A stretch of 64,000 bases of DNA from the NCBI GenBank assembly GCA_017531845.1, contig JAFXKI010000004.1, positions 62,001 through 126,000 of the forward strand, in the 5' to 3' direction. Positions within the stretch are counted from its first letter, which is position 1. Each line of letters opens with the position of its first letter. The DNA comes from Opitutales bacterium (GTDB lineage: Bacteria > Verrucomicrobiota > Verrucomicrobiia > Opitutales > UBA953). The translations under genes were made by a program, and so were the position numbers. The notes under the pieces were generated by a model. The model saw only the letters and a list, made by a program, of their open reading frames with translations. It was not told where the DNA came from and did no database searches. Below are positions 1 to 64,000 of this stretch, piece by piece.

Positions 1-1726
1 TTTCACCGGCAATAGCACCGAAAACGTATTCCCAGCGTTCGCCCCAGCGCCCGTAAACGTCAATGTCGGCACGGGGGCGCTTTTCGCTCGGAGCTTTTTT
101 CAAATCGCGCCAAATTCTTTCCCAGAACCAGCCGAGACGTCCGTCGATGTATTCCGGATCGACGGAACCCCAGGTGCGCACCCGAAATTTTCCGTCGTCG
201 GCAAATTCAAAAAACATGTCCGCATAAGCTGCGAAATCGGAACCGATAGCCGTAACATTCGGCAGTCGAATTTCCTCCGGAGAAAGCGTTCCCGCGACGC
301 GTAAACCGCAGAGATGAATATTTTCAAAAACCGTTTCTCCGGCAAAAAAATTAAAATTTGTATTTTCGAAATTAAAATCCGGTCCCAGAGTCAAGGTTCC
401 CCGAAATTGCGGATTTTCGGTAAACTTTAGTGCTTTTACTTCATCCCGCAGAGCGATTGCGCGCAACTGAGGAAATTTCCAGATTAAGTTCGGATCAGCG
501 GAAATGTCGTAAGAGAGTTCCAACGCCGGGGTTTCCTGTGCGGAAAAAAGCGTTCCCGCGCAGACAAGTGCAGTTTTTTCCAAAACAACATTTACTTTGA
601 AATCGAAATTTCCCGAAAAATCAAAATTTTCCGTTGAAGCAACCTCACCGATTAAAGCTTCTAAATTTAATTCTCCCTGCCTTAAATTCACCAAGCGAAA
701 ACGATCCGCGCGCAAAAAAATCCGTTCAGGAATTTGAAAATCTTTATGATACAAATTCAATTTGGGAAGGCTTGAAAAAAGGGTTACTCGTTTTGCGCTT
801 CCGAGAATTTCTTCAGTAAAAAGATTTCCCGATTCAAAGCTTGTATTTTCAGCAAAAATACAAAGCGGAGAATCAAACACCACGTCGCCGGTCAAAAAAT
901 CGAAAGAGATTTTTTGTTCAATCGAAATGTTTTTTAAATGTATTTTTTCATTAAAATTCAATTCCCGAAAAAGAGCCGCGGTATCGAACACAAGCGAGTT
1001 TTCCGCAAAGCTCATTTCCGCAGTCAGTTCACAGGAATTGAGTAAGGACCGGAGATTTTGAGTCCGAAAAATTTCGGATATTTCTCCTGCAAAACGCGTT
1101 ATTCCGACAGTCGGTTTTTCGGAAACGGCGTCTTGAATTTTTCTTTCGGATTCCCGGAAATCCGAAATTCTCAAGGTTTCGGAAAGTATAGCCGCTTCCG
1201 GAATTTTCCCATAGACGACAATTTTTGCGTTCCCGAGGCAAAATTCAGCGGAATCCACGCAAACGTTGCCGTCTTTTCGCCGCAAAATCAATGTTCCGTC
1301 CGAAAAAATAACATCTTCCTTACCTGTCGGAGAATTTGACGCAGGACAAATAAATTTCGCTCCGTCCACGTAAACAAAACGAGGCATCGGATTTCCGGAA
1401 ATCAGCGCATCCGGTCCCAGTTTCACGGCACAACGCCGAATTTTCAAAAATGAATCGGAATTGGTTGCACCGACGGAAATTCCCTTCGCCGTAAGCACGG
1501 TTAAATTACGCAGGCGCACATCCTCGATTGAACAATAAGTGCCTTCCGATTCTAATTTTTTCAAAAAATATTTTACGATGAAATCGGGAACGCGAACTTC
1601 GGAAACGGAAATGTAAAGTAATCCGACCTGAATCCCCAGAAGCAATGCCAATAAAATCCAGAGCCTTTTTGCAAGCCCTGCAATCACGCAAAAAATTTTA
1701 CTTCTGACTTTATTTTCGTCCGGCAT
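1..1726 (-). CDS. AsmA-like inner-membrane protein, 3' part missing
   Basis: An uninterrupted minus-strand frame runs from an ATG at 1724-1726 to the window edge (575 codons, no stop reached). The protein starts MPDENKVRSK, has one strong hydrophobic helix at about residues 18-40 and then a long periplasmic-looking region rich in short alternating beta-strand segments and Phe/Asn. That layout (N-terminal anchor, long repetitive beta-rich body) fits the AsmA/TamB/YhdP superfamily of envelope lipid-transport or assembly proteins; no catalytic motif is visible. Family assignment is by architecture only. The gene faces away from mogA across an AT-rich gap, so it is probably transcribed alone or with genes beyond the edge. 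It contains several CGGGAACG words. Confidence 0.6.
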   Translation of the reverse strand, partial: MPDENKVRSKIFCVIAGLAKRLWILLALLLGIQVGLLYISVSEVRVPDFIVKYFLKKLESEGTYCSIEDVRLRNLTVLTAKGISVGATNSDSFLKIRRCAVKLGPDALISGNPMPRFVYVDGAKFICPASNSPTGKEDVIFSDGTLILRRKDGNVCVDSAEFCLGNAKIVVYGKIPEAAILSETLRISDFRESERKIQDAVSEKPTVGITRFAGEISEIFRTQNLRSLLNSCELTAEMSFAENSLVFDTAALFRELNFNEKIHLKNISIEQKISFDFLTGDVVFDSPLCIFAENTSFESGNLFTEEILGSAKRVTLFSSLPKLNLYHKDFQIPERIFLRADRFRLVNLRQGELNLEALIGEVASTENFDFSGNFDFKVNVVLEKTALVCAGTLFSAQETPALELSYDISADPNLIWKFPQLRAIALRDEVKALKFTENPQFRGTLTLGPDFNFENTNFNFFAGETVFENIHLCGLRVAGTLSPEEIRLPNVTAIGSDFAAYADMFFEFADDGKFRVRTWGSVDPEYIDGRLGWFWERIWRDLKKAPSEKRPRADIDVYGRWGERWEYVFGAIAGE

Positions 1727-1971
1727 CAATACCTTGAGAATGAACTATTTACGTCGCGGAAACCACATATTTTTGAAAAAACAGAAAAGTTCTTTTGGTT
1801 CAGCGTTCCCGAAGAGAAAAAAGAGAGTTATTTTTTTAATTTTTTTTGTAAAAACATTAAAAAAATGACTTTTTACACAAAAACAGTATCTTTTAAACAA
1901 GACTTTTTTAAAAAAAGTTTCTTTATTTTATGCGGATTAGAAAACTTTTTTGAAAATTTTTAAAAAATCTA
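1727..1971. other. AT-rich intergenic stretch
   Basis: Very AT-rich DNA with long A and T runs between the AsmA-like gene and the small-RNA candidate. It presumably carries the promoter of the minus-strand gene. No ORF with a convincing start and no repeat is seen. Confidence 0.5.
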
Positions 1972-2000
1972 TTGACGTTTTAAAATATTTAATCTTTAAT
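1972..2000 (+). promoter_or_regulatory. Sigma-70-type promoter
   Basis: TTGACG at 1972-1977, a 17-bp spacer and TTTAAT at 1995-2000 match the housekeeping consensus in 5 of 6 positions each. Transcription would start near 2007 and run toward mogA. Confidence 0.55.
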
Positions 2001-2006
2001 GCTTTC

Positions 2007-2113
2007 ATACTTAATAAATTTTCTCTCACTTAGTGAGAGATGGGGTAATAAGCAACGAGATATAGAAAATAAAAGACCGGTCGCTTAGGGGTAGGCGACC
2101 GGTCGTCATTTTT
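2007..2113 (+). ncRNA. Candidate small RNA or 5' leader of mogA
   Basis: Downstream of the promoter are two clean hairpins without an ORF: TCTCTCA/TGAGAGA (2022-2028 with 2034-2040) and a perfect 10-bp stem GACCGGTCGC/GCGACCGGTC (2075-2084 with 2095-2104), followed after four bases by five T (2109-2113). This would give an RNA of about 105 nt, ended by the second hairpin, or an attenuated leader if transcription reads on into mogA and hemH. A second weak hairpin followed by T7 lies at 2114-2138. No known riboswitch family is recognised. Confidence 0.4.
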
Positions 2114-2178
2114 ACACATAGCGACAGGGTGTTTTTTTGATTTTCCTTCTTCAAAAAGCAACTCATAATCGGGGCGTT

Positions 2179-2649
2179 ATGTTGAGAATAGGACGCCTTA
2201 CCATCAGTAATCGGACTGTTTCCGGGCAATCCCCGGACTTGAGCGGTATCGAAATTGAGAAGCAGCTCGTGGAATTACTCGGCGAAGATATAAAATTTGT
2301 TACGCGTATTGTCGGTCACGATCGAAATCGTATCGCAGATGCCATTCGTTCCCTCGTTGACGACGAAGGGTGCACGCTTGTTCTTACGGCGGGAGGAACG
2401 GGACCGCTTCGGCGCGACGTAACCCCGGAAGCTACGCGTCTTGTCATTGAAAAGGAATTGCCGGGCTTCGGCGAAATTCTCCGTATGAAATATTATGAAA
2501 CGACGAAAACGGCGGTTTTACTTCGCGTGACGGCTGGAATTCGGAGCCATGCACTCATCGTAAATTTACCGGGGACGCCTGACGGCATCCGTTCTTCCCT
2601 GGAAATTCTCGGTCCGGCGATTTACGAGTGTGTCGTTCATATTCGTTAA
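2179..2649 (+). CDS. mogA: MogA/MoaB-type molybdopterin adenylyltransferase
   Basis: Encodes 156 residues if translation starts at the ATG of MLRIGRLTISNR; an in-frame ATG 14 codons upstream adds a non-conserved tail and is not preferred. The MoCF-binding fold is clear: the TAGGTGP loop followed by RDVTPEA near residues 88-101, and NLPGTPDGIR near residue 130. Enzymes of this family adenylylate molybdopterin before molybdenum insertion in molybdenum cofactor synthesis; MoaB-type paralogues share the motifs, so MogA versus MoaB cannot be settled here. No other moa/moe gene is nearby. hemH follows after 31 bp and is probably cotranscribed. The leader contains the small-RNA candidate. Confidence 0.85.
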   Translation: MLRIGRLTISNRTVSGQSPDLSGIEIEKQLVELLGEDIKFVTRIVGHDRNRIADAIRSLVDDEGCTLVLTAGGTGPLRRDVTPEATRLVIEKELPGFGEILRMKYYETTKTAVLLRVTAGIRSHALIVNLPGTPDGIRSSLEILGPAIYECVVHIR

Positions 2650-2680
2650 ACGGAAGCATTGCGGAATTTCCCGACAAAAA

Positions 2681-3646
2681 ATGCAAAAATCCCGCGCAAT
2701 TCTTTTATTAAATCTAGGTTCTCCCGATTCTCCGACCGTTCCCGCCGTTCGCAAGTATTTGCGGGAGTTTCTTGGAGACGGATACGTTATTTCTCTTCCG
2801 TGGATTTTTAGAAAAATTCTGTTGGAATGCTTTATTTTACCGCGGCGTCCCAAAAAATCTGCGGCTCTTTACAAGCGTATTTGGACGCCGAACGGCTCTC
2901 CTCTTATTTATGAGACGGAAAAATTGCGAGAACGCCTTGCGGAGAAACTTTGCGGGAGGGCGAAGGTTTTTTGTGCAATGCGCTACGGAAACCCGGGAGT
3001 CAAAAACGCTCTTCAAAAGATAAAAAGCGAAGGTATTTCCGAGGTTTTTATAATTCCGCTCTATCCGCAATGTGCGGAATCTTCATGGATTACGGCAGCA
3101 GAGCACGCGAAAAAAATTTTTGAAAAAAATGCGCCGGAAATAAGCATTCGCTTTGCAAAACCTTATTATGAAGAACCGGAATTTATCAAGGCACTTGCCG
3201 AAGTTGCCGAAAGATTTATTGCCGGAAAAAATTTTGAAAAGCTTCTGATTTCATTTCACGGCGTTCCCGTTAAAACACCATTAGCACAAAGTTACAGAAA
3301 AGAATGCGAAACAACGGGAACACTACTTGCAAAAGCTTTGAACTTGCCTGAAAACCGTTGGGAAGTGGCATTTCAATCGCATTTCGGAAAAGGAAAGTGG
3401 CTGGAGCCTTCAACCGAATGCCGTCTGGAAAATTTACCTCGGGAAAATGTAAAAAATCTTGCAGTTATCGCACCCGGATTTTCAGCGGACTGCCTCGAAA
3501 CGCTTGATGAACTTGCTATTCGCGGAAAAGAAAAATTTCTCAAAGCCGGCGGGAACGCGTTTTTTACAATTCCTTGCTTAAATGATTCTGAAAGCTTTGT
3601 TAAATTTTTGTCCGAGCTTTTTCTCCGAAATTTTCCGGATATCTAA
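2681..3646 (+). CDS. hemH: Ferrochelatase
   Basis: A 321-residue cytoplasmic or membrane-associated enzyme that inserts iron into the porphyrin at the end of heme synthesis. Start chosen at MQKSRAILLLNLGSPDSP, which matches the usual N-terminus; the open frame extends 17 codons upstream into the end of mogA without conserved sequence. Family marks: LLNLGSPDSP near the start, ISFHGVP with the metal-site histidine near residue 193, FQSHFGKGKWLEP, and the C-terminal APGFSADCLETLDEL, where the glutamate of the second metal site lies. No Fe-S cysteine cluster is evident at the C-terminus. A strong terminator follows, so mogA-hemH form a two-gene unit. No other heme gene is in the window. Confidence 0.95.
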   Translation: MQKSRAILLLNLGSPDSPTVPAVRKYLREFLGDGYVISLPWIFRKILLECFILPRRPKKSAALYKRIWTPNGSPLIYETEKLRERLAEKLCGRAKVFCAMRYGNPGVKNALQKIKSEGISEVFIIPLYPQCAESSWITAAEHAKKIFEKNAPEISIRFAKPYYEEPEFIKALAEVAERFIAGKNFEKLLISFHGVPVKTPLAQSYRKECETTGTLLAKALNLPENRWEVAFQSHFGKGKWLEPSTECRLENLPRENVKNLAVIAPGFSADCLETLDELAIRGKEKFLKAGGNAFFTIPCLNDSESFVKFLSELFLRNFPDI

Positions 3647-3648
3647 AT

Positions 3649-3676
3649 AACGGGGACGTTCTCCGTTTTTTTAATT
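3649..3676 (+). terminator. Intrinsic terminator after hemH
   Basis: An 8-bp stem (AACGGGGA with TTCTCCGTT, one G-T pair) with a three-base loop, followed by a run of T. Confidence 0.8.
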
Positions 3677-3758
3677 TTTAACCCGAATTTTTATTTCGCA
3701 AAAAACTGCGGCTTTAATTATCAATTGGGAATTAACTTATTTCAGAAACTTTTTGTAA

Positions 3759-5063
3759 ATGAGCGCAGGAAATATCGAATCGGCAAAAATCATTATCGAC
3801 GGCAAAGAATATCTTGCTCCCGTTTTTTGCGGAAGCGAGGGAGAGCGAGCCATTGATATGATGAAATTTCGCGCTCAGACGGGCTACATAACTTACGACG
3901 ACGGTTACGGGAACACGGGATCTTGCACCAGCGGAATTACGTTTATCGACGGAGAAAAAGGGATTTTACGTTACCGCGGTTACCCGATCGAAGAACTCGC
4001 AGCCCGCTCCAATTTTATTGAAAGCGCATATCTCGTAATTTACGGACGCTTACCAAATTCAAAGGAACTTGAAGATTTTAGAAATAGTATCTTAGTAAAC
4101 GCGGGAATTCATGAAGGATTGAGGAATTCTTTTACAGGATTTCCGCCTTCTGCGCACCCGATGGCTGTGCTTTCCGCGATGCTTAACGCTCTCGGCTGTT
4201 ATCACCCCGAGTTGTCTTCAAATAACCGGAAACAAGACTTGGAAAATTTTGACAAAACGGCAACGGTTTTGATCTCCAAAGTCCGTGCATTGGCTGCAAT
4301 GTCTTACCGCTTCCGTCAAGGCTTTCCGGTAATTTACCCGAAACGCGGCTACAATTACTGCGAAAACTTTTTACACATGATGTTTTCCATGCCCGGTGAA
4401 GACACACAAGTTCATCCGGACATCGCGAAAGTTCTCGATATCTTATTATTGCTACATTTGGATCATGAGCAAAATTGCTCAACTTCCACAGTGCGCATGG
4501 TAGGGAGCGGCGGTGCAAACCTTTTTGCTTCGGTTTCTGCCGGTGTTTGTGCTCTTTGGGGACCGATGCACGGCGGTGCAAATCAGGCAGTGATTGAAAT
4601 GCTCACGGAAATTGAAGCAACCGGAGATGACGGTTCGAAATTTGTTCAGCGGGCAAAAACCGGCGAAGTACGTCTGATGGGATTCGGTCATCGTGTTTAC
4701 AAAAATTATGACCCAAGGGCGAAAATTTTGCGGGAGCAGTGCCACAAAGTTGTTGATACGCTCGGTGCGGGCGATCCCCTTTTGAAAATAGCTCACAGAC
4801 TGGAAGACATTGCGCTCAACGATGAATACTTCCAAAAAAGAAATCTCTATCCGAACGTTGATTTTTACAGCGGAATTATTCTTCGAGCCTTAGGCATTCC
4901 CTTAAACATGTTCCCGGTCATTTTTGCCATGGGGCGCATGCCGGGATGGATTGCTCAATGGCACGAAATGGCATCGAGACCGGGCGGAAAGATTCACCGC
5001 CCGCGCCAGATTTACACCGGAGAATGTATAAAAAAATTCGTTCCGCTCATGGAACGTGAATAA
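3759..5063 (+). CDS. gltA: Citrate synthase (type II)
   Basis: A 434-residue enzyme condensing acetyl-CoA and oxaloacetate, the entry step of the TCA cycle; aconitase lies 11 kb downstream. Length and N-terminal beta domain (residues 1-50, [24 protein letters not shown]) are typical of the hexameric, NADH-regulated Gram-negative type. Catalytic residues are present: the His in MHGGANQAV near residue 270, the His in [14 protein letters not shown] near 311, and the Asp in NVDFYSG near 369. ATG start with a weak upstream purine stretch. It stands alone between two terminators, so it is monocistronic. Confidence 0.96.
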
Positions 5064-5087
5064 TACGGGAACGCCAAATAACGCGAA

Positions 5088-5124
5088 AAAGCACGGAAAG
5101 GTAAAAAAACTCCGTGCTTTTTTT
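5088..5124 (+). terminator. Intrinsic terminator after gltA
   Basis: Stem AAAGCACGGA (5088-5097) with TCCGTGCTTT (5111-5120), loop of 13 bases, then T7 in all. Confidence 0.9.
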
Positions 5125-5163
5125 CTCGCATAATTTAGCTGAATGGAAACAATTGGAGGGGTT

Positions 5164-5514
5164 ATGAATGAACTCAGTTTCAGCGATCAGGCAATGACGG
5201 AGCTCAACAAACTTTCGGCTCTCGAACAAATGCCTCTAATTGATGCACTCAGCACCGTAACCTCTGAAGAACTCAAAAAAAATAAGAGCAAATACGGTGC
5301 TTTTTCCCGCGGCGGAAAAACATACTACCGCTTACGGGAAGGTGATTTACGTATTTATTTTACCGAAAGCAAAGGTGCTATTTTCTGTAGCCACATCCTT
5401 TATAAACACAGCATCACCGACTTTGCTTTCCGCTCCAAATTGCCCGTAAAAGAAGAACACCTTATCGAGCAGGATAAAAACTTTTGGGAATATCTCGATT
5501 CACTGAGTAAATAA
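5164..5514 (+). CDS. RelE/ParE-fold protein without a visible antitoxin
   Basis: About 116 residues from the ATG of MNELSFSDQ, preferred over an in-frame ATG seven codons upstream because GGAGG sits four bases before it. The core FSDQAMTELNKLS...YYRLREGDLRIYF...CSHILYKHS follows the RelE/ParE pattern: N-terminal helix hairpin, then R-x-x-x-G-D-x-R strand and a final hydrophobic strand. RelE toxins cleave ribosome-bound mRNA and ParE toxins poison gyrase. Unlike most, it has a ~25-residue acidic/aromatic C-terminal tail (KLPVKEEHLIEQDKNFW) and no partner antitoxin ORF on either side: upstream is the gltA terminator, downstream is pssA after 33 bp. It could be a domesticated, non-toxic member. 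Function unproven. Confidence 0.65.
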   Translation: MNELSFSDQAMTELNKLSALEQMPLIDALSTVTSEELKKNKSKYGAFSRGGKTYYRLREGDLRIYFTESKGAIFCSHILYKHSITDFAFRSKLPVKEEHLIEQDKNFWEYLDSLSK

Positions 5515-5547
5515 TTTTTTTATTACGCTCACAACCCCTGTTAAAAA

Positions 5548-6468
5548 ATGGACGAAAATACCCAAGAAGAAAAGAAACCCGTAAAATACGGGAATGTCCG
5601 TGATGCCGCACGTATTTACCTTTTGCCGAATTTTTTTACGGCGGGAAATATGTGTTGCGGTTTTTTCTCTTTGTGTAAATGCATTGAGGCAAACCATACA
5701 CCGAATATTGCCGCTGCGAACGAGCTTTACATGATGGCGGTCTATCTGATCTTCGGAGCTTGTATTTTCGATCTTTTTGACGGACGCATGGCACGCATGT
5801 TTAAGAAGGAATCCATGTTCGGAGCGGAATTTGATTCCATTGCCGATACCGTTTCCTTCGGCGTCGCTCCTGCATTTCTGGTTTACTTCCTGATATTCGA
5901 TCCGGCTCGATCTAATTCTTTTGACTGGGTTAACAGCTTTATAGCAAGCACCGGTGCTATTATCGGCTTCGTCTATTTGCTCTGTGCCGGGATTCGATTA
6001 GCAAAATTCAACGTGCTAACCAATCCTCTGATTCCCGGGAACGAAAAGAAAAGCCCCGCATCGGATTTTATGGGAATTCCTTCACCGGTTGCCGCTGCCA
6101 TTACGGCTTCTTTTGTCTTGTTGCTGACTCATCTGAACTCGGACGAAAATGCCGTCGAAGCGACATCCACGCTAAAAACATGGCTTCCTATCATACTCTT
6201 GCCGACAATGTTGCTTGTTTCCATTTTAATGGTAACAAATATTCCCTACCCGACTTTTAAACACATAGACTGGAACAGTAAGGCGAAAGCTCAGGCGTTT
6301 ATTTTTATCATTCTGTTTATTATCGTTGCGGCAAAATTCCATATTTTTGCAATCCCTGCTGCTTTGTTAATTTACGTTTTTTACGGCTTAATCCGCGCTT
6401 TGAAAATGAAAATAAAGAAAGCAAAAGCCGGGAACGTACCTGTAAACGATGTAGAAGAAACCTTCTAA
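5548..6468 (+). CDS. pssA: CDP-diacylglycerol-serine O-phosphatidyltransferase
   Basis: A 306-residue integral membrane enzyme that makes phosphatidylserine, precursor of phosphatidylethanolamine. The CDP-alcohol phosphotransferase signature DGRMARMFKKESMFGAEFD continues to D-S-x-A-D near residues 74-98, with the spacing D-G-x2-A-R-x8-G-x3-D-x3-D. PNFFTAGNMCCGFFSL near residue 30 is the usual subclass II PssA start. Several further transmembrane segments (roughly 120-145, 180-195, 205-230, 250-290) follow. The C-terminus is Lys-rich and cytoplasmic. The neighbour that often accompanies it, a phosphatidylserine decarboxylase gene, is not here. Confidence 0.92.
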   Translation: MDENTQEEKKPVKYGNVRDAARIYLLPNFFTAGNMCCGFFSLCKCIEANHTPNIAAANELYMMAVYLIFGACIFDLFDGRMARMFKKESMFGAEFDSIADTVSFGVAPAFLVYFLIFDPARSNSFDWVNSFIASTGAIIGFVYLLCAGIRLAKFNVLTNPLIPGNEKKSPASDFMGIPSPVAAAITASFVLLLTHLNSDENAVEATSTLKTWLPIILLPTMLLVSILMVTNIPYPTFKHIDWNSKAKAQAFIFIILFIIVAAKFHIFAIPAALLIYVFYGLIRALKMKIKKAKAGNVPVNDVEETF

Positions 6469-6733
6469 CAGCCTGTTAATAAACAGAGGATAAATTTGTT
6501 AAGGATTTATTCAGTCTATTACGGGAACGCAATTGACGTTCTTATTATCAAAGTAAATACGTCTGAAAAGGGCTTTAAATAAAAGGTTACCACAAGTTAC
6601 GCACATTTTTAACAGCCCTAATTATTACGAAGATATTTAAAGAAAAGAGAAAAAATAAAATATCAATAAACAACATCTTTTTGTGAAAAACATAGTGTTG
6701 CGTCAATAACTCTAATTAAAGATTCTATTTATC
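6469..6733. other. AT-rich dnaN leader, possible replication origin
   Basis: A 265-bp AT-rich gap before dnaN. It has two DnaA-box-like 9-mers with one mismatch to TTATNCACA: TTACGCACA at 6597-6605 and, on the minus strand, TTTTTCACA (TGTGAAAAA at 6682-6690), plus a weaker AGAGGATAA at 6485-6493, and an A/T-only stretch around 6640-6700 that could serve as an unwinding element. dnaA is absent. Presence of dnaN, mnmE, mnmG and two parS-like sites nearby makes an origin plausible, but the gap may be only the dnaN promoter region. Confidence 0.35.
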
Positions 6734-7858
6734 ATGAAATTTAAAATTAACCGCGAATTTTTTGCCGCAGGATTAAGTCAAGTCGTCAATATTGTAAGCA
6801 ATCGCCCTACTCTTCCTGTTTTCAGCAACGTTTTGATTGAAGCGGAAGACGGAAAGGTGCGTTTAACGACAACAAATCTCGAAATCGGTATTCTTTGCTT
6901 AGTTAAGGCGGAAGTTATCGTTCCCGGAAGCATTACGTTACCGGTGAAAAAATTGAAAGACATTGTCAGCGGTTTGATGGGGAGTGAAATCAGTTTCGAA
7001 CTCGTTTCAGGAACGAAAGTTAAAATTACTTCCGGAAGCTCGGATGCTGTAATGACCGGTATTGAAACGGAACAGTTCCCGCCCTTACCTGTTGTCAGTA
7101 ATGAAAATCTTTTCGAAGTCGAGCAAAGCGATTTGTCTACGATGATAAAGAGTGTTTCTTACGCACAATCAACAGACGAAAATCGCTATGTGCTTAACGG
7201 TGTTTTCTTTAATTTTTCGGATGATGGCTTGGTGTTAGTGGCAACGGACGGACGTCGCCTTGCAACCTGTGAACGCAAAGTTGCCGTCAGTGAAAATAAG
7301 CTGACACCTTTTATTCTTCCCGCTAAAACGGTGAATGAACTTCAGAAACAACTCGGCAACAAGGGAAAAGTCTCTATCGGCTTGAGTGAGCGTCAGGTGA
7401 TGTTTGAAGTCGATATTGACGAAAAAGCCGATAACGGTCTTTGCGATAAAATAAAAATTGTTTCTAAGGTGGTTGAAGGAAACTATCCGCAATACAAGCA
7501 GGTAATTCCGAAGGATTCCGGAAATCGTATCGAAATAGAAAGAGATATGTTCCTGCGTTCTGTTGATTTTGCCGCAAAAGTAACTACGGACAAAAATAAT
7601 TCCGTTCACTTGAATATTTCTCAAAATTCCGTCGAAGTCGCCGCTAACGGAGGAGAAAATGAAGCAAGCAATAAAATTGCCGTTCAATATGAAGGTGCGG
7701 AGATGAAAATTGCATTTAATCCGCAGTTTTTGTCGGATCCTCTCAAGGCTTTGACTCAAGATGTCGTCGTTTTTGAATTTAAAGACGAACTTAGTCCGGG
7801 GGTTATTAAGACAAAAGATGAGGGTTTCCTCTGTGTGATTATGCCTCAGCGTAAGTAA
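6734..7858 (+). CDS. dnaN: DNA polymerase III beta subunit (sliding clamp)
   Basis: A 374-residue protein, normal length for the clamp, forming a dimeric ring that tethers replicative polymerase to DNA. It starts MKFKINREFFAAGLSQVVNIVSNRPTLP and ends VIMPQRK, the usual N- and C-terminal strands; the three repeated clamp domains span about 1-120, 121-250 and 251-374, with NRYVLNGV at the second domain entry and the conserved DGRRLA near 175. It is followed by a strong terminator. dnaA and recF, common partners, are not adjacent. Confidence 0.96.
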   Translation: MKFKINREFFAAGLSQVVNIVSNRPTLPVFSNVLIEAEDGKVRLTTTNLEIGILCLVKAEVIVPGSITLPVKKLKDIVSGLMGSEISFELVSGTKVKITSGSSDAVMTGIETEQFPPLPVVSNENLFEVEQSDLSTMIKSVSYAQSTDENRYVLNGVFFNFSDDGLVLVATDGRRLATCERKVAVSENKLTPFILPAKTVNELQKQLGNKGKVSIGLSERQVMFEVDIDEKADNGLCDKIKIVSKVVEGNYPQYKQVIPKDSGNRIEIERDMFLRSVDFAAKVTTDKNNSVHLNISQNSVEVAANGGENEASNKIAVQYEGAEMKIAFNPQFLSDPLKALTQDVVVFEFKDELSPGVIKTKDEGFLCVIMPQRK

Positions 7859-7874
7859 GCGGAAGAAATCCGTT

Positions 7875-7915
7875 AAAAAAAAAGAAGTCGCAGAAATGTT
7901 GGCTTCTTTTTTTTT
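7875..7915 (+). terminator. Intrinsic terminator after dnaN
   Basis: AAAGAAG (7881-7887) pairs with CTTCTTT (7903-7909), extended on both sides by A and T runs. Confidence 0.8.
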
Positions 7916-7989
7916 GTGTTTTATAAGAACAGAAAGTCTCAATACTTGCGAATCGCGTGTGTTATGTGATTTAATGACGGACGCTTTCT

Positions 7990-9345
7990 ATGAATGATTT
8001 TTCAACTATTGCTGCACTTGCTACGCCGGTCGGATCATCGGCGCTTGCTCTTATTCGTGTGAGCGGGAATCTTGCCGTACGGATTGCTGAATTGGCTTTT
8101 GAAAATCATAAAATAGTACCCCGTAAGGCTTATCTTGGAGCATATAAAAGCTGTGAAGGAAAAATCCTTGATGAGTGTGTGTGGACAATGTTTCCGAAAC
8201 CGGGATCGTATACCGGTGAAGATTTATTGGAAATTTCATGTCACGGAAATCCGTTTATTGTTAACAGAATTTTAGAAGATCTTTTTCGTCGTGGATGTAA
8301 CCCTGCTTTGCCCGGAGAATTTACGAAAAGGGCTTTTCTTAACGGGAAGATGGACTTAACTCAAGCGGAGGCTGTTGCGGAAATAATTTCCGCACGATCT
8401 GAAAGAGCCTTTGACGCTGCGAGAAAATTACTTTCCGGTGAACTCGGAAAAAGAATTTTCAGTTGGAATGAAGAAATATTAATGCTCCTTGCCGAGACGG
8501 AAACGCAGATTGATTTTTCTGAAGAAGAAGTTCCGGAAATTGATCCGGAATATTTCAAAAAAAGAGTAGGCGAATTAATTTTAAGCCTTAGGGAAACTAA
8601 GGCATCTGCACAGTATTCGTCACGGGTTTATGAAGGTATTAATGTTGTTATTTTTGGTGCTCCGAATGCCGGTAAATCGTCACTGATGAATGCTCTTGTA
8701 GGAAATAATAGAGCTTTGGTCAGTGATGAAGCGGGAACGACAAGAGATTTTATTTCCGAAAATATTTTAATCGGAGAAAATTGTATAAGAATTGTAGATA
8801 CGGCAGGTATTCGTGATGATGCTGTTTCAAAGGTCGAGAAATCCGGTATCGAAAAAACTTTAGATTGTATTTCGGGGGCTGATTTTCTGTTGTTTGTCGT
8901 CGATGCCTCCTCCCCCCCTCCCCTTCTTTCCAAAGAAATTTTAGAGCAAATAAAACCGGATAATACTTGCATTCTCTTTAATAAAGCGGATAAACCTCAG
9001 GCATTTGATAAAAATGTCTTTTTACCGGAGATAGACAATATCTCTATCTCTCTTCTGGAGAAAGATTCCGGAGGAATAATAAAAGATTTCTTGGCTAAAA
9101 TATTCAGAAAAAAAAATATCGTTCCCGACGGGAACGTATTAATTGTCTCTACCCGCCACGCGGAAGCCATAAACCGGGCAGAAAATCAACTCAGAGAGGC
9201 TTCCGAGATTATAGGAAATTTACCCGTTGAATTTGTCTCAGCAAAACTCAGAGCAGCATTAGAAGAATTGTCTGAAATATTAGGACAATTTGATAATGAA
9301 AAAGTGTTAGATAAAATATTTTCTTCTTTTTGCATTGGAAAATAG
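7990..9345 (+). CDS. mnmE: tRNA modification GTPase MnmE
   Basis: A 451-residue GTPase which with MnmG installs the cmnm5 group on the wobble uridine of several tRNAs. The N-terminal folate-binding domain begins [21 protein letters not shown]. The GTPase domain has the P-loop GAPNAGKSS (about 223-231), AGTTRDFI (switch), DTAGIRD and NKAD (near 331). The C-terminal CIGK, whose Cys is catalytic in the family, is intact. The mnmG start codon follows the TAG by one base, so the two are translationally coupled. The mnmE-mnmG pair is commonly origin-proximal. Confidence 0.97.
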
Positions 9346-9346
9346 C

Positions 9347-11230
<1,884 letters not shown>

Positions 11231-11246
11231 TGTTCTACGTGGAACA
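11231..11246. promoter_or_regulatory. parS: Second parS-like site after mnmG
   Basis: TGTTCTACGTGGAACA differs from the site inside mnmG by one base and starts at the base after the mnmG stop codon. Two such 16-mers 1.15 kb apart are very unlikely by chance. Confidence 0.75.
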
Positions 11247-11263
11247 TTGTTCCGATTTTATTT

Positions 11264-11743
11264 ATGGAATGGACTATAAAATCTTTCTCTAAGTGTTGTG
11301 CAGTTAGCGGTGTCTCCTTTTCTGAAGGTGATGAAATTCTTTGTTTTATTTGTATGAATCGCTCCGGGGAAATTGAAAGATTTGATGTTTTGAAAGGACG
11401 TATTCCTGATTTTATTCCCCAAGGAAGAATTTTAGGACAGTGGAAAAGAGTCTTTTCTAAAGAAAATTCTTATAAAACAGAGGAAATTCAGAAAATATTT
11501 CATTATGAAGAGTTCTTTTTTTCTCTTTTTGAAGGTGAAAAAAGCAGAGAAAAGGAGATTTTAAAGCAACTTTTTGCCCTCTTACTCGAAAAAAGACGCA
11601 TTTTGAGAGCTTTTTCTCAAAAAAATGGGAAAAATCAGAAATTTCTTCATGTGAAAACTAAAAAAGAATTTATCGTTTCTTTAGAAGATTTTTTTCCTGA
11701 AGATTTGACTTCTCTTGAAAATATTTTTGGAATGTTCACCTGA
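11264..11743 (+). CDS. Hypothetical protein, 159 aa
   Basis: Not recognised. The ATG follows the second parS-like site by 17 bp and no clear Shine-Dalgarno sequence is seen. The protein starts MEWTIKSFSKCCAVSG, has a short Cys-containing N-terminal part (Cys at about 11, 12, 27 and 30: CFICMNRSGE, possibly half of a zinc site), then a charged helical middle rich in Lys/Glu/Phe, with no signal peptide or transmembrane helix. The next gene starts 15 bp after its stop, so it heads a probable operon with the lipoprotein and the M23 peptidase. A cytoplasmic role is likely; nothing more can be said. Confidence 0.7.
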   Translation: MEWTIKSFSKCCAVSGVSFSEGDEILCFICMNRSGEIERFDVLKGRIPDFIPQGRILGQWKRVFSKENSYKTEEIQKIFHYEEFFFSLFEGEKSREKEILKQLFALLLEKRRILRAFSQKNGKNQKFLHVKTKKEFIVSLEDFFPEDLTSLENIFGMFT

Positions 11744-11758
11744 TTTACCTGATTTGCT

Positions 11759-12286
11759 ATGAGAAAATTATTGGTTTCACTTTTCTTTTCGGTTTTGTGT
11801 TTTTTCTTATGTTCCTGTGCTTCTAAAGTGCCGGAGCACTATGTTGCTTTCTATCTTGAATCTCCGAAAAAATCAGGAACTTTCGATATTTCCCGTACTT
11901 TTATGCTTCCTGTTATTAATAAGGAAATACGGGTTTCAAGGGATCCGGTTTTTAATATTGATGCACTTTCGGATTGTGTTGTTTCTCAGAAATACGATCC
12001 CGTTTTGGATACACACATTCCCGGTTTGTTTTTCAGAATTAAAGATGATTATTCCATCCGCTTGGAACAAATTGCCTCTAGGGCGGAAGGGCGCAAATTC
12101 CTTTTGGTTGCGGACGGAAAGCCTCTCGGTTTTTGTATTTTAAAGAAGAATATGACACGGAATGATTTATTTTTCTTTGTTATGACTTCCGTGAGCGGAA
12201 ACGAAGCCTTATCTCAATTAGATGAGCTTTGTTTTGAATTAAACGGTTATATTTTGGAGTTTCGGGAATATAAAGAAAATCAATGA
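11759..12286 (+). CDS. Predicted lipoprotein
   Basis: A 175-residue protein with a lipoprotein signal: MRKLLVSLFFSVLCFFLCSC, lipobox ending at Cys-20, followed by Ala-Ser-Lys, which suggests sorting to the outer membrane under the usual rule. The mature part has mixed alpha/beta character (RTFMLPVINKEIRVSRDP, RKFLLVADGKPLGFCILKK) and no recognised catalytic motif. Its last four bases overlap the ATG of the M23 peptidase gene (ATGA), so the two are translationally coupled and may act together at the cell envelope. Family unknown to me. Confidence 0.75.
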   Translation: MRKLLVSLFFSVLCFFLCSCASKVPEHYVAFYLESPKKSGTFDISRTFMLPVINKEIRVSRDPVFNIDALSDCVVSQKYDPVLDTHIPGLFFRIKDDYSIRLEQIASRAEGRKFLLVADGKPLGFCILKKNMTRNDLFFFVMTSVSGNEALSQLDELCFELNGYILEFREYKENQ

Positions 12287-13290
12287 AGTTAAAATTTTTA
12301 TTTCTTTCGATGCTGGGAGTTATTTTACTCCCGGCATTTTCTTTTTCCGCTGTTTTGCCTCCGACAGATCTGCTTTTGCCTTGTAATAAAATAGAAATGA
12401 GGTCTTATATTCAGCCGACCGTCTCCGGTCGCTGGACTTCAGGATGTTTCGGTATGGTTCGAAATTCCGGTAAGCGTTTTCATGAAGGATGGGATATAAG
12501 AGCTTCTAAAAGGGGAGGGCAGGGGGAGGTATTGGATCGTGTTTATTCTGTTTATGACGGAAAAATAGTTCATGTTTCTCGCGAGAATAACGGTTCTTAC
12601 GGAAAATATGTCGTGATTGAGCATCGGAATTCAAACATTTGTTTTTATTCGTTGTATGCTCACTTGGACAAGATTTTTCTCGAAGTCAGAAGTGGGATGT
12701 CGGTTTCTTCGGGAACGCCTATAGGAATAATGGGAAATACTTCGTCAGTTTATCAAATCCGACCGGGATTTGAACACCTTCATTTTGAAGTCGGATTGCA
12801 GTTAGGTGAGGGGTCTTTTGAGCGTTGGTATGAAAAAAGTTTTCCTTCCCATGATAAGAATCTCCATGCTTCCTGGAACGGACTAAATTTGTCCGGAATA
12901 GATCCGGAAGATTTTTTTCGTGAAGCAAAAAATAAACATACGGATTTTTTTTTAAGACTTTTGGATAATACTCCGACTGCTTTTTCGGTTACCGTTCCCG
13001 TTTCTCGCATCCCTGAAATTTTAAAGAAGTCTCCGGGGCTTTTGCTTAAAACGAGAGAAGATCTTAATCCGAGCGGCTGGAAAATACTTTTTTCATGGAG
13101 CGGTCTTCCTAAAAAATTTATCCCTATTTTTGATTTAAAAGATTTAAATTCCGTAAAGATAGATTATGTATCAGAAAAATATATACATAAATCTGTTTCC
13201 CGTGGAATGATTGTTCGTAAAGACGGTGTATACTGTATAGGAAAAAACTTAACAAATACCCTTGAAATTATTTTTGGAGTATCGTTTTAA
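12283..13290 (+). CDS. M23-family peptidase (LytM domain), secreted
   Basis: A 335-residue protein with a Sec signal peptide (cleavage near residue 23, FSFSA). The LytM/M23 zinc-peptidase domain covers about 45-190: HEGWD supplies the first His and Asp ligands, and HLHFEVG supplies the HxH pair, so the zinc site looks complete; GKIVHVSRENNGSYGKYVVIEH is the typical strand between them. Family members cut peptidoglycan cross-links or activate other hydrolases. The ~140-residue C-terminal region (from about 195) is not recognised. It overlaps the upstream lipoprotein gene by four bases, pointing to a joint wall or envelope role. Confidence 0.88.
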   Translation: MKLKFLFLSMLGVILLPAFSFSAVLPPTDLLLPCNKIEMRSYIQPTVSGRWTSGCFGMVRNSGKRFHEGWDIRASKRGGQGEVLDRVYSVYDGKIVHVSRENNGSYGKYVVIEHRNSNICFYSLYAHLDKIFLEVRSGMSVSSGTPIGIMGNTSSVYQIRPGFEHLHFEVGLQLGEGSFERWYEKSFPSHDKNLHASWNGLNLSGIDPEDFFREAKNKHTDFFLRLLDNTPTAFSVTVPVSRIPEILKKSPGLLLKTREDLNPSGWKILFSWSGLPKKFIPIFDLKDLNSVKIDYVSEKYIHKSVSRGMIVRKDGVYCIGKNLTNTLEIIFGVSF

Positions 13291-13327
13291 ATGAGTTATC
13301 ATTCGTTCCCGTGATGTAATTAAAGAT

Positions 13328-13909
13328 ATGGATTCTTTTTATTTAGTTTTGGTGCTTTGCGGTGTTGCCGTTATGGCTCTTCTTTTGAATATCCGAAAGA
13401 AACTTCCCAAATATATTTTCGTTTTTCTTTCTGTTTCTATTATTGTATCCGTTTCTTGGTATACGATGGATTCCGGAGAGGGAATGAAAAATGATTCTGT
13501 TGATACGGAAAAGGAATTGTTTGTTTTTGCCGAAGTTTCAAAAAATATATCTGCCGATCCGGGGAAGACAAAAATATCGATACCCGCTGTTGTTTCGGGA
13601 AAAAGGAATCTGGACTGTATTCGGATGGCGTTCTCGTTAGATAGCAAAAACCTGACAGAGCAGACTTTCATTGAAAAAACGGATTTTCTGCTTCTGTCTT
13701 CTGACGGCACTTTGCTTCCCGCAAGCAGCATACAATTTGTTAAAGAGGAATCTACAAGATTTCCGGAGAATTTTATTCTGAAAGCTTTTTTTGTTTTACC
13801 GGAAAACCTAAAATCGGCTGAGTTCCAACTTGTTGTGGAGAATAAGTTTTCCGAATCTCTTTTCATTTCCGAAGTCGCTGTAGCTTCTTCTCCTTTTTTA
13901 GAAAAATAA
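13328..13909 (+). CDS. Hypothetical membrane-anchored protein, 193 aa
   Basis: Not recognised. Two hydrophobic helices lie at the N-terminus (about 4-21 and 28-45), followed by a ~145-residue soluble region of mostly beta character (ELFVFAEVSKNI, FQLVVENKF) likely facing the periplasm. No cysteines or catalytic motifs stand out. tlyA begins one base after its stop codon, so the two are cotranscribed, although no functional link is evident. Confidence 0.65.
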   Translation: MDSFYLVLVLCGVAVMALLLNIRKKLPKYIFVFLSVSIIVSVSWYTMDSGEGMKNDSVDTEKELFVFAEVSKNISADPGKTKISIPAVVSGKRNLDCIRMAFSLDSKNLTEQTFIEKTDFLLLSSDGTLLPASSIQFVKEESTRFPENFILKAFFVLPENLKSAEFQLVVENKFSESLFISEVAVASSPFLEK

Positions 13910-13910
13910 T

Positions 13911-14666
13911 ATGGTATCCGAAAAAAAAATACGTGCGGATGAATTGCTTTTTCGTCAAGGAAAAGCGGAATCACGTTCCCGGGCGAAAATTTTGATTATG
14001 GCGGGAAAAGTGCGGAGCGGTCCGGATTCTCTGATTTCAAAACCTGCTCAAATGGTACCGGAAACAACAGAGCTCTTTGTGGAATCTCCGCCTCGGTTTG
14101 TTTCTCGCGGCGGGGAAAAACTTGCGGGTGCCATTGAATCTTTCGGTATTTCTGTTGCCGGAAAACACGCGCTTGATATCGGGGCAAGCACGGGAGGTTT
14201 TACCGACTGTCTTTTGCAAAACGGTGCTCTTTCCGTAACCTGCGTAGATGTTGGGCACGGTCAGTTGCATGCCAAACTTCGAAGCGATGGTCGTGTTACG
14301 AATTTAGAAAAGGTAAATGCGCGCCAGCTGGATTCCGTTGCGCTCCCGCGGGAACGCTATGATTTGGTGGTTGGAGATTTATCGTTTATTTCGCTGAAAA
14401 TGATTCTTCTTCCGGCGTGGAATCGGGTAGAGCAGGGCGGAGCATTGATAATGTTAATAAAGCCCCAATTTGAAGCCACCCGCGAGGAAGTTTCAAAAAC
14501 TTCCGGAATCATAAAAGATTCGGCTATCCACGAACGTGTTGTAAAAGAAATTTTGAATTTCGCCGAGACGGAGCTTCCGGGCTTTTCTCTTCTAGGGCTT
14601 TGCGATTCTCCCATCAAAGGCGGAGACGGAAACAAAGAGTTTCTTTTTTATGCCGGAAAAAATTAA
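13911..14666 (+). CDS. tlyA: TlyA-family rRNA 2'-O-methyltransferase
   Basis: A 251-residue protein with an N-terminal S4 RNA-binding domain (about 5-62; IRADELLFRQGKAESRSRAK is typical) and a FtsJ/RrmJ-type methyltransferase domain starting FVSRGGEKLAGAIE. The SAM loop DIGASTGGFTDCLLQNGA is near 88-105 and the KDKE-type residues appear as K in SRGGEKL, D in VVGDLSF and K in LIKPQFE. The family methylates ribose in 16S/23S rRNA and was first named hemolysin; the haemolytic label is probably misleading. It follows the preceding membrane protein gene by one base. Confidence 0.92.
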   Translation: MVSEKKIRADELLFRQGKAESRSRAKILIMAGKVRSGPDSLISKPAQMVPETTELFVESPPRFVSRGGEKLAGAIESFGISVAGKHALDIGASTGGFTDCLLQNGALSVTCVDVGHGQLHAKLRSDGRVTNLEKVNARQLDSVALPRERYDLVVGDLSFISLKMILLPAWNRVEQGGALIMLIKPQFEATREEVSKTSGIIKDSAIHERVVKEILNFAETELPGFSLLGLCDSPIKGGDGNKEFLFYAGKN

Positions 14667-14727
14667 AAAAAATAATTCTTGCAATGTGGAAAGAAAAATG
14701 AGTTAATCGACGTTCACAAAGAAAGTT

Positions 14728-14916
14728 ATGGAAACCACTCAACAACATTCAAAAACTCCGTTGGATTTCGACTTTACGGACGTTGAAGCTCTTTCCCGTT
14801 TTGTTACTGAAACCGGTAAAATCCTGCCGCGTCGCATTACGGGGCTTACCGCTAAGCAGCAACGCCATGTTACGGCCGCTATTAAGCGTTCCCGCAACAT
14901 GTTGCTCATGAAATAA
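14728..14916 (+). CDS. rpsR: Ribosomal protein S18
   Basis: A 62-residue protein, short for S18 (usually 70-90) because the N-terminal tail is reduced. The diagnostic core is present: [19 protein letters not shown], then [21 protein letters not shown], with the basic C-terminus. It is not in the usual rpsF-rpsR-rplI cluster, since neither rpsF nor rplI is adjacent, and it has its own strong terminator. Confidence 0.95.
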
Positions 14917-14935
14917 TTCTGTTTTCAGTGAGCAT

Positions 14936-14972
14936 AAAATACGCCGGCGTTCCCGTCGGCGTATTTTTTTTT
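14936..14972. terminator. Bidirectional terminator between rpsR and the PstS-like gene
   Basis: An AT-flanked stem AAAATACGCCG / CGGCGTATTTT with A run on the left and T9 on the right serves both converging genes. The loop contains the octamer CGTTCCCG. Confidence 0.85.
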
Positions 14973-14975
14973 GTG

Positions 14976-16133
14976 TTATTTTTCTATCGGGTTGCTTTTC
15001 GGCAGGGGAATATAGCCCGTTTTTTCGATGATTTCCTGTCCGGCGGGAGAAAACATAAACTCAACGATTTTCTTTGTGTTTTCCGAACGCGGTTGTGCCG
15101 AAATCATGTAAAAATCCGCGATAAACGGATACGTTCCGTTCACTATGTTTTCTTTTGTCGGAGCAATTCCGTCGATCGAAAGTAGTTTCAGCTTATCGTT
15201 GTGCATCATTTCCAGCGTGTAGAAGCGGAAAGAAAACCCGATTGCGCTGTTTTTATTCCGGTATTCCGCCGTTTGTGTGAGGATTGTTCCCATGCCATCG
15301 GAAACGCGCTCTTCTATCGGCGGCGCAATCGGTGTTCCCGCCATGATTTTTTCCAACATCGTTTGACTTCCGCTTCCTTTATTGCGTTGGAATGCGATAA
15401 TTTCCTCCGATTCCGGGGCTCCGATTTCTTTCCAATCTTTAATTTTCCCGGAGTAAATTCCGCGAATCTGCTCGGAACTTAAATTGTTGATCGGATTTTC
15501 TTTGTTCACGAAAAACACAAACGCTTCCCGTCCGAACGGTGTCATTTCGTATTGTATTCCCGCTTTTTGAGCAACTTCGAGTTGCGCTTCCGACGGCGCG
15601 CCGCCGAAAATTAAATCCGCGTTCCCGCGATTCAACATCTGAAATGTTCGATCCGAGCCGGTCGTATCGACAAATTCCCAAATATAATAGCCGCTGTTTT
15701 CCGGATGCGGATAAAGCGCCTGAGCTACCGCTGCGTAAACCGGATAAAGCGCGTAGGCACCGCTCAGTTTCGGGAGCGTTCCCGCGAGCCGTTCCGGAGT
15801 CAGGTTTTCGGGAACTATCAGTTTGTTTCCTTTCCTGAACGGGCGATAATCCCATTCGTTGATGTTTGCCCGAACAACGTCGTAACGGGAACGCGTTTGC
15901 CAATCGATCCAATAAGCAATCGAGCATCCGCAAACGGCAACGAGCGTAGCTCCGAGAATTGTAACCGTAGCTGTTTTCGCGACTTTCCGGCTTTTGAAAA
16001 ACCATGAACCGAGCAAAAAAAGCCCGCCGACGAAAATCAAAAAAATCATCGGAATCGTTAACGACGGAAGCATATTTGAAAATCCGACAATCGCCGCCAT
16101 CGCCATACAAAAATAAGCCCATAAAAGAATCAC
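14976..16133 (-). CDS. PstS-like phosphate-binding protein with N-terminal membrane helices
   Basis: A 385-residue protein with a GTG start; an in-frame stop a few codons upstream allows no longer form with a standard start. Residues 1-75 form about three transmembrane helices (near 1-18, 22-46 and 55-75), then a PBP-like domain (about 105-380) with the PstS hallmarks: VDTTGSDRTFQMLNRGNADLIFGG, SSEQIRGIYSGKIKDWKEIG, and RNKGSGSQTMLEKIM for ligand binding. Free PstS has a plain signal peptide or lipobox instead; this one is a polytopic-anchored variant. No pstC, pstA, pstB, phoU or phoB is nearby, so its partner is unknown; a sensing or scavenging role is possible. Confidence 0.8.
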   Translation of the reverse strand: MILLWAYFCMAMAAIVGFSNMLPSLTIPMIFLIFVGGLFLLGSWFFKSRKVAKTATVTILGATLVAVCGCSIAYWIDWQTRSRYDVVRANINEWDYRPFRKGNKLIVPENLTPERLAGTLPKLSGAYALYPVYAAVAQALYPHPENSGYYIWEFVDTTGSDRTFQMLNRGNADLIFGGAPSEAQLEVAQKAGIQYEMTPFGREAFVFFVNKENPINNLSSEQIRGIYSGKIKDWKEIGAPESEEIIAFQRNKGSGSQTMLEKIMAGTPIAPPIEERVSDGMGTILTQTAEYRNKNSAIGFSFRFYTLEMMHNDKLKLLSIDGIAPTKENIVNGTYPFIADFYMISAQPRSENTKKIVEFMFSPAGQEIIEKTGYIPLPKSNPIEK

Positions 16134-16506
16134 AATTGCGAGAAGTATTTTCTTTCAAATCATAAAAGCCTTTCTCGCCTCATTTTACAAAACCTGCCTT
16201 GCCCCGCGAGGGAATAATCACGTTCCCGCGGGAACGGTTACGAGCGCGGCGGGGAGGGCGAAAAATGTGTGTTTCATGATCTTGAAAAAGTTGGCGGATA
16301 GCGGGAAGCAGTATTGTGCTAAATAATCTATTGATTCAATAGGGAGAAAGATAAAAAAGATTTCAGAACTGCTCGTCTTCGCAAATTCCGCAAATGAAGA
16401 TCATTTGAGAAAATTCGTGTTTGTTCGCGGTTCTTTTTTTGGGAATACGTTCCCGTGGAAATTTCTCGCGGGAACGCCTGTGTTTTTCTATGATTGCCCC
16501 CCAATT
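16134..16506. promoter_or_regulatory. Divergent promoter region with a palindrome
   Basis: This gap holds the start regions of the PstS-like gene (minus) and acnA (plus). CTATTGA-T-TCAATAG at 16328-16342 is a perfect interrupted palindrome and a candidate operator. Inverted CGTTCCCG/CGGGAACG pairs occur at 16220-16240 and 16450-16476. Confidence 0.4.
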
Positions 16507-19158
16507 ATGAACAATCCTTTCCAGACGCTTCGCGAATTTAACTGCCCGGCAGCCGGCAAAAAAGGTTTTTACTACAGCGTTCCCGCGCTTGAACAGGCGG
16601 GAATCGGTCAGGTCTCGAAAATGCCGGTTTGCCTGCGCGTCGTCCTCGAAAGCGTGCTTCGCAACTGCGACGGCACGCTGATTACGGAAAACGACGTTCG
16701 CGCGCTTGCCAACTGGAACGCCGCAAAGCCCGCCGACACGGAAATCCCGTTTACCGTCGCGCGCGTGCTTTTGCAGGATTTGACGGGCGTGGCGTTGCTT
16801 GTTGACCTCGCCGCGATGCGCGATGCCGTCGCCAAGCTCGGACGCGATCCCGCGCTCATCGAGCCGCTCGTGCCGATGGATATGGTCGTCGACCACTCCG
16901 TGCAAATCGACTACGCGGGAACGCCCGACGCGTTTCGCAAAAACATCGAAAAGGATTTTTCCCGCAACACCGAGCGCTACGAATTGCTCAAGTGGGGGCA
17001 GGGCGCGTTCAAAACGTTTTCCGTCGTGCCGCCCGCCGTCGGGATCTGCCACCAAGTGAATTTGGAATATCTCGCGCGCGTTGTTTTTGAAAAAGAAACG
17101 CCCGCGGGAACGGTTTTCTACCCGGATTCCGTCGTCGGAACGGACTCGCACACGACAATGGTCAACGGCATCGGCGTCGTCGGCTGGGGCGTCGGCGGCA
17201 TCGAGGCGGAAGCAGGAATGCTCGGACAGCCGGTTTGCTTCCAGACGCCGGAAGTTATCGGCGTGCACCTCACGGGAACGCTCCCGGAAGGCGTGCTCGC
17301 CACGGATCTTGCGCTCCGCGTGACGGAAATTCTCCGCGCGGCGAAGGTCGTCGGCAAATTTGTCGAATTTTTCGGCGAAGGCGCGGCAACGCTCTCGCTC
17401 GCCGATCGCGCGACCGTTGCCAACATGGCTCCGGAATACGGCGCGACGATGGGCTTTTTCCCGGTTGACGAAAAAACGCTCGACTACCTGCGCCTCACCG
17501 GGCGCGACGAAAAGAAAGTCGCCGTCGTGCGCGATTATCTCCAAGCGCAGGGGCTTTTCGGCATGCCGAAATCGGGCGAAATCAACTACACGAAAGTCAT
17601 CGAGCTTGATCTTTCGACGATTACGCGTTCCGTTGCCGGACCGAAACGCCCGCAGGATCGCATCGAACTCGGAAACGTGAAAAACGCGTTCGACAAATTC
17701 CGCGAAGAAACGAAGGGCGCGGCAACCGAGGCGGGAACGCTGCGCGACGGCTCCGTCGTCATCGCCGCGATTACGAGCTGCACAAACACTTCGAATCCGA
17801 GCGTGCTCATCGCCGCCGGCTTGGTCGCGAAACGCGCCGTGGAAAAAGGTTTGCGCGTTCCCGCGTATGTGAAAACCTCGCTCGCGCCGGGTTCCCGCGT
17901 CGTTACGGATTATTTGAACGCGGCGGGCTTGACGCCGTATTTGGACAAACTCGGCTTCAATCTCGTCGGCTACGGCTGCGCGACCTGTATAGGCAATTCC
18001 GGTCCGCTCGCGCCCGAAATCGAGACCGCGATTCGCGACGGCAAACTCATTACGGCGAGTGTGCTTTCCGGCAACCGCAATTTCGAAGCGCGCATTCATC
18101 CGCTCATCAAATCGAATTTCCTCATGTCGCCGCCGCTCGTCGTTGCCTTCGCGCTCGCGGGGCGCATCGATATCGATTTGGAAAACGAATCGCTCGGCAC
18201 GGGAACGGACGGGCAACCCGTTTACCTCAAAGACATTTGGCCGAAACAGGCGGAAATCGACGCGCTCATCGCCGCCGGCATCAAACCCGAAATGTTCGCC
18301 AAGCGCTACGCTTCGTTCGATGATGCAACGGCAGAATGGAAAACCGTTCCCGCGACGACGGGAGCGCTCTTCGGCTGGCGCGACGATTCGACCTACGTCC
18401 AGCTCCCGCCGTATTTCGACGGCTTCGGCATGACGCTTCCGCCGCCGACGAAGCTCTCGGGAATGCGCCCGCTCGCCATCCTCGGCGATTCCGTGACAAC
18501 CGACCACATTTCGCCCGCCGGCGCATTTTCTCCCGAAACACCCGCCGGGAAATACCTCACCGAACGCGGCATTCCGCGCGAAAAATTCAACACCTACGGC
18601 TCGCGTCGCGGGAACGACCGCATCATGGTGCGCGGCACCTTTGCCAATGTGCGCATCAAAAACAAGATGGCGGACGGCAAGGAAGGCGGCTTTACCAAAC
18701 TTCAGCCTGCGGGAACGCTGACCACGATTTTCGAAGCCAGCGAAGCCTACAAAAAGGCGGGAACGCCGCTCATCGTCTTCGCCGGAGTCGATTACGGCAT
18801 GGGCTCTTCCCGCGACTGGGCGGCGAAGGGCGCGGCGCTTCTCGGCGTGCGCGCAGTCGTGGCGCAGAGCTTTGAACGCATCCACCGCTCGAACCTGATC
18901 GGCATGGGCGTGCTCCCGCTCGAATTTACAAACGGCGAAAGCGCGGAATCGCTCGGGCTCGACGGCACGGAAACTTTCGATATTGAGGGCTTGGAAAATC
19001 CCGTGAAGCCGAAGCAAAACGTCACGCTCGTGATTCGCCGCGCCAACGGCGAAGTCGCCAAGACGACCTTGCTTTGCCGCATCGACACGCTCGCGGAATC
19101 GCATTACCTCGCCAACGGCGGAATCCTCCAATACGTCCTCCGCAAAATCCTGGGATAA
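16507..19158 (+). CDS. acnA: Aconitate hydratase A
   Basis: An 883-residue enzyme that converts citrate to isocitrate using a [4Fe-4S] cluster. Start chosen at [15 protein letters not shown], the normal AcnA N-terminus; the open frame extends 34 codons upstream without conserved sequence. The three cluster cysteines appear in [12 protein letters not shown] (about 424) and [12 protein letters not shown] (about 490). [12 protein letters not shown] and the C-terminal swivel domain ([19 protein letters not shown]) are also clear. The gene is markedly richer in GC than those to its left. It pairs functionally with gltA. An opposing frame of over 900 codons is a codon-usage shadow. Confidence 0.97.
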
Positions 19159-19207
19159 AAACTCTCACGAAGCCACGGAGCTCCGTGTTTTGAAGTTTGG
19201 TTTTTTA

Positions 19208-19237
19208 ACCACGGATAAACACGGATTTTCACGGATG
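19208..19237 (+). repeat. 30-bp intergenic repeat A, copy 1
   Basis: A 30-mer built of three near-repeats of CACGGAT; an identical copy is at 56631-56660, and flanking bases (AAGTTTGG before, TTTGTGAG after) are also alike. Degenerate versions lie near 36499-36530 and 58230-58250. Confidence 0.85.
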
Positions 19238-19301
19238 GGTTTTGTGAGGTCTAAGTGTTTATTCTAAAAAACGTTCCCGCGTGGAAGGCTGAAAAGTTTT
19301 G

Positions 19302-19447
19302 ACTCCTCTACCACGCCTTCGGCGCCCCCCCTTAGCAAGGGGAGGAGCTTCTGATTTTCTTTTTTTTAGATTTTTAAAAAGCTCTCCCTCTTACCAAGAG
19401 GGAGGGGTACCGCGAGCGTCGCACAGCTGAGAGGGCGTTCCCGTAGC
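19302..19447. repeat. REP-like hairpin repeats, left pair
   Basis: Two GC-rich units in opposite orientation: 19302-19350 (CTCCTC...CCCCTTAGCAAGGGGAGGAG) and 19381-19447 (CTCCCTCTTACCAAGAGGGAGG then GTACCGCGAGCG...GAGAGGG). Each holds a hairpin; a third relative is at 19908-19969. They look like a REP/MITE-type mobile intergenic element. Confidence 0.65.
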
Positions 19448-19586
19448 ACCTTACACAATTTACGAAAGAACAGCTTGTGGCTTATTAAAGCTTGCTGAAA
19501 ATATTTATATTAACTACTATTCAAGTAGTATTTGATTTTTTGAGAATTTCTGCGGTGTGCGCAGTGTCGGCGGGTAAGAGGCTTTC

Positions 19587-19697
19587 ATGTCAATACCCAA
19601 GGGCATAAAAGATGCGGTAATGATTACTGCGGCAGTGTTCACCATAATCAAGATAACAATCGAGATTATCGAGCTACTTTGCCGTTGGTTTATTTAG
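19587..19697 (+). CDS. 36-aa hydrophobic peptide, candidate type I toxin
   Basis: A short ORF preceded by AAGAGG with ideal 5-base spacing. The peptide begins MSIPKGIKDAV and ends ELLCRWFI; residues 12-31 form one hydrophobic helix rich in Ile/Thr/Val. Size, single helix and aromatic/basic end resemble type I toxins such as Fst, TisB or ShoB, without alignable identity. The first 26 bases after ATG recur as a direct repeat 206 bp downstream (23 of 26 matching). A terminator that works on the opposite strand lies between the ORF and that repeat. This is the layout of the Fst/par locus: toxin RNA and antisense RNA converging, with complementarity through direct repeats. No homologue was recognised. 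Confidence 0.5.
   Translation: MSIPKGIKDAVMITAAVFTIIKITIEIIELLCRWFI
19590..19615 (+). repeat. Direct repeat copy 1 (toxin start region)
   Basis: 26-bp segment starting TCAATACCCAAGGGCATA, immediately after the ATG of the small ORF; pairs with copy 2 at 19796-19821 (23 of 26 identical). Confidence 0.8.
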
Positions 19698-19740
19698 CTG
19701 ACGTCTTTCCCGCTTTCGGGCGGGTTTTGTGCGCGCCCGT

Positions 19741-19781
19741 GAAAAAAACAGGGCTTTCGGTTTTTTCACCGAAAGCCCTGT
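19741..19781 (-). terminator. Strong minus-strand terminator
   Basis: A perfect 14-bp stem (ACAGGGCTTTCGGT at 19748-19761 with its complement at 19768-19781) and a 6-base loop. On the minus strand it is followed by seven T; on the plus strand the T tract is poor. No annotated minus-strand gene needs it, so it implies a short antisense RNA. Confidence 0.8.
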
Positions 19782-19795
19782 CTTTGCTTCCTGAG

Positions 19796-19821
19796 TCAAT
19801 ACCCAATGACATAAAAGAAGC
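19796..19821 (+). repeat. Direct repeat copy 2
   Basis: Diverged copy of the first 26 bases of the small ORF (Ser-Ile-Pro-Asn-Asp-Ile-Lys-Glu-Ala in that frame). No intact second toxin follows. Confidence 0.75.
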
Positions 19822-19907
19822 AACTGCACGAAATAAACGGCTTCCTTTAAGAAAAAGCAAGCAAGAAGCGAATAAAACTTGTCGTCCCCTTCCCAAGAAA
19901 AAAAAGT

Positions 19908-19969
19908 GCTCCCTCTTCCCAAGAGGTACCGCAAGCGTAGCACAGCGGTGAGGTCGTCCCCGTAGCCGC
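19908..19969 (+). repeat. REP-like hairpin repeat, right copy
   Basis: Resembles 19381-19447: CTCCCTCTTCCCAAGAGG, then GTACCGCAAGCG and CACAGCGGTGAGG, ending CCCGTAGCC. Confidence 0.6.
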
Positions 19970-20122
19970 CTCAAAAAATTCCGTGCTTTCCGTGGTTAAT
20001 CCAAAAAAAATCGCGTTCCCGCACGAAATAAAAGTTTTGCGTTTGCGCGGGAACGGCGTAAAATCCCCGCAACAAAATAGACTTTTTGCCCCCACAAAAA
20101 ACCTTAACACCCTTTTTTAGCT

Positions 20123-23100
20123 ATGAAACTCCGTTCTACGCTCCTTTTCGCGGCCGCCTCTTTCACCGCGTCCGCCCTCGCTCCCGTCGCGTTCCCGCCC
20201 GTTGCTTATGGCGCAGGGGAAATCATCAGTTTGAATTTCGGAAAAACGGAAAACAACGTTAGCGACAGTCTCACGGGAACAGCGGGATTAGCGACCTACG
20301 ATAAGGACGGAGTCGCGACGGGGGTTGATGCGACCGGATGGACAAATGCTACGGGGAAAACGGGTTCGTCTTCTACCCTTAAAAACTATGACGGGGAGAC
20401 AATTTCCGGGGTATCTGTGTCATGGAACGCTCCGCAAGATCCGTGGGGACCGGGAGGACATGCTACGGAAACGGTTCTTGGGATGGTTCAATCGTCATAT
20501 CTCGATCTTAGCGCGGGAAATGCGTGGACGGTATCGCTTGATTCATCGTTTCTTGTTTGCGATGTCTATGTTTACTTGAGCGGAGACGGCGGTAAGTATG
20601 CTCCGGTAAATATAAACGGTGTTTCTTATGTCGGCGGAGAGAATACGACTGGAAGCACGGAGTGGGGCGACCGTTCTACGGATGCGAGCAAAATTATAGT
20701 GCTTGGAACGAATGCCATCAAGGTAACGGATCATGGCGGTGTTTTAACGCTGTCAAACGTCATAATGGGAGATTCCGGCAAGCGTGCAACACTTTCCGGG
20801 ATTCAAGTCGTTAATACCTATGCGGGAACGGCAACAGAGGCGAATCTTGACGGGACGGAAACGGCTTGGACAAATGATGCAATCGGTTCTACGGCATGGA
20901 CAAATTCCACGGCAGAAGCGGGAACGTATGCGGCATTTAACCTGACTGAAAAAACAACGGTCAATGTCTCCGGCGAAGGAATTAAGACTGATGCTATTAC
21001 AGCTTCGGGAAGCGGTGTTCTGACTCTTTCCGGGAACGCAATCACGCTAATCGGACCGGGAGTTGTTCGCACGGATTCCGATACCGCATCTATTGTGGTA
21101 GATAGTGATTTGACGTTTTCTAACGGCGGGACAATTAGCGGGAATGTCTCTTTTGGAGAAAAAACCTCGATAAATGTATCCGGAGGCGTGCTTGCAATGT
21201 CTGCATCCACGGTTGGCGGAATAATCTCTGTTTCGAAAGATGCTTCGCTTCAAATAGGATCGCCTGTAGCTGAGAATGAAACAGTTAATGATTTGACGGC
21301 GGTTGTCGGGACGGGAACGATTGCGTTTGTTTCAAGAGGCTCAACATCCGATACTGGGAACAGTGACCCATCGTTTAGCCGAATTCAGCTTTCGGAAGAT
21401 TTTACCGGAACGCTCTCATTGGTTTCGGGGGTTTTAGATTTGCTGGAGGGAGATGGCGTCTCCGCCATTAAAGAAAGTTGTTTAGGCGGTGCAAGGACGC
21501 TTGAGCTTAATGGAGGGGGGATTTTGTTTAGAAACAACAATGGAGGGAGCTTTACCAAGGATATTGTAGTTGGGAAAAACGGAGGTGTTATTCGGCTTTA
21601 CGGCAGCGGGAATATGTCTGTTGTCGGAGACATCTCCGGGATTGGGACACTCACACACACTGACGGAGGAACACTCACCTTTAAAGGAGCGGTTGAAAAC
21701 AACGATTTTCGACAAGTTCGGGGAACGACGGATTTTAGTGGAAATACGAAGCTTGAAACAATTACTTTTGTCTCAGGGACGATAAAGTTCTCGAATGGTG
21801 GGGGGCACAGCGTTAAATCCATCGAAACGAACCAAGGAAATAACAGAGTGCTTACAATTGCTTCTGGTACAACGGTCTCTGCTCAGACGCTTAATAACGG
21901 ATGGGGACTTGAAACATTGACGGTTGACGGGGTACTTCTCATTGACGGAAATATGAAGTATACTACAGGGAAAACAGAAAGTATAGTTTCCGGCGAAGGG
22001 GAGATTTTTGCTCAGGGGCTTATTTTAGGAAATGCCGGAACATATAATATTTCGGGGGTTACCTTGAATATAGGTTCTGGGGGTATTACATCGGCAAATG
22101 AATGGGGGCATAAAACGAATTTTGGCGCGTTAACTATTAGACCTACAAGTGATTTTTCCGTCTCGGTGTTTAACAACGGAACACTTGGTTTAAGCAATGC
22201 CGATGACGGAACGACTTTTGATACAGATGGATACAATGTGAGTATCAAACAGGCGTTGAGCGGTGAGGGAAAGCTTGTAAAAACCGGGGCGGGAACGCTT
22301 ACGCTTTCGGCAGAAAATACCTATTCAGGAGGAACAACGATTCAGGGGGGAACGCTTGTTGCGGCAAACGCGAGTTCTCTTGGAAGCGGAGATGTTATTG
22401 TTGAAGGAGGAAAGTTGCTTCGTGAAGTAGAGAATACTCTTACTGTCGGAGGGAATTTGACGGTTTCGGCAGGTGCGATTTTGGATTTAGGAGAATTGTC
22501 GGCTGAAAAATCCGCAATTTCCGTCGGAGGGAATGTTTCGTTGACGGAGGGTGTTATTTTCAATATCGCTTCGCAGACAGCAGGAACATTGTTGTCTTCC
22601 ACCGGAGCTCTTTCCGGAATTACGGCGGAACAAGTTAAGGCTGCGCTCTACATTGACGGAGTGTTGGTTAATCAACGTGCCGCTTCTGCAACCATTTTGG
22701 AGAATAAAATTGCTGTTACTTTCTCGGAAGCTTCGGTCCTTGATTTAACCTGGAACGGCGGCGAAGACGGAGTTTGGAAAAGTAACGGTTCCGGATGGAA
22801 AAACGGAGATACGGATGAAACCTTCCAAAGTGGGGATTCGGTTACATTCAATAACACGGCAAAAATGGAAGTGGAGGGAACTGTTGCGTCCGGTGCTGTG
22901 ACGGTTAATGGCAATTCTACGCTTACGCTTAATTCTGGAACAGTTCTGGTTTCCGGGGCGTTTACTCTTACGTCCGGCTCTTCTCTTGCCGGGACCGCAA
23001 AGATTGACTTAGGCTCAACGGGAACGCTTTCCGGAACCTTGTCTGACAAATGGATGGGAACGGTAAAGATTTCTAATCGCAATCTCCATGAAGAGTCTAC

Positions 23101-26100
23101 AGGCGGTTTCGTTTTTGGAAATTACGGGAATGAGAGTTCTTGGGTCGAGGTAAGCGGTATTTCCGGCTACATTAATGATGCGTGGAATAGTACTGAGAAG
23201 ACTTTTGCTGTTTCCACGAATATTATTTTTACCGATGCAGAGGACGGCTCTCCTGCGTTCAAACAAACGAACAATAATAGTGATTCGACAATTTATTTTA
23301 CCGGGAATATCTCGGGGTCGGGAACATACGAGAATGCAATCAGTTCACCTGCTAATAGCGTTACTTACGCATTTTCTGGAGATATTAGTGGATGGACAGG
23401 CGCGTTTAAACAGACGGTAAACAAGACAACGACACTTAAATTTACCGGCGATGCCACGGACGTGAATATCGATATTCTTGGCGAGTCCGGAGTTTTGAAT
23501 ATCGAATTTGACGGAGACGGAAAAACATTAGTGCTTTCTTCTGAAAAAGTTTCGCTTGTTAACGGTGCGTTGAAAGTCAGTGCGGGAACGTTGGATTTTG
23601 TGATCCCGGAGAATAAAACGTGGATTTATCGCGGTGGAAATTCGTCAATTACCGGGGAAGGACTGTTTAAAATTTCCGGCGGGGGCGTTTTTTCCTGGAA
23701 TGTAGATAGGGATTGTGAAATTTCGGCGGATTTGGAAATTTCAGAGGAGACCACATTAACGGAGAGTGTCTCGTATAAATTTCACCGAACAATTTCCGGT
23801 GATCTTTTTGGCGGCGGAACGATTTATAGTGCAGTTCCGACGTCTAGCAACCAGGGCGACGGCTTCAAGAAGATGGCATTTACCGGGAATACAGCGAATT
23901 TCACCGGAGAATGGATTTTGGAGACGGCCGCTGCAGATTCCAATACGCCCGGAAATCGTCGGATTCTGGGGATTTTGAATTCGGCTGATGGTGTTTTCGG
24001 AGGTGTTATCAATTTCAAGTCGAAAGAAAGTAGTAGACCTGATTCTTCGAAAATTTCTTCGTATCTGAGTCTTTCCAAAGATATGACAATTGGAGGTCTT
24101 AAAGGGACTCTTGGAACAGTCAAAGGCGCTGCCCTTGACGACAACTCTGGAATGGATGCGGAAAATGGAGCGCACTCGCTAACAATTAATCTTGCCAATA
24201 ACGCAAACTATGATTTCGGAGGAACGCTTGCATCCACTATCACAGAATTGACGATTACCGGAAACGGAACACAAATTCTTTCCGGAGTGAATTCTCATGG
24301 AAAGACAACGGTGTCTGGTGGGATCTTGAAAGCGACGCAGAGTGCGGCTCTTTCCACAGGGGAGATTGTTATTAACGAAACCGGGACGCTTGAATTGGCG
24401 TTTGGCGGAACGTTTAATAGAGCCGTTTCCGGGACGGGAACGATTGCAAAATCCGGAGCGGAGGAATTGGCGTATTCCGGCGCATTTTCCGGTTCGTTTA
24501 ACGCGAAGTCCGGCATCCTTAGCGTGGATGTTGAAAACGGAAGCTACAAGGATTTGTCCATCGCTTCCGGGGCGACGTTTAAAGCGAAGAAAGATTTGGT
24601 GTTTGAAACTGTTTCAAATGCTACGGGAACGCTTTCCGGCGAAACGGAAAACACGCGAGTTTCGGTTGCTTCCGGCGCATTCGCGGGAACGTTGAGCAAT
24701 GTTTCTCTCGTGAAGACGGGAACGGGAGAGCTTGATTTTTCCGGCGCGAAATTTGCAAAAGGAGCTTCGGTTGTCATCGAAGATGGGAAGGTTTCTAATC
24801 TGAAACTTGCGGATAGCGGAACGCTTTATCTTTCCGCGACGGAGGCGTCCGATATTACGTTGTCGAATTTGACGATTTCTGATGCCGGGACGATTCGTAT
24901 CGGTCAACTTTGGGATACGGAGGTTCAGGCGACGATTGCGGACAGCTTTGTTGTGGAATCCGGTGTGGAATTGACGCTTTTCATTGACCAGTTGACGCTC
25001 GGTTCAAACCAAGCGGTGTTTACGTTTAGCTCCGCCGGAAAATCTGCGTGGGAAACGGCGTTCGGAACGTTGACAACCGACGGAAAATTTACGGGCGGCA
25101 CGGGAACGCTGACGCTCGCCGGGCTCGGAACTTATGAATCCGGTGTCTTCAGTTGGGACGGCGATACGCTTTACTTCAAAGAAAATCGGGAGTCAAAAGA
25201 TTTTGTTTGGACGAAAACAGACTATTATGGCAAGTGGAGCGGCGAGAATTGGAATGATCCGAAAGAAACATTCCAATCCGGAATGAATGCGATATTTAAT
25301 GAAAGTTCCGTAAGCACGGAATTTGCCCAACAAGGATACGAAAAAGGGGCATACGCCATCGTTGATGAAGACGTTTTTGCCGCTGAAATTACGATAAATG
25401 CAGGAGCTGATGCCTGTGTTTCGATAAGCGAGGAAGGCGGAAAACTTTCTGCGGCAAAAGGCATTTCCGTTGAAAGCGGTGCTTTGTATTTCTATGCCGC
25501 GAGTTCCGATTTTTACACCGGGGAGTTCAAGGTGGCGAAAGCCGGAACCGTGATTTTGGCTCAGCCGACTCTTACAGGAGTAGAGCCGTTGAATTTGCGT
25601 GCATCCTTCTCCGGCACGGGAACGATTCAATACGGCATTGAAAATTCTAAAATTACGCTTTCCGGGGATCGTTCGCAGTTCACGGGAACGCTTGATGTGA
25701 ACGCGGGAACGGTGGTGCTTGCGAACGGCAAGGGAACGGAAAATTTCTCGTCGATTGATATCGCCGAGGGCGCAACCGTCGCGGCAAACGGCGGAGCTGC
25801 TGTTGACGGCTTTAGCACTTTGTCTCTCGGGCAGGTTTCCGGCACGGGAACGCTAAGCGTCAGTGCCCCTCAAGGCGCAAAGTTCTTTGCGCTTGATTTG
25901 TCCGGCTCCGGCTTTACGGGCGCGGTGGAGTTAAATGCCGTTGATATGGTTTTTGCGAAGAACCCGAGTGAGGCGATGGTTACGAGTGTGAGCAACCTTG
26001 CAAAGGCTTCTTCGGTTCGTTTGACAAACGGCGCTTCTCTGAATTTCTTTAACGAAGCTTCAACTTTCGACAAAAATATCGAAGTCGCTGAAACAAACGG

Positions 26101-29100
26101 CGCAATCCGTGTTTACGGAGATAATACGGGAACGACGCTTTCCGGCAATATTTCCGGAGCGGGAACGCTCACGGTAAAAGACGGCGGAAAACTGATTCTT
26201 TCCGGTGCGGTCGGAACGGCGGATTCCGCTCTCGGCGGCTTGACGCTTTCGGCGGGCTCCCTCGAAATTTCCGGTGAACACAGCTCTATCAACGTTTCCG
26301 GAGACGTTTCGCTTACGGGATCGTCCGCAACAATCAATACAAACGGAACAATTGACGGAAAGTTGACGGTCAACGGAGCGCAGTCTACTCTCACGCTGGG
26401 AGGAGACCTTGCCCTCGGAGACTTTGAACGGGTTGAAATTCAAGACGGAGACGGGCGTTCCATGTCCGTGCTTGACGGTGCAAATATTTCCGTCGCAGGA
26501 ACTGCAGAGTTCGGAAATAACGAGTCTCTGAACATCGGTAAAAATGCGAGCTTCTCGGCTCAAACGATCACAAATACATGGGGGCTTTCCGTTACGCTTG
26601 GGGAAGGTTCTGTTTTAAAAGCAGATACGTTGACATTGGATATTCCCGGGTATGAACGTTCGGGGAGCTTTGTCGGAACAAGTGCAACGACAACAAATGT
26701 TGAATTTGGTACGATAAATCTTGAATCGTCTGCTTCTCGCTTAAATTTTGAAAACATCACTGTCAAAATCGGAGCGGACGGAATTGCCGGGGCCGGAGAT
26801 CAGAAGTTTATTCAATTCAAAGATGCAACCGTTTCCGTTCTCGGAGAAGCCACAGGCTGGGCGTCTGATGCGAACGTAAAACTCAACGGCGGGGCGACGA
26901 CGTTTGATGTCGGCGAAGGGCAGGAAATTACGCTCAACGGCACAATCACGGAAGCCGTCGAAACGGCGACGGGAACCGAAGGCGAAGAAGGCTATGTCGC
27001 CGCGACTTCGTCCGCGCTCATCAAAAACGGTGCGGGAACGCTCACGCTCGGCAAGGCAAATGCCAACAAGGGCGGCACGACACTCAACGCGGGAACGCTC
27101 AAATTTACGAACAAGGACGGCGTAACGCTCTCCGGCTCCTACACTTTTGCGGGCGGGATGCTCGCCGCAGGCGAAGACACGACGCTCACGCTCGGCGCGG
27201 GAACGGAACTTTCCAAGGCAGTCGTTTATACCAACGACAAGAACGGCAAACTCCTTGTTTCCGAAGATCTCTCAATCACGGGCGAAGGCGATTCCCTCAC
27301 CTTGCACGAAAAGGCGAATGTGGAAATCGCTTCCGGGAAAACGCTGTCGCTCGACGCGTTGAATTTCACCGGGAACGGTTCGAAAATCGGAGGTGAAGGC
27401 ACGCTTTCCCTCGCGGGAACGGTTACGGTCGACAACAATCGCACGAACACAATCACGAGCGGGTTGGCGTTGTCCGAAGATACCGTTTTGGCAATTTCCA
27501 AAGGAACGCTTGAAATTGAGTCTGAAGATATTTCGACAGGCGGCAAAACGCTGACGAAGACCGGCGCGGGAACGCTCACGCTGGACACGGATGCGGTTTA
27601 TGATTTTGACGGCTCGTTCAGCCTGCAGGGCGGCACGGTCAATGTCGGTTCGCGCGAGTTGACGATCAGCGACACGCACTCCTTCGAATTGGCGAACGGG
27701 GTTACCTTGGAAGGCGACCTCGTCCTCGAAAAAGGTTCGTCCGCAACGCTCGGCGCGGGAAAAATTACGAGCGATGTTACGCTCTCGGGTGCGACACTCG
27801 CGTTCTCCGGAACGGCATCCGTCGGCGGCAAGCTGTCTTGGACGGATTCCAACACAATCACTTTGGACGCGGAATTCCGCAAGACGATCACGTCCACGCC
27901 TTATACGCTGATTTCGTTTGATTCGAAGGAAGGCGACAACGCGAACCTGACCTTCACCGATGTAGAAACCTACGGTCGCCGCAGTTTCACGCTGGATATC
28001 GGCGAAAAGAAAATCGACCTCCTCGCCACGGGAACGCTCGTCTGGAACGCAAACGTCGCGACGTGGACGACGAACGCTACCGAAGAAGCGGACTGGACGC
28101 TTGAACAAACCTCCGGCAATACGACTTCCGCATTTTTGGCAAATGACTACGTCGAATTCCGCGACAGCGGAAGCATCACCATCGCCGACAATACGATTCA
28201 AACCTCCGGCGTGGTCTTCAATATCGCCAACAACGGCACTTTCAGCCTGAACGCGCCGACTCCGGCAACGGACGAGGACGGGCAGCCCACCGAACCGCAG
28301 AAAATCGTTAAGCTCACGGACGCGGTCTACGACAACGGCAACACGACCGGAAAGAGCGCCGGGCTGACCGTGGTCGCGGGCAATGTTACTATCGGAAATT
28401 ACATCGTAAACGATCTTTCCTCGGTAACGATTTCTTCCGGCTCGCTGACAGTCTTCAATGTCGACGCGCTCGGAATCGTCGATAAAACGGATTCCGCGAA
28501 CGAAAAAATCGCGACGCTCACCATCGGCGGCGGCGTGAACGACGACGGCACGCCGAAGTCCGCAACGCTCAATATCTCGCTCCCGGGAGACGATGAAGCA
28601 ACGGAAGACGTGAACGAATCCGTCGGGGTCATCGACCAAAAAGTGGCAATCGTCAACGCGGGCATCATCAGCGTGGTTAATGCAAATACGACGGTCGAAG
28701 TTTCCGGCGCAATCAGCGGCGCGGATGCGAAACTGACGAAAACGGGCTGGGGTGCGCTCAAAATTACGCGCAACTCGACGCTCGGCACACTCGCCGTGGA
28801 CAGCGGGCGTCTCGAATTGGTCGGGAGCGCGGACGCGGCACTTTCGATTAAATCCGTCGAAGTTGGCAATCAGGGCGAAATGTCTCTCATCGGCGATACG
28901 GACGGTGCGAACACGACGCTCGACGCTCTCACGGTCAGCGGCAGACTCAACGTAACGGACGGTAACACGGAAACACCCGGTCTCGGCGCGTATCGCACGG
29001 GAACGCTTCAAGGCTCCGGCAATATTTCCGGCAATCTTTATATCGGCGAGGATACGAGCTTTGACGTTGTGACGAACAATGCCGACGGTTCGTCTACGAC

Positions 29101-32100
29101 GACGAATTACAAGGGCACGGCGGTTTCCGGCAATCTTACGCTTACGGGAAGCATCGCTTCCTACGGCACGGAAGATGCCGCGCTCTACAAGAAGGGCACG
29201 GGAACGCTGACTTTGGTTTCCTCCGAAAAAGAAAACGACGTTCCGAAAGCGTTTACGCTCGGAGCGTCCGTGATCCACGAAGCGGGAACGCTCGCATTTA
29301 CTCACGGCGGCATAATTTCTGAAAATTACACGATTGCGGAAAACGCGACGGCGAAGCTGAGCTTTAACGGCGTAAACGCAAGCGAACTTTCCGCCGGGCT
29401 TACGCTCGGCTCGGGAAGCAGCACGACGATTGAAAACATCGGAAACGGCACGCTCAAAATCAGCGACATCAGCTCCTCGGGAACGACGGCGACCACCCTC
29501 GCCGGAAAGAACATTACGCTCTCGGGCGACACGGTCAATTTCGGCTCGCTTACGAAAATTGACGGAAATACCGTGCTCAGCGCACTCTACGTCAACGCAG
29601 AAAATGTGACGGTTGACGCCACGACGTTCAAGGCGGGCTATGTCGCGTTCGGCAACGGTGCAAGCCTCGCGATTTCCAAGGGGACGACCGCGACCGCAAA
29701 CGCGCTCTACGTCGGAGAAGGCGTTTCCGCAACGCTCGACTTGACGGACAAGGCAACATTCTCGGTTGGCACGGATGAAGAAATTTCCGTCTTCGGCGGC
29801 ACGGGAACGCTCAATGTCAAGGGCGGCACGCTCAAACTCACGGGCGCAACTTACGGTGATGAAGATGCTCCGTCCATCGTGCTCGATAATGCGACGTTGG
29901 CATTTAACGTAACGGGAGAAGAAGAAGCGGTCGCCGCGTATCTTGACGGAGTCAGCACGGCTGACGGCTCGACGGGAACGATTGAAAAAACCGGCGCGGG
30001 AACGCTCATGGTCATGGAAGGACTCGAGGAGCTTGTCTTTGGCGGCGGAGTGCAGGATTTGTCTTTCGACGGGAAAATTTCCGTTACCGAAGGCAATATG
30101 ATGCTGTTTGCAACGGCATCGAAGGCGGAAGTGGAAATCACTTCCGGCACAGCGTTGGAATTTGCCGGAAGCGCGGAATTGGCGGATTCGGTTGACGGCG
30201 TGAACACGCTCGCGGAATCGCTTTCCGGCGCGGGAACGCTCAACGTCTCCGGCGAACTTTACGTAAATGATGCAGGCTCTGCATTTAACGGCACGATCAA
30301 GGCTTCCGGCGGAACGCTTTATGTTTCCGGAGCAACTTCGGACTGGATGGCAAACGGCACGGGTCGCGTTCTCGCCCTCGAAAGCGCAGCACCGCTCGTC
30401 GGCACGGGAACGGCTATCGGCGGAACGATTGCCACTTATGCCGAAAGCGCGACGCTGACGGCGGTTTCGCTCAGCGGACGCGGTATCTTCCTCGGCGCGG
30501 CGGAAGACAAGGCACTCACTGTCGAGGAAGTTTCCGCTACGGCGGGCTCCGATCTCACGCTTCAAGGCTACGGCACGCTCGGCGCAATGAAGTTTGCCGA
30601 AGAGGTCCATGCCAATTTGGTTACGGTTGCGGAAGATGCGAACTGGACGATTAACGGTGCTTCCGAAAATCTGAAGCAATTTTACGTTTACGGAACCGCG
30701 ACTATTGCAAATACGGGAGCGCTTGGTGATGCGAGCGTTGCCGCTTACGGAAAGATTATTTTCGACGCGGAAGGAACAGGAACGTATACAAATGATTTCG
30801 GACTTTTCCACGGAGCCGTTATCGAAGCGAAGCAAGATACAAACCTGACGGGAAAACTCGAAGGACCGGCTAATGCCGTAACTTTTGTCGCACATGAGAA
30901 TGCGAGACTGACGCTTTCTGACTCGGTTATTAGCGGAACAACTCCGACTTTTGAAACGAAGGACAAGACGGCGACTATCGCTGTAAATGTAACTTCTTCC
31001 GACAAAACTTTGAGTGCACATTCTAAGCTTTCCGGTGCAGGAACCTTTGAAAAGCTCGGCGATAAAAAATTGTCGATTACGGCTGACGCGGGAACAATCG
31101 GCGCAGTTGCGGTAACGGCGGGAACGCTCGAGTTCGGCGCAAGCGCCAAGCTCGCTGTCGCCGAAGGCGGTGCGGGAAAGCTTTCCGTCGCTGACGGTGC
31201 GACCTTGAAAATCGCGGGAACGAAGCTCGGAGACTGGACGCTGACGGGCGAAGGCTCCGCGGGAGTCTCGGGAACCGCTTCGCTCGGCGCAATTTCGTCC
31301 GCCGAGGACGTTGCGCTTTCGGGACAACTTTCCGTTTCCGGGGATATCTCCGATTCGTCGCTTAAATTTGCCGATGAAAACACCAAGTTGACCACGACGG
31401 GAACGGCGGCGCAAAGCGTCACGGGAACGCTTTCCGGCGCGACGGTTACACTCGTTAACGAAAACAAGGCGGGCGTAACGTATGATGCGGCTTTGGCAAA
31501 CGACGTAAAAACGCTTGTTTTGACGGCGGCTTCCGGAGTCAACGGAGCTGTGATGAACGCGGCTTATGCGGGTTCGCTCACGAAAACGCTCGACGGCGAA
31601 TGGACGGTTTCCGATTACACCTTCGGAAAAGACCCAGATCAGAAACTGACGGTTTCCGGCGGAACTTTGATCTGGAAGGGTGTAAAACTCGAAGCGGAAG
31701 CCGGTGCGATTTCTCTCGGAAAGAGCGCGACCTTGAAAATCGACGAGCTTGAAAGCGGCGATACGCTTTCCGCCGAAATCGACGGCAACGGCACGCTTGA
31801 AATTGCGGGCACGGGAACGACGGTAACCCCGCTGAAACTTGATACGACTGCCGCTGCCGACAGTAAGTGGATGCTCCATGTTTCCGGCGGCAGCCAAGTG
31901 CAAACGAGCAATAACCTGCCGGGCGCACTTTGGATTGAAGGCGAAGGTTCGGTGCTCGATTTGAACTATGCCTCGGATCAAACGGTTGAAAACTCGCGCT
32001 ATTTGGTTTCTTCCGGCGCGACGCTGAAACTTTCCGGCACGGGAACGCTCACGCTTAAAGATTCCGGAGACTCGACGAATCCGCACACCGTTAGCGGAAC

Positions 32101-34414
32101 AGTGGAAATCGCAAACGGAAAATTGCTTCAAAGCGGAAATGTCGCTTGGGATCCGTATGGCACGGTGGAAATCGGAACGAACGGCGAACTCGCCGTAAAC
32201 GTTGGCGGTAGCGTGAACAACAACAATGCCACGCTAACGGGTGACGGAAAATTGACGATCGAAAAGACAGCCGCTGTCGGCTATCGCTTCGGCGGCGAAA
32301 TTTCCGGTTTCGCCGGAACGGTCGATATTCAGAGCGGCGCGACGGTGAAGCTTGCTAAACAGCTTTTCGACGGTGCAAAAGTGAATGTTGACGGAACGTT
32401 GGACCTTGAACTTTCCGGAACGCCCGTCAACGATCAGGGAGAAATCGTTCCCCGCAATCTGAAAAATATCTCCGGCGCGGGAACGCTCGTCATTGCCGCA
32501 CCGGACGACTTCTACACGCGCTACGGTATCTATGACTATGACACGACAAATACCTTTGCGGGAACGCTTAAGGTAGAAAGCGGCGTGCTTTCCGTTGAGG
32601 CGAATAAAGCGGCAACCCTTGCGGCAACAAAGGTTGAAGTCGGCGGAACTTCCCCGGCAGAATACTATGAAGGAATGTGGCAGGGCGCGTCGTGGGTCGG
32701 AATCACGACCGGCGGCTTCCTGCAGCTCAAAAACGGCAACGACTACGACGTAACCTCGCTTTACGACAACACGAAATTCACCTTCGGAGACAAGGCGGGA
32801 ACGATTTATTCCGGCGGAACATTCCGCGCCGCAAAGGATTTCGGTACCGGCAAGAACAATCTGTTCGTGCTGGATAACGCAACGCTGACGCTCACGAACG
32901 GAGCATCGGTCGACGGCGGAGTTTTTGTCAAATCCGACGGCTCACTCGTCGTGGATTATACGGCGACGCCCGGCTCTGCGGCTCTGCGCGCGCTTTCGGC
33001 AAGCTCGGAAAATTCCGGGCTTACGGGTAACCTCACTCTGAACGGGATTTTGAAAATTCTCGTTACGGACGATGCGGTTAATAACGGTGCGTTACTTGAT
33101 GTCGGAGGGAAAGTTTATATTTCCACGGACGGCGGGAACGCCTCGAAGATTGAGCTTAAAGTTACCGGAACGGAAAGCCTCGACAACAAACGCGTTGTCG
33201 TTCTCGGCGGCGAATACGGCGGGAACGTCGACCCGAATACGGTGGTCGAAGTTACGGATTCTGCCGGAAACCGCTACAAGGTGACGCGCGACGTGAACGG
33301 GCAAATCGTGATCCTCAATGCGGCAACGGAATACTCGGATGTTCCGTCCGGTTTGAGCGGGCTTGCTTCCGTGCTCCGCGAGGCAAATTCGCCGCTTTGG
33401 GATTATGTTCAGGGCGACTTGGCGAAAAGCGACGAACGCTTGGTCGGGCTTTCTCCGGTGTCTTTCGGCAGCTTGGTCGAAATGCAGAGCGGCTTTGCGG
33501 CTCTTGAAAACGATTTGCTGCGGGAACGCCTCGAACAGCGCCGCTACGAACGCGCATTTATTTCCGACAAAAAGAATACGTTCAAACCGTTCGTGAACGT
33601 CGTCGGCTCCGAACGTGAAGGCGACGGGAACGGCACGGAATCCGCCAACTACGATATTTCCCACACGGGAATTCTCGGCGGCTTCGACGTCGCCGTGTCG
33701 AACAACACCGTTTTCGGCGTGAGCCTCGGCTTCGATTTCGCGAAGGCGGACTTGCACGGCGGTGCCGGCAAGCACGAAGGCAACAGCACCCGCTTCGGCG
33801 TTTACGGAATGTCGGTATTTGAAAATACTTACTTCGGCTACGGCTTGAGCGCGGGCGCAACCTCGTTCGAAACAAAGCGCAACTCCGGCTACAACGGCGA
33901 AACGCTTTCCGGCTCGACAGACGGGAACGACATCAACGCGTCGCTTCTCTTCGGTGCGGGCTGGACGCTCGACAAGGAACGCGGAATCGACCTTGCTCCG
34001 TATGTCGGTCTCGATTTCGGCTACGCTTACGCGGACGGATTTAAGGAAGAGGGCGGACGCCAGACGGCTCTCGACGTCGACAAAACGGAACGCCTCTCCC
34101 TGCGCGGAAAACTCGGTGCCACACTCAGCTGGCGTGCAACGGGAAGCCTCCGCTTCAGCCTCGACGCGGCATTCGCGCACGAATTCCTCGATTCCGATAT
34201 CGATGTGGATGCGGCGTTTGCTTCCGGCGATCTGCGCGGAAAATCCTTCTCCTCGACGGCGTATCTGATGGACGAAAACACGATTCAGATCGGTCCGCGC
34301 TTTGATTACCGCGTTGACGAAACGTGGTCCGTCAGCGGCGGTTATTCCTACGAAACCGACCTTGATGACACGGCGACACACTCCGCGAACCTCGGTGTCC
34401 GGGCGCGCTTCTAA
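20123..34414 (+). CDS. Giant PATR-repeat autotransporter adhesin-like protein, 4763 aa
   Basis: One uninterrupted frame of 14.3 kb. A signal peptide (MKLRSTLLFAAASF..., cleavage near residue 31 after AYGA) precedes a ~4400-residue passenger made of beta-helix repeats. Many units carry the autotransporter-associated repeat signature, for example KTGAGTLTLSAENTYSGGTT near residue 725 and NGAGTLTLGKANANKGGTTL. The C-terminal ~280 residues form an autotransporter beta-barrel (start near 4490, KPFVNVVGSE; last residues GVRARF with terminal Phe). It should be exported by type V secretion and displayed on the surface, possibly binding a host, polymer or other cells; there is no protease or lipase motif. 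It is flanked by the repeat-rich gap and a terminator. The first ~6.7 kb uses more A/T-ending codons than the rest. CGGGAACG is very dense, encoding Gly-Thr-Leu. Confidence 0.95.
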   Translation: MKLRSTLLFAAASFTASALAPVAFPPVAYGAGEIISLNFGKTENNVSDSLTGTAGLATYDKDGVATGVDATGWTNATGKTGSSSTLKNYDGETISGVSVSWNAPQDPWGPGGHATETVLGMVQSSYLDLSAGNAWTVSLDSSFLVCDVYVYLSGDGGKYAPVNINGVSYVGGENTTGSTEWGDRSTDASKIIVLGTNAIKVTDHGGVLTLSNVIMGDSGKRATLSGIQVVNTYAGTATEANLDGTETAWTNDAIGSTAWTNSTAEAGTYAAFNLTEKTTVNVSGEGIKTDAITASGSGVLTLSGNAITLIGPGVVRTDSDTASIVVDSDLTFSNGGTISGNVSFGEKTSINVSGGVLAMSASTVGGIISVSKDASLQIGSPVAENETVNDLTAVVGTGTIAFVSRGSTSDTGNSDPSFSRIQLSEDFTGTLSLVSGVLDLLEGDGVSAIKESCLGGARTLELNGGGILFRNNNGGSFTKDIVVGKNGGVIRLYGSGNMSVVGDISGIGTLTHTDGGTLTFKGAVENNDFRQVRGTTDFSGNTKLETITFVSGTIKFSNGGGHSVKSIETNQGNNRVLTIASGTTVSAQTLNNGWGLETLTVDGVLLIDGNMKYTTGKTESIVSGEGEIFAQGLILGNAGTYNISGVTLNIGSGGITSANEWGHKTNFGALTIRPTSDFSVSVFNNGTLGLSNADDGTTFDTDGYNVSIKQALSGEGKLVKTGAGTLTLSAENTYSGGTTIQGGTLVAANASSLGSGDVIVEGGKLLREVENTLTVGGNLTVSAGAILDLGELSAEKSAISVGGNVSLTEGVIFNIASQTAGTLLSSTGALSGITAEQVKAALYIDGVLVNQRAASATILENKIAVTFSEASVLDLTWNGGEDGVWKSNGSGWKNGDTDETFQSGDSVTFNNTAKMEVEGTVASGAVTVNGNSTLTLNSGTVLVSGAFTLTSGSSLAGTAKIDLGSTGTLSGTLSDKWMGTVKISNRNLHEESTGGFVFGNYGNESSWVEVSGISGYINDAWNSTEKTFAVSTNIIFTDAEDGSPAFKQTNNNSDSTIYFTGNISGSGTYENAISSPANSVTYAFSGDISGWTGAFKQTVNKTTTLKFTGDATDVNIDILGESGVLNIEFDGDGKTLVLSSEKVSLVNGALKVSAGTLDFVIPENKTWIYRGGNSSITGEGLFKISGGGVFSWNVDRDCEISADLEISEETTLTESVSYKFHRTISGDLFGGGTIYSAVPTSSNQGDGFKKMAFTGNTANFTGEWILETAAADSNTPGNRRILGILNSADGVFGGVINFKSKESSRPDSSKISSYLSLSKDMTIGGLKGTLGTVKGAALDDNSGMDAENGAHSLTINLANNANYDFGGTLASTITELTITGNGTQILSGVNSHGKTTVSGGILKATQSAALSTGEIVINETGTLELAFGGTFNRAVSGTGTIAKSGAEELAYSGAFSGSFNAKSGILSVDVENGSYKDLSIASGATFKAKKDLVFETVSNATGTLSGETENTRVSVASGAFAGTLSNVSLVKTGTGELDFSGAKFAKGASVVIEDGKVSNLKLADSGTLYLSATEASDITLSNLTISDAGTIRIGQLWDTEVQATIADSFVVESGVELTLFIDQLTLGSNQAVFTFSSAGKSAWETAFGTLTTDGKFTGGTGTLTLAGLGTYESGVFSWDGDTLYFKENRESKDFVWTKTDYYGKWSGENWNDPKETFQSGMNAIFNESSVSTEFAQQGYEKGAYAIVDEDVFAAEITINAGADACVSISEEGGKLSAAKGISVESGALYFYAASSDFYTGEFKVAKAGTVILAQPTLTGVEPLNLRASFSGTGTIQYGIENSKITLSGDRSQFTGTLDVNAGTVVLANGKGTENFSSIDIAEGATVAANGGAAVDGFSTLSLGQVSGTGTLSVSAPQGAKFFALDLSGSGFTGAVELNAVDMVFAKNPSEAMVTSVSNLAKASSVRLTNGASLNFFNEASTFDKNIEVAETNGAIRVYGDNTGTTLSGNISGAGTLTVKDGGKLILSGAVGTADSALGGLTLSAGSLEISGEHSSINVSGDVSLTGSSATINTNGTIDGKLTVNGAQSTLTLGGDLALGDFERVEIQDGDGRSMSVLDGANISVAGTAEFGNNESLNIGKNASFSAQTITNTWGLSVTLGEGSVLKADTLTLDIPGYERSGSFVGTSATTTNVEFGTINLESSASRLNFENITVKIGADGIAGAGDQKFIQFKDATVSVLGEATGWASDANVKLNGGATTFDVGEGQEITLNGTITEAVETATGTEGEEGYVAATSSALIKNGAGTLTLGKANANKGGTTLNAGTLKFTNKDGVTLSGSYTFAGGMLAAGEDTTLTLGAGTELSKAVVYTNDKNGKLLVSEDLSITGEGDSLTLHEKANVEIASGKTLSLDALNFTGNGSKIGGEGTLSLAGTVTVDNNRTNTITSGLALSEDTVLAISKGTLEIESEDISTGGKTLTKTGAGTLTLDTDAVYDFDGSFSLQGGTVNVGSRELTISDTHSFELANGVTLEGDLVLEKGSSATLGAGKITSDVTLSGATLAFSGTASVGGKLSWTDSNTITLDAEFRKTITSTPYTLISFDSKEGDNANLTFTDVETYGRRSFTLDIGEKKIDLLATGTLVWNANVATWTTNATEEADWTLEQTSGNTTSAFLANDYVEFRDSGSITIADNTIQTSGVVFNIANNGTFSLNAPTPATDEDGQPTEPQKIVKLTDAVYDNGNTTGKSAGLTVVAGNVTIGNYIVNDLSSVTISSGSLTVFNVDALGIVDKTDSANEKIATLTIGGGVNDDGTPKSATLNISLPGDDEATEDVNESVGVIDQKVAIVNAGIISVVNANTTVEVSGAISGADAKLTKTGWGALKITRNSTLGTLAVDSGRLELVGSADAALSIKSVEVGNQGEMSLIGDTDGANTTLDALTVSGRLNVTDGNTETPGLGAYRTGTLQGSGNISGNLYIGEDTSFDVVTNNADGSSTTTNYKGTAVSGNLTLTGSIASYGTEDAALYKKGTGTLTLVSSEKENDVPKAFTLGASVIHEAGTLAFTHGGIISENYTIAENATAKLSFNGVNASELSAGLTLGSGSSTTIENIGNGTLKISDISSSGTTATTLAGKNITLSGDTVNFGSLTKIDGNTVLSALYVNAENVTVDATTFKAGYVAFGNGASLAISKGTTATANALYVGEGVSATLDLTDKATFSVGTDEEISVFGGTGTLNVKGGTLKLTGATYGDEDAPSIVLDNATLAFNVTGEEEAVAAYLDGVSTADGSTGTIEKTGAGTLMVMEGLEELVFGGGVQDLSFDGKISVTEGNMMLFATASKAEVEITSGTALEFAGSAELADSVDGVNTLAESLSGAGTLNVSGELYVNDAGSAFNGTIKASGGTLYVSGATSDWMANGTGRVLALESAAPLVGTGTAIGGTIATYAESATLTAVSLSGRGIFLGAAEDKALTVEEVSATAGSDLTLQGYGTLGAMKFAEEVHANLVTVAEDANWTINGASENLKQFYVYGTATIANTGALGDASVAAYGKIIFDAEGTGTYTNDFGLFHGAVIEAKQDTNLTGKLEGPANAVTFVAHENARLTLSDSVISGTTPTFETKDKTATIAVNVTSSDKTLSAHSKLSGAGTFEKLGDKKLSITADAGTIGAVAVTAGTLEFGASAKLAVAEGGAGKLSVADGATLKIAGTKLGDWTLTGEGSAGVSGTASLGAISSAEDVALSGQLSVSGDISDSSLKFADENTKLTTTGTAAQSVTGTLSGATVTLVNENKAGVTYDAALANDVKTLVLTAASGVNGAVMNAAYAGSLTKTLDGEWTVSDYTFGKDPDQKLTVSGGTLIWKGVKLEAEAGAISLGKSATLKIDELESGDTLSAEIDGNGTLEIAGTGTTVTPLKLDTTAAADSKWMLHVSGGSQVQTSNNLPGALWIEGEGSVLDLNYASDQTVENSRYLVSSGATLKLSGTGTLTLKDSGDSTNPHTVSGTVEIANGKLLQSGNVAWDPYGTVEIGTNGELAVNVGGSVNNNNATLTGDGKLTIEKTAAVGYRFGGEISGFAGTVDIQSGATVKLAKQLFDGAKVNVDGTLDLELSGTPVNDQGEIVPRNLKNISGAGTLVIAAPDDFYTRYGIYDYDTTNTFAGTLKVESGVLSVEANKAATLAATKVEVGGTSPAEYYEGMWQGASWVGITTGGFLQLKNGNDYDVTSLYDNTKFTFGDKAGTIYSGGTFRAAKDFGTGKNNLFVLDNATLTLTNGASVDGGVFVKSDGSLVVDYTATPGSAALRALSASSENSGLTGNLTLNGILKILVTDDAVNNGALLDVGGKVYISTDGGNASKIELKVTGTESLDNKRVVVLGGEYGGNVDPNTVVEVTDSAGNRYKVTRDVNGQIVILNAATEYSDVPSGLSGLASVLREANSPLWDYVQGDLAKSDERLVGLSPVSFGSLVEMQSGFAALENDLLRERLEQRRYERAFISDKKNTFKPFVNVVGSEREGDGNGTESANYDISHTGILGGFDVAVSNNTVFGVSLGFDFAKADLHGGAGKHEGNSTRFGVYGMSVFENTYFGYGLSAGATSFETKRNSGYNGETLSGSTDGNDINASLLFGAGWTLDKERGIDLAPYVGLDFGYAYADGFKEEGGRQTALDVDKTERLSLRGKLGATLSWRATGSLRFSLDAAFAHEFLDSDIDVDAAFASGDLRGKSFSSTAYLMDENTIQIGPRFDYRVDETWSVSGGYSYETDLDDTATHSANLGVRARF

Positions 34415-34433
34415 GAGAGTTCGGCGTCTTCTG

Positions 34434-34477
34434 AAAAAAAAACGTTCCCGCGGCGAAAGTCCCGGGAACGTTTTTTT
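34434..34477. terminator. Bidirectional terminator built from an inverted octamer pair
   Basis: AACGTTCCCG (34441-34450) pairs with CGGGAACGTT (34463-34472); A run to the left, T7 to the right. It serves the autotransporter gene and possibly htpG from the other side. Confidence 0.9.
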
Positions 34478-34507
34478 GTGCGCGCTTTCGGTTCGCGCTT
34501 TTACCTC

Positions 34508-34547
34508 AAAAAAAAGAGAACAGTCTTCGCGGCTGCTCTCTTTTTTT
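34508..34547. terminator. Second bidirectional terminator before htpG
   Basis: AAAGAGA-A-CAG pairs with CTG-C-TCTCTTT around a 9-base loop, with A8 on the left and T7 on the right; it lies just past the htpG stop codon. Confidence 0.75.
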
Positions 34548-34563
34548 ATCGTTCAAGCTCTAA

Positions 34564-36417
34564 TTAGAGTTTTCCGAGAAGCTCGTAAATGCGTTGCGTC
34601 ATGCCGCGCGGATTGTCGAGCAAGCCGGCAGCGATGAGCGTGTTATCGAGCACCTGCTCGGCAATGAGCTTTGCCAGTTCCGGGTTCGCGTCGCGGAGCG
34701 TATCGAGCTTGTGTACGAGCGGGTGGCGCGGGTTGAGTTCGATTTTGACGGCGACGGGCTTGTCCGGCGTTCCCGCGTCTTTCGACATGAGCTTCATCAT
34801 GCGGCGCATGGTTGCCGTCATGAATTTATCCGGATTGAGCGCGACGGCGGGAGAATCGACGAGGCGCGTTCCCGTGGCGCATTCGGCAACTTTTTCTTTG
34901 CCGAGTGTATCCGCAAACCAACTACAAAGCGTTTTCATTTTTTCTTCGGAAAGCGGCTCGCCCGTTCCCGTTTGCGGCACGTCGCCGAGTTCGATATCGG
35001 CGGAATCGGCGGAAACGATGGATTTTTCCTTAAACGTTCCGAGCTGCCCCATGACGTAATCGTCCGCGCCGTCGTAAAGGAAAAGCACTTCGATGCCGCG
35101 CGCCTTAAAGGCTTCGAGATACGGTCCGGACTCGATGGCTTCGCGGTTGGCTCCGACGAGGTAGTAAATTTCCTTCTGCGAATCCTTCATGCGCTCGACG
35201 TACTCGGGCAGGCTCGTGAGCGTTCCCGCGTCAAGAATTGAGGATTCACAGCGGAAGAGCGGCGCGAGCGCTTCGCGGTTGTCGAAATCCGTCGCGATGC
35301 CTTCGCGCAGGTAATTTCCGAAGTCTCGCCAGAACTTGGCAAATTCTTCCGGTTTTTTCTTCGCGCGTTCTTCGAGACGCTTAATCACGCGCTTGGTGAG
35401 CACGCGATTGAGTTTTTGAATAATCGTCGAATCCTGCAACGTTTCGCGGGAAATGTTCAGCGGAATGTCGGCGGAATCGACCACGCCTTTCATGAAGCGA
35501 AGCCACTCGGGAAGCAGATTTTTCGGCTCGGAATCAATGAGCACTTTGCGGCAGTAAAGCGAAACCTCCGGCACGGCGCGCCCGAAGCCCATCGCTTCCG
35601 GATTGTGCGTCGGGAAAAACAGAATGGAATTGATCGCAAGCGGCGCGTCGGCGGCGAAATGCATCCAGTCCTGCGGTTCATCCCACGCATGGCATTGGAA
35701 TTTGTAAAAATCCTTGTATTCCTGCTCGGTAACGTCGCTTTTGTTTTTCAGCCAGAGCGCCTGCATCGTGTTGAGCTTTTCGCCGTCGAGCTTGAGCGGG
35801 AACGCGATGTATTTCGAGTAGCGTTCGAGAACTTCCTTAACTTTGTCTTTTTTTGAAAAATCCTTGAAGTCGCTTTTGAGTTTGATGACGAGCTTCGAGC
35901 CGCGCGGGAGCGCTTCGCCCGCGTCCTCAATCGTGTAGCTTCCGTTCCCGTCGCTCGTCCAGCAAAGCGATTCACCTTCGGCTCGCCAGGTGCGCGTGTA
36001 AAATTTAACTTCATCGGCAACCATGAAAACGGAGAAAAACCCGACGCCGAATTGCCCGATGAGGTTTTCGTTCGCGCCGCCGCTTTCTTTGACTTTTTCC
36101 AAAAAAGCCTTTGTGCCCGAGTGTGCGATGGTGCCGAGATTTTCGACGAGTTCTTCGCGCGTCATCCCGATGCCGGAATCGGCGATGGTGAGCGTTCCCG
36201 CAGCTTCGTCGGTGGAAACTTCAACGGCGAGCTCGCGCGTCGGTTCAAAAACGTCTTTCTCCGTCAGTTGCGTGTAGCGGAGCTTTTCGAGCGCATCGCT
36301 CGCGTTAGAAACGAGCTCGCGCAGAAAAATATCTTTATCCTTGTAAATCGAGTGCGCGACGATATCGAGCACTTGCTTCACTTCCGCCTGAAATGTGTGT
36401 GTCGTGGAATTACTCAT
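34564..36417 (-). CDS. htpG: Chaperone protein HtpG (Hsp90)
   Basis: A 617-residue ATP-dependent chaperone. The start is set at MSNSTTHTFQAEVKQVLDIV; the open frame adds 11 unconserved residues upstream. The N-terminal GHKL ATPase domain shows YKDKDIFLRELVSNASDAL, DSGIGMTREELVENLGTIA and IGQFGVGFFSVFMVAD; the middle domain has SADIPLNISRETLQ with the catalytic Arg. The C-terminal dimerisation domain is complete. It stands alone, with terminators downstream and a repeat-rich gap upstream. No heat-shock operator of the CIRCE type is seen. Confidence 0.97.
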   Translation of the reverse strand: MSNSTTHTFQAEVKQVLDIVAHSIYKDKDIFLRELVSNASDALEKLRYTQLTEKDVFEPTRELAVEVSTDEAAGTLTIADSGIGMTREELVENLGTIAHSGTKAFLEKVKESGGANENLIGQFGVGFFSVFMVADEVKFYTRTWRAEGESLCWTSDGNGSYTIEDAGEALPRGSKLVIKLKSDFKDFSKKDKVKEVLERYSKYIAFPLKLDGEKLNTMQALWLKNKSDVTEQEYKDFYKFQCHAWDEPQDWMHFAADAPLAINSILFFPTHNPEAMGFGRAVPEVSLYCRKVLIDSEPKNLLPEWLRFMKGVVDSADIPLNISRETLQDSTIIQKLNRVLTKRVIKRLEERAKKKPEEFAKFWRDFGNYLREGIATDFDNREALAPLFRCESSILDAGTLTSLPEYVERMKDSQKEIYYLVGANREAIESGPYLEAFKARGIEVLFLYDGADDYVMGQLGTFKEKSIVSADSADIELGDVPQTGTGEPLSEEKMKTLCSWFADTLGKEKVAECATGTRLVDSPAVALNPDKFMTATMRRMMKLMSKDAGTPDKPVAVKIELNPRHPLVHKLDTLRDANPELAKLIAEQVLDNTLIAAGLLDNPRGMTQRIYELLGKL

Positions 36418-36682
36418 AATTACCGACACAAAATGCAAAATCCGTGCCAATCCGAAAAAACCTCAGTTTTGCGTTCCTGCGAGAAAATAAATAAAGCCCC
36501 CACGGATAGACGCCGATAAACACGGATTTTTTTCAAAAACTTTGCTTAACGGGAACGTTTCTTTTTCGCGCAAGCCGCGAAGTTTTTTATCTTTCAAAAA
36601 CTTTGCGTTTTCGCGTCTTTGCGCGAGGATCTTTTCGCTACCCGCGAAAGAAGGTTTTGCTTCGCGGGGAACGCCTACGGAA
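36418..36682. repeat. Intergenic repeat cluster (A-degenerate and B modules)
   Basis: Between htpG and ppiC, both on the minus strand. It contains a degenerate repeat A (near 36499-36530, CACGGATAGACG... AAACACGGAT), a CAAGCCGCGAAGTTTT module (36570-36586) and a TTCGCGTCTTTGCGCGA module (near 36610-36626). The last two modules recur at 58191-58206 and 58286-58302. No ORF with a credible start is seen; the htpG promoter should lie here. Confidence 0.7.
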
Positions 36683-37705
36683 TTAATAATAACGAATGTG
36701 ATATTCGTCGCGGAGCTCCGCCATTTTTTCTGCGCGGCGTTGCTGTATTTTACGGGAACGCAACTGATTTTCGATTTGCGCGCGCACGTCTTTGAGGGGT
36801 GTGATTCCGGCTTCGCGGTAGGCGATGCGCTTTAAAATGACAAAGATTTTTCCGTTTGGCGCATCGAGTTCGATAACGGAGGATACTTCCCCGTTTTTGA
36901 TTTTTTCGAGCTCGGGAACGATTTGTTCGGAAAGGTCGGCGAGCGGTTTCCAACCGACATAGCCGCCGGCGGAGCGATAATCGTCCCGCGAGTAAAATTT
37001 TGCCGTGTCTTCGAAGTCGTCGGCGTTTGCGGAGAGTTGTTTTTGGATGCGCTCCGCAGTCGCTTTTACCTGTGTGTCGGTTTCCGATGCGCCTGCAAAC
37101 ATTACGATTTGAGCGTATTCGACGGAGGCTTCACTGCGAAATTCTTCGATACGAGCGTCGTATTCGGCTTTGACTTCGGCGGGAGAAATTTCGTTTACGG
37201 CGGATTGGACGATGTGGTCGTCCCAGCTGGCGGCTTTGATGCGTTCCCGCATTCTTCTTTTATCAGCGAGCGGGTTGCTTCCGGTTTGGCGCAGCATTTG
37301 GAGGTATTTTGAGCGGTCGCCGTCAAAATCCTGTTCGATAATATCGTTAATGCGTTGCTCGATGTAGTTATCGTCCATTACCGCACCGGAATCGTCAAAG
37401 GCGCTTACGAGCAAAAGCGTATCGGTAAGGCTTTGAACGGTGCCCTGCGTCAGTTCCTGGATTTTTCTCTGATAATCGCTTTGAGACTTGGCGTTGCGGC
37501 GCAGTTCGGGAATGAAGCGCATTGTTTCCCGGCGCAAGTCGTTGAGCGTGATGATTTCTCCGTTGATGCAGGCAACGACGGCGTCGCGCATCTGGTCGCG
37601 GAATACGGCGGTGATTTGGGCTTTTTCCGCCTCAGTCGCGCCGCAGGCAAGTGCTGCGGTAATGAGGGTGGCGATTCCTGCCAAAAGACTTTTCGGAGAG
37701 ATCAT
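36683..37705 (-). CDS. PpiC/SurA-like peptidyl-prolyl isomerase, exported
   Basis: A 340-residue protein with a signal peptide (MISPKSLLAGIATLITAALACGA, cleavage near residue 22). A SurA-like N-terminal helical region begins AVVACINGEIITLNDLRRE and continues to about 180; a rotamase (parvulin) domain follows at about 195-300 (VEYAQIVMFAG, ADDFEDTAKFYSRDDYRSAGGYVGW, NGEVSSVIELDAPNGKIFVILK). Such proteins assist folding of outer-membrane beta-barrels, so the giant autotransporter upstream is a plausible client. It lies 18 bp after ftsH and is the last gene of tilS-ftsH-ppiC. Confidence 0.88.
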   Translation of the reverse strand: MISPKSLLAGIATLITAALACGATEAEKAQITAVFRDQMRDAVVACINGEIITLNDLRRETMRFIPELRRNAKSQSDYQRKIQELTQGTVQSLTDTLLLVSAFDDSGAVMDDNYIEQRINDIIEQDFDGDRSKYLQMLRQTGSNPLADKRRMRERIKAASWDDHIVQSAVNEISPAEVKAEYDARIEEFRSEASVEYAQIVMFAGASETDTQVKATAERIQKQLSANADDFEDTAKFYSRDDYRSAGGYVGWKPLADLSEQIVPELEKIKNGEVSSVIELDAPNGKIFVILKRIAYREAGITPLKDVRAQIENQLRSRKIQQRRAEKMAELRDEYHIRYY

Positions 37706-37723
37706 GGGAAAAACAGAGATTTT

Positions 37724-39772
37724 TTATTGGGAGCTTTCTGCGGGAACGGTTTTTTCCGATTTGGGAGTGTCCGGCGTTTTTTCGCCGTCGGTGTTTTCGG
37801 CGTTCCCGTCTTCTTTTTCTCGTGCGGAAAGGGGCTTGTAATCAATCGGCGAGCGGATTTCTCCGTGTTCGATAATTTCTTTCACGTGAATGCCGTCGAG
37901 CGTTTCGTATTCCAAAAGGGCTTCGGCGATTTTTTTGTGTGCTTCGCCGTGCTTGGAAATGAGTTTTTCTGCGCGCTCGTATTGACGTTCGATGATGTCG
38001 CGAATTTCGCGGTCGATATTTTGAAGCGTGGCTTCGCTGATATTTTGCGTGCGGGCAATTTCTCTCCCGAGGAAAAGATTTTGTTGGTTTTCCCCGAATG
38101 CGACCGGTCCGAGCGAGCTCATCCCCCATTCGCAGACCATGCGTCGTGCCATCGAGGTGGCACTTTTGATGTCGCTTGATGCGCCGGAGCTGATGTCGTG
38201 AGTGAAAACCTTTTCTCCGATGCGACCCGCCATTGTGGAGCAAATTGTGTTCAGCAACTGTGTCTTCGTGCGCCCGAGAATGTCTTTGCTCGGCATAAAC
38301 ATTGCCATACCGAGTGCGCCGCCGCGCGGAATAATCGTTACCTTGTGAAGCGGCATCGTGCCGTCGTCAACCATAACTTGAACGAGCGCGTGCCCGGCTT
38401 CGTGATAAGCTGTCGTGGCGCGGTCTTTGTCGTCCATAACGCGTCGGCGTTCCCGCCCGTAGGAAATTTTGTCGCGGGCTTCCTCGATCGAAACCATGTC
38501 GATTTCCGTTTTCTTGGAACGCACGGCAATGAGGGCGGCTTCGTTCAGAAGGTTTGCCAAATCTGCTCCGGCGAATCCGGTGGTCGTTTTGGCGACGTAG
38601 GCGAGATCGACTTTTTCCGAAATTTTAAATTTTTTCGCGTGCACCTGAAGAATGGCTTCGCGACCTTTAATATCCGGCAAATCGACGTAAACCTGTCGGT
38701 CGAATCGTCCCGGGCGGAGCAGGGCGGCGTCGAGCACATCCGCACGGTTGGTAGCGGCAATAACGATGACGCCTTCCTGCGGATCAAATCCGTCCATTTC
38801 GACGAGGAGCGAGTTCAGCGTCTGTTCGCGTTCGTCGTTTCCGCCGCCGAGTCCGCTTCCGCGTTGACGCCCTACGGCATCAATTTCGTCGATAAAAATA
38901 ATGCACGGTGCATTTTTCCGGGCTTGTTCGAATGTGTCACGCACACGGGATGCGCCGACGCCGACGAAAAGTTCAACAAAGTCGGAGCCCGAAATGGAGA
39001 AAAACGGCACATCCGCTTCGCCGGCGACAGCGCGAGCGAGCAGGGTTTTCCCGGTGCCGGGAGGTCCTACGAGGAGCACGCCTTTCGGGATGCGTCCGCC
39101 GATTTCGGAAAAACGTTTCGGTTCTTTTAAAAATTCGACAATTTCGGAAACTTCCTCTTTTGCCTCGTCGCAACCGGCAACGTCTTTGAACGAAACTTTT
39201 GATTTTTCCTTGTCGAGCAGTTTTGCGCGGGAACGCCCGAATGAAAGTTGTTGTGACTGCGCGCGCTTATAGGAGCGGAAAATGAAAAACAGGATAATGC
39301 CGCCGATAATGAGCGTTGGTAAAACCGCCCAAATAACTTCGCCGACGCGCGATCCGGCGGGAGCGTCTTTAAAGCCCTGTGCAGGAATGCTTTCGCGAAG
39401 CAATTTAATATCGTCTTCAAGGAGTGTGCCTGACGCATTAAATTTGCCGAGGTTTTGCGCGGGCGCGGGAACGCCGGAGCCGGTAGCTTCCGTGCCGGGT
39501 GTCATAGCGGCAGCGCCGTGAAGCTCCCCGGTAATCGTGTAATAATTTTTGCCGCCGCCGACGGGATTGTTTTTAAGCGTCAGCGTGCTGATGCTTTTTT
39601 GTTTTGCAAATTCGAGAACCTGCGCCACCGTGATTTCGCGCGCGGGAACTTTTCCGCCCGGTGTGTAAACCAACAAACCGATGAGAACGGCGATGATTGC
39701 GCCCCACATCAACAATACGCGAAAGTCGGTGCGTGGTGCGGGTTTTTTACTGTCGTCTTCTTTTTGTGCCAT
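37724..39772 (-). CDS. ftsH: ATP-dependent zinc metalloprotease FtsH
   Basis: A 682-residue membrane protease that degrades misfolded and regulatory proteins. The start is set at [17 protein letters not shown]; 69 upstream codons in frame are unconserved. Two transmembrane helices (about 18-37 and 145-165) flank a periplasmic domain longer than usual, with a Gly/Ala/Pro-rich insert near 83-108. Walker A GPPGTGKT is at 236-243, Walker [10 protein letters not shown] near 291-299, the SRH Arg pair near 353-356, and zinc motif HEAGH at 457-461. A C-terminal acidic tail closes the protein. tilS upstream is a conserved neighbour in many bacteria. Confidence 0.97.
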
Positions 39773-39834
39773 GGAATGATTTCGGGAATGTTTCCGCCTT
39801 CTTCGCGCGTGCGCGTGAAAGCAAAAACGACGGT

Positions 39835-41322
39835 TTATAAAGGTAAAGCCTCTCGGCGGTAAGTCAACCGCAGAGCCGACGTTCCCGCTTCGCAAATGCG
39901 AAAGCGTTCCGCCGGAGGCAATCCCGGAATCCATGCAATTCCCGTGCCGTCTGCGAAAACCGGAAGTGTTTCGCGGCAAATTCGCGGAATTTTTTTATCA
40001 ATAAAAATGCGGCGGACGGATTTTTCGCCCGGCGCGCCGAGCGGACGGTATTTTTCTCCGGGAAAAAGTTTTCGCACAAAAATTTCCGGAGTTCCCGCCA
40101 GAAAAGCCGTTTCCGAAGGCGGGAACGCGCCCTCACGGATTTTTGCGAAAAGCTTTTCAGTGACGAAAACTTTCTCAAAAAAATACGGAAGAGGCAGCAT
40201 CTTGCCGCTTTCGCTGGAAGCGGGATTTTGGAGAGGGGAAAATTCTGCAGGCGATTTTTCGTTTTTGCGAGAGCGGGCGGAGCGTGCTTCTTCCACGCGT
40301 AATTCCGTTCCCGTCCAAACGATTTCCCGGTTGCCGATTTGCTTTTTCAAAGGCGTTCCCGCGCAAATTGCGTTGACGAGCGCGTCGGCGACTGCCGCTC
40401 CGTCGGTTTCTATTTTTTCTTGGGCAAAAATTTTTCTCAAAACACGCCGTGCGATTGCCGACAGCCGAACAGACGAAGCAACATTTTTATCGCTTCCGCC
40501 GCCAAGCTTGTAGACGTGCAAACTTTCTGCCGTCTTCTCCGTCTGCGCTTGCGCCTCGTTCGTTATTTTTTCCGCTAAAAAATCCAGCGCATCGGCATCT
40601 TCTTCGGCGAGCTTACGGGAACGCGAGATGTTTTCAAACGGTGCGGCGGCACGAAGTTCCGGCAACACGAGGTTGCGCACGCGATTGCGAAAATAATCCG
40701 TTCCCGCGTTGGTGGAATCCTCCCGCCACGGAATTTCACAAGCGCGCAGGGCAGAAACGATTTTTACCTTCGGAACCTCCAAGAGCGGGCGCATGAAAAC
40801 GCGTCCGTCGGCTTGGCGGGAAATTTTGCGCGGGGCGGCGAGCCCGTCCGTTCCCGCTCCGCGCGTGAGGCGCATCAAAAGCGTTTCCGCCACGTCGTCG
40901 CGCTGGTGTCCCTGCACGAGAATTTTGCAGTTTCGGGCGCGCATTTCGCGGGCGAAAAAATCCAGGCGGGCGCGCCGGAGCTCGGTTTCGCCGAGTTTTT
41001 CGCCGCTTTCGGAAACGCGTTTTTCGCAGATAAATCCGATGCCGAGCGCGGAGCAAACTTCGCGGACAAATTCCGCATCTTCCCCGCTTTCCGCGCGCAC
41101 GGAGTGATCGAAATGCAAAACAAAAAGGCGTTCCCGTGCTTCGGGGAACTTTGCCCAAGTCAGAAGCAACGCGGCGAGCGAATCCGCGCCGCCGGAGCAG
41201 GCAACGGCGAGCGGCCTTGGCGCGCCGCAACGAATGCCGGAAATTTCGAATGAGAGAAAATCCGAAATTTCCGCGAGCGCGATTGCTTTTTCTCGCCAAT
41301 TTATCTGCATACGTTGCCTCAT
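39835..41322 (-). CDS. tilS: tRNA(Ile)-lysidine synthase
   Basis: A 495-residue protein that converts C34 of the AUA-reading tRNA-Ile to lysidine. The PP-loop ATPase motif SGGADS is at 43-48 and is followed by LHFDHSVRAESGEDAEFV and VQGHQRDDVAETLLMRLTRGAGTDGL, all hallmarks of TilS. The C-terminal part holds the TilS substrate-binding region (KLFPGEKYRPLG). Start is either this ATG or the one four codons later (MQINWREK). ftsH follows after 62 bp. The gene is unusually dense in the octamer CGGGAACG, with seven of nine copies on its coding strand. Confidence 0.93.
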   Translation of the reverse strand: MRQRMQINWREKAIALAEISDFLSFEISGIRCGAPRPLAVACSGGADSLAALLLTWAKFPEARERLFVLHFDHSVRAESGEDAEFVREVCSALGIGFICEKRVSESGEKLGETELRRARLDFFAREMRARNCKILVQGHQRDDVAETLLMRLTRGAGTDGLAAPRKISRQADGRVFMRPLLEVPKVKIVSALRACEIPWREDSTNAGTDYFRNRVRNLVLPELRAAAPFENISRSRKLAEEDADALDFLAEKITNEAQAQTEKTAESLHVYKLGGGSDKNVASSVRLSAIARRVLRKIFAQEKIETDGAAVADALVNAICAGTPLKKQIGNREIVWTGTELRVEEARSARSRKNEKSPAEFSPLQNPASSESGKMLPLPYFFEKVFVTEKLFAKIREGAFPPSETAFLAGTPEIFVRKLFPGEKYRPLGAPGEKSVRRIFIDKKIPRICRETLPVFADGTGIAWIPGLPPAERFRICEAGTSALRLTYRREALPL

Positions 41323-41566
41323 TATGCGTTCCCGTCCTGCGCTCCCGCAATAAAAGTTTTATGAGTGAAAAGCTGAGGAGTTTAATCGGCTTCGCCGAGA
41401 AATTTACTTTTATGAAATAAAAAGGACTCTTTGCCTGTCTTTCTTGCGAAACAACTAAACTCCTAAGCTCTTAAGCTTTTCAGCATTTGCCGACGTGCTT
41501 CGGCAAATTTCAATTTGCGGGAACGCGGGGAACGTGATTTCCTTGCGGGAACGCATTTTTCAAACC
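41323..41566. repeat. Divergent gap with a spaced inverted repeat
   Basis: The gap between tilS and gltX. TGAAAAGCT-GA-GGAGTTTA (41366-41384) is complementary to TAAACTCC ... AGCTTTTCA (41456-41482), with about 70 bp between. The right arm holds extra AAGCTCTT units, as in other simple intergenic repeat families. It must also contain both promoters. Confidence 0.5.
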
Positions 41567-42943
41567 ATGAGTGAAGTTCGCACACGTTTTGCACCGAGCC
41601 CGACGGGCTTTTTTCACATCGGAAGCGCACGCACCGCGCTCTTTAACTGGCTTTACGCCCGCGCCACGGGCGGAACGTTCGTTTTGCGTATCGAAGACAC
41701 CGACAAGGAACGCAACACGCAGGAATTTCTCGACGTCATTCTCGAATCCATGCGCTGGCTCGGAATGGACTGGGACGAAGGTCCGCAAGTCGGCGGCGAC
41801 TACGGCCCGTATTTCCAATCGCAGCGTAGCGATTTTTACAAACAGAAAGTCCGGGAACTCATGGACAAAGGGCGCGCCTACGAAAAGGACGGCGCGATTT
41901 GGTTCCGTCTCGAAGGCGAACGCGAAACCGTTTATGACGATTTTCTGAAAAAAGAATACGAACGCGTTCACGCCGCGCCGGTTATTATCGACGACATTAT
42001 TCGCGGGCGCGTCGAACGCGCCGAAGACCGCGACTTCGTCATCGTGCGCGGGAACGGCGAACCCGTTTTCCACCTCGTGAACGTCGTTGACGACATTGCG
42101 ATGAAAATCACGCACGTCATTCGCGGCGAAGACCATCTTTCCAACACGAGTAAACACGTTGAGCTTTACAAGGCTTTCGGCGTGGAGCCGCCGAAATTCG
42201 CGCACATTCCGCTGATTTTGAAAACGGAAGGCTCGGGCAAAATGTCCAAACGCGACCGCGGCGCGCTCATCGAAGAATATCAGTCGCGCCACTTCCTGCC
42301 CGCCGCCGTGCGCAACTTCCTTTGCATGCTCGGCTGGACACCGAAGGACGGGCGGGAAATTCTCCCGATTGAGGACATTATCGCGCAATTTGACCTTGCC
42401 GACGTGCATCAGGCGAACGCACGTTTTGACGAACGCAAAATGGCGTTTTTCAATCAGGAATATCTGCGCGCGCTCCCGGACGAATCTTTCGCGTGGCTCG
42501 CCGCTCCCGTGCTCGGCGAAGCAAAAGTTATCGACGACAAAACGGACGAAGATTATCTGCAAAAAGTCCTCGCGCTGTGCAAACCGAAGATGAACGCGCT
42601 CGACACGCTCCCGAACTTCGTCGGCTACTTTTTCACGGAAGATTTCCCGATTGACGAAAAGGCACTCGCCAAACAAAGCAAACGCGGCGATCCCGCGGCG
42701 CGTTGCCGCGAACTCGTTCCCGCGCTCGAAGCAGCGGCGGACGTCGCTCCCGCGACGATTGACGCGCTTTTTGAAAAGCTCGGCGCGGAAAACGGCGTAA
42801 AGCCGACGGATTACTTTGCGCCGATGCGCCTCGCCGTTTCCGGGCAGGCGGGCGGTCCCGGCTTGCACGAATTGCTTGAGCTTCTCGGCAAGGAACGCGT
42901 GCTTTCCCGCGTCAAAAAATTCGTCGAAAAATTCGCAAAATAA
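41567..42943 (+). CDS. gltX: Glutamyl-tRNA synthetase
   Basis: A 458-residue class I synthetase charging tRNA-Glu. The start is set at [14 protein letters not shown], the invariant N-terminus; 24 open codons upstream are not conserved. The HIGH motif appears as FHIGSART and the KMSKS motif as [10 protein letters not shown] near residue 225. [12 protein letters not shown] and [11 protein letters not shown] are typical of the catalytic domain, and the helical anticodon-binding domain covers about 320-458. No tRNA-dependent amidotransferase gene is in the window, so discriminating status is not known. The polyprenyl synthase gene follows after 36 bp. Confidence 0.97.
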
Positions 42944-42979
42944 TTTTCTCCTAACGAAAATACGTTCCCGCTTTCAGTC

Positions 42980-43993
42980 ATGGAAAAAAACTCTTCAAAG
43001 CCGCTCACGGAAACGCTGAACGCCAGCGGCATTTTTGCTCCGCTGAAAAATCATTTGGCGGCGCTCGATGCGTTTTTGGAAGAACAGGTGCTGGAATTTG
43101 CGCCCGCTGCACGGGAAAGCCTGCGCTACACGTTTACGCATCGCGGAAAACGCCTGCGCCCGGCTCTTGTGTTTTTTTCCGGCTGGGAAAATGAGGAAAC
43201 GGTAGCTCCGGAACTCGTTCGCGCCGCCGCTACGGTGGAGCTGATCCACCTCGCGACTCTCGTTCACGACGATATTTTGGACGACGCAAAAATCCGCCAT
43301 TCCTCGCCGACGCTTTTCGCTAAATACGGCTCGCACACCGCCGTTTTGCTCGGCGACGCGATTTTCGCGCATGCGCTCAAGCTGATGTCCGATTTTGACG
43401 CCGTGGAGCTTTGCCGCGCGCTCGCAAACGCGACGCGCGAAATCTGCACCGGCGAAATTTGGCAAACCGCCGAACGCGGGAACGCGTCTGTCTCGCTCGA
43501 CGATTATTTTGCGATGATTCAGATGAAAACCGGTGAACTCTTTGAAGTTAGCGCTCTGCTTGGCGCAACGCTCGCCGGCGGCGGACTCGAAAAAGGAAAG
43601 GCATTTGCAAAATTCGGTCGGCACCTCGGACGTGCGTATCAGATTTTTGATGACATTGTCGACTATCTCGGCGACGAAACAACTATCGGAAAAACGCTCG
43701 GAACGGATCTTGCCAGCGGGAAATTTACGCTTCCGGAAATCCTTTTTCTGCAAAAACTGGACGCGACGGCGCGGGAACGCTTCCTCGCAGAGGTTACCGC
43801 GGGAACGTTCGGCATCAAAGAAGTGGTTGCGCAAATGCGCGATGCCGGAGTTTTTGATGAAAGCCGTGCTTATTTCCTGAAGGAAACGCAGATCGCGGCA
43901 GGCGCGCTCGCACCTTATGCCGACGATGCGGGCGCGAAGCATTTGCTCGCGATGTCGGACTTTGTCGCGTCTCAGGTTCGCAAAATTTCTTAA
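42980..43993 (+). CDS. Long-chain trans-polyprenyl diphosphate synthase
   Basis: A 337-residue IspB/HepT-type enzyme that extends farnesyl or geranylgeranyl diphosphate with isopentenyl units for quinone side chains. First Asp-rich motif DDILDDAKIRH (about 94-104) and second motif DDIVDYLGDETTIGKTLGTD (about 222-241) are intact; GKRLRPALVF and KTGELFEVSALLGA also fit. Bulk near the first motif suggests a long product, but chain length cannot be read from sequence alone. Between gltX and ddl in an apparent operon. Confidence 0.92.
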   Translation: MEKNSSKPLTETLNASGIFAPLKNHLAALDAFLEEQVLEFAPAARESLRYTFTHRGKRLRPALVFFSGWENEETVAPELVRAAATVELIHLATLVHDDILDDAKIRHSSPTLFAKYGSHTAVLLGDAIFAHALKLMSDFDAVELCRALANATREICTGEIWQTAERGNASVSLDDYFAMIQMKTGELFEVSALLGATLAGGGLEKGKAFAKFGRHLGRAYQIFDDIVDYLGDETTIGKTLGTDLASGKFTLPEILFLQKLDATARERFLAEVTAGTFGIKEVVAQMRDAGVFDESRAYFLKETQIAAGALAPYADDAGAKHLLAMSDFVASQVRKIS

Positions 43994-44035
43994 ATTGTGG
44001 CGTTTTTGTTTTTTTTGAAAAAACGGGAGGTTTTT

Positions 44036-44965
44036 ATGTCTGAAGAAAATTTCACGATTGTCGTTTTGTGCGGTGCGGTTTCTCCGGAGCGGGACGTTTC
44101 GATTCGTTCCGGTATTGCCTGTGCGGAAGCCTTGAAGAAAACGTTCCCGCGTGTCGAACTGAGGGTTTTGGACGGGAACGCATTGCCGGACGATCTTGAT
44201 CCGGCGCAACATATTGTTTTCCCGGTGATCCACGGAGACTACGGCGAAGACGGAAAAATTCAGCGCGAACTTGAATCCCGCGGTTTCGCGTACGCCGGTT
44301 GCGAAGAAGCGTGTTGCACGGTTTGTATCGATAAAGCCTTTACAAAAGAGAAATTGCGAGCGGCGGGCGTTCCCGTTACGCAGGAAGTTGTTTTTTGCGC
44401 AAAAAGCCGCCCGCAGGCGAAAAGCCTCGTGCGTCGGCTCGGGCGGGAAATCGTTCTTAAGCCGGCTGATAAAGGATCGAGTGTCGGACTGTATTTGCTC
44501 TCGGGAACGCGTGCGGTGAAGCGTGCGCTTTCAAAAATTCGCGAGGGGAAGTGGATTGCCGAGCCGCGTCTTTTCGGGCGCGAGCTGACGGTCGGACTCA
44601 TCGGCGGTGTTGCCGGCGGGATCGTCGAAATCCGCCCGAAGAGCGGTGCGTATGATTTTCAAAGTAAATATACTGCGGGCGCGACGGAATATCTTGCTCC
44701 GGCTCCGCTTCCGGAGGTGCTTGCCGCGTCCGTGCGCTCTGCGGCGGAAACCGTTTTTAAGGTTTGCGGATGCCGCGATTATTCGCGGGCGGATGTCATT
44801 TTATTACCGAACGGGCGATACTTTTTCCTCGAAGTCAATACGATGCCTGGGCTTACGGCGACGAGCCTTTTGCCGAAAAGCGTTTCCTGTATCGGATATG
44901 ATTTTCCGAATCTTGTGCGAAAAATGATAGAACCGGCAATTGCCCGATTTTCTTCCCGCAATTAA
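44036..44965 (+). CDS. ddl: D-alanine-D-alanine ligase
   Basis: A 309-residue ATP-grasp enzyme that makes the D-Ala-D-Ala dipeptide of peptidoglycan precursors. The start at MSEENFTIVVLCG has a GGGAGG Shine-Dalgarno 5 bases upstream; 13 open codons before it are ignored. Motifs: CGAVSPERDVSIRSG at the N-terminus, VIHGDYGEDGKIQRELE, VLKPADKGSSVGLY in the central ATP-grasp part, and FLEVNTMPGLTATSLLPKS with the C-terminal Mg ligands. No other mur gene is adjacent. It starts 43 bp after the polyprenyl synthase stop. Confidence 0.94.
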   Translation: MSEENFTIVVLCGAVSPERDVSIRSGIACAEALKKTFPRVELRVLDGNALPDDLDPAQHIVFPVIHGDYGEDGKIQRELESRGFAYAGCEEACCTVCIDKAFTKEKLRAAGVPVTQEVVFCAKSRPQAKSLVRRLGREIVLKPADKGSSVGLYLLSGTRAVKRALSKIREGKWIAEPRLFGRELTVGLIGGVAGGIVEIRPKSGAYDFQSKYTAGATEYLAPAPLPEVLAASVRSAAETVFKVCGCRDYSRADVILLPNGRYFFLEVNTMPGLTATSLLPKSVSCIGYDFPNLVRKMIEPAIARFSSRN

Positions 44966-44976
44966 TTTTTTTGCAG

Positions 44977-47049
44977 ATGAAAAACTTGGTTCTCGGTTTC
45001 GGTTGGGTGTGGCTTTCGGCGGGAACGGCACTTTCCGCACAAACGCTTTTTGAAAAATACGAGCGTTTTCTGACGCCGCCGAAAACCTACGTTTGCCAAC
45101 GCGCCGGCGAGGCCGTAAAAATCGACGGAAAGCTTGACGAAGCCGCTTGGAAAAACGTTCCCGCGACGGCGGCGTTTGTCGATATCAGCGGCGAGGATTT
45201 TCTTAAACCGAAGTTTCGCACGACGGCGAAAATGCTCTGGGACGACGATTTTCTTTACGTCGCCGCCGAGATGGAGGAGCCGAATCTTCAGGCGAGCCTG
45301 ACTGAACACGATTCCATCATTTATCGCGACAACGATTTTGAGGTTTTTCTCGATCCGGACGGCGACGGGAAAAATTATTTCGAAATCGAAGTCAACGCCT
45401 TCAATACGGTGTTCGACCTGATGCTTGATAAGCCGTATCGCTCGGGCGGAAATTTTTTCACGCAGTGGAATTGCCCGGGGCTCAAAACCGCCGTTCGTTG
45501 CGCGGGAACGCTCAACGACGCGACGGATAAAGATTCCGGATGGACGGTTGAAATGGCGATTCCGCGCAAGGCGCTGACGCAGAATTTTGACAATCCGCTT
45601 CAGGCGGGAAAATGCTGGCGCGTGAATTTCTCCCGTGTGCAATGGCTGAAAAAAGGCGGTCCGGAAGAAAACTGGGTTTGGTCGCCGACGGGAAAAATCG
45701 ACATGCACATGCCGGACCGCTGGGGCTACGTGGTTTTCTCGGATAAAAACGCGGGAACGCCGCTTTCGGAAGCTGAAAATTTTTCGCTTCCGTATCCGGA
45801 AAGTATTTACAAATTGCTTTGGGCAATGTTCTACGCTCAGCAGGAAAATTTCGCGCGGGAACGCAATTATCTGCGCACGCCGGAGCAGTTTTTCCTGACG
45901 GAAAAAGAAACGGGAACGCTACCGAGCGGCACTACGCTTTCCGTTGAAGCAACACAAAATACGTTTCGCGTGATTGCAGACGTTCCCGCATTAAAAACGC
46001 GTTATTTCGTAAACGAACAGGGCGAATTCCGCGCAGAGCCGCTCGCGCCGCGCGCCGTCAAAAATTGGGTTTGGCTTCGTATCGATAAAAAAACTACGGA
46101 CGACGCTTGGCGGGAACGCTTTGCGCTGATGCGCGAATGCGGAATTTCCGCCGCGCTTTTTGAAGGTTACGACGCGCGCGTTTACCGTCTTTGCAAAGAA
46201 TCCGGCTTGGAGGCGCATTACTGGCGCTGGACGCTCAATCGCGCCGAGTTTCTCGAAACGCATCCTGAATGGTATGCCGTGAACCGCCTCGGCGAATCCT
46301 CACACGACAAACCTGCCTACGTCGATTACTATCGTTTCCTTTGTCCGAGCCGCCCGGAAATCGCAGCGGAACTTGCGAAAAGCTATCTTTCCGACGCGCA
46401 TTTGCCGTATGTGGACGGCGTGCATCTCGATTACATTCGCCTGCCGGACGTGATTCTTCCCGTTAATTTGTGGAAAAATTACGGTATTGAGCAGACGCGG
46501 GAACTGCCGCAATACGATTATTGCTACTGCGAATTTTGCCGCGAAGCGTTTAAGCAAAAAACGGGGCAGGATCCGCTCGAACTGCCGTTCCCGCAGGAAA
46601 GCCAATCGTGGCTGAATTTCCGCTACGATGCCGTCGGGAACGTCGCAAACACGATTGCGCGCCGCGTAAAGAGCGACGGAAAATTTATCTCCGCCGCCGT
46701 GTTCCCGGGACCGTCGATGGCGCGGCGCATGGTGCGCCAAAGCTGGGGCGATTGGACGCTCGACGCGTTTTTCCCGATGATTTACAACGGCTTTTACAAT
46801 GAAGGCGCGGACTGGATCGGCGCTTCCGTGAAAGAAAGCGTTTCCGCCGTCAACGGACGTGCAAAAATTTACGCGGGATTATTTTTCCCGGACATTAAAG
46901 ATGATTTTGAGGCGTGCCTTGATGCGGCGTTTGGCAACGGAGCCGCCGGCGTTTCCTTCTTCGACGGTCCGGACGAAGCTCATCTCCGCCGCTTCAAAGC
47001 TTATTTGGAAAAGCGCGGCTTTGATGCCGGCGTTCCCGGAAAAAACTGA
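44977..47049 (+). CDS. Secreted CBM9-like plus GHL10-like protein
   Basis: A 690-residue protein with a signal peptide (MKNLVLGFGWVWLSAG..., cleavage near residue 21). Residues 25-250 resemble a CBM9/DOMON-type carbohydrate-binding domain: AVKIDGKLDEAAWKNVP, NDFEVFLDPDGDGKNYFEIEVN, TVEMAIPRKAL. After a linker, residues 350-690 resemble glycosidase-like family GHL10 (YngK/DUF187): GISAALFEGYDARVY, VDGVHLDYIRLPD, CYCEFCREAFKQKTGQDP and FFPMIYNGFYNEGADW. The Asp in HLDYIRLP is a likely catalytic candidate by position in the barrel. This implies binding and cleavage of a periplasmic or extracellular glycan, substrate unknown. The domain order is unusual. It converges on the CLC gene. Confidence 0.8.
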   Translation: MKNLVLGFGWVWLSAGTALSAQTLFEKYERFLTPPKTYVCQRAGEAVKIDGKLDEAAWKNVPATAAFVDISGEDFLKPKFRTTAKMLWDDDFLYVAAEMEEPNLQASLTEHDSIIYRDNDFEVFLDPDGDGKNYFEIEVNAFNTVFDLMLDKPYRSGGNFFTQWNCPGLKTAVRCAGTLNDATDKDSGWTVEMAIPRKALTQNFDNPLQAGKCWRVNFSRVQWLKKGGPEENWVWSPTGKIDMHMPDRWGYVVFSDKNAGTPLSEAENFSLPYPESIYKLLWAMFYAQQENFARERNYLRTPEQFFLTEKETGTLPSGTTLSVEATQNTFRVIADVPALKTRYFVNEQGEFRAEPLAPRAVKNWVWLRIDKKTTDDAWRERFALMRECGISAALFEGYDARVYRLCKESGLEAHYWRWTLNRAEFLETHPEWYAVNRLGESSHDKPAYVDYYRFLCPSRPEIAAELAKSYLSDAHLPYVDGVHLDYIRLPDVILPVNLWKNYGIEQTRELPQYDYCYCEFCREAFKQKTGQDPLELPFPQESQSWLNFRYDAVGNVANTIARRVKSDGKFISAAVFPGPSMARRMVRQSWGDWTLDAFFPMIYNGFYNEGADWIGASVKESVSAVNGRAKIYAGLFFPDIKDDFEACLDAAFGNGAAGVSFFDGPDEAHLRRFKAYLEKRGFDAGVPGKN

Positions 47050-47058
47050 TTTTTCGGG

Positions 47059-48831
47059 TTAGCGCACTTTTTCCCGGCGCATAATTTCGCCGAGAGCGAG
47101 GTAAAGGTCCGAGCGGTTGACAACGCCGAGTAATTTTCGCGTTTCTTCGTTTTCGACGAGTGCGAGCGAGTCTTCGTGTTTTCGCGCCGCGAAAATTTTC
47201 AGTGCGTCGGGCAGTTTCATTTCCGGCAGAAGCACGGGCAAATTGTTTCGGGAAACGTCGATGGCGATAATGGCTTCGGCAAGTTCTTTCGTTTGCGCGA
47301 ACTGCAAAATATCCGAAGAAACAATGGCTCCGCGGTAGCTTTCATTTTCTCCGGTAATAAAAATCGTCTGCGACGGGTGGCGGATGAGAACTTTGGCGAC
47401 GGTGCCGAATTTGTCGGTCGGGCGCACCGTCGGCGGATTTTTTCTCGCGATTTCAATCAGGCGCACCGCCGAGAGAGGCTTGGAAAAAATGCTGCGCGGA
47501 CCGGACGCGAGCGCGCTGTGATACATGGATTCCGTGCGGCAAAGGCGAGCAATCCCGTGCGAAACGACAACGCCGATGAGAAGCGGAAACATCAGCGTTC
47601 CCGCGAGCGTAAATTCAACGACGAGCAGGAGCGAAGTCATCGGCGCGCTTGCCGCCGTCGTGAAAAACGCCGCCATGCCGACGAGCGAATAGGCGATGGC
47701 GTGGTCGCCGGGAACGCCGAGTTTCGTCATCAGAGCGGAAAAAAGAAATCCGATAAAGGTGCCGATTGTCAGGCTCGGCGTGAGTGCCCCGCCGACGGTG
47801 CCGACGCCGAAAACAAAGGCAACGATCCCGACTTTGAGCGCGAGCAAAATTGCCGCCTGTTCCGGTGAAAATTGCTCGGCGACGATCCCGCGAATCATCG
47901 TGTAGCCGTTCCCGGTCAGCTCCGGATAAAAAATCGCTGCGATACCGACGAGCGCTCCCGCGATCGCCAAGCGCACCGGAAGCCACGCATGCTTGCCGTT
48001 CAGCAATTTCCGAGCTTTTTTCAAAAGCCAAAGCCAACCGTTTGCCGCAAGCGACGCGATAACGCCAAGCGCGATACAGCTGACGGCGACGATGAGCTGA
48101 TTTGAACCGATAATCACATCTCCCGACACCTGATAAATCGGGTCGACCGCTCCGAGCAGGCTCAGCGTAAGATAGCCGGCACAGCTCGCCACGAGCAACG
48201 GAGCCAGCACGTCCAGCGTTAGCGCACCGAGAACGATTTCTCCGACGAAAAGCCCGCCGGAAAGCGGAGTGTGGAATGTCGCCGCCATCGCCGAAGCTGC
48301 CGCACAGGCAACGACGAGACGCAAGCGCGGTGCCGGCAGGCTGAATTTTGAACCAAGCCAAGAGGCGGCGACTGCCGAGGTTTGGATGAGCGGACCTTCC
48401 CGCCCGATGGCTGCGCCCGAACCGATGGTAAAAACGGCGGAAAGGCTTCGCAGTAAGCTCGGTTTCGGCGGCACGTAGCCGTTGCCGAGAGCGATGGCTT
48501 CCATGTATTCCGTTGCCCGCACGGGAACGAATTTGTGCATGAAAAGAAGCGTTGAGCCCGCCAAAAGCCCGCCGATTGCGGGGACGAGCACACAGTGCCA
48601 CTTTTCGAGCGCGCGAAACGCGTCAACTTGCGTCAAGCCGTGCGTTAGTGTCAGCGTGTCCTGCACGCCGTGAACGCAAAGGCTGAACACCAAAGCCGTA
48701 ATGGCTCCGATAAATCCTGCGCCGAGAGCCCAAAGGTAAATGAGCTGTGTGTCGCCGAGCCGAAGTTTTTCGCGCAAATCCAGCGCGAGCCGCATCCAGC
48801 GCGAGAAGGTTTTTTCGGTTTCGGAAGCCAT
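47059..48831 (-). CDS. CLC-family chloride channel/antiporter with C-terminal CBS pair
   Basis: A 590-residue protein. Residues 25-440 carry the CLC membrane domain: GSGAAIGREGPLIQTSA near 137-153 (anion site and gating Glu in GREGP), GGLFVGE and the later GTVGGALTPSLTIG. Residues 455-590 hold two CBS domains (PPTVRPTDKFGTVAKVLIRHPSQTIFI and LPDALKIFAARKHEDSLALVENEE), which usually bind adenosyl ligands and tune transport. Channel versus H+/Cl- exchange, or fluoride export, cannot be decided; the typical CLC-F fluoride markers are not recognised. The EIIA-like gene lies 37 bp upstream on the same strand. Confidence 0.92.
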   Translation of the reverse strand: MASETEKTFSRWMRLALDLREKLRLGDTQLIYLWALGAGFIGAITALVFSLCVHGVQDTLTLTHGLTQVDAFRALEKWHCVLVPAIGGLLAGSTLLFMHKFVPVRATEYMEAIALGNGYVPPKPSLLRSLSAVFTIGSGAAIGREGPLIQTSAVAASWLGSKFSLPAPRLRLVVACAAASAMAATFHTPLSGGLFVGEIVLGALTLDVLAPLLVASCAGYLTLSLLGAVDPIYQVSGDVIIGSNQLIVAVSCIALGVIASLAANGWLWLLKKARKLLNGKHAWLPVRLAIAGALVGIAAIFYPELTGNGYTMIRGIVAEQFSPEQAAILLALKVGIVAFVFGVGTVGGALTPSLTIGTFIGFLFSALMTKLGVPGDHAIAYSLVGMAAFFTTAASAPMTSLLLVVEFTLAGTLMFPLLIGVVVSHGIARLCRTESMYHSALASGPRSIFSKPLSAVRLIEIARKNPPTVRPTDKFGTVAKVLIRHPSQTIFITGENESYRGAIVSSDILQFAQTKELAEAIIAIDVSRNNLPVLLPEMKLPDALKIFAARKHEDSLALVENEETRKLLGVVNRSDLYLALGEIMRREKVR

Positions 48832-48868
48832 TTTTCGTTAGAGGTTCTAATTGTCGGGCTTTTATTTA

Positions 48869-49315
48869 TCAGGAAATGAGGGACTTGAGCTCGGAAAGAA
48901 GCGAGGCGGCATCGATGACGCGCCCGGCGGCGTCCAGCGTCTTTGTGTCTTTGTGCCAACGCAAAATTTTTTGCATGAGTAAAAGATAATCGCGGATCAT
49001 CGACGCGGGAACGCCGAGTAAAATTACGAGGTGGGCGCGATTGCCGTCTTCGTCCCAGGGAATGCCTGCATCGGAAATTCCGACGGCGATGCGGATTTCG
49101 TCGAGCGCGTCCGTGCGCCCGTGCGGGAGCGCGAGCCCGCGCCCGAGAAAAGTGGAAGATGTGCGTTCGCGTTCAAGAGCCGCCGCCTTCATGGCTTCAA
49201 GGGCTTCTTCGGCGGCGACCTTTTGATGCTCAAATGCATTGAAGAGGGAAAGAAGCATTTCGTCGCGGGACGCGTTCCCGCTGAGAATAACAGGTTGTTC
49301 GAGGACGTTCGGCAT
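48869..49315 (-). CDS. PTS EIIA type-2 (Ntr-like) protein
   Basis: A 148-residue single-domain protein of the EIIA fructose/Ntr superfamily. LGRGLALPHGRTDALDEIRIAVG contains the phospho-accepting His (near residue 64), and WDEDGNRAHLVILLGVPAS fits the following strand pair. No EIIB or EIIC partner and no ptsH or ptsI is nearby, so a regulatory role, like EIIA-Ntr (PtsN), is more likely than sugar transport. It precedes a CLC-type channel by 37 bp and is probably cotranscribed with it. Confidence 0.85.
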   Translation of the reverse strand: MPNVLEQPVILSGNASRDEMLLSLFNAFEHQKVAAEEALEAMKAAALERERTSSTFLGRGLALPHGRTDALDEIRIAVGISDAGIPWDEDGNRAHLVILLGVPASMIRDYLLLMQKILRWHKDTKTLDAAGRVIDAASLLSELKSLIS

Positions 49316-49512
49316 AGTCGTGGAAAACGGCTCGGAGACTAACAGTCGTGCCGCGTTCCCGCAAATTGAAAAAAAACTTTGTAGGGTTCACGTGTCGCAG
49401 AGTCGCAACGTTTTTACCTAAAAATAGTTCATATATTTAGCGGATTCTTCCTTTTTTAACGGGAACGCTTTTCCCTTTAAGCTCGAGTGTTTTCTCGGTA
49501 TTCTTTTCCGCG

Positions 49513-50034
49513 ATGAAAATTACAAAAAATACAGTCGTTAAATTTGAATACACGTTAAAAGACAAAGACGGAAACGTTATTGATTCCTCCGCGGGGCGCG
49601 AAGCTCTTCAGTATCTCCAAGGAGCCGGAAATATTATTCCCGGCTTGGAAAAAGAAATGGAAGGGCTTGGTGTCGGCGATAAAAAGCATGTGGAAGTAGC
49701 TCCGGAGGAAGGTTACGGTGTTTCCGATCCGAATTTGGTTATCGAAGTCCCGCGCAGCAGTATTGAGTTCCCGGGAACGATAGAGCTCGGAATGCGCTTT
49801 CACGCGCAGGACGCGAACGGCAATGTTCACGCGTTTTCCGTTGTCGGTGTTACCGACGAAAAGATCAAGCTCGACGGGAATCACCCGCTTGCGGACAAGA
49901 CGCTGTTTTTCGATGTCGAAGTCAAATCGGTGCGCGAAGCCACGGAGGCGGAAATCGCGATGAAGCACCCGGAAACTTCCGGATGCTCCTGCGGCGGAGA
50001 TTGTGATTGCGGCGGCGGTTGCGATTGCCATTAA
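49513..50034 (+). CDS. slyD: FKBP-type peptidyl-prolyl isomerase, SlyD-like
   Basis: A 173-residue protein. The FKBP domain (about 1-70 and 125-150) is interrupted by the insert-in-flap domain typical of SlyD (about 70-125). Marks: FEYTLKDKDGNVIDSS, GAGNIIPGLEKEMEGLGVGDKK and PEEGYG. The C-terminus ends with a Cys/Gly/Asp tail, CSCGGDCDCGGGCDCH, six Cys and a terminal His, resembling the nickel- or zinc-binding tail of SlyD. It may serve as a folding helper and metallochaperone. No hydrogenase or nickel genes are close by. Confidence 0.92.
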   Translation: MKITKNTVVKFEYTLKDKDGNVIDSSAGREALQYLQGAGNIIPGLEKEMEGLGVGDKKHVEVAPEEGYGVSDPNLVIEVPRSSIEFPGTIELGMRFHAQDANGNVHAFSVVGVTDEKIKLDGNHPLADKTLFFDVEVKSVREATEAEIAMKHPETSGCSCGGDCDCGGGCDCH

Positions 50035-50057
50035 TTGCGAGGAAAAGAATTCAGAGA

Positions 50058-50112
50058 GCCGGGGAGACCGATGCCCGATCGACCGTCGCTCGGGTTTTGC
50101 CCTTTCCCCGGC
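50058..50112 (+). ncRNA. Compact two-tier RNA structure after slyD
   Basis: An outer 8-bp stem GCCGGGGA/TCCCCGGC (50058-50065 with 50105-50112) encloses an inner hairpin CCCGA-t-CGA ... TCG-c-TCGGG (50074-50094) followed by TTTT. It may be a slyD terminator with an extra clamp, or a small structured RNA or leader of the next gene. No riboswitch class is recognised. Confidence 0.35.
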
Positions 50113-50215
50113 ACCTGAACTTTTCGTAAAACTGATGATTACTTCGTTCCCGGCTGTGTGTGCTTAGATTTTCTTGCTTTTTGTCTCATTTTTATGTTTG
50201 AATTGTCGGAATCTT

Positions 50216-52180
50216 ATGACCACAGAAGAAATTGACGCTTTGATTTTGAAGAATCCTGAACTTTCGGCTACCCGCGGGCAGTTGGAAGCCATGAAGATCG
50301 GTGCGTATTGTATGCACCGCGCGTGGGGATTGGGGAAAATTACGGGCTATGATTCCGCGGCGGAACGCCTTATCGTTGATTTCCCTGAAGTCGGGAAGAC
50401 CGGGCATCGCATGGACCCGGGCTTCTGTGTCGGAAAGCTTGAGATTTTGCCGGAAAATCACTTGCTCGTTCGTAAGCATACGGACGCGGCGACGATTGAA
50501 AAACTCATCAAGAACGATCCCGTTCAATTGGTGAAGGAAATTTTGGCGGTGGCGCCGGATCATAAAATGACGGCGACGGAAATTGAACTCGTGCTTGGGC
50601 GTCTGCTCGGTCCCGCAAAAATGAAAAAATGGTGGGTGGCGACAAAAAAAGCTTTGCTGAAAGATCCTTCCGTCGGCGTTCCCGCGAAGAAGGAGGGCGA
50701 TTTCGAGCTTCGGGACAAGGACGACGAAGTCAGCCCGGAACGCGAAATCCTCGAGGAATACTATCGCAACAAAAATCCGAAAAAGAAAATTCTTCTTGCG
50801 GAAAAACTTTTCCAATTCTCTTCGGTGAAAGCGACGGACGAGCTGCCGCAGTTGGATCCGGATATGCCGCAGCCGCTTCACCATTATAAGGCGAGCGATC
50901 CGGAAATCGTCGGCGATTTACATAAAATTTTCGAAGAGCTGACGGATGCGATTAAGGCCGCAAAACGCCTCACCAAGGCGGAATGCCTTTACGGTCTTTG
51001 GGTGCGCAATGACCTTTGCCGCTTCTTTAAGGAAGATGTTGACTCTCTTGAGCCGACGTCCAAGTCTGTCATCCTTTCCTGCTCTCAGGAAGAACTGAAT
51101 GAAGTCGCGCGCCAGATTCCGCAAACGCCGGCGTGCCTGAAACGTTTGCTTGACCTTCTTTCCCGCGTTTACGCCGAAAACGGCGAATGGAAGAACGTTA
51201 CTCTGAAGCTTCTTGAAGACAGCACGGGAAAATTCACGGGAGAATGCATTACGTTCCTCGTTGAGCGCGGCGAAGACAAGCTTCTTTCCCGCAAGCTTCA
51301 GGAATGGCTCGACGGGCAAAACCTGCGTAGCCCGGTTCTGATTTGGATTATCAAAAACCGCAATTCACGCAAGTATCAGAAAATCGTTAAGCCGCTGATG
51401 ACACATCAGTTGCTTAACGCAATTCTTTACGCGATTGACCGCGAAGCCGTCATGTCCACTTCGAACCGCCGCATTCAGCTCGCGGAAGAGCTCAGCGACG
51501 ATTACGGGCTGATTCCGGATTTGCTGGAAGACGCGAACGAAGAAATCGCACGTGACTTGGCGCAGGCTCTCAACCTCAATCAGGGTTTTGAGCCGCTGAT
51601 GAAAAAGTCGCTTCTCGCCCGCTTTATCAAAATTTATCCGCGCATCCTTTCGCTCATTTCCGGAAGTGCTGTCGAAGATTCGGAACCGGAAGTTTCCTCC
51701 GCGCTTCTTGTTTCGGAATGGTCGTTACTGGAACGCCGCAACGAACTCGAAGATCTCATCAAAGTGCAGATTCCGGCGAACAAGGAAGCCATCGCCGTGG
51801 CAAAGGAACATGGGGACCTCAAGGAAAACTCCGAATACAAAATGGCCCGTCAGGACCAGGAAACGCTTCTCGCCCGCAAGAGCTTGCTCGAATCCGAGCT
51901 CGAACGCGCTCAGGTTACGGACTTTTCCGACACTCCGGCGGACAAAGTTGGCGTCGGCTCCATCGTCGAGCTCGTTCCCGCTTCGGGCGTTCCCGTCGTT
52001 TACACGATTCTCGGTGCGTGGGACAGCAATCCGGAAAAGAATATTCTTTCTTACAAAACGCCGCTTGCTCAGAAGCTTATCGGGAAAAAAATTGGCGATA
52101 TTGTTGAAACTGTTGTTGACGGCAATAAAGAAACATGGTCTATTAAGAGCATGTCCCGCTGGTTTGACCAAGCGAGATAA
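50216..52180 (+). CDS. GreA/GreB-family elongation factor with ~500-aa N-terminal extension
   Basis: A 654-residue protein; the start is set at MTTEEIDALILKNPE. Residues 1-500 form a mostly helical region beginning with a small domain (KIGAYCMHRAWGLGKITGYDSAAERLIVDF, CarD/Tudor-like in appearance). The last 155 residues are a full Gre module: coiled coil WSLLERRNELEDLI with the catalytic acidic tip HGDLKENSEYKMARQ, then the globular part ending WSIKSMSRW. GreA rescues backtracked RNA polymerase by stimulating transcript cleavage. Chlamydial GreA has a comparably long N-terminal part, which supports a PVC affiliation. No standard short greA is in the window. Confidence 0.88.
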   Translation: MTTEEIDALILKNPELSATRGQLEAMKIGAYCMHRAWGLGKITGYDSAAERLIVDFPEVGKTGHRMDPGFCVGKLEILPENHLLVRKHTDAATIEKLIKNDPVQLVKEILAVAPDHKMTATEIELVLGRLLGPAKMKKWWVATKKALLKDPSVGVPAKKEGDFELRDKDDEVSPEREILEEYYRNKNPKKKILLAEKLFQFSSVKATDELPQLDPDMPQPLHHYKASDPEIVGDLHKIFEELTDAIKAAKRLTKAECLYGLWVRNDLCRFFKEDVDSLEPTSKSVILSCSQEELNEVARQIPQTPACLKRLLDLLSRVYAENGEWKNVTLKLLEDSTGKFTGECITFLVERGEDKLLSRKLQEWLDGQNLRSPVLIWIIKNRNSRKYQKIVKPLMTHQLLNAILYAIDREAVMSTSNRRIQLAEELSDDYGLIPDLLEDANEEIARDLAQALNLNQGFEPLMKKSLLARFIKIYPRILSLISGSAVEDSEPEVSSALLVSEWSLLERRNELEDLIKVQIPANKEAIAVAKEHGDLKENSEYKMARQDQETLLARKSLLESELERAQVTDFSDTPADKVGVGSIVELVPASGVPVVYTILGAWDSNPEKNILSYKTPLAQKLIGKKIGDIVETVVDGNKETWSIKSMSRWFDQAR

Positions 52181-52231
52181 ATCCTTTCCAATCATAACAG
52201 AAGCTGTTGTAATTGGTTTTTCATGTGTTTT

Positions 52232-52265
52232 CCTCCGGTTCCCTTCAAAGGAACCGGAGGTTTTT
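52232..52265 (+). terminator. Intrinsic terminator after the greA-like gene
   Basis: Perfect 11-bp stem CCTCCGGTTCC/GGAACCGGAGG, 7-base loop, then T5. Confidence 0.92.
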
Positions 52266-52326
52266 GTTTAGTAAAATATGAATTTTCGCGTTTCGTCTTT
52301 ACGGGAACGCCGTTATCTTCTTTTAC

Positions 52327-52878
52327 ATGCAAACGATAATTGAGGGGGCAGGGTGGTTTATTTGGCCTTTGGGCTTTTGCTCGATTTTGGCAATGGCGGT
52401 GATTCTTGAGCGCATGCTGGCTTTGAGAGAGGCGCGCATTTTACCGAAAAAGGCTTTGGAGTTGATTCTTGCAGGGGATTTTGAGGCGGCGGCAAAGGCG
52501 TTCCCGAAGACGGCGGGCGGGCGCATTGTCGCCTACGCTTTGCGGGAAAATCCCGATTCTGCGGCGCTGACGGCGTTTGCTCGTCTCGAAGTTTCGCGCA
52601 TGGAAAGAGGAATGTTTATTCCCGAATCCATTGTTTCCATCGCGCCGCTTATCGGGCTTTTCGGGACGGTTTACGGGCTCTATATTCTTTTTCCGGAAAC
52701 GGGAGGAATGCCGGATCAGCAAATGCTGGTGCGCGGTGTCGGGCTTGCGCTGACGACGACAATGCTCGGGTTGCTGATCGCGATGCCCGTGCTTCTTGCA
52801 AACAATTTTATCATGCGTCGCATCGAAGTGCTTTCCGCGCGTCTTGCGCTGGTGGTTGAGCGCCTGAATAGTAATTGA
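52327..52878 (+). CDS. MotA/TolQ/ExbB proton-channel family protein
   Basis: A 183-residue protein with three membrane helices (about 8-28, 98-118 and 135-160), in the usual TolQ/ExbB pattern. PESIVSIAPLIGLFGTVYGLY near 98-118 and GLALTTTMLGLLIAMPVLLANN near 138-160 are the diagnostic helices. It should use the proton motive force to energise an outer-membrane system such as Tol-Pal or TonB. The expected ExbD/TolR partner does not follow; hisI does. tolB is 7 kb away. The protein is shorter than typical TolQ (about 230). Confidence 0.87.
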   Translation: MQTIIEGAGWFIWPLGFCSILAMAVILERMLALREARILPKKALELILAGDFEAAAKAFPKTAGGRIVAYALRENPDSAALTAFARLEVSRMERGMFIPESIVSIAPLIGLFGTVYGLYILFPETGGMPDQQMLVRGVGLALTTTMLGLLIAMPVLLANNFIMRRIEVLSARLALVVERLNSN

Positions 52879-52965
52879 TAAACGGGGCGGATTGAGAAAT
52901 AATTCCGGATTCCGGGCAATCTGAATTTTACAAGTATTTTCGTTTTAAATCCTAATTTTTATACC

Positions 52966-53394
52966 ATGAGCAAAGAAATTGAAGAAGGTCTGACCTTTGA
53001 TTTTGACTTCACGAAACTGCGCAAAGCCGTTGCGCAATGTCAATCCGATGTCGTTCCCGTCGTCGCGCAGGATGCGGATACGAAGGAAGTCCTGATTGTC
53101 GCCTACGCGAACGCGCTCGCGCTTGAAACGGCTCTCAAGGAAGGTATGGCAACCTTTTGGAGCACCTCGCGCAATGAACTTTGGGTTAAGGGAAAAACTT
53201 CCGGCGATTATTTGAAACTCGTCGAAGTCCGCGTAAATTGCGAACAAAATTCGCTCCTCTACCTGGTGCGTCCCGCAGGGAAAGGAGCCTGTCACACGAA
53301 AGGGCAGAACGGGCTTCCGCGCCGCGGATGCTATTACCGTTCTCTCGATTTGAACGACGGCAAAACTTTGCGTTTTGTCCCGGGAATGGAATAA
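52966..53394 (+). CDS. hisI: Phosphoribosyl-AMP cyclohydrolase
   Basis: A 142-residue enzyme of histidine synthesis (third step). Core motifs are VLIVAYANALALETALKEGMATFWSTSRNELWVKGKTSGDYLKLVEVRVNCEQ in order (positions about 45-97), followed by ACHTKGQNG, giving the Cys and acidic residues of the metal sites. The usual N-terminal motif is extended by about 20 residues. No HisE fusion and no other his gene is nearby. Downstream is a weak TATCAATT hairpin (53421-53450) before the UDG gene. Confidence 0.93.
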   Translation: MSKEIEEGLTFDFDFTKLRKAVAQCQSDVVPVVAQDADTKEVLIVAYANALALETALKEGMATFWSTSRNELWVKGKTSGDYLKLVEVRVNCEQNSLLYLVRPAGKGACHTKGQNGLPRRGCYYRSLDLNDGKTLRFVPGME

Positions 53395-53470
53395 TTTTTA
53401 GGGAATAGTTGATAACGGATAATTGATAATCAAATCTTCCGCTATCAATTTTCATTAAAAACGAAACCGA

Positions 53471-54496
53471 ATGCGCGCGGAACTGGAAGTTTTGCTCGGA
53501 AATCTGAATGCTCTCAAGCGCGAGGGCGTAACGGATATTTTTGTTTCCGAGGAAGCTCTTTCCGCTCTGCGGGAACGCGTCGCGGCGGTCGCATCGGCAG
53601 TTCCCCCGGCAAGGACGCCCGTTGCCGAGCTCCCGCCGAAGACTGTCCCGCAACAAAAATTGCGCGTGAATGAGCCTGTCGCCCGCATTCCCGCGCCGGA
53701 TGCCCGGTCTTCCGCTTCCGCGTTTCCGTCGTTTTCGTCGGAGAATTTTTATTCTACGAAAAAAACGCCCCCGCTTGCGTCGCCCAAAGCTCCGCCTCCG
53801 GCGAAAAAAGAGCCGACGTTCGATTTTTCCGTAAGCGAAGCGCGGGCGGCATCCGTTCCCGCGAACGGTTCCAATGCAGACCGGCTTGCCGCACTTCGTG
53901 AGCAAATGTTGGGCGATCCGATTTGTAATGAACATTTGCATGCGGGAAAACAGCTGGTTTTCGGGGAAGGCAATCCGGAGGCGGGTATTTTTTTCTGCGG
54001 AGAAGCTCCCGGCGCGGAAGAAGAAACGGAAGGGCGCCCGTTTGTCGGACCCGCCGGACAACTTTTGACCAAAATGATTGCCGCAACCGGGCTCTCCCGC
54101 GAGCAGGTCTACATCGGCAACATCATGAAATGGCGCCCGGAGCTCCCGACGCTTTACGGAAACCGCCCGCCGACGCCGGACGAAATGCGCTATTGCCTGC
54201 CGTATTTGTCTAAACAGGTGGAAATTATCCGCCCGCGCGTTATCGTTGCGCTCGGTTTGACTGCGGTGAACGGGCTTCTCGGGTTTGACCCGGACCGCCG
54301 CATCGGTGCAATGCGCGGGAAAAGTTTAGAATTTAAGGGCGTTCCCGTGGTAGCAACTTATCATCCCTCGTATCTTTTGCGGAACGATTCGATGAAATCA
54401 AAACGCGCGGCGTGGGAAGATTTTTTGCGGATGATGGAAATCGCCGGACTGCCGATTACCGAACGGCAAAGAAATTTCTTCCTCCCGAAAAAGTAA
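53471..54496 (+). CDS. Family-4-like uracil-DNA glycosylase lacking most Fe-S cysteines
   Basis: A 341-residue protein. The first ~140 residues are a Pro/Ala/Lys-rich, low-complexity arm. The glycosylase domain follows: GEAPGAEEETEGRPFVGPAGQLL (motif 1, near 178), VYIGNIMKWRP, and TYHPSYLLRN (motif 2). In family 4 enzymes four Cys bind a [4Fe-4S] cluster (C-x2-C before the first motif, Cys in the NxxKCRP segment, and one about 20 residues later). Here the first pair aligns to Pro and Asn, KCRP is KWRP, and only the last Cys (RYCLPYL) remains. So cluster binding is probably lost while the catalytic motifs stay. The repair role is likely; activity needs testing. Confidence 0.85.
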   Translation: MRAELEVLLGNLNALKREGVTDIFVSEEALSALRERVAAVASAVPPARTPVAELPPKTVPQQKLRVNEPVARIPAPDARSSASAFPSFSSENFYSTKKTPPLASPKAPPPAKKEPTFDFSVSEARAASVPANGSNADRLAALREQMLGDPICNEHLHAGKQLVFGEGNPEAGIFFCGEAPGAEEETEGRPFVGPAGQLLTKMIAATGLSREQVYIGNIMKWRPELPTLYGNRPPTPDEMRYCLPYLSKQVEIIRPRVIVALGLTAVNGLLGFDPDRRIGAMRGKSLEFKGVPVVATYHPSYLLRNDSMKSKRAAWEDFLRMMEIAGLPITERQRNFFLPKK

Positions 54497-54528
54497 AAAA
54501 ACGTTCCCGCGCGGGAACGTTTTTTTTT
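54495..54528. terminator. Terminator made of an inverted octamer pair
   Basis: AACGTTCCCGC directly abuts GCGGGAACGTT (54500-54521), flanked by A run and T8; it overlaps the UDG stop codon. Confidence 0.9.
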
Positions 54529-54607
54529 GTAACTGGTAACTGGGAGCTCGGAACTGGTAATTGGAAACTACCAGTTACTAACTCCCGGCTCCGAGTTACC
54601 GGTTACC
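54529..54607. repeat. Simple-unit inverted repeat between UDG and dnaK
   Basis: The left half repeats GTAACTGG/GGAACTGG units, the right half their complements (CCAGTTAC, CCGGTTACC), giving a long imperfect hairpin. Probably a mobile or slippage-derived intergenic element; it sits just past the dnaK stop. Confidence 0.6.
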
Positions 54608-54617
54608 AGCCACTATC

Positions 54618-56543
54618 TTACTTATCGTCGACGACTTCGAAGTCGGCATCGACGGCGCCGTTGCCGCCTTTCTTGGCGGATGAAGCGTCATTCTGCGGGG
54701 GCGGCGGAGGCGTTCCCGCTCCGGCTTGTTGTTGCTGCTGGGCGAATTGCTGAGCCGCCTGCATGATGCTTTCGATTTTGGAAACCTGTTCGTTAATCGC
54801 GTCGAGCGTGGAAGATTTGTCTTCGAGCACTTTCTTCGCGTCGGCGAGGAGCTTGTCCATTTCCGCTTTTTGTTCGGCGGGAACTTTGTCTCCGGCTTCC
54901 TTGATTTGCTTTTCGATTTGGAAAACGTAGGCGTCGAGCTTGTTGCGTGCTTCGGCGGTTTCGCGAAGGACTTTGTCTTCCGCGGCGTGAAGTTCGGCTT
55001 CCTTGCGAAGTTTTTCAACTTCGTCCTTGCTCAAGCCGGACGATCCCGTGATGGAAATTTCCTGGCTCTTGCCGGTGCCTTTGTCGATGGCGGAAACGTG
55101 CAAAATGCCGTTCGCGTCGATGTCGAAGGTAACTTCGATTTGCGGCGTGCCGCGCGGTGCGGGATTGATTCCGTCGAGGCGGAAAAGACCGAGCTGCTTG
55201 TTGTCCTTCGCCATCGGGCGTTCGCCTTGGAGAACACGGATGTCGACGGCTGTCTGATTGTCCGCGTAGGTCGAGAAAATCTGGGATTTTTTCGTCGGAA
55301 TCGTCGAGTTGCGTTCAATCATCGGCGTGGAAACGCCGCCGGCGGTTTCGATGGAAAGCGTGAGCGGCGTAACGTCGAGCAAAAGCACGTCGCGAACATC
55401 GCCCTTGAGCACGCCGCCCTGAATGGACGCTCCGATAGCGACGACTTCGTCCGGGTTCACGCCCTTGTGCGGTTCTTTTCCCGCGAGGCTGCGGGCGACT
55501 TCGACGACTTTCGGCATACGCGTCATACCGCCGACGAGAACGAGCTCGTTAATTTCGCTCATGGAAAGCTCGGCGTCGCGCAAGCATTTTTCAAACGGAA
55601 TGCGGGTGCGTTCGAGCAAGTCGTCGCAAAGCTGTTCGAGCTTGGCGCGCGTGAGCTGGACGTTCAAGTGCTTCGGTCCGGTTGCGTCCGCCGTGATGAA
55701 GGGCAGATTGATGTCGGTGGAATTGGTGGACGAAAGCGCGATTTTGGCTTTTTCCGCTTCTTCTTTCAGGCGTTGGAGCGCGATCGGGTCGTTGCGGAGG
55801 TCGATTCCGTTTTCGGCTTTGAAGCCGTCAACGAGCCAGGAAATGATGCGTTCGTCGAAATTATCGCCGCCGAGTTGAGTGTCGCCGTTGGTGGCTTTGA
55901 CTTCAAAAACGCCGTCGCCGATTTCGAGAATGGAAACGTCATACGTTCCGCCGCCGAGGTCGTAAACCGCGATTTTTTCGTCGGATTTTTTATCCAAACC
56001 GTAAGCGAGGGAAGCGGCGGTCGGTTCGTTGATGATGCGGAGCACTTCGAGCCCTGCGATCGTTCCCGCGTCCTTCGTGGCTTGGCGTTGAGCGTCGTTA
56101 AAATACGCGGGAACGGTGATGACCGCCTGCGTGATTTTTTCGCCGAGATAGGCTTCGGCGTCAGCTTTCATTTTGGCGAGCACCATCGCGGAGATTTGTT
56201 CCGGCGCGAAGGTTTCCGTTTTGCCGTTCACTTCCGCCTGAATTGCGGCGTCGCCGTTTTTACCTTCAACGACGGTGAACGGGAACGATTTGATTTCTTC
56301 CTGAACTTCCGCAAATTTACGGCCGATCAGGCGTTTTGCCGAAAAGATCGTGTTTTTCGGGTTCGTAACGGCTTGGCGTTTTGCCGCCTGACCGACGAGG
56401 CGTTCGCCGTTTTTCGCAAACGCGACAACGGAAGGCGTCGTGCGCGCGCCTTCGCTGTTCGGGATGACGACGGGTTCGCCGCCTTCCATGACAGCCATGC
56501 AAGAATTGGTGGTACCAAGGTCGATTCCAAGAATTTTACTCAT
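54618..56543 (-). CDS. dnaK: Chaperone protein DnaK (Hsp70)
   Basis: A 641-residue chaperone of normal length. It starts [22 protein letters not shown]. The ATPase domain (1-380) has [25 protein letters not shown] and [20 protein letters not shown]; the peptide-binding domain has [17 protein letters not shown]. The C-terminus has a Gln/Gly/Pro-rich stretch and ends FEVVDDK, near the EEVD-like bacterial end. grpE and dnaJ are not adjacent. No CIRCE element is seen upstream; the upstream gap carries repeat A instead. Confidence 0.98.
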
Positions 56544-56816
56544 AGTGCTTTCGTTTAATGCAAAGCCCGTGCCAAGTTTTTAAAAAGATGAATTAAAAAA
56601 TGTGACACGGCAAAGTTTGGTTGGGTTTTAACCACGGATAAACACGGATTTTCACGGATGTTTTTCTTCGTGGCTTTGTGAGAGACTTTTCTAAAAAACG
56701 TTCCCGCCCCTCTTAAATACGGCTTTGTGTCCTTTTGCGTTTCCGTAAAACTCAAGAAAAAGTGTCTGCGAAAATTTATTTGTGCCACGACACATTTTTA
56801 TTAGTTTTTCGCATGC
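56544..56816. repeat. Divergent gap with 30-bp repeat A, copy 2 (56631-56660)
   Basis: Holds an exact second copy of the 30-mer found at 19208-19237, with similar flanks, and one CGTTCCCG octamer. The dnaK (minus) and mtaB (plus) promoters must lie here, but no consensus is clear. Confidence 0.8.
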
Positions 56817-58145
56817 ATGGAAAAATTTTCCGATATCCGCCCGCTGAAGCGCGCGAGTTTGTTTACGCTGGGTTGCCGTCTCAATCAATATGAGACGGAG
56901 GCTTTGCGCGATCGCCTCGAAGCGCGCGGCTACGAAATTGTGCCGTGGGGCGTTCCCGCAGATCTTGCAATCATCAATTCCTGCACGGTAACGCAGCTTG
57001 CCGAAGCGAAATGCCGTCAGATTATCCGCGGTTTTATCAAGGCGAATCCGCAGGCGTTTTGCGCCGTGGTCGGCTGCTACTCGCAAACGGGCGCGGAGGC
57101 GATTGCAAAAATCGCGGGCGTGGATTTGATTGTCGGAAATAGAGACAAGCTCAATGTGCTCGATTTTATCGGAGACGGGGAAAAACGGGAACGCCCGGAA
57201 ATTATTTGCGGGAAAATGCCGACGGCGGAATTTTCGATTTCGGCTACCTGTGCTTCGCCGTTTACCAAGCGTGCGAATCTGAAAATTCAGGACGGCTGCA
57301 ATTTCATGTGCAGTTACTGCATTATTCCGTTTGCGCGCGGCAGAGCGCGTTCCCGCAACCTTGCGGATTTGGTCGCGGAGGCGCAGAGCCTTGCCGCGCG
57401 CGGCGTGCGCGAAATCACGCTCACGGGCGTGAATATCGGCACTTACGATAATTCCGGGAAAGACATTCTCGGCGTGGTCGACGCGGTTGCCGGCGTTCCC
57501 GGAATTGACCGCATTCGCATCGGCAGTATTGAGCCGAAAACGATTCCCGAGGGTATTTTTGACCGCATGAGCGATCCCGCGCACCCGCTCACGCCGTTTT
57601 TGCATTTGCCGCTCCAAAGCGGTTGCGAACGCATTTTGCGCGATATGCGCCGCCATTACACGCTTGCGGAATATTTGGATTTTATTCGCGAAATCGATCG
57701 CCGCGTGCCGGATATTTGTATCGGGACGGACATTATGATCGGTTTCCCCGGAGAAACGGACGAAGAATTTGCCGAAACCTGCCGCAATTTCACGGAAAAT
57801 CCGTTTGCCTACGCGCATGTTTTCACTTACTCGGAACGCGCGGGAACGCCCGCCGCGCGCCGCCCGGACCGCGTTCCCGTGCCTATTCGCCAACGCCGCT
57901 CCGTTGCCCTGCGCGAGCTTTCCGCCGCAAAGCACCGCGCTTTTATGCAGCGTTTTCTCGGGCGCGACGAAGAAATTCTTTTTGAAAATCCGCAGGGCGA
58001 AATTTGGCCCGGGTACACGAAAAATTTCGTGCGCGTGAACGTTCCCGCGAGCGAATTTCCCGGGGAAAATCTTGCAAATACATTTCGCACGGTGCGCCTG
58101 GATTCGATTTACGGCGATGCGGTTCTCGGCAAGAAACAAAAGTGA
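56817..58145 (+). CDS. mtaB: tRNA t6A37 methylthiotransferase MtaB
   Basis: A 442-residue radical SAM enzyme that adds a methylthio group to t6A37 of tRNA. The N-terminal domain (FTLGCRLNQYETEALRD, INSCTVTQLAEAKCRQ, VVGCYSQ) provides the three Cys of the second cluster. The radical SAM motif QDGCNFMCSYCIIPFARG lies near 158-175, and IMIGFPGETDEEF is typical. A C-terminal TRAM-like region is present. The phrase TLGCRLNQYE separates MtaB from MiaB and RimO. Divergent from dnaK. Confidence 0.94.
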   Translation: MEKFSDIRPLKRASLFTLGCRLNQYETEALRDRLEARGYEIVPWGVPADLAIINSCTVTQLAEAKCRQIIRGFIKANPQAFCAVVGCYSQTGAEAIAKIAGVDLIVGNRDKLNVLDFIGDGEKRERPEIICGKMPTAEFSISATCASPFTKRANLKIQDGCNFMCSYCIIPFARGRARSRNLADLVAEAQSLAARGVREITLTGVNIGTYDNSGKDILGVVDAVAGVPGIDRIRIGSIEPKTIPEGIFDRMSDPAHPLTPFLHLPLQSGCERILRDMRRHYTLAEYLDFIREIDRRVPDICIGTDIMIGFPGETDEEFAETCRNFTENPFAYAHVFTYSERAGTPAARRPDRVPVPIRQRRSVALRELSAAKHRAFMQRFLGRDEEILFENPQGEIWPGYTKNFVRVNVPASEFPGENLANTFRTVRLDSIYGDAVLGKKQK

Positions 58146-58455
58146 ATCAAACTTCCGCGCTACGTTTTTTAAGAACTTCGCGCTAAGCCGCCAAGCCGCG
58201 AAGTTTTGAAAAAAATAGGTAAAAAAGAAACCGCGAATAACCACGAATTATCACGAATGATTTTTTTATAAAAAAATTTTTGCGTCTTCGCGTCTTTGCG
58301 CGAAATTTTGGAACCTTGTATTAGGGACGATTTTGCTTCGCGCGGGAACGTTATGCGGCGAAACTTTCTTTTTCTTCTCCGTGAGCGGTGAGCGTTTCCT
58401 CAAAAAAAACGTGGTGGATTTTCGCGGGAACGCGGTTCAGAATTTCGGGCTTATT
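58146..58455. repeat. Intergenic repeat cluster before argJ
   Basis: Contains CAAGCCGCGAAGTTTT (58191-58206), a degenerate repeat A (near 58230-58250, CGCGAATAACCACGAATTATCACGAATG) and a TTCGCGTCTTTGCGCGA module (near 58286-58302), the same set as in the htpG-ppiC gap. The argJ frame is open from 58333 but the 41 codons before 58456 are not conserved. Confidence 0.65.
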
Positions 58456-59691
58456 ATGGCTATTGAATTTTTTGATGACTCTGTCGGTATTGCGGATGTT
58501 TCCGGTTTCTCCGTCGGTGCGGCGGCTTGTAATATTCGCGGGAACGCGGATTTGGCGCGCTTAGACGTTGCCGTTATTTTCTCCGAAAAACCCTGCACGG
58601 CGGCGGGCGCATTTACGACGAACGACGTGAAGGCGGCTCCGGTTTACGTTTCCCAAGCGCATTTGCGCGGCGCGGCGGCGGGAACGCCGATGCACGGGAT
58701 TGTGGCGACGAGCGGGAACGCAAATGCCTGCACGGGCGAGCAGGGCATGAAAGACGCAAACGCGATGTGCGAACTTGCGGCGGCGGCTTGCGGCGTTGCG
58801 CCGGAGCAGTTTTTTGTTTGCTCAACCGGACGCATCGGCGTGAATTTGCCGATGGAAAAAATGACGCGCGGGATCGCCGAAGCTGCAAAAAACCTCGCAG
58901 GAACGCCGGAAGAATCCTTGCGCGCTGCAGACGCGATTCTTACTTCCGATACGCGCCGCAAAACCTGCACGGCAAAGTTTACGGTAAACGGGAAAACCGT
59001 TACGATTTCCGGCATGGCAAAGGGCGCGGGAATGATTGAGCCGGGCATGGCAACGATGTTCGGCCTGCTCGCAACGGATGCGGAAATTTCTCAAAACCTC
59101 CTGCAGAAATGCCTTTGGAACGCGGTCGGCCAATCGTTTAACTGCGTTACCGTGGACGGCGATATGTCCACGAACGACACAGTGCTTGTGCTCGCCAACG
59201 GCGAAAGCGGCGTGAAAATTTCCGAGGAAGACGCGGGAACGCTCGCTCTTTTTAAGGAAGCTCTCAATGCGGTAACGTTTGGTCTGGCGCGAAAAATCGT
59301 CGGCGACGGAGAAAAAATTTCCCGCGTCGTAACCTTGCATATTTACGGTGCGCGCACGGCGGCGGATGCGAATAAAATTGCGCGTTCCATCGGAAATTCC
59401 CTGCTGGTGAAAGCTTCGTGGTGCGGAGGCGACCCGAATTGGGGACGCCTGCTTTGCTCGGCGGGCTACGCCAAATGCGGGATTGACCAAACGAAAATCG
59501 ATCTGTTTTACAACGACGTTCCCGTTTTCCTCAAAGGGGAGCTTCAGGCACAGAACGAAGCGGCGTGGCGCAAGGTTGTCGGGAACAAGGAGTTTGCGAT
59601 TCACATGCACCTGAATCTCGGCGTGCACGATTATCGCCTGATTTCCACGGATTTGACGGAAGCTTACGTTGATTTTAATAAAGGCGAATAG
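58456..59691 (+). CDS. argJ: Glutamate N-acetyltransferase / ornithine acetyltransferase ArgJ
   Basis: A 411-residue proenzyme of the arginine pathway that transfers acetyl from N-acetylornithine to glutamate. The start is MAIEFFDDSVGIADVSGFSVG. Autocleavage occurs between Ala and Thr in PGMATMFG; Thr-200 is the nucleophile. ATSGNANACTGEQGM, SWCGGDPNWGRLL and the C-terminal ISTDLTEAYVDFNKGE fit the family. Whether it is mono- or bifunctional cannot be read. tolB begins 33 bp later. No other arg gene is in view. Confidence 0.95.
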   Translation: MAIEFFDDSVGIADVSGFSVGAAACNIRGNADLARLDVAVIFSEKPCTAAGAFTTNDVKAAPVYVSQAHLRGAAAGTPMHGIVATSGNANACTGEQGMKDANAMCELAAAACGVAPEQFFVCSTGRIGVNLPMEKMTRGIAEAAKNLAGTPEESLRAADAILTSDTRRKTCTAKFTVNGKTVTISGMAKGAGMIEPGMATMFGLLATDAEISQNLLQKCLWNAVGQSFNCVTVDGDMSTNDTVLVLANGESGVKISEEDAGTLALFKEALNAVTFGLARKIVGDGEKISRVVTLHIYGARTAADANKIARSIGNSLLVKASWCGGDPNWGRLLCSAGYAKCGIDQTKIDLFYNDVPVFLKGELQAQNEAAWRKVVGNKEFAIHMHLNLGVHDYRLISTDLTEAYVDFNKGE

Positions 59692-59724
59692 TTTTTAATT
59701 CCTTATTCCTAATTTATTTTTTCC

Positions 59725-60954
59725 ATGTTTTCTTTTTTTAAAAAATCCGTTTTCGCGGCACTTGTCGCCTGCTTTGCCGGAGTTCCCGCGTTTGCGCAAT
59801 CGCGCGATGTCGTGGTGAGCGATCCGATTTTGATTAATGTGCGGCAGGGAATTTGCCCGATCAAGGTGCAATCTACGGATTCGGCGTTGGGCGGGCTTGT
59901 GCAAAAGGCGTTGGACTTGCACGGCGCGGTTGAAATGCGCACGAGCGGGAACGTTCCTGCCGTCAAAGTGGAGCGGCAAGGCGGCACACTCGTCGCTTCC
60001 TGCAAAATTTTCCCGCAGGAAATTGTGGTTGCGGGAACGGATAACGCTGCGGCACTTCGCCTTTGCGACGAAATTCTCGCCGCGCTCGGCAAGCCGTGGG
60101 GTTGGGATTTGAAGCCGATTTTCGCCAAAACAAAACTCGCCTTCGCCGCCGGCAACGGCGCAAAATCCGAAATTTACACGACGGAAAATCTTCTCTTTAA
60201 AAGCACGCGCAAGGTAACGAGCCACGGTTCCCGCTCGATTATGCCGCACTGGAATCCGGCGGGAACAAAGCTGCTCTACACCACATATTTCAAAAGCGGC
60301 GCGGCGGATATTTACATGCTTGATTTGGCGACGCTCAAATCCAAGCCTTTCGCCGCTTACAAAAACTCGAACACCGGCGGCGCATTTTCTCCCGACGGGA
60401 AAACGGTGGCGCTCGCGCTTTCCGTTCGCGGACCGATGAACATCTTTCTCTCGCCCGCTTCCGGCGGGAAGGCCCACGCGCTGGTGAAAGACGGCGATAC
60501 GTCCTCGTCCCCGTCGTTTTCTCCCGACGGAAAAACCGTTGTGTTCACGAGCGGAACCGCCGGCGCGCCGCGCCTCTACACCGTTCCCGTTTCCGGCGGG
60601 AAAAAAAACCGGATTTCAATTCCCGGCTTCGGCTACGCGACGGAGCCTTCCTGGAATCCCGTTTTTCCGAACAAAATCGCATTTTGCTACAACCGCTCCG
60701 GGAAAATGGCTGTCGCCGTTTACGATAGAAAAACCGGGCGCGCGTTTGATGTCGGCGCGCTCACGGGAACGCGTCGCTACTCGCATCCCGTTTGGTGCGC
60801 GGACGGGCGTCACATTGTCGTAACCGAGGAAATCGGGAAATCGACGGGTCTCGCTCTTGTCGATACCGGAAATCCGCAAAAGGCAAAATTCCGCCGCATC
60901 GGAATTGATTCTCTGAAAAATTGCTGTGATCCGGATACTTTGATTTTGAAATAA
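59725..60954 (+). CDS. tolB: TolB-like periplasmic beta-propeller protein
   Basis: A 409-residue protein with a signal peptide (MFSFFKKSVFAALVACFAG..., cleavage near residue 25, AFAQ). An N-terminal alpha/beta domain (about 30-150) is followed by a six-bladed propeller: repeats of the kind FSPDGKTVALALSVRGPMNIFL and FSPDGKTVVFTSGTAGAPRLYTV. TolB links Pal to the Tol complex for outer-membrane stability. tolA, tolR and pal are not adjacent; a TolQ-like gene is 7 kb away. The gene follows argJ closely. Confidence 0.86.
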   Translation: MFSFFKKSVFAALVACFAGVPAFAQSRDVVVSDPILINVRQGICPIKVQSTDSALGGLVQKALDLHGAVEMRTSGNVPAVKVERQGGTLVASCKIFPQEIVVAGTDNAAALRLCDEILAALGKPWGWDLKPIFAKTKLAFAAGNGAKSEIYTTENLLFKSTRKVTSHGSRSIMPHWNPAGTKLLYTTYFKSGAADIYMLDLATLKSKPFAAYKNSNTGGAFSPDGKTVALALSVRGPMNIFLSPASGGKAHALVKDGDTSSSPSFSPDGKTVVFTSGTAGAPRLYTVPVSGGKKNRISIPGFGYATEPSWNPVFPNKIAFCYNRSGKMAVAVYDRKTGRAFDVGALTGTRRYSHPVWCADGRHIVVTEEIGKSTGLALVDTGNPQKAKFRRIGIDSLKNCCDPDTLILK

Positions 60955-61093
60955 AAATATCGGGAGAAGCGGCTTTTGCCGTTCCCGGCGAGAGACCGTT
61001 GCTCGGAAAGAGTAATGCGCGGAAATTTTTTTCGTGCGAAACAGGTTCTTTTCAAAAGCGACAGGCGTGTCGCTTCTCCCGTGAAGGAAAAAA

Positions 61094-62158
61094 ATGAAGA
61101 ACGAACAAATTCTCGAAGTTTTAAAAAAAGTAGCTTATCCCGGGCTTTCCCGCGATATCGTTTCCTTCGGCTTGGTTAAGAAGGCGGAAGTTTCCGCCGA
61201 CGGGAACGTTGCCGTCGAAATCGCTGTAACGACCTCCAAGCCGGAAATACCCGAGCAACTTCAAAATGCCGTTGAGTCCGCTCTGAAAACCGCAGGCGTT
61301 CCCGCCGGGAAAATTTTTGTCGAAATCAAAACGACAATGCCTGCGGCGCCGGGCTCGACAACGCCTCCGCCGCCGCAGAAAATTCCCGGTGTGCGCCGTA
61401 TTATCGCCGTAGCCAGCGGCAAGGGCGGCGTCGGAAAATCAACGGTTGCCGCAAACCTTGCCGTCGCTCTTGCGCAGGTTTTGGAAGAGGAAGGCATTGC
61501 GCCCGCAGCAGGAAGCGTCGGCGTGCTCGACTGCGATATTTACGGACCGAGCATTCCGATGATGCTCGGAGTGAACGAACAACCGTTTTTGCGCGGGGAA
61601 AAAATCGTGCCGCCGGAAGCGCACGGGCTCAAAGTGATGTCGATGGGGCTTCTCGTGGACGAAAATTCACCCGTCGTGTGGCGCGGTCCCGTTGTGGGCA
61701 AGGCGATTCGGCAATTTGCCAACGACGTGGATTGGGGCGCACTTGAAGTGCTCGTGGTTGATTTGCCTCCGGGAACGGGCGATGCGCAGATTACGCTCGT
61801 GCAAACGCTTGCAATTGACGGAGCCGTGATTGTAACAACGCCGCAGGACGTTGCCGTTTCCGTGGCACAACGCGGAGCGCGCATGTTCTCCAAAGTGGAA
61901 GTTCCGCTTGTCGGCGTGATTGAAAATATGAGTTATTTCGAAAATCCGGCAACGGGAACGCGGGAATATATTTTCGGGAAAGGCGGCGGAGCTAAAACCG
62001 CCGGCATGCTCGAAACCGAACTGCTCGGAGAAATCCCGATTTGTGCGGAAATCCGTAGCGGCGGCGATGCGGGAACGCCGATTACAGCCGCCTCGCCCGC
62101 TTCCGTTCCGGCGCAAATTTTCCGCGCCGCCGCTCGCGAAATTCTACAGAAATTTTAG
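61094..62158 (+). CDS. Mrp/ApbC-type P-loop ATPase without the CxxC motif
   Basis: A 354-residue protein. An N-terminal DUF59-type domain (MIP18-like, about 5-80) is followed by a Pro-rich linker and a MinD-like ATPase domain. Walker A GKGGVGKST is at 109-116, with DCDIYGPSIPMMLG, DLPPGTGDAQ and TTPQDVAVSVAQRGARM. Fe-S carriers of this family usually have CxxC just after ENMSYF; here the segment is ENMSYFENPATGTREYIFG with no Cys. The ATPase is thus clear, but classical cluster bridging is doubtful. It lies after tolB with a 139-bp gap. Confidence 0.88.
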   Translation: MKNEQILEVLKKVAYPGLSRDIVSFGLVKKAEVSADGNVAVEIAVTTSKPEIPEQLQNAVESALKTAGVPAGKIFVEIKTTMPAAPGSTTPPPPQKIPGVRRIIAVASGKGGVGKSTVAANLAVALAQVLEEEGIAPAAGSVGVLDCDIYGPSIPMMLGVNEQPFLRGEKIVPPEAHGLKVMSMGLLVDENSPVVWRGPVVGKAIRQFANDVDWGALEVLVVDLPPGTGDAQITLVQTLAIDGAVIVTTPQDVAVSVAQRGARMFSKVEVPLVGVIENMSYFENPATGTREYIFGKGGGAKTAGMLETELLGEIPICAEIRSGGDAGTPITAASPASVPAQIFRAAAREILQKF

Positions 62159-62176
62159 TATTTTCGTTTTCTTTTC

Positions 62177-62210
62177 AAAAAAAACTCCGGTTGAAAAACC
62201 GGAGTTTTTT
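62177..62210 (+). terminator. Intrinsic terminator after the mrp-like gene
   Basis: Stem AAAACTCCGGTT/AACCGGAGTTTT with a GAAA loop, then T run. Confidence 0.92.
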
Positions 62211-62266
62211 CATTCAAAAATTTTGACGGGAACGCGAAATTTTGTTTTTTTTGTGCTCACTTCTAT

Positions 62267-64000
62267 ATGAGCGATCCAATTAAGCACGAATGCGGAATTG
62301 CCGTTGTCCGGCTCTTAAAGCCGCTCGAATACTACGAGCACAAATACGGAACGCCGCTTTACGGATTCAACCAGCTCTTTTTGCTGATGGAAAAACAGCA
62401 TAATCGAGGGCAAGACGGCGCCGGTATCGGATGCGTCAAGCTCGGCGTTCCCGCCGGAGAAAGCTTCATGGCGCGCGACCGGGCACTCGGCTCCGCCGCT
62501 CTCACCGAGATGTTCTCCCGCCAGCTCGCCGATTACGAAGAAAAAGTAAAATCCGGGAAGATCATTCCGGAAATTCCCGCCACCGTGAAGCAGAACTTCA
62601 ATTTCGGCGGAGAATTACTTATCGGACATCTTCGCTACGGAACTTCCGGCAATTACGACCTGTCCACCTGCCACCCATTCGCCCGCAAATCTATCTGGCC
62701 GACACGAAACCTGATGATTGCGGGTAATTTTTCGATTACAAATCCCGGCGATCTGAACGAAGCCCTCATTAACCGCGGCGCGCATCCGGTGCTTTCCACC
62801 GATACGCAATCGCTTCTTGAAGAACTCGGCTTCTGGCTCGACGACGCGCACACGACGATTTTCCGCGAATTGCGCGACGCCGGCGTTCCCGGACGCGAAA
62901 TGCCCGAAATCATTTCCCGCCGCATCGACCTCGCCGAAGTCATCCGCAAAGCCTCTCATCGCTGGGACGGCGGCTTCACTCTCTGCGGCGCCACCGGAAA
63001 CGGCGATATGTTCGCGATGCGCGACCCGAATGGCATTCGTCCCTGCTTCATTTTGCGCACGGACGAAGTCGTTGCCGTCGCCTCCGAACGCGCGGCGCTG
63101 ATGACGATTTTCAACGCCACGGAAAATCAGGTCGAAGAACTCACGCCGGGAACGGCGATGATTGTTCAAAGCTACGGCGATATTCGTTTCGAGAAAATTT
63201 TTGAACCGGGAACGAAAACGCATTGCACCTTTGAGCGGCTTTACTTCTCGCGCGGGAACGATCCGTCGATCTACGAAGAACGCAAAGCCCTCGGCGCGGC
63301 TCTCGTTCCGCAGATTCTTAAGGAAATCAACAACGACCTCGAACACACCGTTTTCTCCTTCATTCCGAACACGGCGGAAACGTCCTACTACGGCATGATG
63401 GCGGAACTGCGCGTGAATCGCCGCCGCGAAGTGCGCGACGAGCTTCTCGCCGCCGTCAAAAACGGGAACGTCGATGAAGCCCTGATTGAAAAACTGATCA
63501 TGGGCAACTGGCCGCGCGGCGAAAAAGTCGCCCACAAAGACATCAAGCTCCGCACCTTTATTTCGCAGGAAAAAACGCGCAACCGCCTCGCTTCGCACGT
63601 TTACGACATCTCCTACGGCGTCGTGCGCGAAGGCGAAAATCTTGTCATTATCGACGACTCGATTGTGCGCGGAACCACGCTTCGCGAATCCATTCTGAAA
63701 ATTCTTTCGCGCCCGAATCCGAAAAAAATCATTGTTTGCTCGTCCGCGCCGCAAGTGCGCTACCCGGACTGCTACGGGATCGACATGAGCGAACTCGGAA
63801 AATTCCTTGCGTTTCAGGCGGCGATTCAGCTTTGCCAGCAAACCGGCAAAGGCGACTTGCTTCGCGAGGTTTATCAGGATTGCCTCAAGGAACTCGAAAA
63901 GCCGGAGCCGGCGATGGTCAACCACGTCGGACGCATTTACGATCAGTTCTCGGAAGAGGAAATCGCGCGCAAATGCGCCGAGCTCGTCTACCCGGATTGC
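62267..64000 (+). CDS. purF: Amidophosphoribosyltransferase, 3' end beyond window
   Basis: 578 codons open to the window edge, no stop. The N-terminal glutaminase nucleophile is Cys-9 after the short leader MSDPIKHE; KHECGIAVVRLLKPLEYYEHKYG, then QHNRGQDGAGIG and HLRYGTSG are the class II amidotransferase motifs. The phosphoribosyl-binding loop is VIIDDSIVRGTTLRES near 462-477. The enzyme makes phosphoribosylamine, the first step of purine synthesis. The N-terminal block (KHECG ... LLKPLEYY ... LLMEKQHNRGQ) is of the type I know from Bacteroidota rather than the E. coli form. Contains several CGGGAACG words. Confidence 0.93.
   Translation, partial: MSDPIKHECGIAVVRLLKPLEYYEHKYGTPLYGFNQLFLLMEKQHNRGQDGAGIGCVKLGVPAGESFMARDRALGSAALTEMFSRQLADYEEKVKSGKIIPEIPATVKQNFNFGGELLIGHLRYGTSGNYDLSTCHPFARKSIWPTRNLMIAGNFSITNPGDLNEALINRGAHPVLSTDTQSLLEELGFWLDDAHTTIFRELRDAGVPGREMPEIISRRIDLAEVIRKASHRWDGGFTLCGATGNGDMFAMRDPNGIRPCFILRTDEVVAVASERAALMTIFNATENQVEELTPGTAMIVQSYGDIRFEKIFEPGTKTHCTFERLYFSRGNDPSIYEERKALGAALVPQILKEINNDLEHTVFSFIPNTAETSYYGMMAELRVNRRREVRDELLAAVKNGNVDEALIEKLIMGNWPRGEKVAHKDIKLRTFISQEKTRNRLASHVYDISYGVVREGENLVIIDDSIVRGTTLRESILKILSRPNPKKIIVCSSAPQVRYPDCYGIDMSELGKFLAFQAAIQLCQQTGKGDLLREVYQDCLKELEKPEPAMVNHVGRIYDQFSEEEIARKCAELVYPDC

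Follow-up and report, generated by a model that had tools for sequence, protein, structure and literature searches.

A family 4-type uracil-DNA glycosylase of the Opitutales that probably works without a [4Fe-4S] cluster

A 64,000-nucleotide stretch of an Opitutales genome (hereafter the window) carries the gene of a family 4-type uracil-DNA glycosylase (UDG) in which two of the four cluster cysteines are replaced. The protein is probably a working family 4-type UDG that lacks the [4Fe-4S] cluster and has the cluster cavity refilled by aromatic residues; from sequence and predicted structure, we infer the absence of the cluster, the filling of the cavity and the uracil excision activity alike. 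Family 4 UDGs are defined by an iron-sulfur cluster, and it is still debated whether the cluster of DNA glycosylases serves as a scaffold or for redox signalling along DNA. One bacterial order, and apparently many Alphaproteobacteria too, use this enzyme with an incomplete ligand set, and the window genome still has SufB/D and a MutY with its cluster motif. This provides a natural experiment on the purpose of the cluster. If such enzymes excise uracil normally, the cluster would be dispensable both for the chemistry and for repair in the cell. A blanket description of family 4 UDGs as iron-sulfur proteins is also probably wrong for entire lineages.

The gene and its family-defining features were located in the window as follows.

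53471..54496, + strand: family 4-type uracil-DNA glycosylase gene, 341 aa (ORF; PF03167; TIGR00758)
53471..53881, + strand: N-terminal arm, residues 1-137, a short leading stretch and then a Pro/Ala-rich linker (sequence)
53999..54013, + strand: motif A GEAPG, residues 177-181, with E178 equivalent to T. thermophilus (Tth) E41 (alignment to 1ui0; PMC5387724)
54119..54121, + strand: Asn217, equivalent to Tth N80, the uracil-binding Asn (alignment; PMC5387724)
54362..54382, + strand: motif B HPSYLLR, with H298 equivalent to Tth H155, the catalytic His (alignment; PMC5387724)

Profile searches matched the protein to PF03167 (E 8.2e-39) and to TIGR00758 (UDG_fam4), where its score of 168.8 bits exceeded the cut-off of 125.3; all 50 members of sequence set A2, the window protein included, matched TIGR00758 at E <= 0.001. 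The best phmmer matches in the PDB were the Thermus and Thermotoga family 4 UDGs, and the alignment to 1ui0 revealed the GEAPG motif A, a motif B beginning with HP and the pocket residues of family 4. The predicted model (pLDDT 95.3) had the family 4 fold, matching 1l9g in Foldseek (E 9.7e-20) and the T. maritima UDG 1vk2 with Z 28.0 and an rmsd of 1.6 over 187 residues. The superfamily members Mug, SMUG1 and BdiUNG, which are not known to carry a cluster, share the UDG fold with different motifs and a far weaker structural match (Z 12.7-14.1). UdgX of M. smegmatis (6ajo, 6ail) also resembled the model in fold (Z 25.8), but the protein scored 133.3 bits against the UdgX profile TIGR03914, below the cut-off of 189.95. 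As given in the available text of PMC10359453, motif A of family 4 is GE(A/G)PG, whereas UdgX combines GEQPG with a KRRIH loop and a cluster; neither GEQPG nor KRRIH was found in the window protein sequence, the motif A of which is GEAPG. No match to Ung (family 1, TIGR00628) was obtained by profile search in the own genome. The four-cysteine ligand set of the [4Fe-4S] cluster was represented by D149, C152, W221 and C242; as two cluster ligands are gone, the protein is filed as a family 4-type, cluster-ligand-deficient variant, that is, a non-standard member.

The initial annotation had described intact catalytic motifs and a Pro-rich arm of ~140 residues, and both descriptions agreed with our results, GEAPG and HPSYLLR being present and the N-terminal arm measuring ~137 residues. 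Similar Pro/Ala-rich arms occur in class and phylum relatives that keep all four cysteines (L075, L148 and others), indicating that the arm is unrelated to the loss of the cluster and is, by this sequence comparison, an ordinary feature in these proteins.

To place the cluster cysteines, we combined two alignments. The phmmer alignment to the T. maritima UDG set D149 opposite the first Cys and C152 opposite the second Cys of C-x2-C. In the four-cysteine relatives of the class, an additional residue separates Cys2 from the VFG strand, and the window protein had the identical, gap-free spacing. Together, this pairing and this spacing give Asp149 at Cys1, the kept Cys152 at Cys2, Trp221 at Cys3 and the kept Cys242 at Cys4, with only three Cys residues (152, 176 and 242) in the whole protein. 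The positions of the site are listed below.

53915..53917, + strand: Asp149 at the cluster Cys1 position, just before predicted helix 150-154, an N-cap position (alignments; DSSP on the model)
53924..53926, + strand: Cys152 at the cluster Cys2 position, kept (alignments)
53933..53935, + strand: His155, H in 37/50 W-type rows with Cys2 and Cys4 vs Leu in 55/55 four-Cys class rows (row comparison)
53996..53998, + strand: Cys176, directly preceding motif A; many order rows have Cys here and others Val (row comparison)
54131..54133, + strand: Trp221 at the cluster Cys3 position, in KWRP (alignments)
54191..54196, + strand: Tyr241-Cys242, a new aromatic adjoining the kept cluster Cys4 (alignments)

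The KWRP reported earlier in place of the expected KCRP was confirmed in the ORF translation. The initial annotation had also read Pro/Asn in place of C-x2-C, a reading that the shorter spacing found outside the class would give, and had concluded that one Cys was left and three of the four ligands were lost; the alignments give Asp149 and Cys152 instead, and two ligands are lost while Cys152 and Cys242 are kept.

To determine how far the altered site extends, we gathered orthologues from 57 close relatives, 113 class genomes, 145 phylum genomes (the sets overlap) and 80 named records. From the order and alphaproteobacterial counts, L054-L059, L146 and L147 (paralogues, UdgX and family 5), L278 (a fragment), L295 and L296 (phage) and L240 were set aside; at least two double entries were left in (L177 with L018, and L241 with L265). 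The four cysteines were kept together in 0/97 Opitutales orthologue rows, and the Cys3 position was aromatic in every one (94 W, 2 Y and 1 F). Written as the residues at Cys1 to Cys4, 35 of the 97 rows were DCWC, 34 CCWC and 13 CTWN, the rest being other broken sets; position 149 was C in 52, D in 38, H in 3, N in 2 and S in 2. The dN/dS values against relatives were 0.027-0.18 for five of six window pairs (the sixth was saturated), demonstrating strong purifying selection on the window gene. With Cys3 missing in 97/97 order rows and dN/dS low, the broken ligand set is more than chance. The loss of the full ligand set covers the whole order, which we infer to be Opitutales; named records with the same site (L176-L203) were labelled Opitutales, Opitutae or Puniceicoccaceae, and some Verrucomicrobia only.

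Outside the order, CCCC was found in 55/66 class rows and 28/28 phylum rows, these rows being a selection of the matches, with UdgX paralogues left out. The 11 class rows with a broken set formed two groups. In one, from families f23 and f45, Cys3 was Phe or Tyr; the other, a clade of three rows, had Tyr. The f23/f45 clade (L133-L138, L140, L141) was without Cys1, Cys2 and Cys3 (WAFC and similar), and at least two of its genomes (G058 and G142) each had two such genes. Among named loci outside the order, 49/52 were CCCC, in a scan whose patterns included Cys4 and so favour rows that keep it; the other three came from a Verrucomicrobia MAG (L232), a Planctomycetales genome (L240) and an alphaproteobacterial MAG (L241). 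L241 was followed into 28 genomes, its own included, 27 of which gave a match (L265-L291, fragment L278 set aside). The 27 alphaproteobacterial rows included 23 FCWC and one LCWC; as L241 and L265 represent one gene, this corresponds to 23/26 genes. Thus, the earlier proposal of a cluster-free branch held in that no order row had the full ligand set, but the broken set is not unique to that branch. Among phages, the N-terminal part of the Bacillus phage SP8 DNA polymerase I (L295, SPO1-type) had a UDG-like domain with none of the four cluster cysteines and with a degenerate motif A, and a podovirus polymerase (L296) kept all four.

We then compared 50 W-type rows keeping Cys2 and Cys4 with 55 four-cysteine class rows. 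Residue 221 was W in 50/50 W-type rows vs C in 55/55 four-cysteine rows, and residue 241 was Y or F in 50/50 vs T, N, A or R in 55/55. Residue 159 was G in 37/50 W-type rows, whereas it was R in 55/55 four-cysteine rows. From their positions at or beside the ligands, Trp221 (the old Cys3) and Tyr241 (beside the old Cys4) would fill the cluster cavity. In the model, helix 150-154 begins directly after D149 (DSSP), and this position suits Asp, Asn and Ser at Cys1 as helix caps; Asp149 would thus cap the short helix bearing the old Cys2. By such packing, the protein would take over the structural job of the cluster, which fastens the N-terminal loop onto the core.

Cys2 and Cys4 were kept together in 75/97 order rows and 24/27 alphaproteobacterial rows, and lost together in 15 and 2, respectively. 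Their retention in the order is unexpected under plain decay and counts against a cluster-free, aromatic-filled enzyme as the best explanation; it may reflect side-chain packing, a disulfide bond or one bound metal. A smaller site, in which a single Zn or Fe ion is bound by Cys152 and Cys242, perhaps together with His155 and residue 149 (Cys/Asp/His/Asn), or in which the two cysteines form a disulfide, would fit this joint behaviour, as well as the replacement of Cys1 in the order mostly by Asp and also by His and Asn. However, a test on independent pairs gave no significant coupling of Cys2 and Cys4 (median p 0.125), Cys1 is replaced by Ser as well in the order and by Phe in 26/27 alphaproteobacterial rows, and His155 remains in 13/13 CTWN rows though both cysteines are gone. 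The place before the helix accounts for Asp, Asn and Ser, and together with Ser and Asn in other rows it weakens Asp149 as a sign of a Zn site. We regard the smaller site as unlikely.

Continued binding of a [4Fe-4S] or [3Fe-4S] cluster through Asp149, Cys152 and Cys242, or through Cys176, is very unlikely. Asp can ligate clusters in some ferredoxins, and the 34/97 CCWC order rows, with three cysteines each, might still bind an incomplete cluster. Cys176, although found in many order rows, gives way to Val in others that share the site and in 13/13 CTWN rows, which rules it out as a replacement fourth ligand. Moreover, Trp occupies a ligand position in 94/97 rows, and further ligands were lost repeatedly and replaced by non-ligand residues.

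To estimate how often Cys3 became aromatic, trees were built without the trait columns, and long-branch and near-duplicate rows were removed from the Verrucomicrobiota tree; a first quick tree, poorly rooted by its UdgX outgroup and with long branches drawn together, was used for the state table only. The order formed one clade in both the Verrucomicrobiota tree (support 100/91) and the tree with Alphaproteobacteria (100/99). Its sister was the f23/f45 clade (98/84 and 99/82 in the two trees), so the aromatic at Cys3 may predate the split from the order. The Alphaproteobacteria formed a distinct clade (100/100). The fewest changes from Cys3 to an aromatic were two within Verrucomicrobiota and three with Alphaproteobacteria added, whereas an AU test did not reject a single aromatic clade (p 0.083); separate origins are thus favoured, not proven. 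The insertion after Cys2, present in Verrucomicrobiota and lacking in Alphaproteobacteria, also favours separate origins, and the alphaproteobacterial loss of the cluster site is apparently separate from that of the order. The change from Cys1 to Asp required 12 steps in the Verrucomicrobiota tree. A broader and unlikely proposal is that family 4 UDGs shed the cluster several times through replacement of Cys3 by a cavity-plugging aromatic, and that in two phyla the Cys2-Cys4 pair was kept, and tends to go together, for a new role as a disulfide switch or single-metal site.

To assess function, the window protein was aligned to 1ui0. The Tth UDGa pocket, as listed in the available text of PMC5387724, consists of E41, G42, E47, F54, N80, N89 and H155, and its counterparts in the window are E178, A179, E184, F191, N217, N231 and H298, with Ala for G42 and the rest conserved. 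By analogy with Thermus UDGa, Asn217 and motif A would bind uracil, His298 would stabilise the leaving base and Asn231 would position the water, so that uracil would be excised as by family 4 enzymes, which act on both ss and ds DNA. Changes of Cys to Ser in two family 4 enzymes lowered activity by only ~40%, and a family 5 enzyme with a disrupted cluster retained much activity, according to the available text of PMC5295032, making an active cluster-free enzyme plausible. Ung was absent from 55/57 genomes searched and present in 2/57. The orthologue was the sole PF03167 match in 28/57 genomes, 12 of which are at least 95% complete. The own genome (1.69 Mb, 95% complete) has one further UDG superfamily gene (L002 1360-2088), which matched no NCBIfam model and carries GMNPG and HPSP, both of them SMUG1 motifs (PMC10359453, available text). 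By motifs alone this second UDG is SMUG1-like, and it could carry the repair load instead. That the window protein binds uracil-DNA or another partner without cutting, as a decaying or repurposed homologue, is most improbable, for although motif A is altered in some relatives (GEAPT/S/V/N in genus g2, GDMPS in G004, IHMPG in G009), all pocket residues are retained in the window protein, which is under strong purifying selection, and in G005 and G006 the orthologue is the sole PF03167 match, with no Ung match.

The genus g2 CTWN rows (L037-L053, same family), with Cys2 and Cys4 lost and motif A altered to GEAPT/S/V/N and similar forms, kept the motif B His. The orthologues of G004 (L051) and G009 (L050) were very divergent, with a degenerate motif A, and are possibly no longer glycosylases; the G009 genome has Ung.

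SufB/D genes were present in the own genome, its MutY (L258 886-1974) keeps the C-x6-C-x2-C-x5-C motif, and 2.3 kb downstream of the UDG gene there is a MiaB-family radical SAM gene. On these results the organism most likely still makes Fe-S proteins, and a lost Fe-S supply was rejected as the cause on the basis of SufB/D and the MutY motif. The single HhH-GPD match in this 95% complete genome was MutY, and a separate Nth was not found there.

Compared with known systems, the window protein was closest to the family 4 UDGs of T. maritima (TM0511; 1vk2, 1l9g) and T. thermophilus (1ui0), sharing the fold (Z 28.0 and 25.7), ~40-43% identity, motifs A and B and the uracil pocket. It differs from both in Asp149 and Trp221 for Cys1 and Cys3, the new Tyr241, the long N-terminal arm and a one-residue insertion after Cys2 common to its Verrucomicrobiota relatives. 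The alphaproteobacterial UDG (L241 and relatives) likewise has Trp at Cys3, keeps Cys2 and Cys4 and has lost Cys1; in contrast, its Cys1 is Phe, its spacing is canonical without the insertion, and the loop after Trp is the shorter WRPPGNR, compared to WRPELPTLYGNR in the window. No description of a natural cluster-less family 4 UDG was found in open-access titles and abstracts, and a prior description is possible. The Nitratifractor salsuginis UDG was dropped as a precedent, the title cited in PMC10776899 describing an unconventional family 1 enzyme.

Elsewhere in the window, positions 1-16000 had a G+C content of 37-47% vs ~51-57% from 26 kb on, perhaps marking a mobile or foreign stretch. 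At 50174-52180, a GreA-like transcription factor carried an N-terminal extension of ~500 residues and scored below the long-GreA NCBIfam cut-offs.
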